Shown here one piece after another: positions 1 to 64,000 of a stretch of 64,000 nucleotides of DNA. Source of the DNA: Jannaschia aquimarina (GTDB lineage Bacteria > Pseudomonadota > Alphaproteobacteria > Rhodobacterales > Rhodobacteraceae); assembly GCF_000877395.1 (NCBI RefSeq), contig NZ_JYFE01000017.1, positions 124,001 to 188,000 on the forward strand, given 5' to 3'. How positions within the stretch are numbered: the first letter of the stretch is position 1; each line of letters opens with the position of its first letter. The translations under genes and the position numbers were made by a program. The notes under the pieces are model-generated. The model did not search any database. It saw only the letters and a program-made list of their open reading frames with translations, and was not told the DNA's origin.

Positions 1-1317
1 GCGATGCTCCACGCCCAGATCGAAGCTGAGGCTTTCCTCCGGGCGAAGGTCCGGATTGCCGAAGGAGGCGAAGCGCTCGAAGAGCGAGGGCGCGCGAAAC
101 CCTGTTCCGACCGAGGCGCGGATCATCGTATCGGCGCTCGCAAGCCAGGCGAGCGCCAGTCGGCCGGTCGTTTCTCCTCCGAAGTCGTCGCTGTCGTCGT
201 GCCTCACCGAGACTGCAAGCTCGATGGACGAGGTGGGGCGGAGCACCGCTTCGCCCAGGATCGAAACCGTGGTGTCTTCGGCCGAAACGGTGTCGGTGCG
301 GATCTCTTCCACGGTCCGGTCGAGGCCAAAGGACAGCGTTGTCGTCCCCACATCCGCCGAGGCCACATAGGCCAATTGCCTCCGGTCCCCGCCGAACTCG
401 CGGGTGAAGCCGCCCGGATCCTCCCTGTCCGACGAGAAGACGCTGTAGGACAGCTCATGGGCGGCGCCGAGCGCGTCGACCCTCGCGAAGACGCGCGCGC
501 CTCGCTGCTCGGTGTAATTGACGCCGGAATTGTCGGTCTCCGACCGGTCGATCTCCACTTCCGCGTCGCGCCACAAGGCCGAGAAGCCCAGCGTGACCGC
601 GTCGGTCGCGGCGAAGTCGCCGGTCAGGCTGGCGAATGTCTGGTTGAAGCCGTCCTTCTCGTCGTCGCCCGCCCGCGCCGAAATGCCATCGGAGATCGTG
701 CGGTCGATGTTGAACGAGATCTGGCCCCGCTCGCCGCGCTGGGTCAGCCCGAAGCTGCCGGCGAACGTGTCGAAGCTGCCGGCTTCGATGCGGGCGCGGT
801 TGGAGAACCCGATCTCATCGGATTGCGCGGTGGTGATGTCGACGACGCCCGCAATCGCCTCGGAGCCGAACAGGGCGGATTGCGACCCCTTGATCAGGTC
901 GACCTGACCGATATTCGTGGCCGTGAGGCCGCCGAAGTCGAACGATGTCTGCGTGCTCGACGGGTCGGTCACGTCGATGCCGTCGATCCGCGTTCCGATG
1001 TAGCTCGTGTCGAGCCCGCGGATGCGCAACGTGGTGTTCGCGCCCAGGCCGCCATCCGACGACAGCGTCACACCGGGAAGGCGTGTCAATGTGCCGGCAA
1101 GGCTTGTGGACGGGCTTGCGGCCAGGGCATCGGCGTCCAAGGCCTCGACCGTGGCGCCGACCCGCGACACCGGCTGGGGCCCCAGCGCGGTCAGCGCGCC
1201 CCCGATCACGATCTCGTCCAATTCCACCGGGTCCTGTGCCCCGGCCGGCAGGCCGAGCCCCATGCATGCCGTCAGCATCAAGGCAGCCAGCCACCGCTTC
1301 GTCTGTTCGTTGCGCAT
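1..1317 (-). CDS. btuB: TonB-dependent receptor, BtuB-like (3' end beyond window)
   Basis: Outer-membrane receptor, probably for cobalamin. The first 439 residues are visible; the frame is open to the left edge, so the end of the barrel is missing. After a signal peptide ending about ALPAGAQ-like residue 28 comes a TonB box (DEIVI), then a plug domain (about residues 45-160) with the typical stretches LRIRGLDTSYIGTRIDGIDV and SQSALFGSEAIAGVVDI. Beta-barrel sequence follows, including the receptor signature FRAPSLFERFASFGNPDLRP. The ATG at 1317 follows a GAGGG ribosome site. A cobalamin riboswitch lies upstream in the same direction, which favours vitamin B12 or another corrinoid over siderophore or haem. 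The receptor family is certain; the substrate is inferred from the riboswitch. Confidence 0.85.
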   Translation of the reverse strand, partial: MRNEQTKRWLAALMLTACMGLGLPAGAQDPVELDEIVIGGALTALGPQPVSRVGATVEALDADALAASPSTSLAGTLTRLPGVTLSSDGGLGANTTLRIRGLDTSYIGTRIDGIDVTDPSSTQTSFDFGGLTATNIGQVDLIKGSQSALFGSEAIAGVVDITTAQSDEIGFSNRARIEAGSFDTFAGSFGLTQRGERGQISFNIDRTISDGISARAGDDEKDGFNQTFASLTGDFAATDAVTLGFSALWRDAEVEIDRSETDNSGVNYTEQRGARVFARVDALGAAHELSYSVFSSDREDPGGFTREFGGDRRQLAYVASADVGTTTLSFGLDRTVEEIRTDTVSAEDTTVSILGEAVLRPTSSIELAVSVRHDDSDDFGGETTGRLALAWLASADTMIRASVGTGFRAPSLFERFASFGNPDLRPEESLSFDLGVEHR

Positions 1318-1466
1318 CGCGCGTCCCTCTGTCCCACAGCCCCGATCCGGGCTGGCGTCGCCAATGTTCGTGGCTTGAGGGCGCACCCCTCCGCGCACGG
1401 TGATCTCACCACGACGGAAGGCTCCGTCGCCCACATCGCCCACCGCGACGGGACGGGGTGACGCAT

Positions 1467-1640
1467 CGGCAGGTCTCCTGGCTCGCGGGTCACAGCTCTT
1501 GCCGGGCCTTCCCGCCCCGGGGGGCAGTGGCGTGATCCGGCTTCGCTCTCCGCTCACAGTTGCGGGGGCAGCCACGGAATCGGGCAGAGCCCTCACCGCG
1601 TTCCCTTTTCACCGGACGGCGTGCCGCCCGGACCGAAGCG
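1467..1640 (-). promoter_or_regulatory. Cobalamin (AdoCbl) riboswitch
   Basis: Read on the minus strand, the leader shows the conserved cobalamin riboswitch blocks in order: GGGAACGCGGTGAGG (about 1610-1590), the B12 box GCTGCCCCCGCAACTGTGAG (about 1572-1550), and the 3' block GAGCCAGGAGACCTGCCG (about 1484-1467). The boundaries are approximate. About 150 nt separate it from the receptor ATG at 1317; that stretch would hold the expression platform. By the known behaviour of this RNA family, binding of adenosylcobalamin should switch the receptor gene off. Confidence 0.92.
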
Positions 1641-1943
1641 CCTCGACCGTAGCAGCCAGTGCCCGTCCACGCCAGAGCTTGTCGGACATCGGCGAGATGC
1701 TGTCGGAGGGCCCACGCCGATGGCGTGCCGGAGATGGTCTCGGCCGGAAGGAACGCCGAATTCGCAGCACCGTGAACGTCAGGATTCGGACAATCGGGAC
1801 AGGCTGGAGGCATCAGCCCGGTTCGGCTTGGACCGCCCTTGTCAGACCGAAGGCTGGCCAGATTCGGGCCGGGACCTAGGTCGAACGGGAGAGTTTTGAG
1901 ATCGGAAGATTTCTTATCCCGACCCAGAATTGGAGATCATCGC
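1641..1943. other. Intergenic region between divergent btuB riboswitch and molybdenum hydroxylase operon
   Basis: About 300 bases between the 5' end of the riboswitch and the first hydroxylase gene. It must hold two divergent promoters. I see no convincing coding frame, and no clear operator or -35/-10 pair. The only firm signal is the GGAG ribosome site just before 1944. Confidence 0.5.
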
Positions 1944-2630
1944 ATGACCCAGGAGCACAGAGGAATCAGTCGGCGAGGCTTGTTGAAGGGGTCTGCCGGC
2001 GCCGTGGGGGGGCTGGCCGCGGGGGCGGCGATGGGTCAGGGGACGGCCGCGCCCGCCTCCGGGCCCACCGACCCGCGCGATCCGCTGCCTTTCGAGGTCA
2101 CGCTCAACGGCGAGCTCATCCAGGCGGCGGCCGAGCCGCGTGAGACGCTGCTCGACTGGCTGCGGGAAACGCGGGAGCTGACGGGAACGAAGGTCGGCTG
2201 CAACCACGGGCAATGCGGGGCCTGCACCGTCCATGTCGACGGCGAGCCGCGGCTGGCCTGCCTGACGCTGGCCCTTCAGGTCGAAGGGCGCGAGGTGACG
2301 ACGATTGAGGGGCTGGCGCGGATCGCCGAGGCGGGCGGCTATGCCGAGGACGGGCTGCACCCGATGCAGACGGCCTTCGTGGCGAACGACGCGCTGCAAT
2401 GCGGCTACTGCACGCCGGGCCAGATCATGTCCGCCGTGGCGGTGGTCAACGAGGGCCATGCCAGCGACGCGGCCGAGGTGCGGGAGTACATGTCGGGCAA
2501 CCTCTGCCGGTGCGCGGCCTACCCGAACATCACCGCGGCCGTGCTGGACGCCAAGGAGCGGATGCCCGACGTGGCGGTCGATGGCGGCGGTGCGCGGCAG
2601 GACTTCCATCTCGGATCCGGGGAGGCCTGA
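1944..2630 (+). CDS. PaoA-like [2Fe-2S] subunit of a periplasmic molybdenum hydroxylase
   Basis: Small iron-sulphur subunit of a xanthine-oxidase-family enzyme, 228 residues. The ATG at 1944 is chosen because it follows GGAG and starts a Tat signal with the twin-arginine core SRRGLLKG (residues 9-16) and a hydrophobic stretch; an upstream in-frame start would bury that signal. The plant-ferredoxin-type cluster ligands are C86, C91, C94 and C106, and the second [2Fe-2S] domain carries C153, C156, C188 and C190 (CGYC and CRC motifs). Gene order 2Fe-2S, FAD, Mo subunit and the Tat signal match PaoABC/YagTSR aldehyde oxidoreductase, where the folded complex is exported through the small subunit. 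The substrate is unknown; an aldehyde is most likely. Confidence 0.9.
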
Positions 2631-2633
2631 GCC

Positions 2634-3635
2634 ATGGACCCCTTCTTCTACGAGCGTCCCACCGAGCTGACTCGGGCCGCGGCCCGCGCGGCCGAGCCGG
2701 GGGCGATGATCTATGCGGGCGGCACCACGATGCTCGACCTCATGAAGCACAAGGTCTACGCGCCCGAGCGCGTCATCGACATCACCCGCCTGCGCGAGCC
2801 TGGCCTGCGCGAGATCCGCCGCGACGGGGACCTTCTGGTGCTGGGCGCGCTGGTGACGATGCACCAGGCTGCCGAGGACGCGACCGTGAAGGCCGAGGCG
2901 CCCGCCATCTCGGAATCGCTTTGGCTCGCGGCGACGCAGCAGCTGCGCCACATGGCGACCCTGGGCGGCAACGTCCTGCAGCGCACCCGCGACCCGTATT
3001 TCCGCGATCCGTCCTGGCAGGCGGTCCTCACCCGCAACGATCCCCGCGACTCGGGCGAGCCCGAAGGCGCCAACCGGCTGGGCGCGGTGCTGGGCACGAC
3101 CGAGACCTTTCTCGCCTCCTATCCCGGCGACTTCGCCCAGAGCCTCGCCGCCTTCGGCGCCACGGTGGAGATCACCGGCCCCGACGGCGCGCGCAGCCTC
3201 CCCTTCACCGACCTGCACGTCCTGCCCGCCGACCGCGAGGCGCCGGATCAGGTGACGCGGCTGGCGCCGGGCGAGATCATCACGGCCTTCCGCGTGGATC
3301 TGTCCCCGGCCACGCGGCGGTCGACCTACATCAAGGTGCGCGACCGATCCTCCTACGCCTTCGCCAACGCGTCCTGCGCCGCGGGGTTGGCGATGGAGGG
3401 CGAGACGGTCGCCGACGTCCGGCTCGGCCTCGGCGGCGTGGCCACGGTGCCTTGGCGCGCGACGGCGGCCGAAGAGGTCCTGCGCGGCGAGCGTCCGACG
3501 GACGACGCCATCAAAGCCGCGGCCGAGGCGGCCTTCGCCGACGCCCGCACCTTCCACCACAACGCCTTCAAGGTGCCGCTGGGACAGAACACGATCCGGC
3601 GCGCCCTGACGGTTCTGCGCGACATGGAGGGCTGA
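2634..3635 (+). CDS. PaoB-like FAD-binding subunit lacking [4Fe-4S] cysteines
   Basis: FAD subunit of the molybdenum hydroxylase, 333 residues, usual length for PaoB. The FAD-binding motifs YAGGTTMLDL (residues 27-36) and the TLGGNVLQRTR region (109-119) are present. E. coli PaoB carries an extra [4Fe-4S] cluster held by cysteines in the insertion after QRTR. Here that segment (about 117-150) reads RTRDPYFRDPS and RNDPRDSGEPEG with no cysteine, and the whole protein has a single cysteine (C248), so a four-cysteine cluster cannot form. It starts 3 bases after the 2Fe-2S gene and the Mo subunit starts 3 bases after it, so the three genes are one operon. Confidence 0.88.
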   Translation: MDPFFYERPTELTRAAARAAEPGAMIYAGGTTMLDLMKHKVYAPERVIDITRLREPGLREIRRDGDLLVLGALVTMHQAAEDATVKAEAPAISESLWLAATQQLRHMATLGGNVLQRTRDPYFRDPSWQAVLTRNDPRDSGEPEGANRLGAVLGTTETFLASYPGDFAQSLAAFGATVEITGPDGARSLPFTDLHVLPADREAPDQVTRLAPGEIITAFRVDLSPATRRSTYIKVRDRSSYAFANASCAAGLAMEGETVADVRLGLGGVATVPWRATAAEEVLRGERPTDDAIKAAAEAAFADARTFHHNAFKVPLGQNTIRRALTVLRDMEG

Positions 3636-3638
3636 GCG

Positions 3639-5951
3639 ATGACCCGGACCTATGACATCTCCGAAGCGGCCACCGGCCTGCCGATGATCGGCGCGCCCGA
3701 ACCGCGCTACGACGGCCGCATGAAGGTGACCGGACAGGCGGTCTATGCCGCCGACGCTCCCGTCTCCGGTACCCTGCACGCCGCGCTGGTGCTGGCCCCG
3801 CAGGCGCGCGGGACGGTCTCCGCCATCGATGCGGCGGCGGCCGAGGCCGTGCCCGGCGTGCGCCTGGTGCTGAGCCACCTCAACTATCCGTCCGACCTGG
3901 AGGCCGTGCCCACCTTCGCCACCGGCGGGACGACGCAGGCCAGTTGGCAGGGCTTCGAAAGCCCCGAACTCCACTTCGCGCAGCAGCCGGTCGCCCTGGT
4001 CGTCGCCGACACGATCCAGAACGCGCGGGAGGGGGCGAAGCTTGTCTCGCTGACCGTCGCCGACCCGGCCGAGGCGCCCGTCGCCTCCATCTTCGCCGAG
4101 GCCGCGCCCGAGGCGCGCGACATCTCCGACGTGATCCCCAACGTTGTGGCCGGCGACGTCGACGCCGCGCTCTCCTCGGCCGCGCATGTGGTCGAGGCGC
4201 GCTACACGACGCCGTTCCAGCATCATAACCCGATCGAGCTCTACGCGACGACCGCAGAATGGCGCGATGGCGGCCTGATCGTTCAATGCCCCTCCCAATG
4301 GATGACGGGTACGCGCGCCGCGCTCGCCACCAAGTTCGGTTTGGCCGTAGAGCGGGTGCGCGTGATCGCGGCGGTCACCGGCGGCGGCTTCGGATCGAAG
4401 GCGACGGTGATGGCGCATACCTTCCTCGCGGCACAGGCCGCGCGGATGGTGGGGCGGCCGGTCAAGCTCTACCTGTCGCGTCACGACATGTGGACGGCCG
4501 GGTCCCACCGTCCTGAATCGTCCCACGACCTGCGGGTCGGCATGGATGCCGAGGGGCGGCTGACCGCGCTCGACCACGCCCAGGTGCAGCAGACCTCGCG
4601 CATGGACGACGTGCCGCTTCCGGGCACCGAGATGACGACCCGGATGTATGGCTGGAACGCGGTGCGCGGGACCAATGCGTTGGTCTCGACGGACACGAAC
4701 ACGCCGGGCTTCATGCGCTCGCCCGCCGAGGTGCCGGCCTTCTTCGCTCTGGAATCGGCGATCGACGAGCTTTGCGTGGCGTCGGGCCGCGATCCGGTGG
4801 AGGTGCGCCTCGCCTCCGACAGCATGACCGAGCCGGTCGAGGGCCTGCCGTGGACCTCGCGCAGCCTGGCCGAATGCCTGCGCCGAGGCGCGGAGGTCTT
4901 CGGCTGGGAAGGCCGGTCCGAGCGGCCGGGCACCCGCACCCGCGACGGCCTGCTGATCGGCCATGGCGTCGCCTCGGCGATGTACCCGATCTACGCCTCG
5001 GCGGCGGTGGTGGACGTGCGCCTCGGCTCGGACCTCAGCGTGCGCGTCAGCGCGGGCGCGCAGGATATCGGCGGCGGCACCTACAACGTGCTCACGCAGA
5101 TGGCGGCAGCGACTCTGGGCGTCCCGCTGGCCAACGTCACGGCCGAGCTGGGCGACAGCGACCTTGCGCCCAACGGCGTGGCGGGCGGCTCGCGCCAGAC
5201 CGCGTCCCTGACCGGCGCCGTGAAGGATGCCTGCGAGAAGGTGATCGCGGAGCTTGCGCAGGTGGCCACCAAGGAGGACGGCCCGCTCGCCGGGGCCGAC
5301 CCGGCCTCGGCCACCGTGGCCGACGGCAAGATGAGCATCGGCGACCGGTCCGTTCCCTTGCAGGAGGTGGTCGCGCTGGTGCCCTTCGGCGTCGTCAAGA
5401 TGCGCGGCTCGTGGATCCCGGCATCGGCGGACCCGAAGTCGATCATGGATCTCTACCGGCGCGGCGCGACCTCGCTCATCGGCTTCACCACCGACACCCA
5501 CGCGCGGTCGTCCTTCGGGGCGAACTTCGTCGAGGTCAGCGTCGACCCCGTGACCTTCGAGATCCGCGTGCCGCGCATGGTCGGCGCCTTCGCCGCCGGA
5601 CGCATCCTCAACGAGATGACGACGCGATCGCAGTTGATGGGCGGCATGATCTGGGGCGTGGGCTCCGCCCTGCATGAGCAGACGGAGGTCGACCCCCGCG
5701 CCGCGCGCTTCGTGAATGCCGATCTGGGCGAGTACTTCGTGCCGGTGAACGCGGACGTGCCCGAGGTCGCCGTCGAGATCGTCCCCGAGGAGGACCCGCA
5801 TATCAACCCGCTGGGCATGAAGGGCGTGGGGGAGTTGGGCATTACAGGCATGGCCGCCGCGATCGCCAACGCCGTCTATGACGCCACAGGCGTGCGCCTG
5901 CGCGACCTCCCCATCCGAATGGAGCACGTGCTGCAGGGCATGCAGACCTGA
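3639..5951 (+). CDS. PaoC-like molybdopterin-binding catalytic subunit
   Basis: Large subunit of the molybdenum hydroxylase, 770 residues, slightly longer than E. coli PaoC. It shows the aldehyde oxidase a/b hammerhead domain near the N terminus (YDGRMKVTGQAVYAAD, about 24-39), molybdopterin-binding motifs such as GGGFGSK and GAQDIGGGTYN, and near the C terminus GMKGVGELGITG with the conserved base Glu at residue 732. It has no signal peptide of its own, as expected if it is carried out by the Tat signal of the small subunit. No XdhC/PaoD cofactor-insertion chaperone follows; such a gene would have to lie elsewhere. The substrate cannot be told from sequence. Confidence 0.9.
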   Translation: MTRTYDISEAATGLPMIGAPEPRYDGRMKVTGQAVYAADAPVSGTLHAALVLAPQARGTVSAIDAAAAEAVPGVRLVLSHLNYPSDLEAVPTFATGGTTQASWQGFESPELHFAQQPVALVVADTIQNAREGAKLVSLTVADPAEAPVASIFAEAAPEARDISDVIPNVVAGDVDAALSSAAHVVEARYTTPFQHHNPIELYATTAEWRDGGLIVQCPSQWMTGTRAALATKFGLAVERVRVIAAVTGGGFGSKATVMAHTFLAAQAARMVGRPVKLYLSRHDMWTAGSHRPESSHDLRVGMDAEGRLTALDHAQVQQTSRMDDVPLPGTEMTTRMYGWNAVRGTNALVSTDTNTPGFMRSPAEVPAFFALESAIDELCVASGRDPVEVRLASDSMTEPVEGLPWTSRSLAECLRRGAEVFGWEGRSERPGTRTRDGLLIGHGVASAMYPIYASAAVVDVRLGSDLSVRVSAGAQDIGGGTYNVLTQMAAATLGVPLANVTAELGDSDLAPNGVAGGSRQTASLTGAVKDACEKVIAELAQVATKEDGPLAGADPASATVADGKMSIGDRSVPLQEVVALVPFGVVKMRGSWIPASADPKSIMDLYRRGATSLIGFTTDTHARSSFGANFVEVSVDPVTFEIRVPRMVGAFAAGRILNEMTTRSQLMGGMIWGVGSALHEQTEVDPRAARFVNADLGEYFVPVNADVPEVAVEIVPEEDPHINPLGMKGVGELGITGMAAAIANAVYDATGVRLRDLPIRMEHVLQGMQT

Positions 5952-5956
5952 CGAAT

Positions 5957-5986
5957 GGGCCGCGGCAACCGTCCCCGCCGCGGCCT
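5957..5986 (+). terminator. Stem-loop after the molybdenum hydroxylase operon
   Basis: Perfect 8-base inverted repeat GGCCGCGG / CCGCGGCC (5958-5965 and 5978-5985) with a 12-base loop, six bases after the paoC-like stop codon. It is followed only by a weakly pyrimidine-rich stretch, so it is a plausible but not classical intrinsic terminator. Confidence 0.45.
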
Positions 5987-6102
5987 GCAGTTCCCGTCTT
6001 GCCGCAGGACCGACACGCAGACGTGACCGGCTCGCGGATCGCCGTCCTGGCCGTGGGGCTTCGATGGCGTCTTCCGTGATCCGGAATGGGCCGGGCAGAC
6101 GG

Positions 6103-7164
6103 CTAGCGACCCGAAATGGGGATCACGAACTGACGTCGCGCACCGGGTGGCGGTGGCGGGAAAGGTGCGGCTCCGCGCACGATCCGCACGGCGGCCTGGT
6201 CGAGGCGCGCATTCCCCGACGACGCGGCCAGCCCGATGGAAGCCAGCGCTCCATTGCCCGAAATCGTGAACGAGACCCGCGCCGAGCCGGCGCCGACGCT
6301 GCGCGGCATGCGCTGACGCGCGATCCGGCGCTGCACCTGTCCCGGATAGTTCGAGGCGGCCGCATTGCCTGCCGCCTGGGCACGGCCCGCCCCGGAAGAA
6401 GCGTCCTTGCCGTCGCGTCCACCGGTTGCGCCGCGATCGGCAGTCCGCTCGTTGGTGTTGCCCTGCGGCCCGGCTTGCGCCGCGGGTTCGCGGCGGCGGC
6501 CCGGGTCGCGGGTAGCGGCGGCACGCTGCCGCCCGTCCTGAGCGGCGCGGTGCTGCGCCAGATCGGTCGCGCGGTCCTCTATTGCGCGCGGCCGTGTCGT
6601 CGGTCGGACGGATCGCAGCGGTGTGGAGTCGTCCAGCTCGGGCGTGAGGGTCTCGGCATCGGGCGCAGTCGTAGCCGGCAGGACCCGCGTTGTCGGGGAT
6701 GCGGCCGACAGGGCCGTGTCGGGCGGGGATGCGCTGACCACCCGCTGCGCAGCAGGGACGGGGACGATTCCCGATTGCGCTGCCGCCGGAGGGGGGGCCT
6801 CTGCCACGGGTGCCCGCAACCCGTCCGGCTGCACGGCCGCGAGCGGAGCCGTCGCCCCCCGAGCCTCGGGCAGGGTCATGCGTCGCGCGGGCTCGGGCCG
6901 CAGGGTCCTGAACATCGCCTCGACCGGCATGGCGATCTCAGGTGGCAGGGGCTGTTCCGCCGCCTCCGGCGCGACGGCTTCGGTCACGCCGCGGACCAGA
7001 TCCTCGAAGGCGACGCCGTCCACCGCCACCTCAGCCCCTCCGCCGCCCGCGACCTCGATGGGCGCGGGCACGGGGCCCAACCCCGCCACGAGAAGATGCA
7101 CGCCGAGGGACGCCACCAGCGCCCCGCCCGCGACCGCGGTCGATCCGGGAACAGAGACCTTCAC
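6103..7164 (-). CDS. tonB: TonB energy transducer
   Basis: Periplasm-spanning TonB protein of 353 residues that passes energy from ExbB/ExbD to outer-membrane receptors. The GTG at 7164 overlaps the preceding exbD stop by four bases (GTGA), so it is preferred to the longer open frame upstream. Residues about 8-30 form the single N-terminal anchor (ending LGVHLLVAGLG). A long Pro/Ala/Arg-rich spacer follows, and the C-terminal domain (about 275-353) begins NYPGQVQRRIARQRMP and includes GSARVSFTISGNG and GNARLDQAAVRIV, typical of the TonB C-terminal fold. It is the last gene of a five-gene operon. The linker is Arg-rich and less regular than the Pro-Lys linker of E. coli TonB. Confidence 0.88.
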   Translation of the reverse strand: MKVSVPGSTAVAGGALVASLGVHLLVAGLGPVPAPIEVAGGGGAEVAVDGVAFEDLVRGVTEAVAPEAAEQPLPPEIAMPVEAMFRTLRPEPARRMTLPEARGATAPLAAVQPDGLRAPVAEAPPPAAAQSGIVPVPAAQRVVSASPPDTALSAASPTTRVLPATTAPDAETLTPELDDSTPLRSVRPTTRPRAIEDRATDLAQHRAAQDGRQRAAATRDPGRRREPAAQAGPQGNTNERTADRGATGGRDGKDASSGAGRAQAAGNAAASNYPGQVQRRIARQRMPRSVGAGSARVSFTISGNGALASIGLAASSGNARLDQAAVRIVRGAAPFPPPPPGARRQFVIPISGR

Positions 7165-7547
7165 TCGAGCCCCCGCTCGGTGACGACGAAGACCCGCCCG
7201 GCCCCCGCTGCGCGCAGGGCGAGCGTCACCTCTATCAAACGGTCGGCCGCGACGGACCGGTCGGGGACGATGCGCACGTCTCCGCCATCCGCCCCGATCG
7301 CGTCGAGATGGGAGGCGGGGTCGGTTTCCTCTCCGCGGAACCACAACACGCCCGCGGCATCCAGAACCAGCGCATCCGGCGGAGCGCGGCCGTCGAGACC
7401 GGAAACCCGCGCAAGCGTCAGGTCTTCGCGCAAGGGCGGCGCGACCGTGCCCGCCACCAAAAAGAAGATCAGCATCAGGAAGACGATATTGATCAACGCG
7501 ATCGTCGGCTCGGACCTGCGGCGTCGGTGCCGGGGCCGAGCAATCAT
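7161..7547 (-). CDS. exbD: ExbD/TolR-family biopolymer transport protein (second copy)
   Basis: 128 residues with the ExbD layout: a short basic cytoplasmic N terminus, one membrane helix (IALINIVFLMLIFFLVAGTV, about 16-35) and a periplasmic domain. The helix carries Asn (IN) where ExbD usually has the proton-path Asp (the neighbouring copy has VDVIF), so the usual acidic residue is absent. It overlaps exbD-1 and tonB by four bases each. Together the two ExbD proteins probably form a heterodimeric partner for ExbB. Confidence 0.85.
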   Translation of the reverse strand: MIARPRHRRRRSEPTIALINIVFLMLIFFLVAGTVAPPLREDLTLARVSGLDGRAPPDALVLDAAGVLWFRGEETDPASHLDAIGADGGDVRIVPDRSVAADRLIEVTLALRAAGAGRVFVVTERGLE

Positions 7548-7903
7548 CGCAGGACCGTCAGCGTCAGGTCCGGAACCTGCCGCAGCCCCCCCAACAGGTC
7601 GATCAGCGTCTGCGCCTCCACGCCGTCGGACAGGGAGACGAGCGTCGTCGTGCCTGCGATCTGATCTTTGAGCTCGTCCAGCGTCACGATGCGTCCGGCC
7701 AGGCGAATATCGTCCGCGCGCAGCTGCACGAAGCGGAGGTCCCCGGCAGGCGCCGCTCCCGTTCCGCCCGAGGTGGCGCCGATCTCGATTTCGCCGAAGC
7801 GGGCGAATGTCGATGTCAGCATGAAGAAGAGCAACAGCAAAAAGATGACATCCACGAGAGGGGTCAGCGACAGCGCCCTGCGGCGGAAGCCGCGCCTAAG
7901 CAT
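7544..7903 (-). CDS. exbD: ExbD/TolR-family biopolymer transport protein (first copy)
   Basis: 119 residues. The ATG at 7903 lies inside the end of exbB (8-base overlap) and gives the normal start MLRRGFRRRALSLTPLVDVI; a longer in-frame extension upstream is only a shadow of exbB. The membrane helix (about 14-34) contains PLVDVIFLLLLFF with the conserved Asp thought to carry protons in ExbD. A periplasmic domain follows. With ExbB it should convert the proton gradient into work on TonB. Confidence 0.87.
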   Translation of the reverse strand: MLRRGFRRRALSLTPLVDVIFLLLLFFMLTSTFARFGEIEIGATSGGTGAAPAGDLRFVQLRADDIRLAGRIVTLDELKDQIAGTTTLVSLSDGVEAQTLIDLLGGLRQVPDLTLTVLR

Positions 7904-8546
7904 GGACGACGCCCGCCGGAGTCGTCGCCACCGGGGCAAGCGGCGAGCGGGCGCGCGCGATGAGGAGGTCGGCGAAGTCGCGTTCACGGTCCACGCGGCT
8001 TTCGAGCCACGACAGGACAAGCGACGTGGGCATCGCGACCGCCAGCCCGACCGCCGTCGTCAGGAGGGCGACCCATATGCCGCCCGCGAGGATCGAGGGG
8101 TCGACCGCCGCCCCGGCCGCCTGCAAGGCGCGGAAGGCGTCGATCATTCCCAGCACCGTGCCGAACAGACCCAGCAAAGGGGCCAGTTGGGCGATGTTGT
8201 CGAGAATGCGAAAGCCCCGTTCCAGCTTCGCGAAGGACATCGCGCCTTCCGCGTCCAGCCGATCGCGGAGGGCCTCATCGTCGCGTGCCTTCAGCGCCAG
8301 CCCGGCCAGCGGGGCCAGATGGCTACGGCTCTCGGCCAGACGGCTGCGGGCTACGCGTTCGTCCCCCAGGTCCCAGGCCTCCAGCACCTCTTGAAGTCGG
8401 GTATGCGTGCCGACGCGCGCGGCCCGGAATTGCCAGAGCTTGTAGAAGGTGACCGCCAGCGCCACGACCGACATCGCGAGTAGCAGCATCACGACCGGGC
8501 CGCCCAGCGCCAGCAGATCCGCGACCCGGTCCGTCGGCCCGCTCAT
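7896..8546 (-). CDS. exbB: ExbB/TolQ/MotA-family proton channel
   Basis: Inner-membrane proton-channel protein of 216 residues. Three hydrophobic segments are visible: about 14-35 (GGPVVMLLLAMSVVALAVTF), about 120-140 (LAPLLGLFGTVLGMIDAF) and about 155-180 (GIWVALLTTAVGLAVAMPTSLV). The last two contain the family signature LLGLFGTVLGMI and the TTAVGLAVA motif. It starts by ATGA overlap with the secreted-protein gene upstream and overlaps exbD downstream. Confidence 0.92.
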   Translation of the reverse strand: MSGPTDRVADLLALGGPVVMLLLAMSVVALAVTFYKLWQFRAARVGTHTRLQEVLEAWDLGDERVARSRLAESRSHLAPLAGLALKARDDEALRDRLDAEGAMSFAKLERGFRILDNIAQLAPLLGLFGTVLGMIDAFRALQAAGAAVDPSILAGGIWVALLTTAVGLAVAMPTSLVLSWLESRVDRERDFADLLIARARSPLAPVATTPAGVVHA

Positions 8547-8986
8547 CCGAGTATGTCCACGGTGGTGCGCGAGGTCACGGTCAGCGGGCAGGCCTCCACG
8601 CCTTCGCAGGTCTGGACGCCGTTCACCATCAAGCGGTCCACCTCGTCACAGGACAGGGCGGGCAGGTCGAATTGCCTGACCCGCGAGAGCGAGGCGGGCA
8701 CAGCCGCGAAATCGAGAAGCGAGATCCGCGCCACGGCGTCTTCGGCATCGAAGGCCACGGCCTCGACCACGAGCGAATCCACGTCGGTCCCGAGCCCGTT
8801 GCGCACCACGAAGATCATCCGGCACGCATTCTCGATCTGATCGAGCGCGTTGAGTTCGATCGACAGGCTCGCGGGCGCCTCTTGTGCGCGCGCGGCAGGG
8901 GACGCCGCAGCGGACAGGACGAGGATCGACGCCACCGCGATTGCGGCGAACGGATCTGAGTGTGCGACAGGAGGGAAGCGGATCAT
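8543..8986 (-). CDS. Exported protein of unknown function heading the TonB operon
   Basis: 147 residues from the ATG at 8986, which follows a GAGG site; a GTG eight codons upstream is less likely. An N-terminal hydrophobic segment ending in SPAARAQEA looks like a signal peptide. The mature part has four cysteines, probably two disulphides (ENACRMIF, ALSCDEV, QTCEGVEACPL). I do not recognise a named domain. Its stop overlaps the exbB start (ATGA), so it is made with the TonB machinery; a periplasmic accessory role is possible but unproven. Confidence 0.7.
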   Translation of the reverse strand: MIRFPPVAHSDPFAAIAVASILVLSAAASPAARAQEAPASLSIELNALDQIENACRMIFVVRNGLGTDVDSLVVEAVAFDAEDAVARISLLDFAAVPASLSRVRQFDLPALSCDEVDRLMVNGVQTCEGVEACPLTVTSRTTVDILG

Positions 8987-9256
8987 CGCGGCCTCTATGG
9001 CTCGAAACACAGCTATACGCCACTGCGCCGGTCTCGGGCTCTGGCCGCGAAATCCTATTGGGGGGATCGGGATTGTCCAGCAGGCTGCGGGCTTGGTCGG
9101 GGCCCGCCAGCGATGCTTGGGATCGAAGGTCTTCGGAGCGACGTCATCTAAAACCGGGTGGCCGGCACATCTCCGCGCCGAATCAGAAACCCGGTCCGCC
9201 GTGCTTCTTCATGCCGGCCGGATGCCGGGGATCGGACCCCGCGTCCGGTGCGGTTC

Positions 9257-9288
9257 GGGGGCGCCTCGCCAAACGACATTGCGCCCCC
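9257..9288 (-). terminator. Stem-loop downstream of fbpA/futA
   Basis: Perfect 8-base inverted repeat GGGGGCGC / GCGCCCCC (9257-9264 and 9281-9288) with a 16-base loop, just past the fbpA stop codon. A T-rich run follows on the plus-strand side only, so it may work in both directions or merely protect the fbpA mRNA end. The rest of 8987-9296, about 310 bases, holds no gene that I can support; the promoter of the exbB operon should lie in it. Confidence 0.5.
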
Positions 9289-9296
9289 CTTTTCTA

Positions 9297-10310
9297 TTAC
9301 TCCCAGCCGACCTGCGCGAAGATGCGGTTCGCCGCCTCGACATTCTTGGCCACTGCCGAAAGATCGACGGTGTCGGCGTCGAATTCGCCAAGCTGCTGGA
9401 CGCTCTCGCTGAGCGGGACGCCCGCCACGACGGGATACTCGTCGTTGCCGTTGGCGAAATATTGCTGCGCGCTGTCGGAGGCGAGGTATTCGAGGAACGC
9501 CACCGCGTTGTCGCGGTTGGGCGCATTCGCCGCGACGCCGCCGCCCGACAGGTTCACGTGCGCCCCCTGATCCTCGGTCATCGACGGGAAGACGAAGCCG
9601 ATGCCTTCAAGCTCTTCTGCGCCGAGGCCGTCCACGTCGGTCCGCAGCGCGCGGGCATAGTAGTACGTGTTGGAGATCGAGATGTCGCATTCGCCCGACA
9701 CGATGCCCCGAAGCTGGTCGGTGTCACCGCCTTGGGGATCGCGGGCGAAATTGTTCACGAAGCCCTGCGCCCAATCCTGGGCTGCGTCTTCGCCGTGATG
9801 CTCGATGACGGCCGAAAGCAGGGTCTGCGAATAGACGTTCGTGGACGAACGGTGGCAGATCATGCCCTCGTATTGCGGGTCGGCCAGGTCGAGATAGGTC
9901 TGGGGCGGATTCTTGACCTCCGCCTCGTCGTAGAAGACGATCCGCGCGCGCTGGCTGAAGCCGAACCATTCGTTGTCGGCATCCTGAAGGTTGGCGGGGA
10001 TCCGCTCTTCCAGAAGCGCGCTTTCCACGGGCTGGAGAAGCCCGGCAGTCTTGGCCCGCTCGAGCCGGGTGGTGTCAACGGTCAGCAGCACATCGGCCGG
10101 AGAGTTCTCGCCCTCTGCCTGCATCCGGGCGATCAGTTCGTCGGCATTGCCCTCGATGCGGTTGATGGTGATCCCGGTGGCATCCTCGAAGTCGGAATAG
10201 AGCCGTTCGTCGGTATCGTAGTGGCGCGACGAGTAGAGGTTGAGCTCCTGCGCGAGGGCAGGGGCGGCGGTGGCAGCCATCAGAACGGCGAGGGTCGACA
10301 GACGGGTCAT
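9297..10310 (-). CDS. Iron(III) ABC transporter substrate-binding protein, FbpA/FutA type
   Basis: Periplasmic ferric-iron binding protein, 337 residues. The signal peptide ends at about residue 20 (APALA|QE). The mature protein begins LNLYSSRHYDTDERLYSDFE, the usual start of this family. It has the paired tyrosines of the iron site in ISNTYYYARAL (about 215-225) and the surrounding QGGDTDQLRGIVSGECDI and GVAANAPN segments. The permease and ATPase genes (fbpB/fbpC) are not adjacent. The gene lies 11 bases after hemP and is probably transcribed with it from an iron-regulated promoter. Confidence 0.9.
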   Translation of the reverse strand: MTRLSTLAVLMAATAAPALAQELNLYSSRHYDTDERLYSDFEDATGITINRIEGNADELIARMQAEGENSPADVLLTVDTTRLERAKTAGLLQPVESALLEERIPANLQDADNEWFGFSQRARIVFYDEAEVKNPPQTYLDLADPQYEGMICHRSSTNVYSQTLLSAVIEHHGEDAAQDWAQGFVNNFARDPQGGDTDQLRGIVSGECDISISNTYYYARALRTDVDGLGAEELEGIGFVFPSMTEDQGAHVNLSGGGVAANAPNRDNAVAFLEYLASDSAQQYFANGNDEYPVVAGVPLSESVQQLGEFDADTVDLSAVAKNVEAANRIFAQVGWE

Positions 10311-10321
10311 GAAAAGTCCTG

Positions 10322-10462
10322 TTACTTGGTGAGGATCAGCTTGCCCGAACGGGTCAGGCGCAGCGTATAGACCTGGTCCCCCAGGCGGATCGTCGCGGTC
10401 CGCGCGCCGGCCAGAAGCTCCTCTGCCCGATAGGCGGGGACGACGGGTGTGAGTTCGGACAT
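10322..10462 (-). CDS. hemP: Hemin uptake protein HemP/HmuP
   Basis: 46-residue protein. It has the family end pattern: a tyrosine-LL segment (YRAEELLAGA), then IRLGDQVYTLRLTRSGKLILTK. The ATG at 10462 follows a strong AGGAGG site at about 10474-10469; a much longer in-frame opening upstream has no family support. HemP proteins take part in haem uptake or its activation in proteobacteria. No haem receptor gene is adjacent here, but fbpA follows at once. Confidence 0.85.
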   Translation of the reverse strand: MSELTPVVPAYRAEELLAGARTATIRLGDQVYTLRLTRSGKLILTK

Positions 10463-10529
10463 CGCGAGGCCTCCTGATTGGGGCGGTGGCTCCGGGCTGA
10501 CGCGAGGCGCTGGCTGGGATGGTCTATTC

Positions 10530-10546
10530 CTGAGTAAAGAAGTCAG
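10530..10546. promoter_or_regulatory. TGA-N9-TCA palindrome, possible iron-responsive operator for hemP-fbpA
   Basis: The sequence TGAGTAAAGAAGTCA (10531-10545), flanked by C and G, is an inverted repeat of the form CTGA-N9-TCAG. It lies about 70 bases upstream of the hemP ATG. The TGA-N9-TCA pattern is that described for RirA-type iron-responsive boxes and related Rhodobacteraceae iron boxes. The stretch 10463-10710 has no gene. Confidence 0.5.
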
Positions 10547-10710
10547 AGAATGCAAGACCTCGATTGCGACGCTCCGGAAGCGGCGGGCATCGCCCATGCG
10601 AGAACCCGGCCCGACCGGTCCCGAAGGTGCCGACGCCCGCCGCGCGCGGCCAAAGCCGACCGCGACCGCCTCGCCGCCCTTCAAGATCATCCATTGGTGC
10701 CGGTGCGCGG

Positions 10711-13200
10711 CTATTCCCAGACCGAGCGGCGATGCACCTTTCGCGCCTCCGCCGTCACGACGAGCCGCGATTGCAGAAGGGCGAGCCGTCCCGCGACGGT
10801 CCGGGTATAGACCAGCCGCGCGGGACCGACATGGCGGTGCCAGCCGTCGAGCAGGGCCTGCGCCTGCTCCTTCCGCGCGCCGAGATCGCGCGGCACAGGG
10901 TAGGGCGCGGCGCGCAGATGCCGGCCCAGATAGGTCTCGCGCAAGATAAGATAGCGGGGATTGTCGATCGGCGCGAAGAGCTCCTCGATGGCGGACAGTG
11001 ACCGCGTCTCCTCGGGCAGCGTCACGCCCGACAGGGTACACCAGGTCAGCCCGTCCGGGGTGGTCCCGGTCTCGATCCCGATCCGGTCGGCCGGCGTGCG
11101 GATCAGCCCGGTCTCGGTCATCGCATGGACCAGCGCGCCCGCCGTCTGCCGCATGCTGCCGCCGAGCGATCCGTGGCGCCAGACCCGCCGCGCCTGCCGG
11201 ATCACCGGCACGGCGAGGCCCGCACAGGCCAGCAGGCTGACCGCTCCCGCCGCGAGGCCCCCGCCCAGGGTTGCCCAAGACGCGCCGATCCCGCCGGCAA
11301 GCGCCAGCGGCGGCAACCCGCGGGTGATCGCGTCGCGCCGCACGAGGCCCCGGGGCAGGTGCGCCGTCTCGAGGTGGTGCCGGATGCGCGGCTCCGGCCT
11401 GCCGGTCACGAGCGCGCGCTCCCAGGAGGCGGCCAGACCGTCCCGGTCGGCGGCGCGGACGATCTCCGCCGCGTTGGCCGACGGGTTTTCGCCGAACGCA
11501 TCGAAGCCGGACTGGATGACGCCGTCCCGTTCATCGAGGTGGACGAAGGTGTCGAACCGGGCGCGCAGCGCCTCCAGCTCCGGGCCGCCGCCATCCGGCG
11601 CGATCGTCGCGAGGTGCCAGATATTGGCCACTTTGTGCGGCCGGGCCGGGTCGCGTCGGATCGCCCGGCCGCGAAGCTGGTTGGTCGAGACGAAGGAACT
11701 CACATTCGTCGCGAGGATCAGCGTGTTGACCGCCGGCAGATCCCAGCCCTGGCCCAGCAGGGCGCGCGTTCCAATCAGGACCCGGGCCCGGCCTTCGGCC
11801 ACCAGCGCCGAGATCGCCGCAACACGCCGGTCGTTGCCGCCGTCGAAGTCCACCCTCTCGTAGCGGGTGTCGTGGGCAAGCGGCGTGCAGCGCGCGTCAG
11901 CGGCGTCCAGCACGCCCGCCGGGACGATGCAGACCGACCCGGTCAGCACGGCCAGATCCGCCGGACCGGGGAGATGGCGCAGGCGTTCGAACAGGCTGCC
12001 CGCATCCGCGCGCGCCTCTTCTCCCGGTCCGCCCGGCGCGAAATGGCCGGGGTCGCGCGCCGCCAGGGTCAGCGCGTCGCGGCCGACATGCTCGCAGAGG
12101 ATCGCACAGCGGATGTGGGCGCCCTGGGCCGCGCGCTCGGCGGTGAGGATCTCCGCGATGCTCCGGGCCTTGCCGCTGGCGTCGCGCAGCAGCGTCTCGC
12201 CCTCGCCACGCCGGGGCGGCGGGATCGTCACCCGTCCCCTCCGCAAGGCGCCGGCCTTGCGAAGCCTCGCGACAAGCGCCTCGGGCAGCGTATCCTTGAG
12301 ACCGGCAAACAGGACCTGAAGCCACTCGTCGCCCAGACGCGGAAGCTGGGCGCGGCCCACCCCGAGGATGCGCAGCGGCTCCGATGGCAGCGGCGCTTCG
12401 GCGTCCGCAAGGTAGATCAGCATCGCCGACAGCAATTCGGGATCGTCGAGAATGGCCGCGACATGGGGCGGCGCGTCCGCGATCCAGGGATGGTCCTGCA
12501 AAAGCGCCAGCATCTCCGGGTCGCGCCGCAATGCCTCCCGAAGCTCTGCGGCATGAGCCGACGGATCGACGTAACCCGACGAGCCGTCAAGCCGGGACAG
12601 GTGCACGAGGTCCCGGTGCGGCGCCAGATCGCCGCTGCGCACCAGTTCGGGGATCCCGATCTCCGCATCGAGCGGTCCGCAAAGCGCGTCGTAGCGCCGC
12701 CATTCGGCCGACGAGACGTCGTAGGGCGGCGTCGCGGTCAGGGCGACGACCTGCGGTGCCAATCGCTCGGCCAGATGATCCAACGCCTCCCACCAGGCGC
12801 GGCGCAGATGATGCGCTTCGTCCAGCATCAGGACCGCGAACCCGTATTCGACAAGCGGCGCCGGATCCCCCAGCGCGTGGAGCGCCTGATAGGTCGAGAC
12901 CGTCACCGGCGCCGGCCGGCGCAGATCGGTCGAGACCCAGTCCGGGGGCGCGTCGTCGTCCAGAAAGCCGTCGACAAGCCGCTGGACCCATTGCGTGCGG
13001 ATCGACAGGGCCGGCGACAGGATCAGCGTCGGCTTGGCCAGTCGGCGCATCACTTCGAGCCCCAGCACCGTCTTGCCCGCGCCGGGGGCGGCGGAGACGT
13101 GCAGGCGGTCGTCCTCGAGGTGGCTTTCGAGATTGTCCAGCACGACGGCCTGATACGCGCGCCAGGCATGGCGAAACCGCATCGCGTCGAACGGTGTCAC
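10711..13200 (-). CDS. Superfamily 2 DEAD/DEAH-box helicase
   Basis: 829 residues. Helicase motifs appear in order: Walker A APGAGKTVLGLE (about 39-50), motif Ia LILSPALSIRTQW, motif II LDEAHHLRR (about 125), motif III ALTATPPYD, then in the second RecA domain LIGTRALLGQGWDLP and motif VI STNQLRGRAIRRDP. The C-terminal 250 residues include a hydrophobic segment (LALAGGIGASWATLGGGLAAGAVSLLACAGLAV) that would place the protein at the membrane, and a region I do not recognise. It overlaps the membrane-anchored gene upstream by ATGA. It resembles helicases of restriction or defence systems in its motor part only; no nuclease or methylase is adjacent, and the function is unknown. Confidence 0.8.
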   Translation of the reverse strand: MTPFDAMRFRHAWRAYQAVVLDNLESHLEDDRLHVSAAPGAGKTVLGLEVMRRLAKPTLILSPALSIRTQWVQRLVDGFLDDDAPPDWVSTDLRRPAPVTVSTYQALHALGDPAPLVEYGFAVLMLDEAHHLRRAWWEALDHLAERLAPQVVALTATPPYDVSSAEWRRYDALCGPLDAEIGIPELVRSGDLAPHRDLVHLSRLDGSSGYVDPSAHAAELREALRRDPEMLALLQDHPWIADAPPHVAAILDDPELLSAMLIYLADAEAPLPSEPLRILGVGRAQLPRLGDEWLQVLFAGLKDTLPEALVARLRKAGALRRGRVTIPPPRRGEGETLLRDASGKARSIAEILTAERAAQGAHIRCAILCEHVGRDALTLAARDPGHFAPGGPGEEARADAGSLFERLRHLPGPADLAVLTGSVCIVPAGVLDAADARCTPLAHDTRYERVDFDGGNDRRVAAISALVAEGRARVLIGTRALLGQGWDLPAVNTLILATNVSSFVSTNQLRGRAIRRDPARPHKVANIWHLATIAPDGGGPELEALRARFDTFVHLDERDGVIQSGFDAFGENPSANAAEIVRAADRDGLAASWERALVTGRPEPRIRHHLETAHLPRGLVRRDAITRGLPPLALAGGIGASWATLGGGLAAGAVSLLACAGLAVPVIRQARRVWRHGSLGGSMRQTAGALVHAMTETGLIRTPADRIGIETGTTPDGLTWCTLSGVTLPEETRSLSAIEELFAPIDNPRYLILRETYLGRHLRAAPYPVPRDLGARKEQAQALLDGWHRHVGPARLVYTRTVAGRLALLQSRLVVTAEARKVHRRSVWE

Positions 13201-13688
13201 GGGTCGAGGCGGGCCAATTGCGTGTCGAGGGCCGCCATGGTCGCCGCGAGCGACTCGAAGTCGCTGTCGATGCAGGCGCGCTCGACGCGCGCGAAGACGT
13301 CGCGGTAGCCGTCGATCTGCCGGGCGATGGTCTTCAGGCGATCCCCATGCTCCACCCGGGCGCGATCCTGCAGGCGGGCATACTCTTCGCAGATGCCGAC
13401 GATGATGCTGGCGTGATGGTGAATGAACCGGCGCGTCTGGGCGTAATCGCCCGCATCCTCAAGGATATCGGCACCGATCCGCTCCGCCAGGGCGGCCATG
13501 TCGCGGAACGTGCCCGCGACCGGCTCGGGCGTCGTGTCGGCGCAGGCACGCAGGCGGTAGGCATAGTCGGCCAGCAGGCGCGCGCCCAACGCCTGCCGGC
13601 TTTCGCGCGGGGGCCGGCCGCGCACGAAGAAGGCGGCCAGCCCGAAGCCGATCAGCGCGGCCATCGCGGCGATGATGTAGACGCTCAT
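13197..13688 (-). CDS. Membrane-anchored protein of unknown function, partner of the SF2 helicase
   Basis: 163 residues: one N-terminal membrane helix (YIIAAMAALIGFGLAAFFV, residues 4-22), then an Arg-rich turn and a mostly alpha-helical soluble part with many charged residues. Its stop overlaps the helicase start (ATGA), so the two are translated together. The helical part loosely recalls XpaC-like proteins, but I cannot assign a family. The -10 and ribosome site are not obvious. Confidence 0.65.
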   Translation of the reverse strand: MSVYIIAAMAALIGFGLAAFFVRGRPPRESRQALGARLLADYAYRLRACADTTPEPVAGTFRDMAALAERIGADILEDAGDYAQTRRFIHHHASIIVGICEEYARLQDRARVEHGDRLKTIARQIDGYRDVFARVERACIDSDFESLAATMAALDTQLARLDP

Positions 13689-13808
13689 GCGCCCGACCTA
13701 GCAGCGCGTCCCCGTGCCCGGAAGATGCGCAGGGTGGCGCGGGTGCGGCTGCGGCCCGCGCGCACCGCTTGCGCGATCCGACGAGGCGCGCTAATCCCGC
13801 TACACTGG

Positions 13809-13882
13809 GCGGGCATGGTGAAATGGTATCACACGAGCCTTCCAAGCTCTTGGTGCGGGTTCGATTCCCGCTGCCCGCTCCA
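13809..13882 (+). tRNA. tRNA-Gly (anticodon UCC)
   Basis: Complete cloverleaf of 74 nt. Acceptor stem GCGGGCA pairs with TGCCCGC, the D arm holds TGGTGAAATGGTATCA, the anticodon loop is CTTCCAA with anticodon TCC, and the T arm is GCGGGTTCGATTCCCGC. CCA is encoded at 13880-13882. A TACACT hexamer lies directly upstream. Confidence 0.95.
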
Positions 13883-13905
13883 GACCTCATCCCCCGAGTT
13901 TCGGA

Positions 13906-14076
13906 TCACAGGCCGAGAAGCCCGCGCGCGGGCGGCAGCGTCGCGGCAGCGATCAAACCCACCAGGGCACCCAGCATCAGCCGGCGCAAGCGGCTCACCT
14001 GCTGGGGCGCATAGGCCGCGAGCGCGGCGCAGACGCCTGCGTAGAAGATCATCGCGATCGGATCGACGTCGAACAT
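13906..14076 (-). CDS. Small membrane protein of unknown function
   Basis: 56 residues starting at the ATG at 14076 behind a good GGAGGGGGC ribosome site. Two hydrophobic segments are visible: about 6-20 (PIAMIFYAGVCAALAAYA) and about 33-50 (LMLGALVGLIAAATLPPA), joined by a basic loop (QQVSRLRRL). It is divergent from the ABC exporter. No function can be given; the ribosome site and membrane pattern argue that it is real. Confidence 0.6.
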   Translation of the reverse strand: MFDVDPIAMIFYAGVCAALAAYAPQQVSRLRRLMLGALVGLIAAATLPPARGLLGL

Positions 14077-14184
14077 GCCCCCTCCGAGGGCAGATTTGCG
14101 CGGGTGCGGCGACGGGTCAACACGGCACCGCGTTGCACCGCACGCGCCGCCCCTATACCTCAGGATCCGACGACCGGAGGGGAC

Positions 14185-15966
14185 ATGGCCGAAATCGCGA
14201 AGGCAGCAGATCGGGAAGGATCGAAGCAGGTCGGCAACCTGACCCGCCTTGCCCCATTCTTTCGCCCCTACCGCGTCATGCTGGCCGCCGCCCTGGGCGC
14301 GCTGGTCCTGACGGCGGCGGTCAGCCTGATCCTGCCTCTGGCCGTGCGCCGGGTTGTGGACGGGTTCGAGACCGGCGCCGAGGCGCTGCTGGACCAGTAT
14401 TTTGTCGCCGCGCTGGTCATCGCGGGGGCCTTGGCCATCGGGACGGGGCTTCGCTACTACCTCGTGACCCGCCTGGGCGAGCGGGTCGTGGCCGATATCC
14501 GCAAGGCGGTCTTCGGGCGCATGATCCGCATGTCGCCCGACTTCTACGACAATATCCTGACCGGCGAGGTGCTGAGCCGGATCACCACCGACACGACTTT
14601 GCTTCTGTCGGTGATCGGCTCGTCGGTCTCGGTCGCGCTGCGCAACGTGCTGATCTTCTCGGGCGGGCTGGTGATGATGCTCTGGACGGCGCCCAAGCTG
14701 TCGGGCCTCGTGCTTCTGATCGTCCCGGCCGTGATCGTGCCCATCGTGGTTCTGGGCCGCCGTCTGCGCAAGCTGAGCCGCGAGAACCAGGACTGGATCG
14801 CGGAATCCTCGGGTCGGGCCTCGGAATGGCTGCTCAGCGCGCAGACCGTGCAGGCCTATACCTACGAGGGCGAGGCGCAGCGCCGCTTCGACGCCGTGAC
14901 CGAGGACAGCTTCGGCTCCGCACAAAAGCGGATCGCGACGCGGGCCGTGATGACGGTCATCGTCATCAGCCTCGTCTTCGCCGGGATCGTGGGCGTGCTG
15001 TGGATCGGTGCGCGGGACGTCCGCGCCGAGGTCATGTCGATCGGCGAACTGATCCAGTTCCTGATCTATGCCATCATGGTCGCCGGATCGGTCGGCGCCC
15101 TGTCCGAGATCTGGGGCGAGCTCCAGCGCGCGGCCGGCGCCACGGAACGCCTGATCGAACTCCTGGAGGTTGAGGATGCGGTCCACGATCCGGCCTCCGG
15201 TCCGGCGCCCGCCCTGGGCGAGGGGATCCGGCTGGAAGGGGTCACGTTCCGCTATCCGGCCCGGCTCGAGACGGCCGCGCTGGACGGCATCGACCTGCAT
15301 GTGCGCCCCGGCGAGACGGTCGCGCTGGTCGGCCCTTCGGGAGCGGGCAAGTCGACGGTGATCCAGCTCCTGCAGCGGTTCTACGACCCGGATGTCGGTC
15401 GCGTGATCATCGGCGACACCGATCTCAGGGATGTCCCCCGCGCCGAGTTCCGCCACCTGATGGCGCTGGTGCCGCAGGACCCGGTCATCTTCGCCGCGTC
15501 GGCGCGCGACAATATCGCCTTCGGCCGCCCGGGCGCCACGGACGCGCAGATCGAGGCGGCGGCCAAGGCGGCGGCCGCGCACGACTTCCTGACGGCCCTG
15601 CCGCAGGGCTACGACACCTATGTCGGCGAGCGGGGCGTGATGTTGTCCGGCGGCCAGAAGCAGCGCATCGCCATCGCCCGTGCCATTCTGCGCGACGCCC
15701 CCGTCCTTCTGCTCGACGAGGCCACGAGCGCGCTGGACGCCGAAAGCGAGCGCGCCGTGCAGGACGCCGTCGAACGCCTGGCCGAGGGCCGCACCACCAT
15801 CATCGTCGCGCACCGCCTCGCCACCGTGAAGGCCGCGGACCGGATCGTCGTCATGGAAGACGGCCGCATCGTCGCAGAGGGCACCCATGACGAACTGGTC
15901 GCCGAAGGCGGCCTCTACGCGCGCCTCGCGCGGCTTCAGTTCACGGCCGGCATGGCGGCAGAATAG
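14185..15966 (+). CDS. ABC exporter, fused membrane and ATPase domains (MsbA/LapB-like)
   Basis: 593 residues. The ATG at 14185 follows GGAGGGGAC. The transmembrane domain covers about 25-320, with helices such as LAAALGALVLTAAVSLILPLAV. The ATPase domain covers about 345-590: Walker A GPSGAGKSTV, Q-loop LVPQDPVIF, signature LSGGQKQRIAIARA, Walker B VLLLDEATSALD and H-loop IIVAHRLATV. It works as a homo- or heterodimer exporting a lipid, peptide or drug; the substrate is not visible. The EbsC/MsbA-like half-transporter form is common in Rhodobacteraceae. It stands alone, divergent from the small membrane protein. Confidence 0.9.
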   Translation: MAEIAKAADREGSKQVGNLTRLAPFFRPYRVMLAAALGALVLTAAVSLILPLAVRRVVDGFETGAEALLDQYFVAALVIAGALAIGTGLRYYLVTRLGERVVADIRKAVFGRMIRMSPDFYDNILTGEVLSRITTDTTLLLSVIGSSVSVALRNVLIFSGGLVMMLWTAPKLSGLVLLIVPAVIVPIVVLGRRLRKLSRENQDWIAESSGRASEWLLSAQTVQAYTYEGEAQRRFDAVTEDSFGSAQKRIATRAVMTVIVISLVFAGIVGVLWIGARDVRAEVMSIGELIQFLIYAIMVAGSVGALSEIWGELQRAAGATERLIELLEVEDAVHDPASGPAPALGEGIRLEGVTFRYPARLETAALDGIDLHVRPGETVALVGPSGAGKSTVIQLLQRFYDPDVGRVIIGDTDLRDVPRAEFRHLMALVPQDPVIFAASARDNIAFGRPGATDAQIEAAAKAAAAHDFLTALPQGYDTYVGERGVMLSGGQKQRIAIARAILRDAPVLLLDEATSALDAESERAVQDAVERLAEGRTTIIVAHRLATVKAADRIVVMEDGRIVAEGTHDELVAEGGLYARLARLQFTAGMAAE

Positions 15967-16416
15967 GCAAGTCGGCAGGGACGGTGTCGAAGGGGCGTCG
16001 CGGCGTCGCCCCCTGGGCCCTGCTGGAGCGATCTCCGGTATTCGGCGTCGGCCTTGGGCTTCTCTCTCCCAGATCACAGCGCTGCTCAATCCTGATGGTC
16101 ACGAGCACTGATCGAGAAAAGAGAAGCGCGATCGAAGAACGACACTTCCGAAGAAATGACTGGGTATACGGGGAGCACCTAGAATCCGCGCGAACTCCTG
16201 GAGCTTGCGGCGGTTCATTCGGATGCGGCCAGATGACCGCAGGACGCGGGCGCCACGGGAAAACGGTCGTCACACGCACCGTAGCGCCTTTGCGCCGTCC
16301 ACGAGGCCGAGGTGACTTTGAATGCGTTTCCGCGTTTCGACGGTGAAACCCCCGCACGACTTACCGGCGGATGTCCGGGACTTCGGCGCCAGCGACGGCT
16401 CCCCCGGCGATTGGCG
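15967..16416. other. 450-base intergenic region, no gene seen
   Basis: This stretch lies between the convergent ABC exporter and GntR genes. Short open frames occur on both strands but have no ribosome site, no family likeness and poor codon pattern. Part of it (about 16080-16180) is less GC-rich than its surroundings. I see no tRNA, repeat or clear terminator. Confidence 0.5.
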
Positions 16417-17070
16417 TCAACCCGGCTTGCCCTCCGCGGAACCGGGAGTGTTGTCGCGGACGTGCTGCCAGGACGTGGCCCTCGCCTCGGCTGCGTCGCC
16501 CGAACGGATCGCGTCGATGATCGGGCGATGCGACTGAGCCAACCCGTACAGATCCGTGGCATTGCGGCGCACGTTCATGCGTGTGTGGCTGCGGACGTGC
16601 AGCCCGCGCCAAAGCTCGGCCAAGGTGGCGTTCCCGCCCGCCTCGACGATCGCGCTGTGGAACTCCGAGTTGAGTTCGGCGAACCGCTTCGAGTCGCTGG
16701 CCTCGGCCGCCTCGATCATCCGGTCGAGGACCGCATCCAGAACCGCGCTGATCTCCGGTGCAGCCTTCGCGGCCAACTCGCCGGCATATCCCTCCAACTC
16801 CGCACGGATGCCGTAGATCTCGGCCAGTTCCGCTTCCCCGACGATGCGGACGCGGGCCCCCCGGTTGCGGCGGATCTCGACGAGCCCGGCTGCTTCGAGT
16901 TCGCGTAGCGCCTCGCGCACGGGGGCTTGGCTGGTCCCCATCTCTTCGGCGACCTTGAGTTCGATGATCCGCTCGCCGGGCGGTAGGGAGCCGTCGAAGA
17001 TGCGCTCCATCAGCGCGTCCCTGATCTGTTCGGACAAGGAAGTCCTCTTGAGGACGTCGCCATCGGGCAT
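16417..17070 (-). CDS. GntR-family (FadR/FCD) transcriptional regulator
   Basis: 217 residues. The N-terminal winged helix (about 10-75) shows SLSEQIRDALMERIFDG, PPGERIIELKVAEEMGTSQAPVREALRELEAAGLVEI, the GntR signature. An FCD ligand domain follows (about 85-205), with metal-type ligand positions around ELNSEFHSAIVEAGGN and SHRPIIDAI. It is divergent from the first TTT transporter gene with 119 bases between starts, so it is the likely regulator of the 17190-27744 cluster. The effector is probably a small carboxylate, as usual for FCD regulators. The N-terminal Met at 17070 is the first reasonable start. Confidence 0.88.
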   Translation of the reverse strand: MPDGDVLKRTSLSEQIRDALMERIFDGSLPPGERIIELKVAEEMGTSQAPVREALRELEAAGLVEIRRNRGARVRIVGEAELAEIYGIRAELEGYAGELAAKAAPEISAVLDAVLDRMIEAAEASDSKRFAELNSEFHSAIVEAGGNATLAELWRGLHVRSHTRMNVRRNATDLYGLAQSHRPIIDAIRSGDAAEARATSWQHVRDNTPGSAEGKPG

Positions 17071-17090
17071 CGTTCGCTCCGCGCTTTTCT

Positions 17091-17110
17091 ATTGTTGAAC
17101 CTAGGACAAT
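17091..17110. promoter_or_regulatory. Inverted repeat ATTGT-N10-ACAAT in the GntR/tctB divergent region
   Basis: Five-base arms ATTGT (17091-17095) and ACAAT (17106-17110) flank ten bases containing a CCTAGG palindrome. It sits 20 bases upstream of the GntR start codon, in the only promoter region between the regulator and the TTT cluster. It is a candidate GntR operator by position and symmetry. Confidence 0.4.
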
Positions 17111-17135
17111 CGGAGACGGAAGAAAAGTCGATTGA

Positions 17136-17156
17136 CGATAATCGATAATTGATAGT
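17136..17156. repeat. Three 7-base direct repeats upstream of tctB
   Basis: CGATAAT (17136-17142) and CGATAAT (17143-17149) are identical and adjacent; TGATAGT (17150-17156) is a degenerate third copy. The stretch is strikingly AT-rich for this genome and lies 34-54 bases before the tctB ATG. It may contain -10-like sequence or a stacked binding site. Confidence 0.5.
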
Positions 17157-17189
17157 AGCGTCGGCCGGGAAACGTGTTGGGAGGCACGA

Positions 17190-17693
17190 ATGCCGGAACC
17201 GAAGCGAGTTCGGACAGCAGGGGAGAGAGGTGGGCCGGTCTCGGCGGGTCTTCTGTTCCACGGCATCGTCGCCGCGCTTTCGGCCGGTCTGTTTCTTTCG
17301 GTGCCCGCCCTCGTCGGCAATCCGGTCACCTTGTTCGGCGCGGCGCCCGAGGGCCTGTCCCCTGATGTGATGCCGCGCCTCGTCCTTGCCGGCGTCTTCG
17401 TCCTCGGCACGCTGGGCGCTCTGGCCGAGTGGCGGGAGGGCGGGGTGCGACCGGGCCTCCCATCGGTCAGGATGGCGATCACCGCGGCGGCCAGCTTCGC
17501 ATTCGCCGCAGCTTTGGTGCCGTTCGGTTTCCTGTTGGCCAGCGCGGCGATCGTCGCGGCGCTTGGGCTCTATCTCGGTGCGCGCCGCCCGATGCCGCTC
17601 CTGCTTGCCGCCGTGGTCGTGCCGGCTTTCGTCTATGTCGCATTCACGCGGGGATTGCACGTGGCGTTGCCCGCCGGCCCGCTGGGGTTCTGA
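17190..17693 (+). CDS. tctB: TTT transporter small membrane subunit TctB (system 1)
   Basis: 167 residues, four hydrophobic segments (about 19-45, 58-80, 95-120 and 128-160), the usual TctB size and pattern. The ATG at 17190 follows GGGAGG. With TctA and the periplasmic TctC it forms a secondary, ion-driven uptake system for a carboxylate-type solute. First gene of the cluster, divergent from the GntR regulator, and followed 3 bases later by tctA. Confidence 0.85.
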   Translation: MPEPKRVRTAGERGGPVSAGLLFHGIVAALSAGLFLSVPALVGNPVTLFGAAPEGLSPDVMPRLVLAGVFVLGTLGALAEWREGGVRPGLPSVRMAITAAASFAFAAALVPFGFLLASAAIVAALGLYLGARRPMPLLLAAVVVPAFVYVAFTRGLHVALPAGPLGF

Positions 17694-17696
17694 GCG

Positions 17697-19187
17697 ATGT
17701 GGGCCGAGCTTTTCTCGGGCCTCGAGATGGTCCTGCGCCCCGACACGGTGGCGATGACGGCGGCCGGGCTGCTGCTGGGGATCGCGGTCGGATCGCTGCC
17801 GGGCTTCACGACCGTGATGGCCATGGCGGTGCTGCTGCCGATCTCGTTCTTCCTCGATCCGCTGGTCGGAATCCCGTTCCTGATCGGCGTCTACAAGGGC
17901 GGCATCTACGGCGGCTCAATCCCGGCGATCCTGATTGGCGTGCCGGGCACCGGGGCTTCGGTCGCGACGACCTATGACGGCCCCGCGTTGGCACGGAAGG
18001 GCAAGTCGAAGAAGGCGCTGGAGATGGCGCTCTATGCGTCCGTCTTCGGCGATACGGCGTCGAGCCTCCTGACGATCCTGATGATCGGTCCCATCGCACT
18101 GGTCGCGATGCGGATCGGCCCGCCGGAACTGGCCGTGGTTCTGGCCGCCGCGATGGCGATCATCGCGGTGACGGCGAGCGGACCGGCGCGCAAGGGCATA
18201 CTTATGCTGGGCCTTGGATGCTTTGTCGCGCTGGTTGGGCAGGACCCGGTCCACGGCGTGAACCGCTTCACCTTCGACTTGTTCGCGCTCCAGGCCGGGA
18301 TCGACCTTCTGCCGCTCATCATCGGGCTCTTCGCCATTCCCGAGATCCTGCTCGCCGTCGAAGGCAAGCCGAAGGCCACCCCCGTCGCCCGTCCCGAAGG
18401 CGAGAGCCTGACCATGGCCGAGCTCCGCGCTTCGGGCCGCACGATCCTGCGCTCGACGGCGATCGGTGCGGGCATCGGCGCGATCCCGGGCGTAGGCCAG
18501 GTGGTTGCGGCCTTCATGGGGTACGCGGCCGCCCGCCGCGCGGCGCGCGACCCGTCCACGTTCGGGCATGGCGATCTGGACGGCGTTGCGGCGCCGGAGG
18601 CGGCCAACAACGCGGTCAACGGCCCGACCATGGTGCCGCTGCTGACGCTGGGCATCCCGGGCGACAACGTCACGGCGATCCTGCTGGGCGCCTTCGTGGC
18701 GCAGGGTCTGCGCCCCGGACCGCAGCTCTTCGCGACGGATGCGGCGACGATCTACGCGCTGCTCTTCTCGATGGTGATCGCCTGCATCCTGCTCTTGGTG
18801 CTGGGCCGCCTGACGATCCCGCTCTTCGCAAAGGTCGTCGCGATCCCGCGCGCCTACATGGTGCCGCTGACGCTCGTCTTCGCAGTGGCCGGGACCTACG
18901 TCTACCGCTCGAACCCCATGGATCTCGTGGTCCTGATGGGCTTCGGGCTGTTCGGCTACGCGGCCCGCAAGATGGCCTTCGACGTCACTCCGATGGTGAT
19001 GGGCTTCTTGCTGATAGGACCGTTCGAATACGCGGTCAGCCAGACGCTCTCGCTCTCGCGCGGGGATCTCGTCGGATACGTCGTGGCCGAGCGTCCCGTC
19101 ACCCTAATCCTGCTGGCGCTCATCGCCGCCGGGCTCGCTTTTATCGCGCTGCGCCGCAGGGGACCGCGCACCCCCGTCCAGACCTGA
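17697..19187 (+). CDS. tctA: TTT transporter large permease TctA (system 1)
   Basis: 496 residues, about 11-12 membrane helices. It carries the TctA motifs: LLLGIAVGSLPGFTTVMAMAVLLP near residues 24-50, YKGGIYGGSIPAILIGVPGTGAS near 65-90, and the repeat GAIPGVGQVVAAFMGYAAARRAA near 262-290, followed by EAANNAVNGPTMVPLLTLGIPGD. TctA is the transport channel that takes solute from TctC. It lies between tctB (3-base gap) and tctC (27-base gap). Confidence 0.93.
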   Translation: MWAELFSGLEMVLRPDTVAMTAAGLLLGIAVGSLPGFTTVMAMAVLLPISFFLDPLVGIPFLIGVYKGGIYGGSIPAILIGVPGTGASVATTYDGPALARKGKSKKALEMALYASVFGDTASSLLTILMIGPIALVAMRIGPPELAVVLAAAMAIIAVTASGPARKGILMLGLGCFVALVGQDPVHGVNRFTFDLFALQAGIDLLPLIIGLFAIPEILLAVEGKPKATPVARPEGESLTMAELRASGRTILRSTAIGAGIGAIPGVGQVVAAFMGYAAARRAARDPSTFGHGDLDGVAAPEAANNAVNGPTMVPLLTLGIPGDNVTAILLGAFVAQGLRPGPQLFATDAATIYALLFSMVIACILLLVLGRLTIPLFAKVVAIPRAYMVPLTLVFAVAGTYVYRSNPMDLVVLMGFGLFGYAARKMAFDVTPMVMGFLLIGPFEYAVSQTLSLSRGDLVGYVVAERPVTLILLALIAAGLAFIALRRRGPRTPVQT

Positions 19188-19214
19188 CACCGACACCCAA
19201 AGGGAGGAACGACC

Positions 19215-20174
19215 ATGCCATTCAAGACCTTCGCCAAGGGCCTCGCCGCCGGCCTCTTGGCCGCAGTGGCGGCCACCGCCGCACTGGCGGACTACCCCGA
19301 GAAACCGGTCACGATGATCATTCCGCTCGGCGCGGGAGGCAGTCATGACCTGAACGCGCGCGTCATCGCCAGCGTTCTGCCGACCTATCTGGGCCAACCG
19401 GTCATCGTGCAACTGATGCCCGGCTCCGCCGGTCAGATCGGTACGTCGGCCGCGGCCGAGGCTCCGGCGGATGGCTACACGATCCTCTTCACGCAGAACT
19501 TCATCGACCAACTCCAACAGCATGTCGCCGAACTGCCCTACGACCCGAACGAGGCCTTTGTCGCCGTCGCGCGGACCAACTTCGCCGCGCCGTCGGTCAT
19601 CGTGCGCAGCGACAGCGAATTCGCGACGATGGACGCCCTTCTGGCCAGCGCCAAGGCGGATCCCGGCGCGATGACGTTCGGCCATTCCGGAAACTGGGGC
19701 GCCTTCATGGTGCCGGGCGCGATGATGTTCAACGCGGCGGGCACAATGCCGACGCTGGTGCCGCACAAGGGGGGCGGCCCGGCGATGCAGGCGCTGCTGG
19801 CCGGCGATGTGGATGTCAGCCTGGCCTTCGATTCGGTCATCGCGAGCCAGGGCGACGCCGTGCGCCCGCTCCTGACGCTCGACCGCGAGGCGCATTACGA
19901 GGGCGTACCCACCGCCGCCGAGGCCGGGCTGGAAGGGCTCGAGGACACGTCGATCATGCATCGCGTCGTGCTCGTCCATCGGGATACGCCGCCCGAGGCG
20001 CTCGACAAGCTGCGCGCGGCTTTCGTCGCGATGCAGGAGGACAAGACCTACCAGAAGCTCCTGTCTTCGCTGGGCGAGAACGCCGCGTTCATGGGCGGGG
20101 CGGAGTACGAGCCGGTGCGCGCCGCGCAGGGCGAGGCCTACGGCACCCTCGTCCGCACGCTGACCGGACAGTGA
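19215..20174 (+). CDS. tctC: TTT transporter periplasmic binding protein TctC/Bug (system 1)
   Basis: 319 residues with a signal peptide cut near residue 25 (AALA|DYPEK). The mature protein starts YPEKPVTMIIPLGAGGSHDLNAR, the Bug/TctC opening, followed by PGSAGQIGTSAAAEAPADGYT and PHKGGGPAMQALLAGDVDVS. The pocket usually holds a carboxylate. The ATG at 19215 follows AGGGAGG. A stem-loop follows the gene, which may raise the level of this binding protein relative to the permease. Confidence 0.9.
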   Translation: MPFKTFAKGLAAGLLAAVAATAALADYPEKPVTMIIPLGAGGSHDLNARVIASVLPTYLGQPVIVQLMPGSAGQIGTSAAAEAPADGYTILFTQNFIDQLQQHVAELPYDPNEAFVAVARTNFAAPSVIVRSDSEFATMDALLASAKADPGAMTFGHSGNWGAFMVPGAMMFNAAGTMPTLVPHKGGGPAMQALLAGDVDVSLAFDSVIASQGDAVRPLLTLDREAHYEGVPTAAEAGLEGLEDTSIMHRVVLVHRDTPPEALDKLRAAFVAMQEDKTYQKLLSSLGENAAFMGGAEYEPVRAAQGEAYGTLVRTLTGQ

Positions 20175-20182
20175 CCACATCC

Positions 20183-20213
20183 GGGCGTCCGGCCGCCGGG
20201 CCGGTCGCCGCCC
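20183..20213 (+). terminator. Stem-loop after tctC-1, inside the cluster
   Basis: Inner stem CCGGCC / GGCCGG (20189-20194 and 20199-20204) with loop GCCG, and an outer stem GGGCG / CGCCC (20183-20187 and 20209-20213). No T tract follows, and the next gene starts at 20230. It is more likely an mRNA-stabilising or attenuating hairpin than a full stop. Confidence 0.45.
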
Positions 20214-20229
20214 GACCTCGGAGCGACAC

Positions 20230-21159
20230 ATGACCCTCACCCTCACCTTCGGCGGATACCAGGGCCCCGGCTCCGTCCATACCCGCGGTGGCCACGCGCT
20301 GGCCGACGAGGTCGCGCGCCGGACGGGCGGACAGATCGTCCTGCGGTTCCAAGAGAACGTGACCGACGGGGGGCGGCCCGCGACGGACCTGTTGACGGAG
20401 GTCGAGGCGGGCGAGATGGACGGCTGCTACTTCGCCTCGTCCTATCTGGCCGGTCGGATCCCGGAACTGGAGGTGCTGGACCAGCATTTCCGCGTCCCGG
20501 ACCGGGCCGAGGCCTATGCGCGGCTTGACGGCGCGTTGGGTGACCGCCTCGCATCGCTGATTGCGGCGCGGACGGGCTTCACGGTGCTGGGCTGGTGGGA
20601 CAACGGGTTCCGCCACATCTCGGCCGCCGTCCCACTTCTGGCGCCGGAAGCGTGTAGCGGACTCACGATCCGCACCCTGTCGAGCGACCAGCACGAGATC
20701 GCGTTCCAGGCTCTCGGCTTCCGGACGCGGCGGACCGATGTCCGCGACCTCGCCGCGGCGGTGCGCGACGGGACGGTCGACGCTCAGGAGAACCCGCTCA
20801 CCAACATCTACAATTTCGGCCTGCACGAAACCCATCGTCACGTCGTTCTGACGCGCCACCTGCTCGGCGTGGCGCCGGTCCTCTTCAACGCGGCGCGCCT
20901 CGCCGCGCTTTCTGCGGACCTCCGCACGCGGCTTGCCGAGGCCGTCGCCGCCGCCACCGAGGCGCAGCGGCGCTTCGCCACCGAGGACGACGCCGCCTGC
21001 GCTGCCGCCCTGCGCGCCGAGGGCGTCACGCTCCACGACCTGACCGATGCCGAGCGGGCCCGCTTCGCCGCGGCCGTCGCCCCGGCGGTCGACCGGCTGC
21101 GCGCGCGGATCCCCCGCGACCTCCTCGCCCTCTTCGACGCCGACATGGCGCCCGCCTGA
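20230..21159 (+). CDS. TRAP DctP-type solute-binding protein without signal peptide
   Basis: 309 residues with the fold pattern of TRAP periplasmic binding proteins: TLTFGGYQGPGSVHTRGGHALADEVAR at the start, the ligand-arginine segment GLTIRTLSS near 155, and QENPLTNIYNFGLHETHRHVVLTRH near 195-225. It begins directly with the first beta strand, MTLTLTFGG, and has no hydrophobic signal. The ATG at 20230 follows CGGAG, and no upstream in-frame start restores a signal. No dctQ/dctM genes are adjacent; it is flanked by TTT and enzyme genes. It may bind the pathway's solute or an intermediate in the cytoplasm, but this is inference. Confidence 0.82.
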   Translation: MTLTLTFGGYQGPGSVHTRGGHALADEVARRTGGQIVLRFQENVTDGGRPATDLLTEVEAGEMDGCYFASSYLAGRIPELEVLDQHFRVPDRAEAYARLDGALGDRLASLIAARTGFTVLGWWDNGFRHISAAVPLLAPEACSGLTIRTLSSDQHEIAFQALGFRTRRTDVRDLAAAVRDGTVDAQENPLTNIYNFGLHETHRHVVLTRHLLGVAPVLFNAARLAALSADLRTRLAEAVAAATEAQRRFATEDDAACAAALRAEGVTLHDLTDAERARFAAAVAPAVDRLRARIPRDLLALFDADMAPA

Positions 21160-21178
21160 CAGACCGAAAGGATCCGAC

Positions 21179-22330
21179 ATGCCCGATTCCGGCCTCATGC
21201 CAGAGCCCAGCCTCACCGTTCCCGAGACGATGCGCGCCTGGGTCCTCGGCGGCCCCGACGAGATGCGCCTGACCGAGAAGCCTGTGCCCGTGCCCGGCCG
21301 CGGCGAAGTGCTGATCCGCATCGACGCCGTCGCGATCTGCGCCACCGATCTGGAGATCATCCATTACGGCACGCCAGCGTTGGTCGACGGAGAGCCCCCA
21401 TTCAACAAGGACTTCACCATCGGGCACGAATACATGGGGACCGTTGCTGCCCTCGGCCCCGGCGTGGACGAGGTGGCGGTGGGCCAGCGCGTGACGGTCG
21501 AGGTCCATGCCGGCTGCGGTCAATGCAAGCGGTGTCGGCAGGGCATGTACACGTCCTGTCACAATTACGGGCAGCGCGCGAAAGGACATAGGGCGAATGG
21601 CTTCACCACCGACGGGGGCTTCGCGGAATATGCCGTGAACCACGTGAACACGATCATCCCCGTCCCCGATCGGATGACCGACGAGGAAGCGACACTGGTG
21701 GTCACGGCGGGGACGTCGATGTACGGGCTGACCGAGCTGGGCGGCTTGGTCGCGGGCGAGAGCTGCGTCGTCTCGGGGCCCGGAGCAATCGGGCTGCTGG
21801 CGGTGGCCGTGGCGCGCAGCCTGGGCGCCTATCCGGTGATCCTGACAGGCACCCGCGAAAGCCGGTTGGAGATCGGCCGCAAGCTTGGCGCCACCCACAC
21901 GGTGAATGTCCGCGAGGCCGACACCGTCGAGGCGGTCCGCGCCATCGTCGGCGACAAGGGCGCCGACTACGTTATCGAGTGCGCCGGGACAGAGGCCGCG
22001 ATCAACGACGCGATCCGCATGACGAACCGGGGTGGAAAGGTCTGTCTTGCGGGCTTCCCGCACGACATGGCGACCGTGGACCTGCCGCATGTCGTGAAGA
22101 ACAACATCTACCTCTACGGCATCCGGGGCGAGGGCCGCTCGGCCACTCATCGCGCGATGCAGCTGATGGCCGACCGCCGCTTCGATGCGACGCTGATCCA
22201 CACCCACACCTTCGCGCTCCAGGACCTGCCCGAGGCGCTGCGCCACGCGCGCGAGCGGGTGGACGATGCGATCAAGGTCGTCGTGAAGGCCCGCGGCGCC
22301 GCCGCATTGTGTCAGGAGGCCGCGGAATGA
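21179..22330 (+). CDS. Zinc-dependent alcohol/polyol dehydrogenase (MDR family)
   Basis: 383 residues of the medium-chain dehydrogenase family. Catalytic-zinc ligands lie in AICATDLEII (Cys, about 52) and FTIGHEYMG (His-Glu, about 82). The structural-zinc loop is CGQCKRCRQGMYTSC (about 109-123) with four cysteines. The NAD(P)-binding motif is VVSGPGAIGLLAVAVARSLGA (about 197-217). Its nearest look is threonine/sorbitol-type dehydrogenase; the substrate is not assigned. The ATG at 21179 follows AAAGGA. The stop overlaps the next gene by ATGA, so it is coupled to the DapA-family enzyme and probably acts in the same pathway. Confidence 0.88.
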   Translation: MPDSGLMPEPSLTVPETMRAWVLGGPDEMRLTEKPVPVPGRGEVLIRIDAVAICATDLEIIHYGTPALVDGEPPFNKDFTIGHEYMGTVAALGPGVDEVAVGQRVTVEVHAGCGQCKRCRQGMYTSCHNYGQRAKGHRANGFTTDGGFAEYAVNHVNTIIPVPDRMTDEEATLVVTAGTSMYGLTELGGLVAGESCVVSGPGAIGLLAVAVARSLGAYPVILTGTRESRLEIGRKLGATHTVNVREADTVEAVRAIVGDKGADYVIECAGTEAAINDAIRMTNRGGKVCLAGFPHDMATVDLPHVVKNNIYLYGIRGEGRSATHRAMQLMADRRFDATLIHTHTFALQDLPEALRHARERVDDAIKVVVKARGAAALCQEAAE

Positions 22331-23247
22331 AGGCCCGCAGAGGCGTCTACGCCGCCGCCATCACGCCGCTTGGTCCCGACGGCCGCCCGGACACAGGGAA
22401 GCTCGTCGCGTATTGCAAGCGGCTGATCGCGGACGGGCTCGACGGGGTGGCCCCGGTGGGGACCACCTCCGAGGGCAACTCGACCCCGATGGACTGGCGG
22501 CTCCGCCTGCCGGAGGCGCTGGCCGAGGGTGGGATCGCAGGGGACCGCGTGATCCTCGGCACCGGCGCCTGCGCGATGGACGACGCGGCGGCCCTGTCGA
22601 AGGCGGCGCTCGACGCGGGCTTCCCGAACGTGCTGGTCCTGCCGCCGTTCTATTACAAGAACGTCAGCGATGAGGGCCTCTTCGCCGCGTACGCGCGGCT
22701 CATCGAGAGGGTCGGGTCCGACGCCCTGCGCGTCTACCTCTACCATTTCCCGCAGATGTCCCAGACCCCGATCTCGGTGGCGCTGGTCCAGCGGCTCAAG
22801 GCCGCGTTCGGGCCCGTGATCGCAGGCCTCAAGGACAGCTCCGGCGATTACGCGGGCAGCCTCGCCTTCGCCGAAGCGGCGGACGACTTCGATGTCTTCC
22901 CATCCAACGAGGGCGTTCTCGTCGACGCCCTGGCGCGGGGCTGCGGCGGGGTGATCTCGGCAACGACCCAGGTCGCTCCGGGCCTCGTGCGTCGCACGCT
23001 GGAGGCCTCTGGCGCGGATCGAGACCGCCTCCAAGCGCTGCTTACAGAGGTCCGGAAGGCGGTCTCGGCCTACCAGCTCATGGCGGCCGTGAAGGAGGTC
23101 GAGGCGCTCCGCTCCGGCGATCCGGCCTGGCGCGCCGTCTTGCCGCCGCTCGTGTCTCTGACCGAGGCGCAGCGCGCGGGTCTCGCCCGCGACCTCGCGG
23201 CCCTGCCCGCCGAAGCGGGCATCGCGACCCAGATCGAACCCGCCTGA
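22327..23247 (+). CDS. DapA/dihydrodipicolinate-synthase-family lyase or aldolase
   Basis: 306 residues, a TIM-barrel Schiff-base enzyme. The family motif VGTTSEG is at 44-50, the catalytic Tyr at 139 in YLYHFP, and the Schiff-base Lys at 169 in AGLKDSSGD. True DapA is usually about 290 residues and sits elsewhere. The catabolic setting suggests a 2-keto acid aldolase or dehydratase instead, such as the KDG or 4-hydroxy-2-oxoglutarate group, but the substrate cannot be fixed. The ATG at 22327 overlaps the dehydrogenase stop. Confidence 0.88.
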   Translation: MKARRGVYAAAITPLGPDGRPDTGKLVAYCKRLIADGLDGVAPVGTTSEGNSTPMDWRLRLPEALAEGGIAGDRVILGTGACAMDDAAALSKAALDAGFPNVLVLPPFYYKNVSDEGLFAAYARLIERVGSDALRVYLYHFPQMSQTPISVALVQRLKAAFGPVIAGLKDSSGDYAGSLAFAEAADDFDVFPSNEGVLVDALARGCGGVISATTQVAPGLVRRTLEASGADRDRLQALLTEVRKAVSAYQLMAAVKEVEALRSGDPAWRAVLPPLVSLTEAQRAGLARDLAALPAEAGIATQIEPA

Positions 23248-23260
23248 GAGGAGACGAGAC

Positions 23261-23710
23261 ATGTCCAATATCGAAGTGCTGGAACGCCCCTCCGACGGCG
23301 ACAACCCCCGCGCCCACTGGCCGCAGGCGATGCAGGACGAGTTGGCCGAGGGCCATGCCAACGGCGTCGTCGGCTCGATCCTCGTCAGCGAGACAGACCG
23401 CGTCCGGGTCTGGCACCTGCACCTGCCGCCGGGCAAGCGGTGCGCGTTCCATACCCATGTGCTGAACTACTTCTGGTCCTGTCACAGTCACGGAACGGCG
23501 CGCGGATATTACGATGATGGCCGCATTCAGGACGTGCGGCACTATCCGGGCGAGACGAAGCATTTCGAGTTCCCGAAGGGGACCAGCTTCACCCATTCCG
23601 TCGAGAATGTCGGCGAAACCGACCTGCTCTTCACCACCGTCGAGTTTCTCGACAGCCCCAACGACCCGCTGCCGATCCCCGACAGCGCGCGTCTGGTGCA
23701 TCCCGACTGA
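23261..23710 (+). CDS. Cupin-domain protein
   Basis: 149 residues, one cupin barrel. The metal-site pattern is visible in HLPPGKRCAFHTHVLNYFWSCHSHG (His at about 66-68 and 76) and FEFPKGTSFTHSVENVG (His at 114). It is probably a small metal-dependent enzyme, isomerase or sensor. It follows the DapA-family gene after a 13-base gap with GAGGAGA. The role in the pathway is unknown; it could isomerise or decarboxylate a pathway acid. Confidence 0.75.
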   Translation: MSNIEVLERPSDGDNPRAHWPQAMQDELAEGHANGVVGSILVSETDRVRVWHLHLPPGKRCAFHTHVLNYFWSCHSHGTARGYYDDGRIQDVRHYPGETKHFEFPKGTSFTHSVENVGETDLLFTTVEFLDSPNDPLPIPDSARLVHPD

Positions 23711-23774
23711 GGGACGCATCCAACCGGCCGCCCGGGAGGAGACCATAGGCGGCCCCGAACGACCGGAGACGACG

Positions 23775-24584
23775 ATGACCAGATACTCGAACCCCCTTGG
23801 GGGACTGGCGGCGGCGTGCCTGCTGGCAGCCCCTGCCTTGGCCGACGTGGAGTTGAAGGACGGCACGATCCTGTCCGACGCGCCGACCTTCATTGTGACC
23901 TATATCGAGGGCGACGCCGCGCGCGCCGACGAGATGCTCTCGCTGATCAAGGGACAGGCCGAGGCGAGCGCAGGCCATGACGGGCTCCTGCGGTTCGAGG
24001 GCCTGCAGCGGATGGGCCAGCCCGGCCATTTCGTGATCCTGGAGGCCTGGGAGGGCCCGGAGGCCCGGGCCGCCCACGCGGCCGCGCCCGAGACGGTTGC
24101 CTTCCGCGAGGCTTTGGAGCCGATGCTCTACGCCCCCTACGACGAGCGTCCGCATGTCGGGCTGGTGGCCGCCAGCCTCTCCGAGATGCCTGCGGGCGAT
24201 GCCGACACCGTCTATGTCGTCACCCATGCCGATATCATTCCACCCGAACAGTTCGCCCCGTGCGAGCGGCAGGTGAACCCCGCCGGGCCCTGCGGCAACG
24301 ACATGCTGACCGCCCTCGCCGAGTTCAGTCGCGATCACGACGGAAACATGCGCTACGATGTGCTGACCCAGTCCAACCGCTCGAACCACATGAGCGTGGT
24401 CGAGATGTGGACCGACGCCGCCGCGCAGGCCGCCCACCAGATGACACCCGAGAAGAAGGCGTTCCGCAACGAGCTGTCGGGCATCCCGGCCGAGGGCGGC
24501 GTGAACCCCGATCCGCAATTCGTCCTGAACATGCTGACCGGCAGCCTGTGGGACGAGCGGCTCTACACCCTCGTGACCGACTGA
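23775..24584 (+). CDS. Exported protein with two ABM (antibiotic biosynthesis monooxygenase-like) domains
   Basis: 269 residues from the ATG at 23775. The signal peptide ends at about residue 23 (AAPALA|DVELKDG). Two copies of the ABM-like ferredoxin fold follow. The first spans about 35-120 and contains FIVTYIEGDAARADEMLSLI and HFVILEAWEGPEARAAH. The second spans about 140-235 and contains VYVVTHADIIPPEQF, NHMSVVEMWTDAAAQAAHQ and KKAFRNELS. Two cysteines (QVNPAGPCGND and CERQ) may form a disulphide. ABM proteins are normally cytoplasmic small monooxygenases, so a secreted tandem form in a transport cluster is unusual. It precedes the second TTT system. Confidence 0.75.
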   Translation: MTRYSNPLGGLAAACLLAAPALADVELKDGTILSDAPTFIVTYIEGDAARADEMLSLIKGQAEASAGHDGLLRFEGLQRMGQPGHFVILEAWEGPEARAAHAAAPETVAFREALEPMLYAPYDERPHVGLVAASLSEMPAGDADTVYVVTHADIIPPEQFAPCERQVNPAGPCGNDMLTALAEFSRDHDGNMRYDVLTQSNRSNHMSVVEMWTDAAAQAAHQMTPEKKAFRNELSGIPAEGGVNPDPQFVLNMLTGSLWDERLYTLVTD

Positions 24585-24591
24585 CGATCGC

Positions 24592-24618
24592 GGCCCCGCG
24601 CCGGGTGGGCGCGGGGCC
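24592..24618 (+). terminator. Strong GC stem-loop between the ABM gene and tctC-2
   Basis: Perfect 11-base inverted repeat GGCCCCGCGCC / GGCGCGGGGCC (24592-24602 and 24608-24618) with a five-base loop, nine bases after the ABM stop. There is no T tract. It divides the cluster into 17190-24584 and 24643-27744 and may act as an attenuator or processing/stability element. Confidence 0.55.
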
Positions 24619-24642
24619 TCCAGAGACCGGAGGAGACCCAGA

Positions 24643-25719
24643 ATGCAAACCAGACGCGACATCCTCGCGGGGCTCGGCGCCGCCGCGACCCTCACCATCG
24701 CCCCCCGCGCGGGCGCCCAGGGCTGGCCCGGCCAGCCGATCACCCTAGTGGTGATGTACGGCCAGGGGGGCGGCACCGATACGATCATGCGTACGCTCGC
24801 CGCCGAGATGGCCGCAGCGAAAGGTTGGACGATCAACGTCGTCAACAAACCCGGCGCCGTGGGCGCCGTGGCGACCGAATATGTCGCGGGCCGCGAAGCG
24901 GACGGCCATGTTCTTCTGGGCGCGGCCAATTTCAACAAGTTCGTCCGCGTCATGGGCCATGTCGACGCGAAGCCGTGGGAGCAATGGTCCTATCTTCAGG
25001 CCGCCTCTGCGCTCGGATCCTGGGCAGTGCCCGTCGACAGCCCGTTCGAGACCCTGCAGGACGTGATCGACGCCGCCAGGGCCGAGCCGGGCCGGATCGC
25101 CATCTCGACCTCGGGAACCGGCGGCGTGTGGCACGAACTGGCGCTGATCGTCGCCGACGCGGCCGGGATCGAACTGGCCTACGTCCCCTACAAGGGCGGC
25201 AAGGCCGCCACGCTGGCGGGCCTCCAGGGCGAAGTCGATGTCGCCGGCGGCGGCGTGCACGAGCATGTCGACCTGATCCGCGCGGGCCAGCTACGCTGCC
25301 TGCAGCAGATGGGGACCGAGGACATCGTGCTCGATGACGGCCAGGTGCTGCCGTCCGTGGGCGGCCTCCTGCCCTCGCTCGCCCCACTCCTTCCGCTCGG
25401 GCCGCAATACAACCTCGTGCTGCGCCGTGACACGCCGCCCGCCGTCATGGCCGAGATCGAGGAAGCCTTCGCCGCCGCCGTCGCGTCCGACGCTTTCCAG
25501 CAGATCGCGGCATCGAAGTACTTCAACGTGGAGATGCTGACCGGCGAGGCGGCCGACCGCCGCGCCGCCCAACTCGAGGCGATCACGGCGGCGACCTTCA
25601 CGAAATACGCCGACAAGATCGGTGCCCCCGTGCGCTCGCCCGCCGAGTTGGACCTGCCGGAGCCCGCCGCCTTCGACGGCTGGTGGCCCCCGCAGGGCTA
25701 CACCCCGCCGGGCACCTGA
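24643..25719 (+). CDS. tctC: TTT transporter periplasmic binding protein TctC/Bug (system 2)
   Basis: 358 residues. The N terminus QTRRDILAGLGAAATLTIAPRAGAQ has a twin-arginine motif and is a likely Tat signal, cut near residue 26. The body shows the Bug motifs: WPGQPITLVVMYGQGGGTDTIMRTLAAEM, NKPGAVGAVATEYVA and VPYKGGKAATLAGLQGEVDVAGGG. It is longer than tctC-1 (319) because of a C-terminal extension. The ATG follows CCGGAGGAG. Its stop overlaps tctB-2 by one base. Confidence 0.9.
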   Translation: MQTRRDILAGLGAAATLTIAPRAGAQGWPGQPITLVVMYGQGGGTDTIMRTLAAEMAAAKGWTINVVNKPGAVGAVATEYVAGREADGHVLLGAANFNKFVRVMGHVDAKPWEQWSYLQAASALGSWAVPVDSPFETLQDVIDAARAEPGRIAISTSGTGGVWHELALIVADAAGIELAYVPYKGGKAATLAGLQGEVDVAGGGVHEHVDLIRAGQLRCLQQMGTEDIVLDDGQVLPSVGGLLPSLAPLLPLGPQYNLVLRRDTPPAVMAEIEEAFAAAVASDAFQQIAASKYFNVEMLTGEAADRRAAQLEAITAATFTKYADKIGAPVRSPAELDLPEPAAFDGWWPPQGYTPPGT

Positions 25720-26255
25720 TGGCGGCGCCTCTCCCCGTCGCCGAGGAAGAGGGGGCCGGCCCCGCGACGGCCGCCCTCGACCTCCTCTCGGCCGCGATCC
25801 TGCTCGCCCTGGGCCTCGGCTTTGCCGGCCTGTCGCTGGCGCTGCCTGTTCCCGATGGCTGGCGGTCGGCGCCGGGTCTCTTACCCTTCCTCGTCTCGGC
25901 ATCGCTTGCCGTCATGGCCCTGATGCTGGCCATGTCGGCCTGGCCCCGGCGGGGGCGGGGCGGCGCCATTCCGGTCCTGCTGGATGCGGAGAGGGCGGGT
26001 CGGGCCACCGTCCTCGTGGCTACGCTCACCTATGTGGGCGCGCTCGACATGCTGTCGCTGGAGGGCTTCGTTCCGATCCTCGGCGCGCAGATCCCCATGG
26101 GCGGGTTCGAGCCGTGCACGATCCTCCTGCTGACCGTGTTGCTGCGGATCTTCTGGACCGAGCGTCTCTGGGCCTGCCTCGCGGTCGCGGCGGGCTGGAC
26201 GCTGACGCTGTCGCTCTCTTTCCGGGTGCTGTTCGGCATCCCACTGCCCGGGTGA
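25719..26255 (+). CDS. tctB: TTT transporter small membrane subunit TctB (system 2)
   Basis: 178 residues. The start at 25719 overlaps the tctC-2 stop (TGATG). Four hydrophobic segments: about 20-45, 52-74, 88-112 and 130-165. It is longer at the N terminus than tctB-1 and its sequence is clearly diverged, so system 2 is not a recent duplicate of system 1. tctA-2 starts 4 bases after its stop. Confidence 0.82.
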   Translation: MAAPLPVAEEEGAGPATAALDLLSAAILLALGLGFAGLSLALPVPDGWRSAPGLLPFLVSASLAVMALMLAMSAWPRRGRGGAIPVLLDAERAGRATVLVATLTYVGALDMLSLEGFVPILGAQIPMGGFEPCTILLLTVLLRIFWTERLWACLAVAAGWTLTLSLSFRVLFGIPLPG

Positions 26256-26259
26256 CGCC

Positions 26260-27744
26260 ATGCTCGATGCCTTCGCGACCCTGATGGATCCGCTCCTGCT
26301 CGCCGTCACTTTGGCCGGGGTCACGCTAGGCATCGTCTGGGGCGCGCTGCCGGGCCTGTCGACCACGATGGCGATGGGTCTGCTGATCGGGCTGACGGCG
26401 TCCTTGGACCAGAACCCGGCGCTCTGCTTCATGCTGGGCGTCTATACCGGGTCGGTCTTCGGCGGCGCGATCTCCGCCGTCCTGATCGCCATCCCCGGCA
26501 CGCCCGACGCGGTGCCGACGATGATCGAGGGCACGGCCTTGGCCAGAAAGGGCGAGGGCGGGCAGGCGCTCGGCATGGCCATCGCTGCGTCGTTCGTGGG
26601 CAATTGGGTGGGGATCGGGCTGCTGATCCTGTTCATCCCGATGCTACTGGGCTTCGCGCTCAGCTTTCGGTCCTACGAGATGTTCATGCTGGCGATGCTG
26701 GGCATCCTCGTCTGCGGCTCGATGTCGGCGGGGGCCAGCCCGGTCAAGGGCTGGATCGCGGGGTGGCTGGGGCTCCTGATGGCCTTCGTGGGGCTGGACC
26801 CGATCAACGGCGTGCCGCGCTTCACCTTCGGAGTGCGGGCGTTGGAGGATGGCCTCTCTTACGTGGCGATCCTGATCGGGGTCTTCGGCCTGACCGAGAT
26901 CCTCAAGACCCTGCCCGCCGCCCCGGACCGGCCCGCGCCGCCCGTGGCGGGCCGCGTGATCCCGCCGCTGGCGAAGCTCATGCGCCACCTCTGGGCTGCG
27001 ATCCGCTCCTCGGTGATCGGCACGCTCGCGGGGGCGGTGCCCGGCGCAGGCGCCAACGTGGCGAGCTTCCTGGCCTACGACATCGGCCGCAGGTGGGCCA
27101 AGCCGGAGGAGCGGGCGAAGTGGGGCAAGGGCAGCTACGAGGCGATCGTCTGTGCCGAGACGGCGAACAACGCCAACATAGGCGGCTCGATGCTGCCCAC
27201 GCTGGCGCTCGGCATTCCGGGCAACGCCCCGGCGGCGGCCCTGATCGCGGCACTCCAGCTCAAGGCGGTGAATGTGGGTCCCACCATCGAGATCGACCAT
27301 CCGGGGCTGATCTGGTTCATCTACGCCGCGCTGATCGTCGCCAACCTCTTCATGTTCGGCGCCGCGCTGGCGCTGATCAAACCCTGCGTGAAGCTCTTCG
27401 CCCTGCCGCGGGGGCTGCTGCTGTCGCTGATCCTGCCGGTCTGCGTGCTGGGCGCATGGTCGGTACGGCTGTCGCTTTTCGACGTCTGGGTGATGGTGGC
27501 GGCCGGGGTCGCCGGCTACGCGCTGGTGGCTGCGCGTTTCCCGGTGGCGCCTGTCGTCTTGGGCGTCATCCTCGCGCCGCTCGCCGACGAGAATCTGCGC
27601 CGCACGCTGATGATCTTCGACCGTCGCGGGCTCGACTACGCGGCGGATCAGTGGATCGGGCACGTGCTGGTGCTTGCCTTCCTGCTGGTCCTGGCGGAGA
27701 GCGCCATCCGGGTCGTCCGCAAGCGCCGCGAGATCCGACGCTGA
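26260..27744 (+). CDS. tctA: TTT transporter large permease TctA (system 2)
   Basis: 494 residues with the TctA layout: LGIVWGALPGLSTTMAMGLLIGL at about 23-45, YTGSVFGGAISAVLIAIPGTPDAVPT at 64-90, AGAVPGAGANVASFLAYDIGRRWA near 258-282, then CAETANNANIGGSMLPTLALGIPGNAPAA. The same motifs occur in tctA-1 but with many changes, which suggests a different solute or an old divergence. Last gene of the ten-gene cluster; a 237-base gap follows. Confidence 0.92.
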   Translation: MLDAFATLMDPLLLAVTLAGVTLGIVWGALPGLSTTMAMGLLIGLTASLDQNPALCFMLGVYTGSVFGGAISAVLIAIPGTPDAVPTMIEGTALARKGEGGQALGMAIAASFVGNWVGIGLLILFIPMLLGFALSFRSYEMFMLAMLGILVCGSMSAGASPVKGWIAGWLGLLMAFVGLDPINGVPRFTFGVRALEDGLSYVAILIGVFGLTEILKTLPAAPDRPAPPVAGRVIPPLAKLMRHLWAAIRSSVIGTLAGAVPGAGANVASFLAYDIGRRWAKPEERAKWGKGSYEAIVCAETANNANIGGSMLPTLALGIPGNAPAAALIAALQLKAVNVGPTIEIDHPGLIWFIYAALIVANLFMFGAALALIKPCVKLFALPRGLLLSLILPVCVLGAWSVRLSLFDVWVMVAAGVAGYALVAARFPVAPVVLGVILAPLADENLRRTLMIFDRRGLDYAADQWIGHVLVLAFLLVLAESAIRVVRKRREIRR

Positions 27745-27981
27745 CGCGACGCGCGCGGCTTTCCGATCCTCGCGGCGTGCGCCCCGCGCAACGGGCGCCG
27801 GTCCGGCGAGGCCGACCCGCCCTCCGGCTGCGCCTCCCGATTGCCGGTCCATACTCCCTGTCGGGCCGGCGACGTCGTCCATCCCGGCCCCCGCGCCGTA
27901 GCGTCCGACCTTGCCCCCTATGCGACGTTCGTCCAATCTGTCGCGCAACGCGCCTGGGAGGGCGCGACAGGGGAGGACGAC

Positions 27982-29874
27982 ATGGGCAGTTTCGCCAACA
28001 AGCAGGACATTCTGAACATCGCGACGGCCGAGCCATGGGAAACGGCGCAGCCGGCCACCACGCTCTACGAGCTTCTGTCGAATACCGCCGCCGCCCATCC
28101 GGATCGTGCCGCCCTGTCCTACCAGCTTCTGTCGGGGCCGACCGACCATGCGGAGACGCTGACCTGGGCGCAACTGAAGGATCGGGTCTCGCAAACGGCG
28201 AACCTCTTCCGCTCGCTTGGCGTGGGGCCCTCGGACGTGGTGGCCTACGTCCTGCCCAACGCCACGGAGACGGCCACGGTCCTGCTTGGCGGCACTGTCG
28301 CGGGCATCGCCAACCCGATCAATCCCCTGCTGGAACCCGAGCAAATCGGGGCCATCCTGCGCGAGACCAACGCAAAGGTCGTCGTCACCCTGCGCGCCTT
28401 CCCCAAGACCGACGTCGCCCAGAAGGTGGCCGAGGCGGTCAAGCTGGCCCCGAATGTCGAGACCGTCCTCGAGGTCGACCTGCACCGCTACCTGACCGGC
28501 CTCAAGAAGTTCATCGTCCCGTTGATCCGTCCCAAGAACCCCGTCGCCCACAAGGCGCGCGTTCTGAACTTCCACGAAGAGGTCGCCAAGCAGCCCACCA
28601 CGCTGACCTTCGACGATCCGTCCGAGGACCGGACCGCCGCCTTCTTCCATACCGGCGGCACGACCGGCATGCCCAAGGTCGCGCAGCACCGCTACGAGGG
28701 GATGATCTACAACGGTTGGCTGGGCCACCGCCTCCTGTTCTCGGAACAGGACGTGATCATGTGCCCGCTGCCGCTGTTCCACGTCTTCGCCTGCCACGTG
28801 ATCCTGATGGCGGCGGTCGCCTCGGGCGCCCATGTCGTCTTCCCGACGCCGCAGGGCTACCGGGGCGAGGGGGTCTTCGACAATTTCTGGAAGCTCTGCG
28901 AGCGCTGGGGCGTGACCTTCATCATCACCGTCCCGACGGCGATCTCGGCCAAGATGCAGCGCCCGGTCGATGCGGATGTCAGCACGATCAAGACGGCGTT
29001 CTCGGGCTCCTCGCCGCTGCCGGTCGAATTGTTCAACCGCTTCGAAAAGGCGACCGGCGTGACGCTGGTCGAGGGCTACGGCCTGACCGAGGCCACCTGC
29101 CTCGTGAGCGTGAACCCCGTCGACGGCCAGAAGAAGATCGGCTCGGTCGGCATCCCGCTGATCCATACCGACGTCCGCATCCTCAAGGATAACGGCGAGG
29201 GGCCGATTGAATGCGGCGTGGACGAAGTGGGCGAGATCTGCGTCTCGAATCCCGGCGTCTGGGGCGGGCACACCTATACCGAGGTCGAGAAGAACAAGAA
29301 GCTCTATCACCTCGTGAACGACCGCGACTATCTGCGGACGGGCGATCTGGGCCGCATCGACGAGGACGGATATCTCTGGATCACCGGGCGGGCGAAGGAT
29401 CTGATCATCCGCGGCGGCCATAACATCGACCCCGCCGAGATCGAGGAGGCGCTGGCCGGACACGAGGCGGTGGCCATGGCGGGCGCCATCGGTCAGCCCG
29501 ACGCCTTCGCCGGCGAGTTGCCCTGCGCCTATGTCGAACTGGTCGCCGGGGCGAGCGTGACCCCCGAAGACCTGATCGCCCATTGCGAGAAGCACGTCCA
29601 CGAGCGCGCCGCGCGGCCCAAATACATCGAGATCCTGGACGAGCTTCCCAAGACGGCCGTCGGCAAGGTCTTCAAGCCGGACCTGCGGCGCCGTGCGATC
29701 ACGCGGATCTACGACGCCGCCCTTGCGGATGCGGGTGTGAATGCCCGCGTGGCTTCGGTGGTGGAAGACAAGAAGCGGGGCCTCGTCGCCAAGCTGGAAA
29801 AGACCGGGGACGTCGAGGAGCGGGAGGTTTCCGCGGTCATGGGGAACTATACGCGTCCCTGGGAATGGGCCTGA
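27982..29874 (+). CDS. AMP-forming acyl-CoA synthetase
   Basis: 630 residues. The ATG at 27982 follows GGGAGG; an in-frame extension upstream lacks family likeness. Adenylation motifs: P-loop-like FFHTGGTTGMPKVAQH (about 218-233), SGSSPLPVELFNRFE, GYGLTEATC (about 361-369), LRTGDLGRIDEDGYLWITGRAKDLIIRGGHNI (about 452-483) and the catalytic Lys near GKVFKPDLRR (about 562). A 60-residue tail extends past the usual end. It activates an unknown carboxylic acid, probably a fatty or aryl acid, to its CoA ester. It stands alone after the TTT cluster and may or may not belong to it. Confidence 0.88.
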   Translation: MGSFANKQDILNIATAEPWETAQPATTLYELLSNTAAAHPDRAALSYQLLSGPTDHAETLTWAQLKDRVSQTANLFRSLGVGPSDVVAYVLPNATETATVLLGGTVAGIANPINPLLEPEQIGAILRETNAKVVVTLRAFPKTDVAQKVAEAVKLAPNVETVLEVDLHRYLTGLKKFIVPLIRPKNPVAHKARVLNFHEEVAKQPTTLTFDDPSEDRTAAFFHTGGTTGMPKVAQHRYEGMIYNGWLGHRLLFSEQDVIMCPLPLFHVFACHVILMAAVASGAHVVFPTPQGYRGEGVFDNFWKLCERWGVTFIITVPTAISAKMQRPVDADVSTIKTAFSGSSPLPVELFNRFEKATGVTLVEGYGLTEATCLVSVNPVDGQKKIGSVGIPLIHTDVRILKDNGEGPIECGVDEVGEICVSNPGVWGGHTYTEVEKNKKLYHLVNDRDYLRTGDLGRIDEDGYLWITGRAKDLIIRGGHNIDPAEIEEALAGHEAVAMAGAIGQPDAFAGELPCAYVELVAGASVTPEDLIAHCEKHVHERAARPKYIEILDELPKTAVGKVFKPDLRRRAITRIYDAALADAGVNARVASVVEDKKRGLVAKLEKTGDVEEREVSAVMGNYTRPWEWA

Positions 29875-29979
29875 CAGCGCGCTCCGGCCGTCGATCCTGA
29901 CCGGGGTCCGATGCCGGGCCCGGTCGGGCGTTCGCGCCGCGGACGCCCCTCCTGATTGCCACTTCGGCGATGCGTGATC

Positions 29980-30279
29980 TCAGGGGGCAGGGCCGCTCAC
30001 GATGGCGAGCAGGAGGCCCAGAACGAAGAATAGAGCCAGGGGAAGGTAGATCGTCCAGGCGAACCACTTCAGATGGCGCCTGATCCCAGGATCCGTGATC
30101 CGTTCGTAGTTCCTGCGGAACAGCGGCCATGGATGGATGAGATACCGGCTCAGATGAAGCGGTCCGAGATCCCGCTCGATCCGGTCCCTCCGCTTGTGCA
30201 GGAAGATCCTGAAGATCCACCATTCGAGCGCCGAGACGATCAGGCAGATCACGGCGACATAGCCCAGGATTTCGGTCAT
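29980..30279 (-). CDS. Small membrane protein of unknown function
   Basis: 99 residues from the ATG at 30279 (MTEILGYVAVICLIVSALEWWIF). Two hydrophobic segments: about 4-22 and about 75-96 (TIYLPLALFFVLGLLLAIV), separated by a basic, probably cytoplasmic, loop. An earlier start at 30348 would add a poor 23-residue lead. No family recognised. Convergent with the acyl-CoA synthetase. Confidence 0.6.
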   Translation of the reverse strand: MTEILGYVAVICLIVSALEWWIFRIFLHKRRDRIERDLGPLHLSRYLIHPWPLFRRNYERITDPGIRRHLKWFAWTIYLPLALFFVLGLLLAIVSGPAP

Positions 30280-30748
30280 CTGGCTCGCAGGTTCGGTCGG
30301 GGCGCCCACGCATCCCCCTGCGGCGGACGTAGCCGGCGATCGGGGCAATCCTGAGGCCGGGACGGGAGGTCTGGCACGGTGGGGCCGATCCTTTGCATTT
30401 CCTTAAGCGTTCAGGCGGAGAACCCTCCTCGCTGCAGCATTCGAGACGACGGGTTGCGGTCCCGGCGGGTGGCACCGTCCGGGCCGATGTCCGACCCGCC
30501 AGGCATCAGCCGGTCCCGTGACAGGGGATCGGTCAGGACAGGGGTCCCGAAACGGGGCCTTTCCGCGACCCGCCCGCCCCCATAGGCGCGGCGCCGGTTT
30601 CGATCCATTTCGGGATGCGTGCAGCATCCCCTTCCAGTCAGAGAGATCGCCGTTCCGCCCAAAAGGCCAGGACGGCGGAACCGGGGGCGGGCCAGGGACG
30701 GCTCGCCCCCCGGGCGGGGCTTCGGGCCGCGCCCGTCATCCGGCGTGG
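30280..30748. other. Intergenic region, no gene seen
   Basis: About 470 GC-rich bases between two minus-strand genes. There are several short inverted repeats but no open frame with a ribosome site or family likeness, and no tRNA pattern. The promoter of the 99-residue membrane protein should be near 30300-30340, where I see no clear consensus. Confidence 0.45.
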
Positions 30749-31144
30749 TCAGCCCGAATAATCCGCATCGGCGACCGGTTCCTGCCAATCGGCGGTGCGG
30801 CCGTCCAGACGTTCCTGAATGGCGATATGCGTCATGGCCTGATCGGCGGTGGCGCCGTGCCAATGCCGCTCTCCGGCGGGAAAGCGGATCACGTCGCCGG
30901 GCCCCACCTCTTCCCGGGGGCCGCCCTCGCGCTGAACCCAGCCGCGCCCGTCCGTCACGATCAGGGTCTGGCCCAGCGGGTGCGTATGCCAGTTGGTGCG
31001 CGCGCCCGGCTGGAACGTGACCGACAGCACGACGGCGCGCGCGGGGTCTTCGGCATCCTGCAGGCGGCGCATCCGGACCTCGCCGGTGAAATAGGACGGG
31101 TCCGGGGCGGTTCCGGTCCCCGCGTCGGCGCGCTCGATCTCCAT
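30749..31144 (-). CDS. Cupin-domain protein, carboxymuconolactone/mandelonitrile-lyase-like
   Basis: 131 residues from the ATG at 31144, which follows GAGGGAGAT. A compact cupin: [32 protein letters not shown] gives the first metal motif (His-x-His plus Gln/Glu), and [22 protein letters not shown] the second (two His). The FTGEVRM start and this His spacing are typical of the (R)-mandelonitrile-lyase-like/quercetinase-type group. The true substrate is unknown. It stands between topA and an empty region and is probably a monocistronic gene. Confidence 0.78.
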
Positions 31145-31208
31145 GGCGATCTCCCTCTCTGCTCCCGCAGAGGGAAGCGCGCGGCCGGCCTGCGTCAAGC
31201 CGGTCCGG

Positions 31209-33911
31209 TCAGGACACCTTCTTGGTCGTGCTCTTTTTCGCGGTGCTCTTCCTGGCCGCCGTCTTCTTCTTGGCGGCAGGCTTCTTCTTGCCGCTCTTGG
31301 CCTCGCGCTCGGCGATCAATTCGACGGCCATCTCCATGGTCACGTCGGCGGGTTCCGTGTCCTTGGGGACGGTGGCGTTCACCTTCTCCCACTTCACGTA
31401 GGGACCATAGCGGCCTTCCATCACGTTGACCGCGCCGCCGCGATCGGGATGCTCGCCCAGCTCCTTGAGCGCCTTGGCCGCCGCCCGTCCACGCCCCCGC
31501 GGGTTCGCGCGCTTTTCCGCCAGGACCTCGACAGCCCGGTTCATGCCGATCGTGAAGACCTCGTCCTCGTCCGCGAGGTTGGCATAGATCGGCTTCGCGT
31601 CGTCGGGCCGCTTGTGCATGACATAGGGCCCGTAGCGCCCCAGATTGGTCTCGATGGGCTGGCCGTCCTCGGGATGGGTGCCGACCTGACGGGGCAGCGA
31701 CAGGAGTTGCAACGCCTTCTCCAGATCCATCGCGTCGGGCGCCCAGGATTTCGGCAACGAGGAGCGTTTGGGCTTCTTGTTCTCTTCGGTCGCTTCGCCA
31801 AGCTGCACGTAGGGGCCGAAGCGGCCCGATTTCAGCCAGACCTCCAGACCGCTTTCGGGCTCAACGCCCAGCATCTGGTCGGTGCCCGTCTGCTCCCCCT
31901 CCATGCCCGGAGGGCCGAAGGGGCGGGTGTAGCGGCATTCGGGGTAGTTCGAGCAGCCGATAAACGCCCCGCCCGAGCGGGCCGTGCGCATCGACAGACG
32001 CCCCATCCCGCAATTGGGGCAGAGGCGCGGGTCGCTGCCGTCGCCCTTGTCGGGGAAGAGATGCGGCTCGAGTACCTCGTTGATCTTCTCCAGCACGTCG
32101 GTGATGCGCAGCTCGGCCGTCTCGTCGACGGCGGCCTTGAAGTCGCGCCAGAACCGTTCGAGCACCGACTTGTAATCCGCGTCACCGGCCGAGACCTCGT
32201 CGAGCTCGTTCTCAAGCCCCGCGGTGAAATCGTAGCCCACATACTTGCGGAAGTAGTTCGACAGGAACGCGATCACGAGGCGGCCCTGATCCTCGGGGAA
32301 GAGGCGGTTGCCCTCCTTCCGGACGTAGCCGCGATCGACGATGGTCGACAGGATCGAGGCATAGGTCGACGGGCGGCCGATCCCCAACTCCTCCATCCGC
32401 TTGACCAGCGTCGCCTCGGTGTAGCGCGGCGGCGGCTGGGTGAAATGCTGCTGACCAAGGACGGCGCCGGATTTCGACAGCCTGCCGCCCTTGGCGGGGG
32501 CGTCGCTTTCGATCAGGTCGTCCTTCGCTTCGCCTTCGGCGATCTTGTCGTAATCGGCCTTGTAGGCGCCCGCGACCTTCTTCGCCGCGTCGCCCTCGTG
32601 GATCGCGGGCAGGCGCTTGTCGTCGCTACTCGCCTCCTCGTCGTCGCGCCCCTCCTGGTAGACCTTCATGAAGCCGTCGAAGACGATCACCTGCCCGGTG
32701 GCCCGCAACTCCACCTCGCCGTCGGAACTGCCGATGGTGACGGTGGTGCGCTCCAGACGTGCGGCTTCCATCTGGCTGGCCAGCGTGCGCTTCCAGATCA
32801 GGTCGTAGAGCTTGCGCTGGTCACCCTCGCTCACCTTGATGTCATCGGCCGAGCGCGTCATGTCCGTGGGCCGGATGCACTCATGCGCCTCTTGGGCGTT
32901 CTTGGCCTTGTTCTTGTACATGCGCGGGCTGCCGGGGACGTAGTCGCCGCCGTAGCGATCCTTGATCGCGTCGCGCGCGGCATGGACGGCCTCCGGCGCC
33001 ATGTCGATGCCGTCGGTCCGCATGTACGTGATCAGACCCGCCTCGTAGAGCCGCTGGGCCGCCGACATGCAGGCGCGGGCGCCCATGCCGAACTTCCGGC
33101 TGGCCTCTTGCTGGAGGGTCGACGTCATGAAGGGCGGAGACGGGTTGCGCGTGCCCGGCTTCGCCTCGACCGAGCTGACCGTCAGATCGCGGCTCTCGAT
33201 GGCCTGGACGGCCATCTCCGCCTGGGTCGCGTCCTTCAGGGTCAGCCGCTCGATCTTCTTGCCCGACAGCGTGACCAGGCGGGCCTCGAAGCTCTGGCCG
33301 CGCGGCGTCTCCAGCGTGGCGCGGACCGACCAGTATTCCTGCGCGTCGAAGGCCTCGATTTCCATCTCGCGCTCGACCACGAGGCGCAGGCAGACCGATT
33401 GCACCCGCCCCGCGCTGCGCGAGCCCGGCAACTTGCGCCAGAGCACCGGCGAAAGGGTGAAGCCCACCAGATAGTCCAGCGCGCGGCGGGCCAGGTAGGC
33501 CTCGACCAGCGGGGCGTCGATCTCGCGCGGGTTGGCGATGGCCTCCTGCACGGCCTTCTTGGTGATCGCGTTGAAGGCGACGCGGCGGACGGGCGTGTCC
33601 TTCTTGATCGCGCGCCGCTTGGTCAGCGCCTCGTGGAGGTGCCAGCTGATCGCCTCGCCCTCGCGGTCGGGGTCGGTGGCGAGGATCAGTTCGCCGTCCT
33701 TGGCCAGGGCGTCGGCGATGGCCTTGATGTGTTTCTTGCTGTCGGCGGGCACTTCCCACGTCATCTCGAAGCCATGTTCGGGATCGACGCTGCCGTCCTT
33801 GCCCACCAGGTCGCGGACATGGCCGTAGCTGGCCAGCACGGTGTAGTCCTTGCCCAGATAGCCGTTGATCGTCTTGGCCTTGGCTGGGGATTCGACGACG
33901 ACGACGGGCAT
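31209..33911 (-). CDS. topA: DNA topoisomerase I
   Basis: 900 residues. The start MPVVVVESPAKAKTINGYLG (ATG at 33911) is the family's Toprim opening. The Toprim acidic residues lie in ILATDPDREGEAISWHL. The catalytic Tyr is in YEAGLITYMRTDGIDM (about residue 310). One four-Cys zinc finger, CPNCG...CSNYPEC, is at about 640-670. Three Topo_C-type repeats follow (GRFGPYVQLG, GRYGPYVMHK, GRYGPYVKWE), and the end is a Lys/Ala-rich DNA-binding tail. It relaxes negative supercoils. A complete housekeeping gene. Confidence 0.96.
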   Translation of the reverse strand: MPVVVVESPAKAKTINGYLGKDYTVLASYGHVRDLVGKDGSVDPEHGFEMTWEVPADSKKHIKAIADALAKDGELILATDPDREGEAISWHLHEALTKRRAIKKDTPVRRVAFNAITKKAVQEAIANPREIDAPLVEAYLARRALDYLVGFTLSPVLWRKLPGSRSAGRVQSVCLRLVVEREMEIEAFDAQEYWSVRATLETPRGQSFEARLVTLSGKKIERLTLKDATQAEMAVQAIESRDLTVSSVEAKPGTRNPSPPFMTSTLQQEASRKFGMGARACMSAAQRLYEAGLITYMRTDGIDMAPEAVHAARDAIKDRYGGDYVPGSPRMYKNKAKNAQEAHECIRPTDMTRSADDIKVSEGDQRKLYDLIWKRTLASQMEAARLERTTVTIGSSDGEVELRATGQVIVFDGFMKVYQEGRDDEEASSDDKRLPAIHEGDAAKKVAGAYKADYDKIAEGEAKDDLIESDAPAKGGRLSKSGAVLGQQHFTQPPPRYTEATLVKRMEELGIGRPSTYASILSTIVDRGYVRKEGNRLFPEDQGRLVIAFLSNYFRKYVGYDFTAGLENELDEVSAGDADYKSVLERFWRDFKAAVDETAELRITDVLEKINEVLEPHLFPDKGDGSDPRLCPNCGMGRLSMRTARSGGAFIGCSNYPECRYTRPFGPPGMEGEQTGTDQMLGVEPESGLEVWLKSGRFGPYVQLGEATEENKKPKRSSLPKSWAPDAMDLEKALQLLSLPRQVGTHPEDGQPIETNLGRYGPYVMHKRPDDAKPIYANLADEDEVFTIGMNRAVEVLAEKRANPRGRGRAAAKALKELGEHPDRGGAVNVMEGRYGPYVKWEKVNATVPKDTEPADVTMEMAVELIAEREAKSGKKKPAAKKKTAARKSTAKKSTTKKVS

Positions 33912-34094
33912 GCGGAGACCTTTCGGCTTGGAGGCGCCTCTGAGCGCGGGACCATGTGGGGGCGGTGCGCGGATTGTCAATCCGACCCGGCGGATCCGAC
34001 ACGGGCCGCAGCGGGGCAGGGCCCGGCTGTCGGGAGGCTGCCCGTTTTCACCGCACGGGGGCGGAAAATCCGCCAGCCGCCGCGCGCGGGGCGC

Positions 34095-34766
34095 CTATTC
34101 CGCGGCCTGACGCAGGCTTGCGATCAGGTGGTGAAACTTCTCGCCCTGCACCGTGACATGGGCGCGGATCGCATCGGCCGCGGCTGTGGCATCCCCGTCC
34201 TCCAGCGCGGCGACGATCGCGCGATGCTCGCCCAGCGACTGACGGAGTCGGCCGCGCAGGCGAAGCTGCCTTCGCCGGAACGGGCGCAGGCGGCGTTGCA
34301 GGCGCAGGCATTCGCGCTCGAGAAACCCGTTGCCGGACTGGGCGTAGACCGCCGCGTGAAAGCGCTCGTTCTCGTCGTAGTACCTGTCGGCATCCCGTTC
34401 CCGCACCGCATCGTCCGAGCGTCGGTTCAGGTCCTTCAGCAGGTCGAGCGCCTCGTCCGTGATGCGGCCGGCGGCGAGGCGGGCGGCGGCGGCTTCGAGT
34501 TCCGCCATCACCTCAAACATCTCGATCAGTTCGATCGGGCCCGGCTGGCGCACGAAGGCGCCCCGGCGGGGAAGCTGCCGCACGAGCCCGGACTGGGCGA
34601 GGCGCTGGAAAGCCTCGCGCACCGGCGTGCGGGAGACGCCGTATTGCTCCGCGATCCGGACCTCGTCGAGGCGGTCGCCATCCGAGAAGACGCCGTCGAA
34701 GATCAACCCTTCGAGGGCCGCCGCGACGCGGTCGGCCTGCGTGTCCTGAGGGGCGGTCGGTTCCAT
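34095..34766 (-). CDS. matR: GntR-family regulator of malonate genes, MatR-like
   Basis: 223 residues. GntR winged helix (about 10-75): RVAAALEGLIFDGVFSDGDRLDEVRIAEQYGVSRTPVREAFQRLAQSGLV. FCD domain (about 90-210): ELEAAAARLAAGRI, ENERFHAAVYAQSGN and HRAIVAALEDGD. The ATG at 34766 is divergent from the malonate TRAP operon, with a palindromic site between them. In Rhizobium the same arrangement holds for MatR, a malonate-responsive repressor. Confidence 0.85.
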   Translation of the reverse strand: MEPTAPQDTQADRVAAALEGLIFDGVFSDGDRLDEVRIAEQYGVSRTPVREAFQRLAQSGLVRQLPRRGAFVRQPGPIELIEMFEVMAELEAAAARLAAGRITDEALDLLKDLNRRSDDAVRERDADRYYDENERFHAAVYAQSGNGFLERECLRLQRRLRPFRRRQLRLRGRLRQSLGEHRAIVAALEDGDATAAADAIRAHVTVQGEKFHHLIASLRQAAE

Positions 34767-34796
34767 CGCGCGAAGGATGCCCCTCTGCCGCGTCGC

Positions 34797-34824
34797 ATGC
34801 AAGATGAATGTCTTGCATACAAGA
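34797..34824. promoter_or_regulatory. Overlapping palindromes, likely MatR operator, with a nearby -35 box
   Basis: Two overlapping inverted repeats lie between matR and matP: ATGCAAGA-N6-TCTTGCAT with perfect 8-base arms (34797-34804 and 34811-34818), and TCTTG-CATA-CAAGA with perfect 5-base arms (34811-34824). The second closely resembles the Rhizobium MatR site as I remember it (TCTTGTA/TACACGA). A TTGACA -35 hexamer follows at 34828-34833; a weak TAGTCG lies 18 bases further on. A repressor here would block the matPQMAB promoter and could also control matR. Confidence 0.72.
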
Positions 34825-34910
34825 ATGTTGACACTGAATACGAGCGGGACGTAGTCGTGTGAACGGCGCAGAGGTCGGGGAGGGCCGCGCCTCAACCGGG
34901 AGGAAACATC

Positions 34911-35900
34911 ATGAACACAAGAATTGCGGCATCGGCGCTTGCCGTCGCATCGTCCCTTGCGGCCGCCACGGTCGCGTCCGCGGCGGAACTGCGGCTTTCG
35001 CATCAATGGAGCACGTCGGACGTCCGCCATCAGGTCGCTCAGATGGTGGCCGACGAGGTCGCGGCTGCGGATGTGGGGCTGGAGATCCGCATCTTCCCGT
35101 CCGCCAGCCTCTTCAAGGCGCGCGAACAGTACCAGCCGCTGAGCCGCGGCCAGCTCGACATGACGGTCTTGCCGCTCAGCTATGCGGGCGGCGTGCAGCC
35201 GGCCTACAACCTGACACTGATGCCGGGCCTCGTGAAGAACCACGATCACGCCGCGCGCCTCAACGAGAGCGCCTTCATGGAAGCCATCGAGGAGAGGATG
35301 GCCGAGGACGACGTGATCGCGCTGGTCCATGGCTATCTCGCCGGCGGCTTCGCCGGAAAGGAGAAGTGCATCACCGCGCCCGCCGATATCGACGGGTTGC
35401 AGACCCGCGCGGCCGGCAAGGCGTTCGAGCAGATGCTGGCGGGGGCGGGCGCGTCGATCGCCTCGATGGCATCGTCCGAGATTTACAACGCGATGCAGAC
35501 CGGCGTTCTGGACGCGGCGAACACGTCGTCGTCCAGCTTCGTCAGCTACCGCATCTACGAGCAGGTCGCCTGCTACACCCCGGCGGGCGACTATGCGCTG
35601 TGGTTCATGTATCAGCCCCTGCTGATGAACAAGTCGACCTTCGAGGGCCTGACCGAAGAGCAGCAGCAGGCCCTGATGGAGGCCTCGGCGAAGGCCGAAG
35701 CCTTCTATCTGGAAGAGGCCAAGAAGCAGGATGCCGCCTCGGCCGAGACCTTCCGCGAGAACGGCGTCGAGATCGCCGAGATGTCCCAGGAGGAATTCGA
35801 CGCCTGGCGCGCGCTCGCGCAGGAGACCTCCTACAAGGCGTTCGTCGAGGAGACCCCCGGCGGACAGGAATTGCTCGACCTCGCGCTGAGCGTCGAGTGA
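34911..35900 (+). CDS. matP: TRAP transporter periplasmic binding protein for malonate (DctP family)
   Basis: 329 residues. The signal peptide is cut near residue 25 (ATVASA|AELRL). DctP motifs: LRLSHQWSTSDVRHQ, a ligand-Arg segment in IDGLQTRAAGKAFEQML (about 160-175), and TGVLDAANTSSSSFVSYRIYEQV (about 200-222). The ATG follows GGGAGGAAA. The first gene of an operon that continues with DctQ, DctM, malonyl-CoA decarboxylase and malonyl-CoA synthetase, so the ligand is almost surely malonate. A stem-loop follows the gene. Confidence 0.9.
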   Translation: MNTRIAASALAVASSLAAATVASAAELRLSHQWSTSDVRHQVAQMVADEVAAADVGLEIRIFPSASLFKAREQYQPLSRGQLDMTVLPLSYAGGVQPAYNLTLMPGLVKNHDHAARLNESAFMEAIEERMAEDDVIALVHGYLAGGFAGKEKCITAPADIDGLQTRAAGKAFEQMLAGAGASIASMASSEIYNAMQTGVLDAANTSSSSFVSYRIYEQVACYTPAGDYALWFMYQPLLMNKSTFEGLTEEQQQALMEASAKAEAFYLEEAKKQDAASAETFRENGVEIAEMSQEEFDAWRALAQETSYKAFVEETPGGQELLDLALSVE

Positions 35901-35907
35901 CCCGGAC

Positions 35908-35929
35908 GGGCGGGCCCCAGGGTCCGCCC
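35908..35929 (+). terminator. Stem-loop after matP
   Basis: Arms GGGCGGGCCC (35908-35917) and GGGTCCGCCC (35920-35929) pair with one G-U, seven bases after the matP stop. There is no T tract. It is likely to stabilise the matP message and keep binding-protein levels above those of the permease. Confidence 0.5.
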
Positions 35930-35948
35930 CAGCCGAAAGGGGCGTGAC

Positions 35949-36494
35949 ATGGCCGGAACCGGTAGCGCCCACGCGGCGCGGGACGGAGGCAACCCGTTCC
36001 TGCGCGCGGTGGGCTGGATCAGCACGATCGCGGGATGGGTGTCGGCGGCGATGATCGTGGCCGCCGTCGCGATCACCTGCCAGATGATCTTCGTGCGCTT
36101 CGTGCTGAACGGCTCGACCGTCTGGCAGACCGAGGCGGTGGTCTACCTGATGATCGCCGCCACGCTGATCGGCCTGCCCTACGTGCAGCGGTTGCGGGGT
36201 CACGTGAACGTCGACCTGATCCCCATCGCGCTGAAGGGCGGCGCGCGGCGGGCGATGTTCTTCGTGACGATGGCGCTGTCGATCGGGATCGTCGGGGTCA
36301 TGCTGTTCTACGCATGGGAGTTCTGGCACCTCGCATGGTCGCGGGGCTGGAAGTCGGACACGATCTGGGGCGTGACCCTGTGGAAACCCTACCTGTCGCT
36401 GCTGATCGGCCTCGGCCTTCTGCTGCTGCAACTGGTCGCGGATGTCGTCGCCGTGGTGCTGGGCCATGACGACCCGTTCGGGTTGGAGGACTGA
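35949..36494 (+). CDS. matQ: TRAP transporter small permease (DctQ family)
   Basis: 181 residues, four membrane helices (about 20-45, 60-75, 98-118 and 142-165). The DctQ signature is seen in VLNGSTVWQTEAVVYLMIAATLIGLPYVQRLRGHVNVDLI. It forms the small membrane partner of the DctM channel. The ATG at 35949 follows AAAGGGG. matM begins 3 bases after its stop. Confidence 0.88.
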   Translation: MAGTGSAHAARDGGNPFLRAVGWISTIAGWVSAAMIVAAVAITCQMIFVRFVLNGSTVWQTEAVVYLMIAATLIGLPYVQRLRGHVNVDLIPIALKGGARRAMFFVTMALSIGIVGVMLFYAWEFWHLAWSRGWKSDTIWGVTLWKPYLSLLIGLGLLLLQLVADVVAVVLGHDDPFGLED

Positions 36495-36497
36495 GCG

Positions 36498-37814
36498 ATG
36501 GATCCGCTGTTGCTGGGCGCCATCGTCGCCATCGCCACCATCGTCGTCCTGTTCTCGGGCGTGTCCGTCGCGCTGGGCCTGCTGATCGTCTCTGGTGGAT
36601 TTCTCCTGATCTTCGACGGCGCCCGCTCGCTGGAGCTGATGCCCGAGATCATGTTCGGCAAGCTGGACAATTTCGCGCTGCTCTCGATCCCGATGTTCAT
36701 CATCATGGGGGCGTCCATCGCCTCGACGCGGGCGGGCGCCGACCTCTACGAGGCGCTGGAGCGCTGGCTGACGCGCGTGCCGGGCGGGCTGGTCGTGTCG
36801 AACCTGGGTGCCTGCGCGCTGTTCTCGGCCATGTCCGGGTCCAGCCCCGCCACCTGTGCAGCCATCGGCAAGATGGGTATCCCCGAGATGCGCAAGCGGG
36901 GCTATCCCGACGAGGTGGCGGCGGGCTCCATCGCCGCGGGCGGTACGCTGGGCATCCTGATCCCGCCCTCGGTCACCATGATCGTCTACGGCATCGCGAC
37001 CGAGACCTCGATCGGACGGCTGTTCCTGGCGGGTGTCTTTCCCGGCCTGATGCTGGTCGGGCTGTTCATGGCCTGGTCGCTGTTCTCGACCTGGCGTTCG
37101 GGGAATGCGCAGGTGCTGGCGCCGCGCAGCTACACGATGGCCCAGCGGCTGGAAGTGCTGCCGCGGGTCCTGCCCTTCATCCTGATCATCCTCGGCGTGC
37201 TCTACGCGATGTATGGCGGCATCGCGACGCCATCCGAGACGGCCGCGGTGGGCGCGCTGCTCTGCATCCTGATCGCGATGGTGATCTACCGCCTCTGGTC
37301 GCCGATGAAGCTGTGGGAGGTTCTGCGGGACTCGACGCGCGAGTCGGTCATGATCCTCTTCATCATCGGCGCGGCGGGCGTGTTCAGCTACATGCTGTCC
37401 TCGCTCTTCATCACGCAATCCATCGCGGAGTGGATCGGGACGCTGGACGTGAACCGCTGGGTTCTGATGGGCGCGGTGAACCTGTTCCTGCTGGTCGCGG
37501 GCTTCTTCCTGCCGCCGGTCGCGGTGATCCTGATGGCGGCGCCGATCCTGTTGCCGATCATCACCACGGCGGGCTTCGATCCGATCTGGTTCGCGGTCGT
37601 ACTGACGATCAACATGGAGATCGGCCTGATCTCGCCCCCGGTGGGCCTGAACCTCTACGTGATCAACGGCATCGCGCCGGACATCAAGCTGAAGACCATC
37701 CTGACCGGATCGCTGCCCTTCGTGGGCTGCATGGTGATCGCCATCGTGATCCTGTGCCTGTTCCCGGGCATCGCGACCTGGCTGCCGGACGCGGTGATGG
37801 GGCCGGGGCTGTGA
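36498..37814 (+). CDS. matM: TRAP transporter large permease (DctM family)
   Basis: 438 residues, about 12 membrane helices. DctM motifs: GLLIVSGGFLLIF, NFALLSIPMFIIMGASIASTRAGADLYEALERWLTRVPGG, SGSSPATCAAIGKMGIPEMRKRGY, AGGTLGILIPPSVTMIVYGIATETSIGRLFLAGVFPG, and NMEIGLISPPVGLNLYVINGI near the C terminus. The gene is the sodium-driven channel of the transporter. Its stop overlaps the GTG of matA (GTGA). Confidence 0.93.
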   Translation: MDPLLLGAIVAIATIVVLFSGVSVALGLLIVSGGFLLIFDGARSLELMPEIMFGKLDNFALLSIPMFIIMGASIASTRAGADLYEALERWLTRVPGGLVVSNLGACALFSAMSGSSPATCAAIGKMGIPEMRKRGYPDEVAAGSIAAGGTLGILIPPSVTMIVYGIATETSIGRLFLAGVFPGLMLVGLFMAWSLFSTWRSGNAQVLAPRSYTMAQRLEVLPRVLPFILIILGVLYAMYGGIATPSETAAVGALLCILIAMVIYRLWSPMKLWEVLRDSTRESVMILFIIGAAGVFSYMLSSLFITQSIAEWIGTLDVNRWVLMGAVNLFLLVAGFFLPPVAVILMAAPILLPIITTAGFDPIWFAVVLTINMEIGLISPPVGLNLYVINGIAPDIKLKTILTGSLPFVGCMVIAIVILCLFPGIATWLPDAVMGPGL

Positions 37815-39058
37815 CCCTGCTGGCGGATCTCCTCTCGACGGTGTTCGAGCGGCGCTACCGCTTCATCGCTGCGGGCAAGGCGGACGGGCGGCCGCTGGAA
37901 AAGCTGACCGCCGACCTGATCGGCGCAACGGGCGAGAGCGCGGGCCTGACCGCCGCGCGCGAGATCCTGGGCCGCTACGAGGGATGGGACGACGACGGCA
38001 AGCGCGCCTTCTTCCGCCATCTGGCCGAAGACATGCGCATTTCTCCCGAAGCGCTGCGGGACGCGTTGGCGGCCTACGAGGAGGGTCAGTCGAAATTCTC
38101 CTACCGCCGCCTGATGCAGGCGGCCGAGCCCCCGCGACAGGAGTTGATCCGCCGCTTGAACCAGTTGCCCGGCGCGACCGGCTCGCTGGTGCGGATGCGC
38201 GCGGACCTCCTGCGCCTCGGTCGCGGGGACGATGCGCTCGAGGCGCTGGACCTCGACTTCCGCCATCTCTTCGCGAGCTGGTTCAACCGGGGCTTTCTGG
38301 TCCTGCGCCCGATCAACTGGGAGAGCCCGGCGCATATCCTCGAAAAGATCATCGCCTACGAAGCGGTCCATGCCATCGAGACCTGGGACGACCTGCGCCG
38401 CAGGCTGGAGCCGCCGGACCGCCGCTGCTTTGCCTTCTTCCACCCGGCGATGCCGAACGAGCCGCTGATCTTCGTCGAGGTCGCGCTGACGCGGGGCGTG
38501 CCGGGATCGGTCCAAGGGCTTCTGGCCGAAGGGCGCGACGCGCTGGACGCCACGGAGGCGGATACGGCGGTCTTCTACTCGATCTCCAACTGTCAGGCGG
38601 GCCTTGCGAGCATCTCGTTCGGCAACTCGCTGATCAAGCAGGTGGCTGCCGACCTGTCGATGGCACTGCCCGGCCTGCGGACATTCGTCACGCTGTCGCC
38701 GATCCCGGGACTGACGCGATGGCTGGACGATGTCCGGCCCGAGGCCGAGCGGACGGACGGCGACCTGATGAAGACGCTGGCCGCGCATTACCTGTATGCC
38801 GTCAAGCGCGAGGACGGCCTGCCCCGCGATCCGGTGGCCCGCTTTCATCTCGGCAACGGGGCCCTGATCCACAAGCTTCATGCCGATGCCGATCTGTCCG
38901 ACAAGGGGCGCGAGCAATCGGCGGGCGTGATGGTGAACTACCTTTACGACCTGGACCGCGTGCTCCAGAACCACGAGCGCTTCGCGTCCGATCACGTCGT
39001 CGCGGCCTCGTCCGAGGTCCGATCGCTGAGCGCGGCGGCCGCCCGGAAGTTGAACTAG
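37811..39058 (+). CDS. matA: Malonyl-CoA decarboxylase
   Basis: 415 residues, converting malonyl-CoA to acetyl-CoA and CO2. The GTG at 37811 overlaps the matM stop; the frame is open further upstream but only as a shadow of matM. The helical N-terminal domain (about 1-160) is followed by the acetyltransferase-like catalytic domain, with the Ser region FYSISNCQAGLASISFGNSLIK (about 255-276) and the His region ARFHLGNGALIHKLHADADLS (about 336-356). Length fits bacterial enzymes. Last step of malonate breakdown in this operon. Confidence 0.92.
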   Translation: MTLLADLLSTVFERRYRFIAAGKADGRPLEKLTADLIGATGESAGLTAAREILGRYEGWDDDGKRAFFRHLAEDMRISPEALRDALAAYEEGQSKFSYRRLMQAAEPPRQELIRRLNQLPGATGSLVRMRADLLRLGRGDDALEALDLDFRHLFASWFNRGFLVLRPINWESPAHILEKIIAYEAVHAIETWDDLRRRLEPPDRRCFAFFHPAMPNEPLIFVEVALTRGVPGSVQGLLAEGRDALDATEADTAVFYSISNCQAGLASISFGNSLIKQVAADLSMALPGLRTFVTLSPIPGLTRWLDDVRPEAERTDGDLMKTLAAHYLYAVKREDGLPRDPVARFHLGNGALIHKLHADADLSDKGREQSAGVMVNYLYDLDRVLQNHERFASDHVVAASSEVRSLSAAAARKLN

Positions 39059-39069
39059 GGAGATACGCC

Positions 39070-40584
39070 ATGGCGAATGCCCTCTACGACGCGCTGTTCG
39101 GTCGCCATGCGGGATCGGACGCGCCTTTCCTTCACCTGTCCGACGGCGATGCGCTGAGCTATGGCGCGTTCCTCGGCATGGCGGCCCGATTCGCCCACGC
39201 GCTGACCGCGGCGGGCCTCGCCCCCGGTGACCGGCTCGCGGCGCAGATCGAGAAATCGCCCGACGCGCTGGCCCTCTATGCGGCCTGCGTGCAGGCGGGC
39301 ATGATCTTCCTGCCGCTCAACACCGCCTATACCAGCGACGAGCTGACCTATTTCATCGAGAACAGCGGCGCCCGGCTCGTGGTCTGCGACAGCGCCAAAC
39401 GGGACGAGGTGGGCGCCATCGCCGACCGTCTGGGCGCGGCGACGCTGACGCTGGACGCCGACGGCACCGGGACGCTGGCGGATGCCGCGGCGGACCAGCC
39501 TGCCTCGTTCGACACGGTGCCCCGGTCCGAGGACGACCTGGCCGCGTTCCTCTATACCTCCGGCACGACAGGGCGTTCGAAGGGGGCGATGCTGACCCAT
39601 GCGAACCTGCTGTCGAACGCGCAGGCCCTTGCGGATATCTGGCGCTTCACGGCCGATGACGTACTGCTCCACGCCCTGCCGATCTTCCACACCCACGGCC
39701 TCTTCGTGGCGACGAACGTGACGCTGGTCGCGGGCGGGTCGATGATCTTCCTGCCGAAATTCGACCTGGACGCCATCATCGACCGGCTTCCGCAGGCAAC
39801 GGCGATGATGGGGGTGCCGACTTTCTATACCCGCCTTCTCGCCGATGCGCGCTTCACCGGCGATCTGGCCGCGCACATGCGCCTGTTCGTGTCGGGCAGC
39901 GCGCCGCTTCTGTCCGAGACGCATGCCGCCTTCGAGGCGCGCACGGGGCACCGCATCCTGGAACGCTACGGGATGACGGAGACCAACATGAACACCTCCA
40001 ACCCCTATGACGGAGAGCGGCGCGCGGGAACGGTCGGCTTTCCGCTGCCCGAGGTCGAGTTGAAGATCACCGACCCGGCCTCGGGCGAGACGCTGCGACA
40101 GGGCGAGATCGGCCAGATCGAGGTGCGGGGGCCGAACGTGTTCAAGGGCTATTGGCAGATGCCCGAGAAGACGGCCGCCGAACTGCGCAAGGACGGGTTC
40201 TTCATCACCGGCGATCTGGGGCGGATCGACGAGGACGGCTACGTCCACATCGTCGGACGCAACAAGGATCTCATCATCTCGGGCGGCTACAACATCTATC
40301 CCAAGGAGATCGAGGTCCTGCTGGACGAGCAGCCGGGCGTTCTGGAAAGCGCGGTCGTCGGCGTGCCCCATGCCGATTTCGGCGAGACGGTTCTGGGCCT
40401 GCTGGTCCCCGAGGGGGACGGCCCGGATCTGGAGCGGATCGGCGCCGAGATCGAGAAGTCGCTCGCCGGGTTCAAGCGGCCCCGCAAGCTGTTGGTCATC
40501 GACGAATTGCCGCGCAACACGATGGGCAAGGTCCAGAAAGCCGCGCTGCGCGAGCGCTACGCGGATCTGTTCGCCGCCGTCTGA
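39070..40584 (+). CDS. matB: Malonyl-CoA synthetase (AMP-forming)
   Basis: 504 residues, an adenylate-forming ligase that makes malonyl-CoA from malonate, CoA and ATP. Motifs: AAFLYTSGTTGRSKGAMLTHANL (about 157-179), ERYGMTETNMNTSNPYDGERRAG (about 298-320), ITGDLGRIDEDGYVHIVGRNKDLIISGGYNIYPKEIE (about 379-415) and the catalytic Lys in NTMGKVQKAAL (about 488). The ERYGMTETNMNTSNPYDGERR segment is characteristic of MatB. It starts 11 bases after matA, and its setting behind a TRAP transporter supports the call. Confidence 0.92.
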   Translation: MANALYDALFGRHAGSDAPFLHLSDGDALSYGAFLGMAARFAHALTAAGLAPGDRLAAQIEKSPDALALYAACVQAGMIFLPLNTAYTSDELTYFIENSGARLVVCDSAKRDEVGAIADRLGAATLTLDADGTGTLADAAADQPASFDTVPRSEDDLAAFLYTSGTTGRSKGAMLTHANLLSNAQALADIWRFTADDVLLHALPIFHTHGLFVATNVTLVAGGSMIFLPKFDLDAIIDRLPQATAMMGVPTFYTRLLADARFTGDLAAHMRLFVSGSAPLLSETHAAFEARTGHRILERYGMTETNMNTSNPYDGERRAGTVGFPLPEVELKITDPASGETLRQGEIGQIEVRGPNVFKGYWQMPEKTAAELRKDGFFITGDLGRIDEDGYVHIVGRNKDLIISGGYNIYPKEIEVLLDEQPGVLESAVVGVPHADFGETVLGLLVPEGDGPDLERIGAEIEKSLAGFKRPRKLLVIDELPRNTMGKVQKAALRERYADLFAAV

Positions 40585-40611
40585 GTGGAGCCGGGTCGCG
40601 TCGGGATCAGG

Positions 40612-42771
40612 TCACGCGCGGGTCAGGCGAACGGGGCTCGGCCCCTCGGGCGGCCAGAGGGCCGACGCCGCGTCGTCCAGGGGCGTGCCGTCCAGCGTCG
40701 CGAGGAGGTGCAGGTCGCCGCGCCTGGCCGACAGGCGCCCGCGCGGCGCTGGGACGGGGGTCCAGGGTGCGGCGAAGGTCTCGGGCTCCGATCTGCGAAG
40801 ACGGAGGAGCGTGCGCGTCAGGTCGAACTTCCTGCCATCGAATGTCGACAGATCCGGCGCGTCCATCAGCCCGCGCAGACGATCCCAGTCGACGGGGGCG
40901 CGGTTGTCTGGATCGGTCAGCCGGTAATTACCGACTTCCGTCCCCTGGTAGATGTCCGGGATGCCCGGAATGAACAGTTTCAGCGCGCACTGCACTAGCG
41001 ACAGGTTCTCGGCCCGGCGCGCGAGGTCCCGAAGCGGGGGCGCGGCCCCGTCGAACTCCGCCGCCACGCGCCGCGCGGCGTCGAGGATCGGTTCCTCGAA
41101 CGCCTCGTCCGGGCCGGTCCAGAACGTCTCCGCCTTCGCTTCGCGCATCGCCTTTTCCAGATGGGCCCGGAGGCGTTCGGCCAGATCTCCGTCCGGGGCG
41201 GCGGCCCAGGCGGACTGGGCGAGATACCACCCCCACGGTTCGGGCAGGCCGGGCACCTGCGCCATCAGCGCGCCGCGCGCCTCGGGCCCATGGCTGATCG
41301 CCGCGATCCGCATCCGCGCATCCTCGGACCGCTTGGTGTCATGGCTGGAGGTCAGCGTCAGGCCGTGGGGCATCCGGGCCTCGCGCCTTTGCATCGCGGC
41401 GTGGAACTCATCCGGCGTCATGGAGGGCTCGTCCGGTTCCGCGCCCACCTCGTTGGCCGACAGGAGCGGCGTCCAGCGGTAGAAGGCGGTGTCCTCCTGC
41501 GCCTTCGCGATCGCCGCGCCGCTGACCTGCTGGAGCCGAAGCCGAAGTTCGCGATGCGCCAGGTCCAGAAGCAGCCCGGCCAGATCGCCGACGGCGGGGG
41601 CGAGGGGGTGGGCCGCCCGTTCCGCGACGTCGCGGATCAGCGCCGCATCCTCGGCGCCGATCTCGTCCGGGGTCGTATAGGTGCGATAGCGGGGGAAGGC
41701 CCGCAGATAGGCGATCAGGGCCGACCGCCAATCCGCCGCGCCCCATTCGAGGTCGCGCCCTGCTTCGGCCGCGAGGTCCGTCAGGCGTTCGAGTTCCGCC
41801 TGCAACTCGGTCGTCACGATCTGGACCTTGGCCTCGTCCCGCACGACAGGGAAGTCCGGCAAACCCTGAGCGAGCGCCTGCGCCCCGTCCTCGTCGGTCA
41901 GCACACGGGCGATGGCGCGCGCCGCGACGTAGCCGGTCGTACCCTGTACCGGCCAGGACGGCAGAGCCTCTTGCCCGGTCAGTATCTTCTCGACCCAGAT
42001 CGGCGTGCCCGGCAGGCGCGCGTGGAGCCGGTCCAGATAGGCCCCCGGATCGGCCAGCCCGTCCACGTGATCGACCCTGAGCCCCTGCACGATGTCCGCG
42101 TCGACCAGATCGAAGACGAGCCGGTGCACGTCTTCGAAGACAGGGCGGTCTTCGATCCGCAATCCGATCAGACCGGTGACGGTGAAGAACCGCCTGTGGG
42201 CGATGGTCGCGGCCTCCGTCTTCCAGAAGGTCAGGCGCCAGGACTGTGCCTCATGGGTCTCGACCAGATCGGCGGATGCCTCGGTCGCAAGCGGCACGCG
42301 CAGGTCGCCGGCCACCATCTCGTCGCCGTCGATCCCGATCTCGCCGGCATCGACCATCGCGGCGAAGGGGGCGGGCAACCAGGGCAGGGGCAGGTACTCC
42401 GCCGACCAGTCGATATCGAAGTGATGGGCGAACGCGCTTTTCTCGCCATGGCGCAGCACGTCCCGCAGCCAGACATTCTGCACCGCGAAGGCCATGTGGT
42501 TCGGCACGATGTCGAGGATGAGCCCCATGCCGCGCGCCCTGAGCGCGTCGGACATAGACACGAGCCCGTCGCGCCCCCCGAGCGAGGGGTCGACCTCGTT
42601 CATGTCGATGATGTCGTAGCCATGGGTCGAGCCCGGCGCGGCCGTGAAGATGGGCGAAAGGTAGAGATGCGAGACGCCCAGATCGTCCAGATACGGCACG
42701 AGATCCCGTGCGGCGGCGAAGTCCATCCCCTCGCGCAATTGCAGCCGGTATGTCGCGGTCGGCAGTCTCAT
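40612..42771 (-). CDS. treY: Malto-oligosyltrehalose synthase
   Basis: 719 residues, GH13. It turns the reducing end of an alpha-1,4-glucan into a terminal trehalose unit. Opening LPTATYRLQLREGMDFAAARDLVPYLDDLGVSHLYLSPI. The nucleophile Asp is in QGLRVDHVDGLADP (about 232-240), the acid/base Glu in PIWVEKILTG, and the third Asp in SSHDTKRSEDAR. The end region FIPGIPDIYQGTE is typical of TreY. The ATG at 42771 overlaps the malQ stop (ATGA). Last gene of the seven-gene operon; the ends of treY and matB are 27 bases apart, converging. Confidence 0.93.
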   Translation of the reverse strand: MRLPTATYRLQLREGMDFAAARDLVPYLDDLGVSHLYLSPIFTAAPGSTHGYDIIDMNEVDPSLGGRDGLVSMSDALRARGMGLILDIVPNHMAFAVQNVWLRDVLRHGEKSAFAHHFDIDWSAEYLPLPWLPAPFAAMVDAGEIGIDGDEMVAGDLRVPLATEASADLVETHEAQSWRLTFWKTEAATIAHRRFFTVTGLIGLRIEDRPVFEDVHRLVFDLVDADIVQGLRVDHVDGLADPGAYLDRLHARLPGTPIWVEKILTGQEALPSWPVQGTTGYVAARAIARVLTDEDGAQALAQGLPDFPVVRDEAKVQIVTTELQAELERLTDLAAEAGRDLEWGAADWRSALIAYLRAFPRYRTYTTPDEIGAEDAALIRDVAERAAHPLAPAVGDLAGLLLDLAHRELRLRLQQVSGAAIAKAQEDTAFYRWTPLLSANEVGAEPDEPSMTPDEFHAAMQRREARMPHGLTLTSSHDTKRSEDARMRIAAISHGPEARGALMAQVPGLPEPWGWYLAQSAWAAAPDGDLAERLRAHLEKAMREAKAETFWTGPDEAFEEPILDAARRVAAEFDGAAPPLRDLARRAENLSLVQCALKLFIPGIPDIYQGTEVGNYRLTDPDNRAPVDWDRLRGLMDAPDLSTFDGRKFDLTRTLLRLRRSEPETFAAPWTPVPAPRGRLSARRGDLHLLATLDGTPLDDAASALWPPEGPSPVRLTRA

Positions 42772-44480
42772 GGTCTCGGGCGAGCCTCGCGCATGATCCG
42801 TGCCGTACGGACGAAAGCCGGATGATCGGCGATGTCCTCGACGGGCGTCGGGCTGCGCGGCTTCCAGTTCGGGTAGCCGTCGACGACCCCCGGAAGGTTG
42901 GTCGGGCGTTCCGGCCCTACGAGATCGGCAAGGCGGACACCGGCGATCAGGCAGGGCGTGCGGGCGATGAAGCCGTGGACGGCATCCAGCAACTTGTCCG
43001 GATCGGACCCCGTCGCGCCGACGGCCTTGGACAGGGCCGTCCTCTCCCATTTCCGGTGGGCGCGGTGCTGGGCGCTGGCCTCCGGCGAGACGAGGCCGTG
43101 TTCTTCGCGAAGGTCGATGTCGTTCCCGGCCCGCCAGGCCGAGAAGGTGGGCAGGTCATGGGTGGAGAGGCAGGCAAGCGCCATTTCCGGATATTCGGAG
43201 GGGGCGGCAAAGCCCGTCTCGGACTGCTCGAAATAGACGATGCGGTAGGACAGGATGTTCGCCCGGTTCATCGCGTCGCGAAACCCATCCGGCACGAAGC
43301 CCAGATCCTCGCCGATGACGATGGCCTCGCGCGCGCGCGACACGGCGCCGAGCGTGCGCAGCATGTCGGCGAAGGGATAGCGCAGGTGGGTGCCCTCGGC
43401 GGCGTCCTTGCCTTGAGGGATCAGGAAGAGCTGCCAGAGCGCCATCGCATGGTCCACGCGGAGCGCGCCGGCATGGCGAAGCTGCGCCTCGATCATGTCC
43501 CGGAACGGCGCGAAGTCCCGTGCCCGCAATCCGGTCGGAGAGGGCGCCGCCAATTGCCAGTTCTGACCGCTTTCGCTGAACACGTCCGGGGGGGCGCCGA
43601 CCGTGACGCCCGGCAGGATCGTGTCGCCGCCCGACCACGCGGCGGATCCGTCCAGCGCCTCTCCGACGGCGAGGTCGAGGTAGAGGCCGATGCGCATGCC
43701 TGCCGATTTCGCCGCGGTCTGGGCGACGGCGAGTTGCTCGGACGCGATCCATTGCAGCCACAGGTGAAAGCGGATCTCGGCGGCATTCTCGTCCGCGAAC
43801 TTGCGGACCGCCGGGCCGGCCGGGTCGTGGAACGGCTCGGGCCATCCCGTCCAGCCGCCGCCATGGACGTGGGACAGCGCCTCGAAGAGCGCGTGCCGCC
43901 AGAGCGATGTCCCACCGACTTCCACGAACGCGTCGAAACCTGCATCCGGCGCGGCGGCGTCGAATGCGGCGCGCAGGGCGGGCAGCTTGGCCTGCGCGAC
44001 GGCCTCGTAATCGACCAGATCGCCGTCTGCCATGGAGGGCCGGGTGCATCCCACCTTGTCGGGCGCGATGTAGAGCGGGTTTAGGAACTGCCGATTCGAG
44101 GGCGAGAACGGCGAGCAATGATCCGGCCGCGAGGTGAAAAGCGCGTGGACTGGATTGATCCCGATGAAATCGGCACCCGCCTCGCCGCAGATCGTGGCCA
44201 GGTCCGCGAGGTCGGCAAAGTCGCCGATCCCCCAGCTTCGCGCCGAGCGGATTTCGTAGAGCTGACAGAAGACACCCCAGCCGGGATGGTTTGACAGGGA
44301 TGGCGGGAGGAAGCAGGCCGCATCTTGGGGCACCTCCATCGTGCGGGGCGCGGGTGGACCCTGCGGCGGCGCGTCGGGATCCTGTCCCAGCCCGCGTAGG
44401 ACCGTGCGCAGCGTCTCTTCGGGCACCGGACGGCTGTCATAGTCGAGGGTCAGCCCGTAATGGCGCGCGAGGTCCTTCAT
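42768..44480 (-). CDS. malQ: 4-alpha-glucanotransferase (amylomaltase)
   Basis: 570 residues, GH77. It swaps maltosyl units between glucans, lengthening short chains from debranching so that TreY can use them. The nucleophile Asp is in GALRVDHAMALWQLFL (about 343-358), the acid/base Glu in VIGEDLGFVPDGFR (about 393) and the third Asp in CLSTHDLPTFSAW. Start and end overlap treZ and treY by ATGA. Confidence 0.93.
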   Translation of the reverse strand: MKDLARHYGLTLDYDSRPVPEETLRTVLRGLGQDPDAPPQGPPAPRTMEVPQDAACFLPPSLSNHPGWGVFCQLYEIRSARSWGIGDFADLADLATICGEAGADFIGINPVHALFTSRPDHCSPFSPSNRQFLNPLYIAPDKVGCTRPSMADGDLVDYEAVAQAKLPALRAAFDAAAPDAGFDAFVEVGGTSLWRHALFEALSHVHGGGWTGWPEPFHDPAGPAVRKFADENAAEIRFHLWLQWIASEQLAVAQTAAKSAGMRIGLYLDLAVGEALDGSAAWSGGDTILPGVTVGAPPDVFSESGQNWQLAAPSPTGLRARDFAPFRDMIEAQLRHAGALRVDHAMALWQLFLIPQGKDAAEGTHLRYPFADMLRTLGAVSRAREAIVIGEDLGFVPDGFRDAMNRANILSYRIVYFEQSETGFAAPSEYPEMALACLSTHDLPTFSAWRAGNDIDLREEHGLVSPEASAQHRAHRKWERTALSKAVGATGSDPDKLLDAVHGFIARTPCLIAGVRLADLVGPERPTNLPGVVDGYPNWKPRSPTPVEDIADHPAFVRTARIMREARPRP

Positions 44481-46191
44481 GAGATCCAGAAGGCCGCCGA
44501 CGCCGCCGCGCCGGGCGCGTCCCCCGTCAGGTGGATCCGTTCTCCCCGTGCCTCGGGCAAGTCGGCATCATCGTCCGACAGGTTCGCCCGGACCGAAAGC
44601 ACCCCGCCGCCGAGCTTCCAGTCGACGGCAAGGCACCGGTCCGGGGCATCGAGGATGCGACCGCACCCGGGACCGGTCCCGGGAATGAGGGGCGCCACGC
44701 GCGCGCGCCTCAGCGCCAGCAACTCGCGATGACGCGCGATGGCGGCCCGGCCCGCATCCGTCCCGGCCTTGTCCCAGTCGATGCGGCTGCGCTCGAACGT
44801 CTCCGTCCGGATCGGGTCGGGCACGTCCGACGTCGCGAAATCGGCGAATTTCTCGAATTCCTTTCGGCGCCCCTCGGTCACCGCGCGGCCCAGATCGCCG
44901 TCGAAATCGGCAAAGAAAAGGAACGGCGCCGTCTCGTCCCATTCGTCGCCCATGAAGATCATCGGCACGTGCGGCGACAGCAGAAGGACGGCCTGAAGGG
45001 CTCTCAGCCGCGCCGGGTCGGCGAGCGTGGTCAACCGCTCGCCCATGGCGCGATTGCCGATCTGGTCGTGGTTCTGAAGGAAGTCGATGAATACGTCGGG
45101 TTGCAGGTGTCCCGAAGCGGTGCCCTTTCCGCCCGCGCCGCGGGTCGAGAAGCCGTTGGCCATCGCGCCCAGCAGCAGACCGGTCGGATCGTCCGCATAG
45201 GCGTCGTAATAGCCCTCGGTCTCTCCGGTAAGCAGGACATGGGCGGCGTTGTGCCAATCGTCATTCCACTCGGCCGTCATCCGGGTCACCGCGCCGTTTT
45301 CCCGTTCATGCAGGTGGGTGACGTTGCGGTTGTCCTCGGTCGTCAGATGGACCATCCGGCCCAGCGCATGAGCCTCTCGGGCGAGCTGGACCAGAAGCTC
45401 TGGATCCGTGGCGTCGCGGATATGGTCGATCGCATCGAGGCGCAGGCCGTCGCAATTGAAGTCCCGCAGCCAGTAGAGCGCGTTCTCGATGAAGAAGCGT
45501 CGGACCGGTTCGCGGCTGTAGTCGATCGCGGCGCCCCAAGGGGTCTGCCGAGAAGGGTCGAAGAAGTCCGCGGCGTAGAGGTGGAGGTAATTCCCGTCGG
45601 GTCCGAAATGGTTGTAGACCACATCCATCAGCACCATCAGACCATGGGCATGGGCCGCGTCGATCAGCGCGCGCAGATCGTCCGGGGTGCCATAAGCGGG
45701 ATGCGGCGCGTAAGGCAGGACGCCGTCGTAGCCCCACCCCCGATCGCCGCCGTATTGCGCGACGGGCATGATCTCCACCACGGTCACACCCAGATCCCTG
45801 AGATGCGGCAGCCTGGACATGGCCGCGGTATACGTCCCCTCGGGCGTGAAGGTGCCGATGTGCAACTCGTAGATGACGGCGTCGTGCCACGGCGTGTCCG
45901 GCCGGTCATGGCGCCACTCGTAGGACGTGTCAGTGACGACGCTGGTGCCGTGCACGTCTCCCGATTGCAGGCGAGAGGCCGGGTCGGGGACGTCCATCCC
46001 GTCGGGCAGGCGGAAGGCATATTCCGTGCCGAGGGGCACGTCGGCGACGCATTCGAACCAACCGTCGCCCACGGCATCCATGGTGCGGACCCCGTCCGGC
46101 AGGACGAGCGACAGGGTCGGGACGCCGGGCGCCCAGAGCCGGAAGCGCGTTCCCCCATCCGTCGGGGTCGCGCCCCATGTCCAGTCCGCGC

Positions 46192-46195
<4 letters not shown>
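44477..46195 (-). CDS. treZ: Malto-oligosyltrehalose trehalohydrolase
   Basis: 572 residues, GH13. It releases trehalose from the end made by TreY. An N-terminal carbohydrate-binding beta domain (about 1-100) is followed by the barrel: [18 protein letters not shown] holds the nucleophile Asp (about 238), MVHLTTEDNRN the acid/base Glu, and DFLQNHDQIGNRAMG the third Asp. The ATG at 46195 overlaps the glgX stop by four bases; a frame extending further upstream lies inside glgX. Confidence 0.94.
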
Positions 46196-48261
<2,066 letters not shown>

Positions 48262-48264
48262 CTT

Positions 48265-50450
<2,186 letters not shown>

Positions 50451-50454
<4 letters not shown>

Positions 50455-53400
50455 CTCCCTCCCAAGACCTGCAGGAGGCCTTTCATCGGAACGCCGATCC
50501 ACGATGGCCGGAACTCTCTCTCATAGGCGATTTCGTAGGCGCATTTCCGGATCATCCACAGATCCAGCATCGCGGCTTCGAACTCGGCGTCTCCGCGAAG
50601 CTCCTCGCCGACTGTCCTGCGCCACTCGGTCAGGAACGCGCCCGCCGTCGCCTTGCGCCAGCCGTCGATCTGCGCGGCGGCGTGGTCCCGATCGGCGCCG
50701 CCTTCGACCCTGCGGGCGAGGGCGGTCCAGAGCGCGTAATCGAAGCTGCGAAGCATGCCCGCGACATCGCGCAATGGAGACGACTTCGCCTGACGTTCGG
50801 CAAGCGACCGGGATGGTTCGCCTTCAAAGTCGATGATCGCCACATCGTTCTGCGCGACCAACACCTGCCCCAGATGGTAGTCGCCGTGCACCCGGCACTC
50901 GGCCCCCGAGGGCGTGATATCGGCCACTGCGTCGATACGGGCGAGGATTTCGTCGCGCCTCGAGAGGATGGCGTCTGCCGGGGCGCGGGCATCCTCCTCG
51001 ACCGTCTTCGGGTCGATCCGGGAGAGGACGCCTTCGACCTCCTTACGGGTCTCCGCCACGAGATCGGACAGCCGATCCTGTGTGAACGGGTCCGTCCCGA
51101 ACGCGCCTTCGCCGCTGCTGAGCGCGAGATGCATCTGGCCGGTGCGCCGGCCCAGCAAGGTGCCGAGGTCGAGCGCGCCGACGGCCAGGGGGCGATCGTC
51201 GCCGTCATGACCGATCTCGCGGGCCTCCATCTCGCGGTCCAGCCCTTCGGTGACGAAGGACCAGGCATCGCCCTGGTTGGCGACATATTCCGAGACCGCG
51301 GCAAGGACGGTCGCGGTGCCGTCATCGGCGACCCAAGTCGCCGTTCCCAAGAGCCGTGGCGTGGCATCGAAATCCGTCTGCTCCGTCAGGAAGCGGGCGA
51401 CCTCGATATCGGGCTGCACACCGGCATGAATTCTGCGGTAGAGTTTCAGGATCACCTGATCGGAGAATGCGACGGACGCGTTCGACTGTTCGGCGCCCAG
51501 CATCCGCGGCTCTCCGGCGGCCTCGGTCTCCGGGAGATCCCGGCCAGCAAATACGAGCCGGCCGCCCTCCCCCGAGATCTCTCGGCCCTCCCGCATCGCC
51601 CCGAGGAGCGCGCGCGCCATGTCTTCGTCGGATGCGCCGTCCCGGATCGCGCCGACCTTGTTCTGCCGCCGCAGCTTGGCCAGCGTCGCCGGCAGCTTGG
51701 GCGACATGCCGAGGGCATCCTCGTCCCAGATCGCGGCAAGCGGCATGAAGTAGGACTGTGTCTCGCCTCCGGTTTCGACCTGGGCCACGGCCAGCATGTG
51801 ACGGCCGTCCTCGAATTCGCCGAGCTGGCGAAGGCTGACCGATCCCGCGCCAGCGCTCTTGCCTGCGAACCACCTCTGGAGAGCCACGTATTGCGGCAGG
51901 CTGTGCTGCTCGAACTGTGCCCCTTCGCGGCCAGACAACGCTGTGGACAATGTGCCGTCCCGCGTCGTCAGGGTCACGAAATCCGGCAGGACGGGGGGGA
52001 CCGGGGTGTGCCAGTCCGGTGCCTCCTCTTCGGGTGCAAGGAGGAACCAGAAAAACCCGTAGGCCGGCAGCGTCAGCATGTAGGGCAACTCGCCCACTGG
52101 CGGAAAGCGCGACTGGCCGACCAGCTCGACCGGGACCCGGCCCTCGTACCGGCTGAGGTCGATCTCGACTGCTTGCGGCGCCCGGCTCAGGTTCGCGACG
52201 CAGAGGACGGCGCCATCGCCTGCCTCTCCGGCCGGGACATCCTTGTTGCGGCGGATATAGGCGAGGATCTTGCGGTTCGTGGGATAGAGCAGGTCGATCT
52301 CGCCGCGGCCGAACACGTCGTGCCGCTTGCGGACGGAGACCATCCGCTTGATCCAGTTGAGATACGAGGACGGCGACGCGGCCTGCGCCTCGACGTTCAC
52401 CGCATCGTAGCCGTAGATCGCGTCCTGGATCGTCGGCAGGTACAGCCGCTGCGGATCGGTGCGCGAGAAGCCGGCATTGCGGTCCGCGCTCCATTGCATG
52501 GGGGTCCGGACGCCGTCGCGATCGCCCAGATAGATGTTGTCGCCCATCATGATCTCGTCGCCGTAATACATGATCGGCGTGCCGGGCATGGACAGCAGCA
52601 TCGAATTCAGGAGTTCGATCTTGCGCCGGTCATTCTGCATGAGCGGCGCAAGACGGCGGCGGATGCCCATGTTGATGCGCGCCCGCTTGTCGGCGGCATA
52701 GGTCTCCCAGAGATAGTCACGCTCCCGGTCGGTCACCATTTCGAGCGTAAGTTCATCGTGGTTTCGCAGGAAGATGCCCCACTGACATTCCTCGGGGATC
52801 TCGGGCGTCTGGCGGATGATGTCGCTGATCGCGTGCCGATCCTCCTGCGCGACGGCCATGTACATCCGCGGCATCAGCGGGAAGTGGAACCCCATGTGGC
52901 ATTCGTCGCCGTCCCCGAAATAGGGGCGGGTGTCCTCGGGCCATTGGTTGGCCTCGGCCAGCAGCATCCGGCCGGAATAGTGCTCGTCCAGATCCTTGCG
53001 GATCGCCTTCAGGACATCGTGCGTCTCGGGCAGGTTCTCGTTGTTCGTGCCGTCGCGTTCGACCAGATAGGGGATCGCGTCGAGGCGGAGGCCGTCGACC
53101 CCCATGTCCAGCCAGAAATGCATCACCTCCAGAACCTTGGAGAGAACCTCGGGGTTGTCGAAGTTCAGATCCGGCTGGTGGTCGAAGAACCGGTGCCAGT
53201 AGAATTGCTCGGCCACCGGATCCCATGTCCAGTTGCTGTCGTGGGTGTCGTTGAAGATCACGCGCGTCTTGTCCATCCACTTGTTGGGATCGTCCGACCA
53301 GACGTAGAAATCCCGTTCCGGACTGCCTTTCGGCGCCCGTCGTGCGCGCTGGAACCATTCATGCTGGTCGCTCGTGTGGTTGATGACCAGTTCGGTGATC

Positions 53401-53720
53401 ACCTTGAGCCCGCGCCGATGCGCTTCCTCCACGAAGGCCTGAAAATCTTCGAGCGTCCCGTATTGGGGGTTCACCGCCTTGTATTCGGCGATGTCGTAGC
53501 CGTCGTCGCGCAGGGGAGACGGGTAGAACGGCAGGATCCAGACGGCCGTCGCCCCAAGCGACTGAACGTGATCAAGCCGCTGCATGAGCCCGGCGAAGTC
53601 GCCGATCCCGTCGCCGTTGCTGTCCTGGAATGCCTTGACGTGACATTGGTAGATGATCGCGTCCTTGAACCAATCCTCCCTCTTGGCATCGGCGACGATC
53701 GTCGGGGCAGGGCTGCTCAT
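50451..53720 (-). CDS. treS: Trehalose synthase fused to maltokinase (TreS-Mak)
   Basis: 1089 residues. The first 550 or so are GH13_16 trehalose synthase, which isomerises trehalose and maltose: opening [25 protein letters not shown], nucleophile Asp214 in [13 protein letters not shown], acid/base Glu256 in [12 protein letters not shown], and [12 protein letters not shown]. The C-terminal part (about 610-1089) is a maltokinase: [11 protein letters not shown] opens its cap, and [26 protein letters not shown] holds the catalytic Asp947 and the Mg-binding Asp964. It phosphorylates maltose to maltose-1-phosphate with ATP. The fusion is known in proteobacteria, whereas mycobacteria have separate genes. 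It overlaps glgE upstream and glgB downstream by ATGA. Confidence 0.95.
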
Positions 53721-55714
53721 CGGGGGCCTCCGGGCGGGGTCAGCTTCCAGATCGCGTAGGGACGGGTTTCCGGGTCGAGGGTGAGGCGATGCCGCATTCC
53801 GTGCCAGGTGAAGCTGTTGCCGTGGATCAGATCCTGAACCTCGACGCTGGCCTCGTTCGGCAGACCGAACTCCCAGAGGGGAACTTCGAATTCGAACTCG
53901 GCGCCGCCATGGGGGTCGAGCAGAACGTGGAACAGTACCGCGTCACCGCTTTCGGCATCATGGCGAAGGTAGGCGAGGACCCGATCGTCATAGGCGGGCA
54001 CAAAGCGCAGGTTCAGGTGATCCCGCATCGCCGGGTGGTCCCTGCGGATCCGGTTGATCAGGCGGACGTCGCCCTTGATGTGGCCCGGCGCGTCCAGATC
54101 CCTGTGCTTCAACTCGTACTTTTCGCTGTCGAGATATTCCTCCTTGCCCGGCATCGGCGTGCCTTCGCAGAATTCGAAGCCGGAATAGAGGCCCCAGTTC
54201 CCCGCAAGAGATCCGGCAAGGATCGCGCGGGTCCTGAATCCGGGACGTCCGGATGTCTGAAGCAGAACCGGATTGATGTCGGGCGTGTTGACGAAGAAGT
54301 TGACGCGCATGTGGTCGCGGCATTCTTCGGTCGTCAGCTCGGTCAGATAGTCGGTCAGCTCCGCCTTGGTGTTCCTCCAGGTGAAGTAGCTGTAACTCTG
54401 ATTGTAGCCGATCTTGGCCAGCCGCTTCATCACCTTCGGCCGGGTGAAGGCCTCCGCAAGGAAGATTGCGCCGGGATGCGTGCGGCGAACCTCGCCGATC
54501 AGCCATTCCCAGAAGGGGAACGGCTTGGTGTGCGGATTGTCGACGCGGAAGATCGTGACCCCGTGATCCGCCCAGAAGAGGAACATGTCGAGCACGGCGC
54601 GCCAGAATGGCTCGTTCGGGGCGCCGTCGTCGAGATAATAGCGGAAGTTGACGATATCCTCGTATTTCTTCGGCGGGTTCTCGGCGTATTTGATGCTGCC
54701 ATCGGGCCGCCATTCGAACCATTTGGGATGCTCGGTCAGCCAGGGATGATCCGGAGACGCGTTGAGCGCGATGTCGAGGGCGATCTCCAGCCCCTTCTTA
54801 GAGGCCGCACCGACCAGATGGTCGAAATCGTCCAGCGTGCCGAGGTCGGGGTGAACCGCCATGTGGCCCCCCTCCTCGGACCCGATGGCGTAGGGGCTGC
54901 CGACGTCGCCCTCGGCGGCGGTCAGGGTGTTGTTCTTTCCCTTGCGGTTGGTGCGTCCGATCGGATGGATGGGCGGGAAGTAGAGGACGTCGAAGCCCAG
55001 ATCGGTGACGTAATCGAGATGCCGCTCCACATCGACGAAGGTCCCGTGCTTGCCGGCGGGACCCATCGAGCGCGGGAACAGCTCGTACCACGCCGAGAAG
55101 GCCGCACGCTCGCGATCGACCCAGACGGGCTGAGGGGCGCTTTCGGTCAGGTGGGCGCGGGGTCCGATCCGGCTCATCAGGCGGGCCGTCTCGGAGGAGA
55201 GGAATGCGGTCTGAGCCGCCTCGGTCTTGGCCGACGCACGCAATGCCTTGAGCGCGTCTGCGTCGTCACCTCGTGCGCGCAGTCCCGTGAGCAGGCTTCT
55301 CGCCTCTTTCAACTCGACCGCGACCGACTGGCCCGCCGCGACCTTCTTTGCCGTGTCCCGGGCCCAAGTGGCCCAGAGGTCCCGCCACGCGCGGATCGTG
55401 TAGCTTGCCGGCCCCGGGCCATCGAAGGCGATCCGTCCGGTCCACCGGTCATTCACGTCGTGCGTAAGGGCAGAGGAGCGGGTCGTGCCGTCCCCCTTCG
55501 TCGCCACCACCTCGGCGCCCAGAACCTCGTGCCCGTCGGAAAAGATGTCCGCCGATATCTCCACGGGGCGCCCGGCGACGACCTTCGCGGCGAACCGGCC
55601 CATATCGACTGACGGCCGGATGCTTTCGATCGCCAGCCTCGGGGCGTCGATCTCGAATGTCTCGGTCGCCGGCCGCGTCTTGCCCGACCGGGCCCTGGTC
55701 TTTAGGTCCTTCAC
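53717..55714 (-). CDS. glgE: Maltose-1-phosphate maltosyltransferase
   Basis: 665 residues, GH13_3, joining maltose units from maltose-1-phosphate to the end of an alpha-1,4-glucan. The start is a GTG at 55714 (MKDLKTRARS...); no better ATG is near. Conserved GlgE blocks: AFSAWYELFPRSMG (about 205-218), LYFPPIHPIGRTNRKGKNN (244-262) and LEIALDIALNASPDHPWL (309-326). Catalytic Asp392 is in FRVDNPHTKPFPFWEW, Glu421 in IFLAEAFTRP and the third Asp in FFVNTPDINP. First gene of the operon. The non-ATG start may hold its level down. Confidence 0.95.
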   Translation of the reverse strand: MKDLKTRARSGKTRPATETFEIDAPRLAIESIRPSVDMGRFAAKVVAGRPVEISADIFSDGHEVLGAEVVATKGDGTTRSSALTHDVNDRWTGRIAFDGPGPASYTIRAWRDLWATWARDTAKKVAAGQSVAVELKEARSLLTGLRARGDDADALKALRASAKTEAAQTAFLSSETARLMSRIGPRAHLTESAPQPVWVDRERAAFSAWYELFPRSMGPAGKHGTFVDVERHLDYVTDLGFDVLYFPPIHPIGRTNRKGKNNTLTAAEGDVGSPYAIGSEEGGHMAVHPDLGTLDDFDHLVGAASKKGLEIALDIALNASPDHPWLTEHPKWFEWRPDGSIKYAENPPKKYEDIVNFRYYLDDGAPNEPFWRAVLDMFLFWADHGVTIFRVDNPHTKPFPFWEWLIGEVRRTHPGAIFLAEAFTRPKVMKRLAKIGYNQSYSYFTWRNTKAELTDYLTELTTEECRDHMRVNFFVNTPDINPVLLQTSGRPGFRTRAILAGSLAGNWGLYSGFEFCEGTPMPGKEEYLDSEKYELKHRDLDAPGHIKGDVRLINRIRRDHPAMRDHLNLRFVPAYDDRVLAYLRHDAESGDAVLFHVLLDPHGGAEFEFEVPLWEFGLPNEASVEVQDLIHGNSFTWHGMRHRLTLDPETRPYAIWKLTPPGGPR

Positions 55715-55731
55715 TGTCAGCCCCCGTCGTG

Positions 55732-55753
55732 ATTGTTCGTTAACTAGTACAAT
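55732..55753. promoter_or_regulatory. Inverted repeat upstream of glgE, possible operator
   Basis: Arms ATTGT (55732-55736) and ACAAT (55749-55753) enclose 12 bases that contain a GTTAAC/ACTAGT core. The site ends 18 bases before the glgE GTG, so a bound protein would block transcription start or the first steps. AT-rich for this genome. The region 55754-55956 has no gene. Confidence 0.4.
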
Positions 55754-55956
55754 CGGGAAGCCGCCCGTCGGGTTCCCGATCCAACCGGGCGCGCCGGCGG
55801 GTATCTGGACGGCCTTCGTGGCGGTCGAGATAGGCGATCCGGCGCAAATCCTTCATCCGTCTCGCCAAAAACCGAGCCTCGGAGAGACCCGGTCCGGCGG
55901 CAGGCTGTCCCGATGAATCCTGTGGGGGTGGCACAGCGGAAGTGGGGAAGGGCCGT

Positions 55957-57357
55957 TCAGCCGACGGACCCGCGCGGAAGCTCGATCCGGAAGACGGTTC
56001 CGGTCTCGTCCGACCGTTCCAACGCGATGGTGCCGCCATGGCCGCGGACCAGTTCGGCGGCGATGGCGAGGCCGAGACCCGTGCCCCCCTTCCGTACCGT
56101 GCCCTTGAAGGCCTCGAACAGGTTCTCGCGAGCCTTGGGGGGCAGACCCGGACCGTCATCTTCCACGCAGATGACCCAGGTTTCGGGGGTCTCGCTGGCA
56201 TGGACCCGGATCGTTCCGACGGCGCCCGCCGCCTGGATCGCCTGGCGCGCGTTGCGGATGAGATTGCCGACGACGCGGTGCATCTGTTCCCGATCGGCCC
56301 GGAGCGCCATTGCGGCCGGGACGTCCGCCTCGATCCTGATGCCACCGTCGGCGACGGATAGCTGCTCGGTTTCGCAGATCTCGTTCAGGAAGGGCAGGGC
56401 GGGGAGGTATTCGAGGCGGGGCGGCGCCTCTTCGGCGCGCCCGAAGGCCAGCGTGCCCTCGGTCAGGTTCACGGCGCGCGTCAGGGAGGCGACCAGTTTC
56501 GGGGCCACGCGCTGCACGGTCGGATCTTCGACGCTTTCGAGGCGGTCCGACAGGAGCGTCGTCGTCGTCAGGATATTGCGCAGGTCATGGGCGATCTTGG
56601 CCACCGCGCCGCCGAGCTGCGCCAGACGCTCCTTCTGGCGGAGCGCCGTGGACAATTCGGTCTGGAGATCGCGCAAGGCCGTCTCCGCCTCGTGCAATTC
56701 CCGGATCCGCGACCGGGGCTCGATAATGCGGCGCGCATCTTCCGGCGCCGCCGCGTAGCGCATCATGAAGCCCACCAGAGACTTGATCGGCTGCACCATC
56801 AGGCGCCTCACGGCGAGGAACAGGAACGCCGCCGTGATCGCGGAGATCACCGCCGACAGGATCAGGATGTTCAGCCCGTATTCGAGCATCGCGCGATGGA
56901 GCGGCTGCGTGTCCAGTGCCGCTTCGATCTGGAGGCCGCCGCCTTGCGCCGGCTCTCCGATGACGCGGATGATGTCGCCGCCGGGCATGAAGAAGCGTGT
57001 CAGCGCATCCGTGATCAGCGTCACGGGTGACGGATCCCGGAGGTCCACCGTCTTCGAGATCGGCCGCGGCAGGTCTGAGCTGAGAACGAGTTGACGTGCC
57101 GCATCCCGGCGCAGGACGACGTTCAGGACGCCGGCATTCTCCAGAAGTTCCAGCTCGACCTCTTCGGGGATCATCCCGTCCGCGCCCAGCAAGGCAAGCG
57201 ATGCGATCTGCGCGCGTTCCAGGCGTTCCGTCAGATAGTCGAGGCGATAGCGGGCGATCGAGGGCACGAAGATCAGCACCTCGGCCAGCATCACGAAGAT
57301 GACGGTCAGGATCAGGAACCGCCCGGACAGGCTGGTAAGCATGGGTTCGCGTCGCAT
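55957..57357 (-). CDS. Membrane sensor histidine kinase
   Basis: 466 residues. Helices at about 10-32 (RFLILTVIFVMLAEVLIFV) and about 160-185 (LNILILSAVISAITAAFLFLAV) enclose a 125-residue periplasmic sensor. A HAMP-like segment (RRLMVQPIKSLVGFM) leads to the dimerisation/His domain with AVAKIAHDLRNILTTTTLL, phospho-acceptor His257. The ATPase domain follows: N-box LIRNARQAI, G1 EDDGPGLPP and G2 GGTGLGLAIAAELV. No response regulator is adjacent. The start is uncertain: 57357 or 57342. It lies 49 bases after the oxidoreductase gene, so it is likely in the same transcript. Confidence 0.88.
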   Translation of the reverse strand: MRREPMLTSLSGRFLILTVIFVMLAEVLIFVPSIARYRLDYLTERLERAQIASLALLGADGMIPEEVELELLENAGVLNVVLRRDAARQLVLSSDLPRPISKTVDLRDPSPVTLITDALTRFFMPGGDIIRVIGEPAQGGGLQIEAALDTQPLHRAMLEYGLNILILSAVISAITAAFLFLAVRRLMVQPIKSLVGFMMRYAAAPEDARRIIEPRSRIRELHEAETALRDLQTELSTALRQKERLAQLGGAVAKIAHDLRNILTTTTLLSDRLESVEDPTVQRVAPKLVASLTRAVNLTEGTLAFGRAEEAPPRLEYLPALPFLNEICETEQLSVADGGIRIEADVPAAMALRADREQMHRVVGNLIRNARQAIQAAGAVGTIRVHASETPETWVICVEDDGPGLPPKARENLFEAFKGTVRKGGTGLGLAIAAELVRGHGGTIALERSDETGTVFRIELPRGSVG

Positions 57358-57406
57358 CGGGATCGGTGTGGCGCGGGCCGTGCCGGGGGGCAAGGCCCGC
57401 GCGCTC

Positions 57407-58867
57407 TTACGGAAGATACTTCTGGACGAAGCGAACCGCCTTCTTGACGGTCTCGTTCTCGAAGAGCCGGGGCACGTAATACTGCCCGGCCGCCCGCTTT
57501 GATATCTCGCCCAGCGTCGGATAGGGCGCGACCATGGCGGCGACCTGGCTGATCTTCATCTTGTTCGCCAACACGAGCGCCCAGAGGCCGATCAGCTCCC
57601 CGGCCTGCGCCCCTGCGATCGAAACGCCGACCGGGCGGCCCTTGTAGACCATGACCTTGATGAGGCCTTCGGTCTTGCCTTCGGCGATGGCGCGGTCGTT
57701 CTCGTGATACGGAAAGCGGAGCACTTCCAGATGGATCCCATGCTCCTTCTTGGCCTGCGCCTCGGTCAGTCCGACCTGGGCGAGTTCCGGATCGGTATAA
57801 GTCGCCCACGGAATGTGATCGGTCCGCGCCTTCGCGGGCAGGCCGAAGAGGATCGGCCGGATGACCGTGGCGCCGTGATAGCCGGCGACATGGGTGAATT
57901 GCAGCCCGCCGGCGACGTCGCCGATCGCGTAGACCTTCTTGTTCGTGGTCCGCAGATCGGCACCGACCTCGATTGATCGGTCGTGTTTCACGCCCGCCGC
58001 ATCGAGGTTCAGCTTGTCGACGTTTGCTTTCCGCCCGACCGCCATCAGGAGATGCGTGCCCGTGAAGTCTCCCCTCGGCGTGTGGACCGTGATCGCACCG
58101 TCTCTGCCGGAGACCTTCTCGACCTGAGCCTCTTCAACGATCTCGACACCTTCGGCGCGCAAACGCTTGAGGACGACGTCCGCCATTTCCGGGTCGTCCT
58201 TGCCGAGCGCCTTTGCACCTTCGATCACCGTGACCTTGCAGCCAAGCCGCACATGCGCCTGCGCCATCTCCATTCCGATGGGGCCTCCACCGACCACGAT
58301 CAGGTGGTCCGGCTTTTCCATCAGGTCGAAGATGTCCTCGTTGGTATAGTGGCGCACGGCATCCAGCCCCGGTATCGGGGGCACGAAGGGCGAGGAACCG
58401 GTGGCGATCACGATGCGCCGCGCCTTGATCCGGTAGGGGCCGGCCTCGACGATGTCCTCGCCCGCAAAGCGGCCGAACTCGCGGATGACGCGGACGCCCA
58501 GCCCCTCGAAGCGCTCCTGGCTGTCGACAGGCGCGATCGTGGCGATCGTGTTGGCGACATGGCGCTTTGCGGCGGCGTAGTCGATCTCTGGCGCCACCGG
58601 CGTCACGCCGAACTCCGCCCCGGTAGTCATGGCATGGGCGTGCTTGCCGGCGGCGATCAGCGCCTTCGACGGGACGCAGCCGAAGTTGAGGCAGTCGCCG
58701 CCCATCTTGTGACCTTCGAGCAGGGTGACGTCCGCCCCCATCTGGCTGGCCCCGTAAGCGACCGACAGGCCGCCCGATCCCGCGCCGATGACCAGCACAT
58801 CGGTCTTGATGTCCTGCATCGATGCGTCCTCTGCGACGGTTGAGGTGGTCGTATCGAGCGCGTTCAT
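57407..58867 (-). CDS. FAD-dependent pyridine nucleotide-disulphide oxidoreductase (mercuric-reductase/Lpd-like)
   Basis: 486 residues. The FAD motif is VLVIGAGSGGLSVAYGASQMG (about 24-44). The redox disulphide is in GGDCLNFGCVPSKALIA (C-x4-C, about 57-62). NAD-binding: HLIVVGGGPIGMEMAQAHVRLG. The FAD end is VYAIGDVAGG, and the dimer domain ends KKAVRFVQKYL. It lacks the C-terminal Cys pair and the N-terminal metal domain of MerA. The usual HxxxxE of dihydrolipoamide dehydrogenase is not apparent at its end, where GAQAGELIGLWALVL and PYPTLGEI are seen instead; this fits a stand-alone group of unknown substrate. It overlaps the VTT gene by ATGA. Confidence 0.87.
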   Translation of the reverse strand: MNALDTTTSTVAEDASMQDIKTDVLVIGAGSGGLSVAYGASQMGADVTLLEGHKMGGDCLNFGCVPSKALIAAGKHAHAMTTGAEFGVTPVAPEIDYAAAKRHVANTIATIAPVDSQERFEGLGVRVIREFGRFAGEDIVEAGPYRIKARRIVIATGSSPFVPPIPGLDAVRHYTNEDIFDLMEKPDHLIVVGGGPIGMEMAQAHVRLGCKVTVIEGAKALGKDDPEMADVVLKRLRAEGVEIVEEAQVEKVSGRDGAITVHTPRGDFTGTHLLMAVGRKANVDKLNLDAAGVKHDRSIEVGADLRTTNKKVYAIGDVAGGLQFTHVAGYHGATVIRPILFGLPAKARTDHIPWATYTDPELAQVGLTEAQAKKEHGIHLEVLRFPYHENDRAIAEGKTEGLIKVMVYKGRPVGVSIAGAQAGELIGLWALVLANKMKISQVAAMVAPYPTLGEISKRAAGQYYVPRLFENETVKKAVRFVQKYLP

Positions 58868-59610
58868 TGCTTTGCCCCCCGGAGCTTCTTGACGAGGATC
58901 GGCAGCAGGGCCAGCGCCACGAGGCCGAGGATCGGGCCCAGGATGTGCGGCTCGAAGATGATGCCGAAGTTCGGTGTCTCGCCGCGGGCGAAGACCTCTC
59001 CCAGACCGGCTCCGACCCAGGTGTAGACCAAGCCGCCGGGCAGGATGCCGAAGAAGGTGGTGACGACGTATTTCGTCAGGCCGACGCCGACGAAGGCCGG
59101 GATCAGGTTGGCCACGAAGAAGGGCACGGCGGGCACCAGGCGCATGATGAAGAGGTAGGAGGTCTCGTCCTCGCGGATGCCGTCCTTGATCTTCTTCACG
59201 GTCCCTTCGGACGCGTCCATCCGCGCTGCGAGCCGGTCGCCCAGCCCGTATTTCGCGGCCAGGAAGATGATCGTCGCCCCCACGGTCGCGGCGCCCGCAT
59301 TGAAGAGGACGCCAGGGAACAGACCGAACAGGAACCCGCCGGTGAGTGTCGCGATCGCCGCGCCCGGAAGCGAGAAGGCCACGATCGCGATATAGGCCGC
59401 CACGAAGAGGAGAGCGGTCACGACGTAGTTCGCGTCGCGGTAGGCGATCAGCGCCTCGCGATTTTCGGCGAGCGTCTCGAAGGTGAGATAGTCGCGCAGG
59501 AGGAACGCCCCCGCCACGGCGACCGTGCCGATCACGGCAAGCGGGAGGTAGCGGGCGAGGCCCTTCCGTGTTTCGTGAGGCGATGTCTGGGGCATGGTTG
59601 TATCTTGCAT
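58864..59610 (-). CDS. VTT-domain (TVP38/TMEM64, DedA-like) membrane protein
   Basis: 248 residues, six or so hydrophobic segments. VTT signature: FSLPGAAIATLTGGFLFGLFPGVLFNAGAATVGATIIFLAAKY (about 75-120), and FIMRLVPAVPFFVANLIPAFVGVGLTKYV (about 158-187) with the conserved Arg-x-x-Pro. The ATG at 59610 follows GAGCTCC; a later ATG (59595) is possible. VTT proteins are thought to move lipids across membranes. It is first in a unit with the flavoprotein oxidoreductase, to which it is coupled by overlap. Confidence 0.85.
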   Translation of the reverse strand: MQDTTMPQTSPHETRKGLARYLPLAVIGTVAVAGAFLLRDYLTFETLAENREALIAYRDANYVVTALLFVAAYIAIVAFSLPGAAIATLTGGFLFGLFPGVLFNAGAATVGATIIFLAAKYGLGDRLAARMDASEGTVKKIKDGIREDETSYLFIMRLVPAVPFFVANLIPAFVGVGLTKYVVTTFFGILPGGLVYTWVGAGLGEVFARGETPNFGIIFEPHILGPILGLVALALLPILVKKLRGAKQ

Positions 59611-59790
59611 GGCTGGAGCTCTCTGGATTCGGGTGCGGGTTGCGTTGATCCCGACTTGCCCCGTGGCGTTGGGCCGAGATAGCCACCCTCTCGGACCCGT
59701 GAGAACACGTGACGGTTGAGTGCCGTTTTCGAGGTGATGTTACACCTTTCGCAACGGATGCGACGTAGATTTGTTGCAGAGCGGTTGCCG

Positions 59791-59819
59791 TTGACACGCG
59801 TCGATCCTCCGCCTAGGAG
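59791..59819 (+). promoter_or_regulatory. Sigma-70-type promoter for rpmH
   Basis: TTGACA (59791-59796), a 17-base spacer, then TAGGAG (59814-59819), 69 bases before the rpmH ATG. The -35 is exact; the -10 is a weak match. The stretch 59611-59790 has no gene and should also hold the divergent promoter of the VTT gene. Confidence 0.5.
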
Positions 59820-59887
59820 GCGGCTTCCCAGTTTTTGCGCGCGGCCCGCCCACGGGGCGCAGGACGCGTGAGGCCCGGAGAGATGAT

Positions 59888-60022
59888 ATGAAGCGCACGT
59901 TCCAGCCCTCGAACCTCGTCCGCAAGCGCCGGCACGGCTTCCGTGCGCGCATGGCGACGAAGGCCGGCCGCAAGATCCTGAACGCGCGCCGCGCGCGCGG
60001 CCGCAAGTCGCTGTCGGCCTGA
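59888..60022 (+). CDS. rpmH: Ribosomal protein L34
   Basis: 44 residues, [20 protein letters not shown] and so on, the universal L34 sequence with the closing ARGRKSLSA. The ATG at 59888 follows CGGAGAGAT. It is followed by rnpA as in most bacteria, with a hairpin between them. Confidence 0.98.
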
Positions 60023-60046
60023 TCCAAGCTTCGGACGAAGTATCGG

Positions 60047-60069
60047 CGCCGCAGGTCCCGCCTGCGGCG
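60047..60069 (+). terminator. Hairpin between rpmH and rnpA
   Basis: Perfect 9-base inverted repeat CGCCGCAGG / CCTGCGGCG with loop TCCCG, followed by TCTTT. It ends four bases before the likely rnpA start. It could be an attenuator that keeps rnpA below rpmH, and it could also mask the rnpA ribosome site. Confidence 0.6.
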
Positions 60070-60072
60070 TCT

Positions 60073-60402
60073 TTGCGCGTGTTGAAGCGTCGCGCGCAGT
60101 TCCTGAAGATGAACAGCGCGCTGCGTGTGCCCGCGGGCGCGTTCCTTCTGCAGGCACGCGACCGGGCGGACGGCGACCCGGCGATCGGGGTCGGGTTCAC
60201 CTGTTCGAAGAAGGTCGGGAATGCGGTCGCCCGCAATCGGGCCAAGCGGCGATTGCGCGAGGCGGCGCGGCTGGTCCTGCCCGCGCGTGGCCAGCCCGGC
60301 TGGGACTACGTTCTGATCGGCCGCAGGGATGCGACCGCCGCGCGGGAGTGGGAGGGCCTGCTGGACGATCTGCGACGCGCGCTCGACAAGGCCCATGGGT
60401 GA
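60073..60402 (+). CDS. rnpA: Ribonuclease P protein component
   Basis: 109 residues. The RnpA signature is seen in [32 protein letters not shown] (about 38-69), ending [12 protein letters not shown]. RNase P protein helps the RNA subunit trim tRNA 5' ends. The start is uncertain: TTG at 60073, GTG at 60079 or TTG at 60082, none with a clear ribosome site. The frame is also open back into rpmH, so a longer N terminus is possible. The yidD start overlaps its end. Confidence 0.92.
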
Positions 60403-60664
60403 TCTGCGCAATGACGCGCCCCATATCTCCGCGATGACCCCCTTCGCCCGCCTCCTCTCCCTGCCGGTGCACGCCTATCGTGCGGTCCTGTCACCCTGGG
60501 TCGGGCACAATTGCCGCTACCAGCCGACTTGCTCCGTCTACGCGCTGGAGGCGTTGGAACGTCACGGGGGCCTGCGCGGCGGGTGGCTGGCTCTTCGCCG
60601 GCTCGGGCGGTGCCATCCCTGGGGCGGGTCCGGCTACGACCCGGTTCCGGACCGGGAGCGGTGA
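60395..60664 (+). CDS. yidD: Membrane protein insertion efficiency factor YidD
   Basis: 89 residues from the ATG at 60395, which overlaps rnpA; an ATG at 60434 would give 76 residues. The body is the YidD pattern: [43 protein letters not shown], then [19 protein letters not shown] with three conserved Cys. The protein helps YidC insert membrane proteins. yidC, the usual next gene, is absent; the convergent trpA follows after 11 bases. Confidence 0.9.
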
Positions 60665-60675
60665 CCGGGCGGGGT

Positions 60676-61467
60676 TCAGGCGGAATGCGCCCCGTCCGCG
60701 AGTGACCGGACATAGGCCAGCACGTCATCGACACTTTCGCCTTTGCCGATCCTCTCGACGATGGCGGAGCCGACGACGCATCCGTCAGCTACGGCAGAGA
60801 TATCGCGCGCCGCCTCCGGGGTCTTGATGCCGAAGCCCACGATAACCGGCAGATCGGTCGCCGATTTGATCCGCGCGACTTCCGGGGCGACCTTGGATGC
60901 ATCCGCCGCTCCGGCCCCCGTGATGCCCGTGATCGACACGTAATAGACGAACCCGGACGTGTTCTGCAGTACCTTCGGCAGGCGGGCATCGTCGGTCGTG
61001 GGCGTTGCAAGGCGGATGAAGTCGATCTCCGCCTCGAGGGCCGGAAGGCAGAGCTCCTCATCCTCTTCCGGCGGCAGGTCGACGACGATCAGGCCGTCCA
61101 CGCCCGCGTCCTTCGCCTGCTCCAGAAACGTCTCCACGCCGCGCGAGTAGATGGGGTTGTAATAACCCATCATGACGACCGGCGTCTCGTCGTCGCTCTT
61201 GCGGAGCGCGCGTACCGTGTCGAGCGTCCCGTCCAGCGTCATGCCGCCTTCGAGCGCGCGCTGACCGGCGAGCTGGATCGTCGGCCCATCCGCCATCGGG
61301 TCGGTGAAGGGCAGCCCGACCTCGATGATGTCGACACCCGCACCGGGGAGACCGCAGACCACCTGACGCGCGGTCTCCTCGTCCGGATCGCCCGCCATCA
61401 CGTAGGCGACGAACGCCTTTCTGTTCTCGGCCTTCAGCTTCTCGAAACGGGCGGCGATGCGGCTCAT
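60676..61467 (-). CDS. trpA: Tryptophan synthase alpha subunit
   Basis: 263 residues, a TIM barrel that splits indole-3-glycerol phosphate to indole. Catalytic Glu in [22 protein letters not shown] (about 47-50) and Asp in [13 protein letters not shown] (about 130). The phosphate site is [15 protein letters not shown] and [13 protein letters not shown]. The ATG at 61467 follows GGAAGAGGA. trpB is not adjacent. It is convergent with yidD. Confidence 0.96.
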
Positions 61468-61550
61468 GCGGTCCTCTTCCCTGCGTTTCCGCCGATTAGC
61501 CGGGCGGGCTGCGCGGCGCAACGTCTGGCAAATTCCGCGCGGACCCCCAT

Positions 61551-61748
61551 ATGCGCATCATGAACTACCTTCTTGCTCTCCTGCTGCCGCCGCTCTCCAT
61601 CTTGCTGGCCGGTCGACCCATCGTCGCGATCGTGTCTTTCCTGATCTGGGTGCCCGCGATCATCTTCTCGGGCGGCCTCGGACATCCGGCCTTCATCGTT
61701 CTGGCCTGGATCATCATCTTCGAGCGGAATCGCGATCGCGCCACCTGA
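61551..61748 (+). CDS. YqaE/Pmp3-family small membrane protein
   Basis: 65 residues with two hydrophobic segments: [17 protein letters not shown] (about 5-20) and [33 protein letters not shown] (about 23-57). The LALLLPP and LIWVPAIIF segments match the Pmp3/YqaE proteins, linked to membrane potential and stress. An ATG at 61560 is an alternative start. Divergent from trpA. Confidence 0.75.
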
Positions 61749-61806
61749 CGTTGCATGCCGCCTCCGCGCGGCGTAAGGCGCGCGCGACGTCTGGACGGAG
61801 GTGGCC

Positions 61807-62904
61807 ATGGGCCTCGCAATCGGCATCGTGGGTCTTCCCAACGTGGGCAAATCCACGCTCTTCAACGCGCTGACGAAGACGGCCGCGGCTCAGGCGGCCA
61901 ACTTCCCATTCTGTACCATCGAGCCCAATGTCGGTGAGGTGTCCGTGCCCGATGCGCGTCTGCACACGCTGGCCGAGATGGCGCAGTCCAAGCAGACGAT
62001 CCCGGCGCGCATCACGTTCGTGGACATCGCGGGGCTGGTGAAGGGCGCCTCGAAAGGGGAGGGGCTGGGCAACCAGTTCTTGGCCAACATCCGAGAAACC
62101 GATGCGATCGCCCATGTCCTGCGCTGCTTCGAGGACGGCGACGTCACCCATGTCGACGGGCGGGTCGACCCGGTCGCCGACGCGGAAGTGATCGAGACGG
62201 AACTCATGATCGCCGACCTCGAGTCGATCGAGAAGCGTCTGGCCAATCTGGTGCGCAAGCTGCGCGGGGGCGACAAGGAGGCCATCGCGCAGGAGCGGCT
62301 TCTGAAGGCGGCGCAGGCCGCGCTCGAAGACGGCAAGCCCGCGCGGACTGTGGAGGTTGCGCCGGACGATCTGAAGGCTTGGAGTGGCCTGCAACTCCTG
62401 ACGCAGAAGCCGATTCTCTATGTCTGCAACGTCGATGAGGCGGCGGCCGCAACCGGGAACGCCCATTCGGAAGCGGTGGCGCGGATGGCAGCGGAGCAAG
62501 GCGCCGGAACCGTCGTCATCTCTGCCGCGATCGAGGAAGAGATCGCACAACTCTCAGACGAGGAAGCCGCGGAGTTCCTGTCCGATCTCGGCCTCGAAGA
62601 GCCGGGGCTCGATCGGCTCATCCGCGCCGGCTACGCGCTTCTGAAGCTGGAGACCTATTTCACCGTCGGTCCCAAGGAAGCGCGGGCCTGGACGATTCCC
62701 CGCGGCACGCTCGCGCCGCAAGCCGCGGGCGTCATCCATGGTGATTTCGAGCGCGGGTTCATCCGTGCCGAGACGATCGCCTACGATGATTTCGTGACCC
62801 TCGGGGGAGAGCAGAAGGCAAAGGAAGCCGGCAAGATGCGGGCGGAAGGCAAGGGCTATGTCGTCAGGGATGGCGACGTCCTGCATTTCCTGCACAGCGG
62901 CTGA
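61807..62904 (+). CDS. ychF: Ribosome-binding ATPase YchF/OLA1
   Basis: 365 residues. P-loop GLPNVGKSTLFNALT (about 9-23), switch motif NFPFCTIEPNVG, DIAGLVKGASKGEGLGNQFL, and the specificity motif, here NVDE, that fits ATP use. A coiled-coil insertion (about 130-180) and a C-terminal TGS domain, with LETYFTVGPKEARAWTI, GVIHGDFERGFIRAE and LHFLHSG, complete the family. ATG at 61807 is chosen over the GTG two codons upstream because it has the right distance from GGAGG. Confidence 0.95.
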   Translation: MGLAIGIVGLPNVGKSTLFNALTKTAAAQAANFPFCTIEPNVGEVSVPDARLHTLAEMAQSKQTIPARITFVDIAGLVKGASKGEGLGNQFLANIRETDAIAHVLRCFEDGDVTHVDGRVDPVADAEVIETELMIADLESIEKRLANLVRKLRGGDKEAIAQERLLKAAQAALEDGKPARTVEVAPDDLKAWSGLQLLTQKPILYVCNVDEAAAATGNAHSEAVARMAAEQGAGTVVISAAIEEEIAQLSDEEAAEFLSDLGLEEPGLDRLIRAGYALLKLETYFTVGPKEARAWTIPRGTLAPQAAGVIHGDFERGFIRAETIAYDDFVTLGGEQKAKEAGKMRAEGKGYVVRDGDVLHFLHSG

Positions 62905-62906
62905 GG

Positions 62907-62934
62907 GGGCGGCGCACCCCCTCGCGCGCCGCCC
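62907..62934 (+). terminator. Stem-loop after ychF
   Basis: Perfect 9-base inverted repeat GGGCGGCGC / GCGCCGCCC (62907-62915 and 62926-62934) with a 10-base loop, two bases after the ychF stop. No T tract. Probable 3' end of the ychF transcript. Confidence 0.5.
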
Positions 62935-63037
62935 ACACTGCGGCCTCACTGCATCGTGAAGGTGATTTGTCGCATCGCGGGTGTCGCGAAGCCGCGATCG
63001 AGGCGTTATTTACATGACAGATTTCCGGAGGACGACC

Positions 63038-63610
63038 ATGCAACGACGCCATTTCCTCACTGCCGGCCTTGCCGCCTCGACCATTTCATTGTTCCGCGCC
63101 GATGCCGCGTCCGCCCAATCGGCGAGGGGCCCGGCCTTCGATCCGGTTCTCGTCCCGACCCGGGCCGACATCGTTCCCGGTGAGATCCATGTGCTACCGG
63201 ATGCCTTCATGCTCTACTGGACGATGCCCGGTGGGCGGGCGATGCGGTACAGGATCGGAGTTGGCCGCCCCGGCCTCTACGAGTCAGGCGAGTTCTATGT
63301 CGGCGCGAAGAAGGAGTGGCCCTCCTGGACCCCCACCGCCTCGATGATCGAGCGAGAGCCAGAGAAGTACGAGCAATACAAGGACGGCGTCCCGGGCGGG
63401 CCTGAAAATCCCCTGGGCGCGCGTGCGCTCTACCTTTTCCAGCCGGGGCGCGGCGATACGTTCCTGCGGATCCACGGAACCAACGCGCCGGGAACGATCG
63501 GCAGCGCCGTGTCCAATGGCTGCGCGCGGCTGATCAACCCGGAGATCATCGATCTCTACAATCGGGTTCCGATGAAATCGCGCGTGCTGCTCTATCCGAA
63601 GGCCGCTTGA
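63038..63610 (+). CDS. Periplasmic L,D-transpeptidase (YkuD domain)
   Basis: 190 residues from the ATG at 63038, which has a GGAGG site at 63027-63031; earlier in-frame starts lack one. The N terminus QRRHFLTAGLAASTISLFRADAASAQS is a Tat-like signal, cut near residue 27. The catalytic block is IHGTNAPGTIGSAVSNGCARL (about 144-164), with the nucleophile Cys and His of the YkuD fold. The enzyme makes 3-3 cross-links in peptidoglycan or attaches proteins to it. The next gene starts inside its stop codon. Confidence 0.92.
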   Translation: MQRRHFLTAGLAASTISLFRADAASAQSARGPAFDPVLVPTRADIVPGEIHVLPDAFMLYWTMPGGRAMRYRIGVGRPGLYESGEFYVGAKKEWPSWTPTASMIEREPEKYEQYKDGVPGGPENPLGARALYLFQPGRGDTFLRIHGTNAPGTIGSAVSNGCARLINPEIIDLYNRVPMKSRVLLYPKAA

Positions 63611-64000
63611 GGGCGCTCGCCGCCCTGCTGATCGCGGCCGGGCCCGCATCCGCGGATTGCGGGCCCGAGGATGTCTTCATGTCCTGCACGGTCGCGGACG
63701 GTCGGGCGCTGTCGGTGCATTACGACGCATGCTCGGCCCGTTACAGCTTCGGGAAGATCGGCAAGCCGGAACTGACGCTTGACCGGCCGCTGACGGATCT
63801 TGGTTTCAAGCCGTGGCCCGGCATCGGTCGAGATATCTGGGAAGCGGCGATCTTTCTGACGGATGGCCACCGTTACGAAGTTTTTGCCGGCTTTCAGAGG
63901 CCTTTGGGTGACGAGGTCGTCGAGGTGGCCCCGCCGACATTCGGAGGGGTCGTGGTCTCGCGCGGCGGCGAGGACATCGCTCGGTTCGAGTGTCGCACGG
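63607..64000 (+). CDS. Exported protein of unknown function (cut off at window end)
   Basis: 131 codons visible; the frame is open at the right edge. The start is a TTG at 63607 overlapping the L,D-transpeptidase stop (TTGA). The signal peptide RALAALLIAAGPASA is followed by the mature start DCGPEDVFMSCTVADGRALSVHYDACSARYSFGKIG, with several cysteines. I recognise no domain. The coupling to the transpeptidase suggests a shared role in the cell envelope. Confidence 0.65.
   Translation, partial: MRALAALLIAAGPASADCGPEDVFMSCTVADGRALSVHYDACSARYSFGKIGKPELTLDRPLTDLGFKPWPGIGRDIWEAAIFLTDGHRYEVFAGFQRPLGDEVVEVAPPTFGGVVVSRGGEDIARFECRT

Follow-up and report, generated by a model that had tools for sequence, protein, structure and literature searches.

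A gene cluster of Jannaschia aquimarina pairing two diverged TTT systems with a small set of enzymes and a DctP-fold protein without a detectable signal peptide

The DNA analysed here, referred to as the window, is a stretch of 64,000 nt from Jannaschia aquimarina (GCF_000877395.1, NZ_JYFE01000017.1, positions 124,001-188,000, forward strand). It contains a cluster in which a divergent gntR1 is followed by tctB1-A1-C1, dctP*, adh, dapA, a cupin gene, a double-ABM gene and tctC2-B2-A2, with the following features:

16417..17070, minus strand: gntR1, divergent GntR/FCD regulator (Pfam FCD 7e-26, GntR 3e-16)
17138..17149, no strand assigned: predicted GntR1 operator ATAATCGATAAT, one mismatch to ATTATCGATAAT
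17190..17693, plus strand: tctB1, small TTT membrane subunit (Pfam TctB 1e-12)
17697..19187, plus strand: tctA1, large TTT membrane subunit (Pfam TctA 5e-128)
19215..20174, plus strand: tctC1, TTT binding protein with a Sec-type N-terminus (Pfam TctC 2e-33)
20230..21159, plus strand: dctP*, DctP-fold protein without detectable signal peptide (Pfam DctP 1e-49)
21179..22330, plus strand: adh, zinc dehydrogenase of the threonine/sugar-alcohol type (Pfam ADH_N, ADH_zinc_N)
22327..23247, plus strand: dapA-family Schiff-base lyase (Pfam DHDPS 5e-29)
23261..23710, plus strand: small cupin (no Pfam match; cupin/oxalate decarboxylase by profile)
23775..24584, plus strand: double-ABM protein, exported (Pfam ABM, two stretches)
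24643..25719, plus strand: tctC2, TTT binding protein with a twin-arginine type signal (Pfam TctC 2e-23)
25719..26255, plus strand (ORF opens at 25683): tctB2 (Pfam TctB 1e-8)
26260..27744, plus strand: tctA2 (Pfam TctA 6e-122)

The existence of the cluster, its order of families and its coordinates, as given by a first-pass annotation, were recovered by Pfam for every gene except the cupin. The gene order, the single direction and the divergent GntR/FCD regulator also agree with Pfam, but the count of ten genes does not, there being eleven co-directional genes and twelve with gntR1. Start positions were corrected to 23775 for the ABM gene and to ~21179 for adh, and for tctB2 the ATG at 25719, which shares 1 base with the tctC2 stop codon, is a likelier start than the GTG that opens the ORF at 25683. 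Spacing along the cluster is short (3, 27, 55, 19, -4, 13, 64 and 58 bases, an overlap, and 4), and between 16300 and 28100 there are 0 sigma-70-like sites and 6 terminator-like sites, versus 4.1 expected.

Both TTT sets are complete, with TctA, TctB and TctC genes present together in each according to Pfam, and their subunits share only 34% (TctA), 32% (TctB) and 30% (TctC) identity, which bears out the earlier description of two whole, diverged systems. Orthologues of TctA2 are, by comparison, 67-82% identical. The same annotation held that TTT systems are normally single, which calls for caution, as five TctA were counted in this genome. Two of the other three lie ~18 kb apart on another contig, on opposite strands and with neither dctP* nor the operator between them, so that two TTTs less than 20 kb apart are not in themselves rare here. 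What is unusual is the conserved pairing of the TctA1 and TctA2 types.

This pairing was followed in 45 genomes, chosen via the DapA protein from 48 of the 80 loci retained (the best 80 of 240, many of which stop at contig ends), two pairs of loci sharing a genome and one locus being left out. TctA1 occurs in 31 of these genomes, TctA2 in 22 and both in 21; in 19 of the latter the two lie on the same contig within 21.3 kb, and in 10 they are ~4.2 kb apart. A draw of 295 genomes of the family, own genome included, gave TctA1 in 10, TctA2 in 5 and both in 5, each pair on one contig. This draw overlaps partly with the 45-genome set: two of its four other TctA2 genomes (G151 and G213) share contig coordinates with two of the 45 (G324 and G345), and the two pairing tests therefore overlap. 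One genome, G318, carries TctA2 without TctA1. The zinc dehydrogenase and the DapA-family lyase accompany the TTTs in many, not all, genomes; at the cut-off, a dapA relative is missing from half of the TctA1 genomes of the family draw (5/10), and G245 has both TTTs without one. The link between TTTs and enzymes is looser than that between the TTTs themselves.

Marivita hallyeonensis (locus L034) shows the gene order of the window minus the cupin, the order tctC2-B2-A2, Gfo/Idh, dctP*, tctA1-C1 is found in 11 of the 20 regions examined, and tctA shares its locus with dctP* in 24/27 cases, window included. The Gfo/Idh gene that stands between the TTTs in those 11 regions is absent from the window. 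The proposal that a single unit is made up of both TTTs and a small pathway survives the comparison of related genomes, in which the two TctA types co-occur and lie close together, often with adh-dapA nearby. The earlier interpretation is supported in part; its reading of the DctP protein as an ordinary TRAP receptor sits ill with the lack of a detectable signal peptide. Spread on plasmids was discarded, dctP* having no match in 72,556 plasmid records at 1e-40.

The GntR1 family was detected in 8 of the relatives' 80 loci (the best 80 of 240), in a survey that misses some genes because of overlapping ORFs, including the dapA and ABM genes of the window. The palindrome ATTATCGATAAT is found by gntR1 in all nine gntR1-bearing loci, window included, where it marks the promoter region of the regulator, and operator-like sites with at most one mismatch number 33 in the 80 loci, compared with ~2 in Markov sequence, 5 of the 33 falling within genes remote from this set (L060, L087, L101, L102 and L104). 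In gntR1-bearing loci the predicted operator would tie TTT-1 to adh-dapA.

Among the enzymes, the adh product has L-threonine 3-dehydrogenases as its best PDB matches. The DapA-family protein scores 93.7 bits, short of the NCBIfam dapA cut-off of 206.15, and by this measure is not DapA itself; its Y139, K169 and T46-T47 are invariant in six relatives, and we take K169 to be the Schiff-base lysine and Y139 the catalytic tyrosine of the DHDPS superfamily. Among PDB entries, a profile of the cupin built from six relatives matches oxalate decarboxylases as well as a cupin_2 protein, and the cupin gene adjoins dapA in 6 of 22 cupin-bearing genomes. The ABM protein, present in 2/295 family genomes and 1/20 genus genomes (own genome counted in both), was rejected as a defining gene on the former count. 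In G211, the other ABM genome of the family draw, the ABM gene and dapA-cupin are on separate contigs. The palindrome that precedes the ABM gene there, TTGGTCAACCAA, does not occur in the window even with two mismatches allowed. An alginate pathway was rejected, as alginate lyases, dehR, kdgK and eda are all missing by family from the eleven genes. Since relatives carry genes resembling HIBADH/sulfolactaldehyde reductase, a sulfoquinovose pathway was also considered, from the available portion of PMC10755693, and it is a weak idea for the role of the cluster.

The two TctC receptors differ in their N-termini. A twin-arginine pattern is present in TctC2 in 14/15 and 19/19 cases and in TctC1 in 0/16 and 0/16, the two sets overlapping in genomes in both comparisons; only receptors whose match had at least 8 codons upstream were counted, and the TctC1 of L073 is without a start. 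The TctC1 proteins of L077/L120 and L124 have an arginine pair outside the accepted pattern, and that of the window has a Sec-type N-terminus with no twin-arginine match. Hydrophobic N-termini together with the twin-arginine pattern predict export of the TctC proteins to the periplasm.

For DctP*, on the contrary, none of 26 proteins (window plus 25 relatives) reaches the hydrophobicity of the controls by signal tests that are crude (hydrophobicity, regular expression); the nearest, from L034, attains 1.38 with an upstream start, all controls bar three being at 1.5 or above. Its model (pLDDT 94) retrieves TRAP receptors in Foldseek with TM ~0.9. Arg148, invariant in 20 members, aligns with the arginine of the GLKMRT or GLKIRT motif in three solved TRAP receptors and, by position, presumably corresponds to Arg-147 of SiaP. 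This SiaP residue selects carboxylates, according to the part of PMC4646407 available. No DctQ/DctM partners occur among the genes at 16417-27744, and the DctPQM set found at 34911-37814 is a separate one. Its designation as a TRAP-type binding protein is accordingly right as to DctP fold and carboxylate arginine, but it does not appear to be an ordinary receptor, no signal peptide being detectable.

With moderate confidence, we propose a GntR/FCD-controlled operon for the uptake of an acidic solute via two TTTs and its breakdown, with the DctP-fold protein in the cytosol. The solute is probably acidic and carbohydrate-like, and would comprise one or two related carboxylates. TctAB1 and TctAB2 would receive from TctC1 and TctC2 carboxylates that are identical or closely related, the zinc dehydrogenase would oxidise a hydroxyl of the imported acid, and the DapA-family lyase would split the resulting 2-keto acid via a lysine Schiff base, with the cupin and ABM proteins in auxiliary steps. 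The DctP-fold protein would remain cytosolic and bind the incoming acid as a buffer, carrier or sensor.

Other explanations can be weighed against this proposal. That the TTTs are a local duplication retained for dosage is hardly credible: both ends of the cluster carry the same three families, but TctA1 and TctA2, at 34%, are no closer to each other than to the genome's remaining three TctA (34-39%), and the gene orders differ (B-A-C versus C-B-A). A recent duplication is ruled out by the identities among the five TctA, and by sequence the TTTs belong to separate lineages that are kept together and inherited as a pair. A real, if lesser, possibility is that they take up chemically distinct acids from a single mixture, sharing a locus because both acids occur in the same food source. 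The low identity of the TctC proteins and their different export signals favour this, as does the occurrence of TctA1 without TctA2 in 10/31 genomes, indicating that TTT-1 can work alone; TctA2 without TctA1, however, is found in just 1/22, which suggests dependence rather than company. More tentatively, and on the unlikely side, the paired TTTs and DctP* may constitute one composite transport device, in which the TTT receptors are exported by different routes and a receptor of the TRAP class has been co-opted in the cytosol to receive, retain or signal the imported acid. If so, we know of no earlier TTT system that has binding proteins in the periplasm and in the cytosol alike.

Regarding DctP*, its conversion into a cytosolic enzyme of the pathway seems improbable. 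The missing signal, the GYQG and WDNG motifs, unchanged in all 20 members compared, and the frequent adjacency of the gene to Gfo/Idh or adh are in favour, and, in the available portion of PMC9602780, certain cytosolic proteins matching binding-protein profiles have other jobs. Nonetheless, the model is that of an ordinary TRAP receptor, and a new active site is unsupported because solved periplasmic receptors also have the arginine and, as W-x-NGFRH, a comparable stretch. Still more doubtful is DctP* as a receptor for one TTT, reaching the periplasm without a signal of its own, for instance via Tat bound to TctC2. The intact carboxylate arginine, the fit of TctC2 to a Tat-type signal and the nearly constant adjacency of dctP* to a TTT are consistent with it; against it, G211 has dctP* and TctA1 with no TctA2 at 1e-110 (searched via TctA2, not TctC2), and no precedent was found in the open-licence PMC literature.

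Among binding-protein-dependent importers, TTTs belong to the less studied, and few of them have a known solute. A conserved TTT pair with an internal DctP-fold partner offers a natural system for asking why two TTTs are needed, DctP* a way to probe the intracellular role of a substrate-binding protein, and the operator together with the recurring enzymes a testable regulon in marine Alphaproteobacteria. Searches of open-licence PMC papers brought up no comparable system, in agreement with the first-pass suggestion of an undescribed one.

The nearest likenesses are partial. TTTs also lie in acid-sugar loci in Vibrio sp. C42, for alginate oligosaccharides and likewise with GntR-type regulators (PMC13390454), and in Halomonas, where TctABC serves galactarate/glucarate (PMC5812351); the portions of these sources available name one TTT per locus, and nothing in them refers to a further TTT, to a DctP-fold protein or to a DapA-family lyase. 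The sulfolactate system SlcHFG of Roseovarius nubinhibens is, in the available part of PMC5812351, likewise a roseobacter TTT. An Ldh2 protein near the relatives' clusters has its top score, below cut-off, to L-sulfolactate dehydrogenase, whereas the window has no match to this Ldh2 type. The TRAP receptors 4p9k/4pak, 4pdh, 4p47 and 7bbr (the sugar-acid DctPAm) have the fold and the carboxylate arginine in common with DctP*, but TRAP receptors are exported and work with TRAP transporters, whereas in DctP* no signal is detectable and its cluster lacks DctQM. Finally, TAXI-GltS of Bordetella pertussis resembles the present case, in the accessible part of its description, in joining a binding protein to a transporter unusual for its class; there a TAXI protein is combined with GltS (PMC12344293), whereas here DctP* stands beside complete TTTs with receptors of their own.

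The divergent regulator gene gntR1 is followed by eleven co-directional genes ending at 27744, in the order tctB1, tctA1, tctC1, a DctP-fold gene (dctP*), a zinc dehydrogenase gene (adh), a DapA-family lyase gene (dapA), a cupin gene, the gene of an exported double-ABM protein, tctC2, tctB2 and tctA2. The same genes had been listed in the first-pass annotation, which counted ten instead of eleven. Upstream features are:

16417-17070, divergent from the eleven-gene run: gntR1, GntR/FCD regulator
17138, divergent gntR1-tctB1 region: predicted operator ATAATCGATAAT, one mismatch to the palindrome ATTATCGATAAT

The gene of an AMP-binding enzyme comes next after tctA2, and since it has no match at that place in Marivita hallyeonensis (L034), the sole relative sharing the order of the window, the cluster boundary was set at tctA2. 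Both tripartite tricarboxylate transporters (TTTs), TTT-1 (tctB1-A1-C1) and TTT-2 (tctC2-B2-A2), are complete, with identities between them of 34% for TctA, 32% for TctB and 30% for TctC. Origin of the pair by local duplication is rejected, since the two are far apart in sequence and TctA1 and TctA2 are no more similar to each other than to three further TctA proteins of their own genome. Of these three, two are separated by ~18 kb on contig C37 (34837-55538) and face opposite ways, one on each strand, with a TctC-like gene near each and a GntR-like match between them; neither dctP* nor the operator accompanies this pair. With such a second pair present, mere proximity of two TTTs is not the finding. 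The window additionally holds a separate TRAP set at 34911-37814 (DctP, DctQ and DctM by Pfam), beside a GntR-like match at 34320-34736.

Pairing of TctA1 and TctA2 was evaluated with an orthologue cut-off of E at most 1e-110 in 45 genomes, from 48 of the best 80 of 240 DapA-selected loci. TctA1 occurs in 31 of them, TctA2 in 22 and both in 21, with TctA2 lacking TctA1 in G318 alone and TctA1 lacking TctA2 in ten. Both genes share a contig within 21.3 kb in 19 of the 21 genomes, being ~4.2 kb apart in ten of those, while G323 and G340 carry them on separate contigs. Since these genomes had been selected via DapA, a second sample of 295 genomes was evenly drawn from the window's family. There, TctA1 was detected in ten genomes and TctA2 in five, all five (the window's own included) having TctA1 on the same contig. 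Excluding the own genome, this 4/4 pairing has a hypergeometric chance of ~4e-7, in a count that ignores kinship and from a draw that is not independent of the 45-genome set, the contig coordinates of G151 and G213 being those of G324 and G345. A dapA relative was found in 13 of the 295 genomes, and in just five of the ten with TctA1 and four of the five with TctA2, so the enzymes are genuinely linked to the transporters, though less tightly than the two TTTs are to each other. The earlier proposal that both TTTs and a small pathway belong together is supported for the transporters and, in a looser form, for the enzymes.

Loci of relatives came from a scan of genome contigs for which six DapA relatives had been aligned. 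Among the best 80 of 240, which were kept, the adh family appears in 55, the cupin in 38 and dctP* in 26. L034 displays gntR, tctB1-A1-C1, dctP, adh, dapA, ABM and tctC2-B2-A2, the order of the window with only the cupin missing; Salaquimonas (L035) and Roseibium (L039) show the gntR-to-ABM portion, right after which the L035 contig stops. Twenty regions surrounding the TctA1/TctA2 pair were also retrieved and gene-mapped. Eleven (L114 to L123, L132) exhibit the order tctC2, tctB2, tctA2, Gfo/Idh, dctP, tctA1, tctC1, often preceded by a CMD gene, the weakly conserved tctB1 being mostly uncalled. In five others (L125, L128 to L131), TTT-1 and TTT-2 genes flank the ends of an island containing GntR, GST, adh, dapA, a TRAP set, DUF1330, quinone reductase, Gfo/Idh and a tartronate-semialdehyde-reductase-like gene. 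A more compact form is seen in the window and in Marivita, where adh-dapA is enclosed by both TTTs and Gfo/Idh is absent.

Other arrangements were also observed. L040 (4204-6564) carries a tandem tctC2 pair ahead of a single tctB2-A2 set, and SAR116-type loci such as L091 and L095 present, within the available stretch, a version lacking TTT and TRAP genes, with dapA-cupin-adh, two pirins, hemerythrin and an AEC-type permease. In L034 (14994-18814), a TauE/SafE exporter on the opposite strand follows tctA2. Beyond it lies an operon that carries a predicted operator and encodes a 2-hydroxyacid dehydrogenase and an LVIVD-repeat protein, after a first protein of 238 residues that matches no Pfam family. 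Among the best 80 of 240 loci, the double-ABM family, present in three (L034, L035, L039), never shares a locus with DUF1330; both families being small alpha-beta barrel types, one may substitute for the other. In L009 (1411-2470, genome G211), four tandem near-identical small genes, encoding a ~70-residue peptide with a signal-like start, lie directly upstream of a stand-alone double-ABM gene, itself preceded by TTGGTCAACCAA palindromes.

Except for an overlapping site at 17131, the window contains no further operator site with up to two mismatches. With up to one mismatch, the best 80 of 240 loci contain 33 sites, whereas five Markov sequences averaged 2; five of the 33 are intragenic and away from the cluster's gene set. 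Wherever this type of GntR occurs (nine loci, window counted), a site adjoins gntR1. In L034, L035 and L039, two additional predicted sites immediately upstream of adh would place the enzymes under the same regulator as TTT-1, while the lack of a second site in the window is consistent with one long transcript. Sites also precede the first gene of the L034 operon ending in the LVIVD-repeat gene, the LVIVD-repeat gene of L039, a threonate-dehydrogenase-like gene in L037 and Gfo/Idh in five SAR116-type loci.

As judged by motif, the export signals of TctC1 and TctC2 appear strongly asymmetric. With receptors truncated near the start left out, and with the family and fetched-region sets overlapping in genomes, the twin-arginine pattern was found for TctC2 in 14/15 family members (the lone miss, L069, having an apparently misplaced start) and 19/19 proteins from the fetched regions, and for TctC1 in 0/16 and 0/16, respectively; TctC1 of L077/L120 and L124 has an arginine pair that the pattern rejects.

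FCD regulators usually respond to carboxylates. The adh product is closest to threonine and sugar-alcohol dehydrogenases, and the DapA-family protein, below the DapA cut-off, retains the Schiff-base lysine and the tyrosine. The Gfo/Idh, tartronate-semialdehyde-reductase-like and threonate-dehydrogenase-like genes adjoining in relatives, all under NCBIfam cut-offs, point to polyhydroxy acids as the putative solute class. To our knowledge, no member of these clusters has a measured substrate, and titles and abstracts listed in searches of the open-licence literature gave no recognisable account of paired TTTs or of a TTT-linked cytosolic DctP.

DctP* matches Pfam DctP, and its structure model (pLDDT 94) superposes with TRAP receptors at TM ~0.9. 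Nonetheless, the protein starts directly with the mature fold, MTLTLTFGGYQGPGSVHTRG, the upstream reading frame being closed or without usable signal. In its 27-member family (26 loci plus the window), none of 26 members, excluding the fragment L084, which lacks the motif, reaches the N-terminal hydrophobicity of controls (TRAP receptors and TctC of the same loci). Control values are at least 1.5 bar three (L045, L069, L073), with apparently misplaced or missing starts; L034 comes nearest, at 1.38, given an upstream start. TctA shares the locus in 24/27 members (not in L056, L065 and L084). Arg148, invariant across 20 members, aligns with an arginine of solved TRAP receptors, and we take its position to be that of the carboxylate-selecting arginine of SiaP. 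Since this arginine is kept and no signal peptide is detectable, DctP* should still bind a carboxylate, at the predicted inner side of the membrane. In PMC4646407, the SiaP arginine is described as selecting carboxylates and as present in 5943 of 6142 DctP sequences. A signal-less family has a precedent in that, according to PMC9602780, some cytosolic proteins with other functions match binding-protein profiles.
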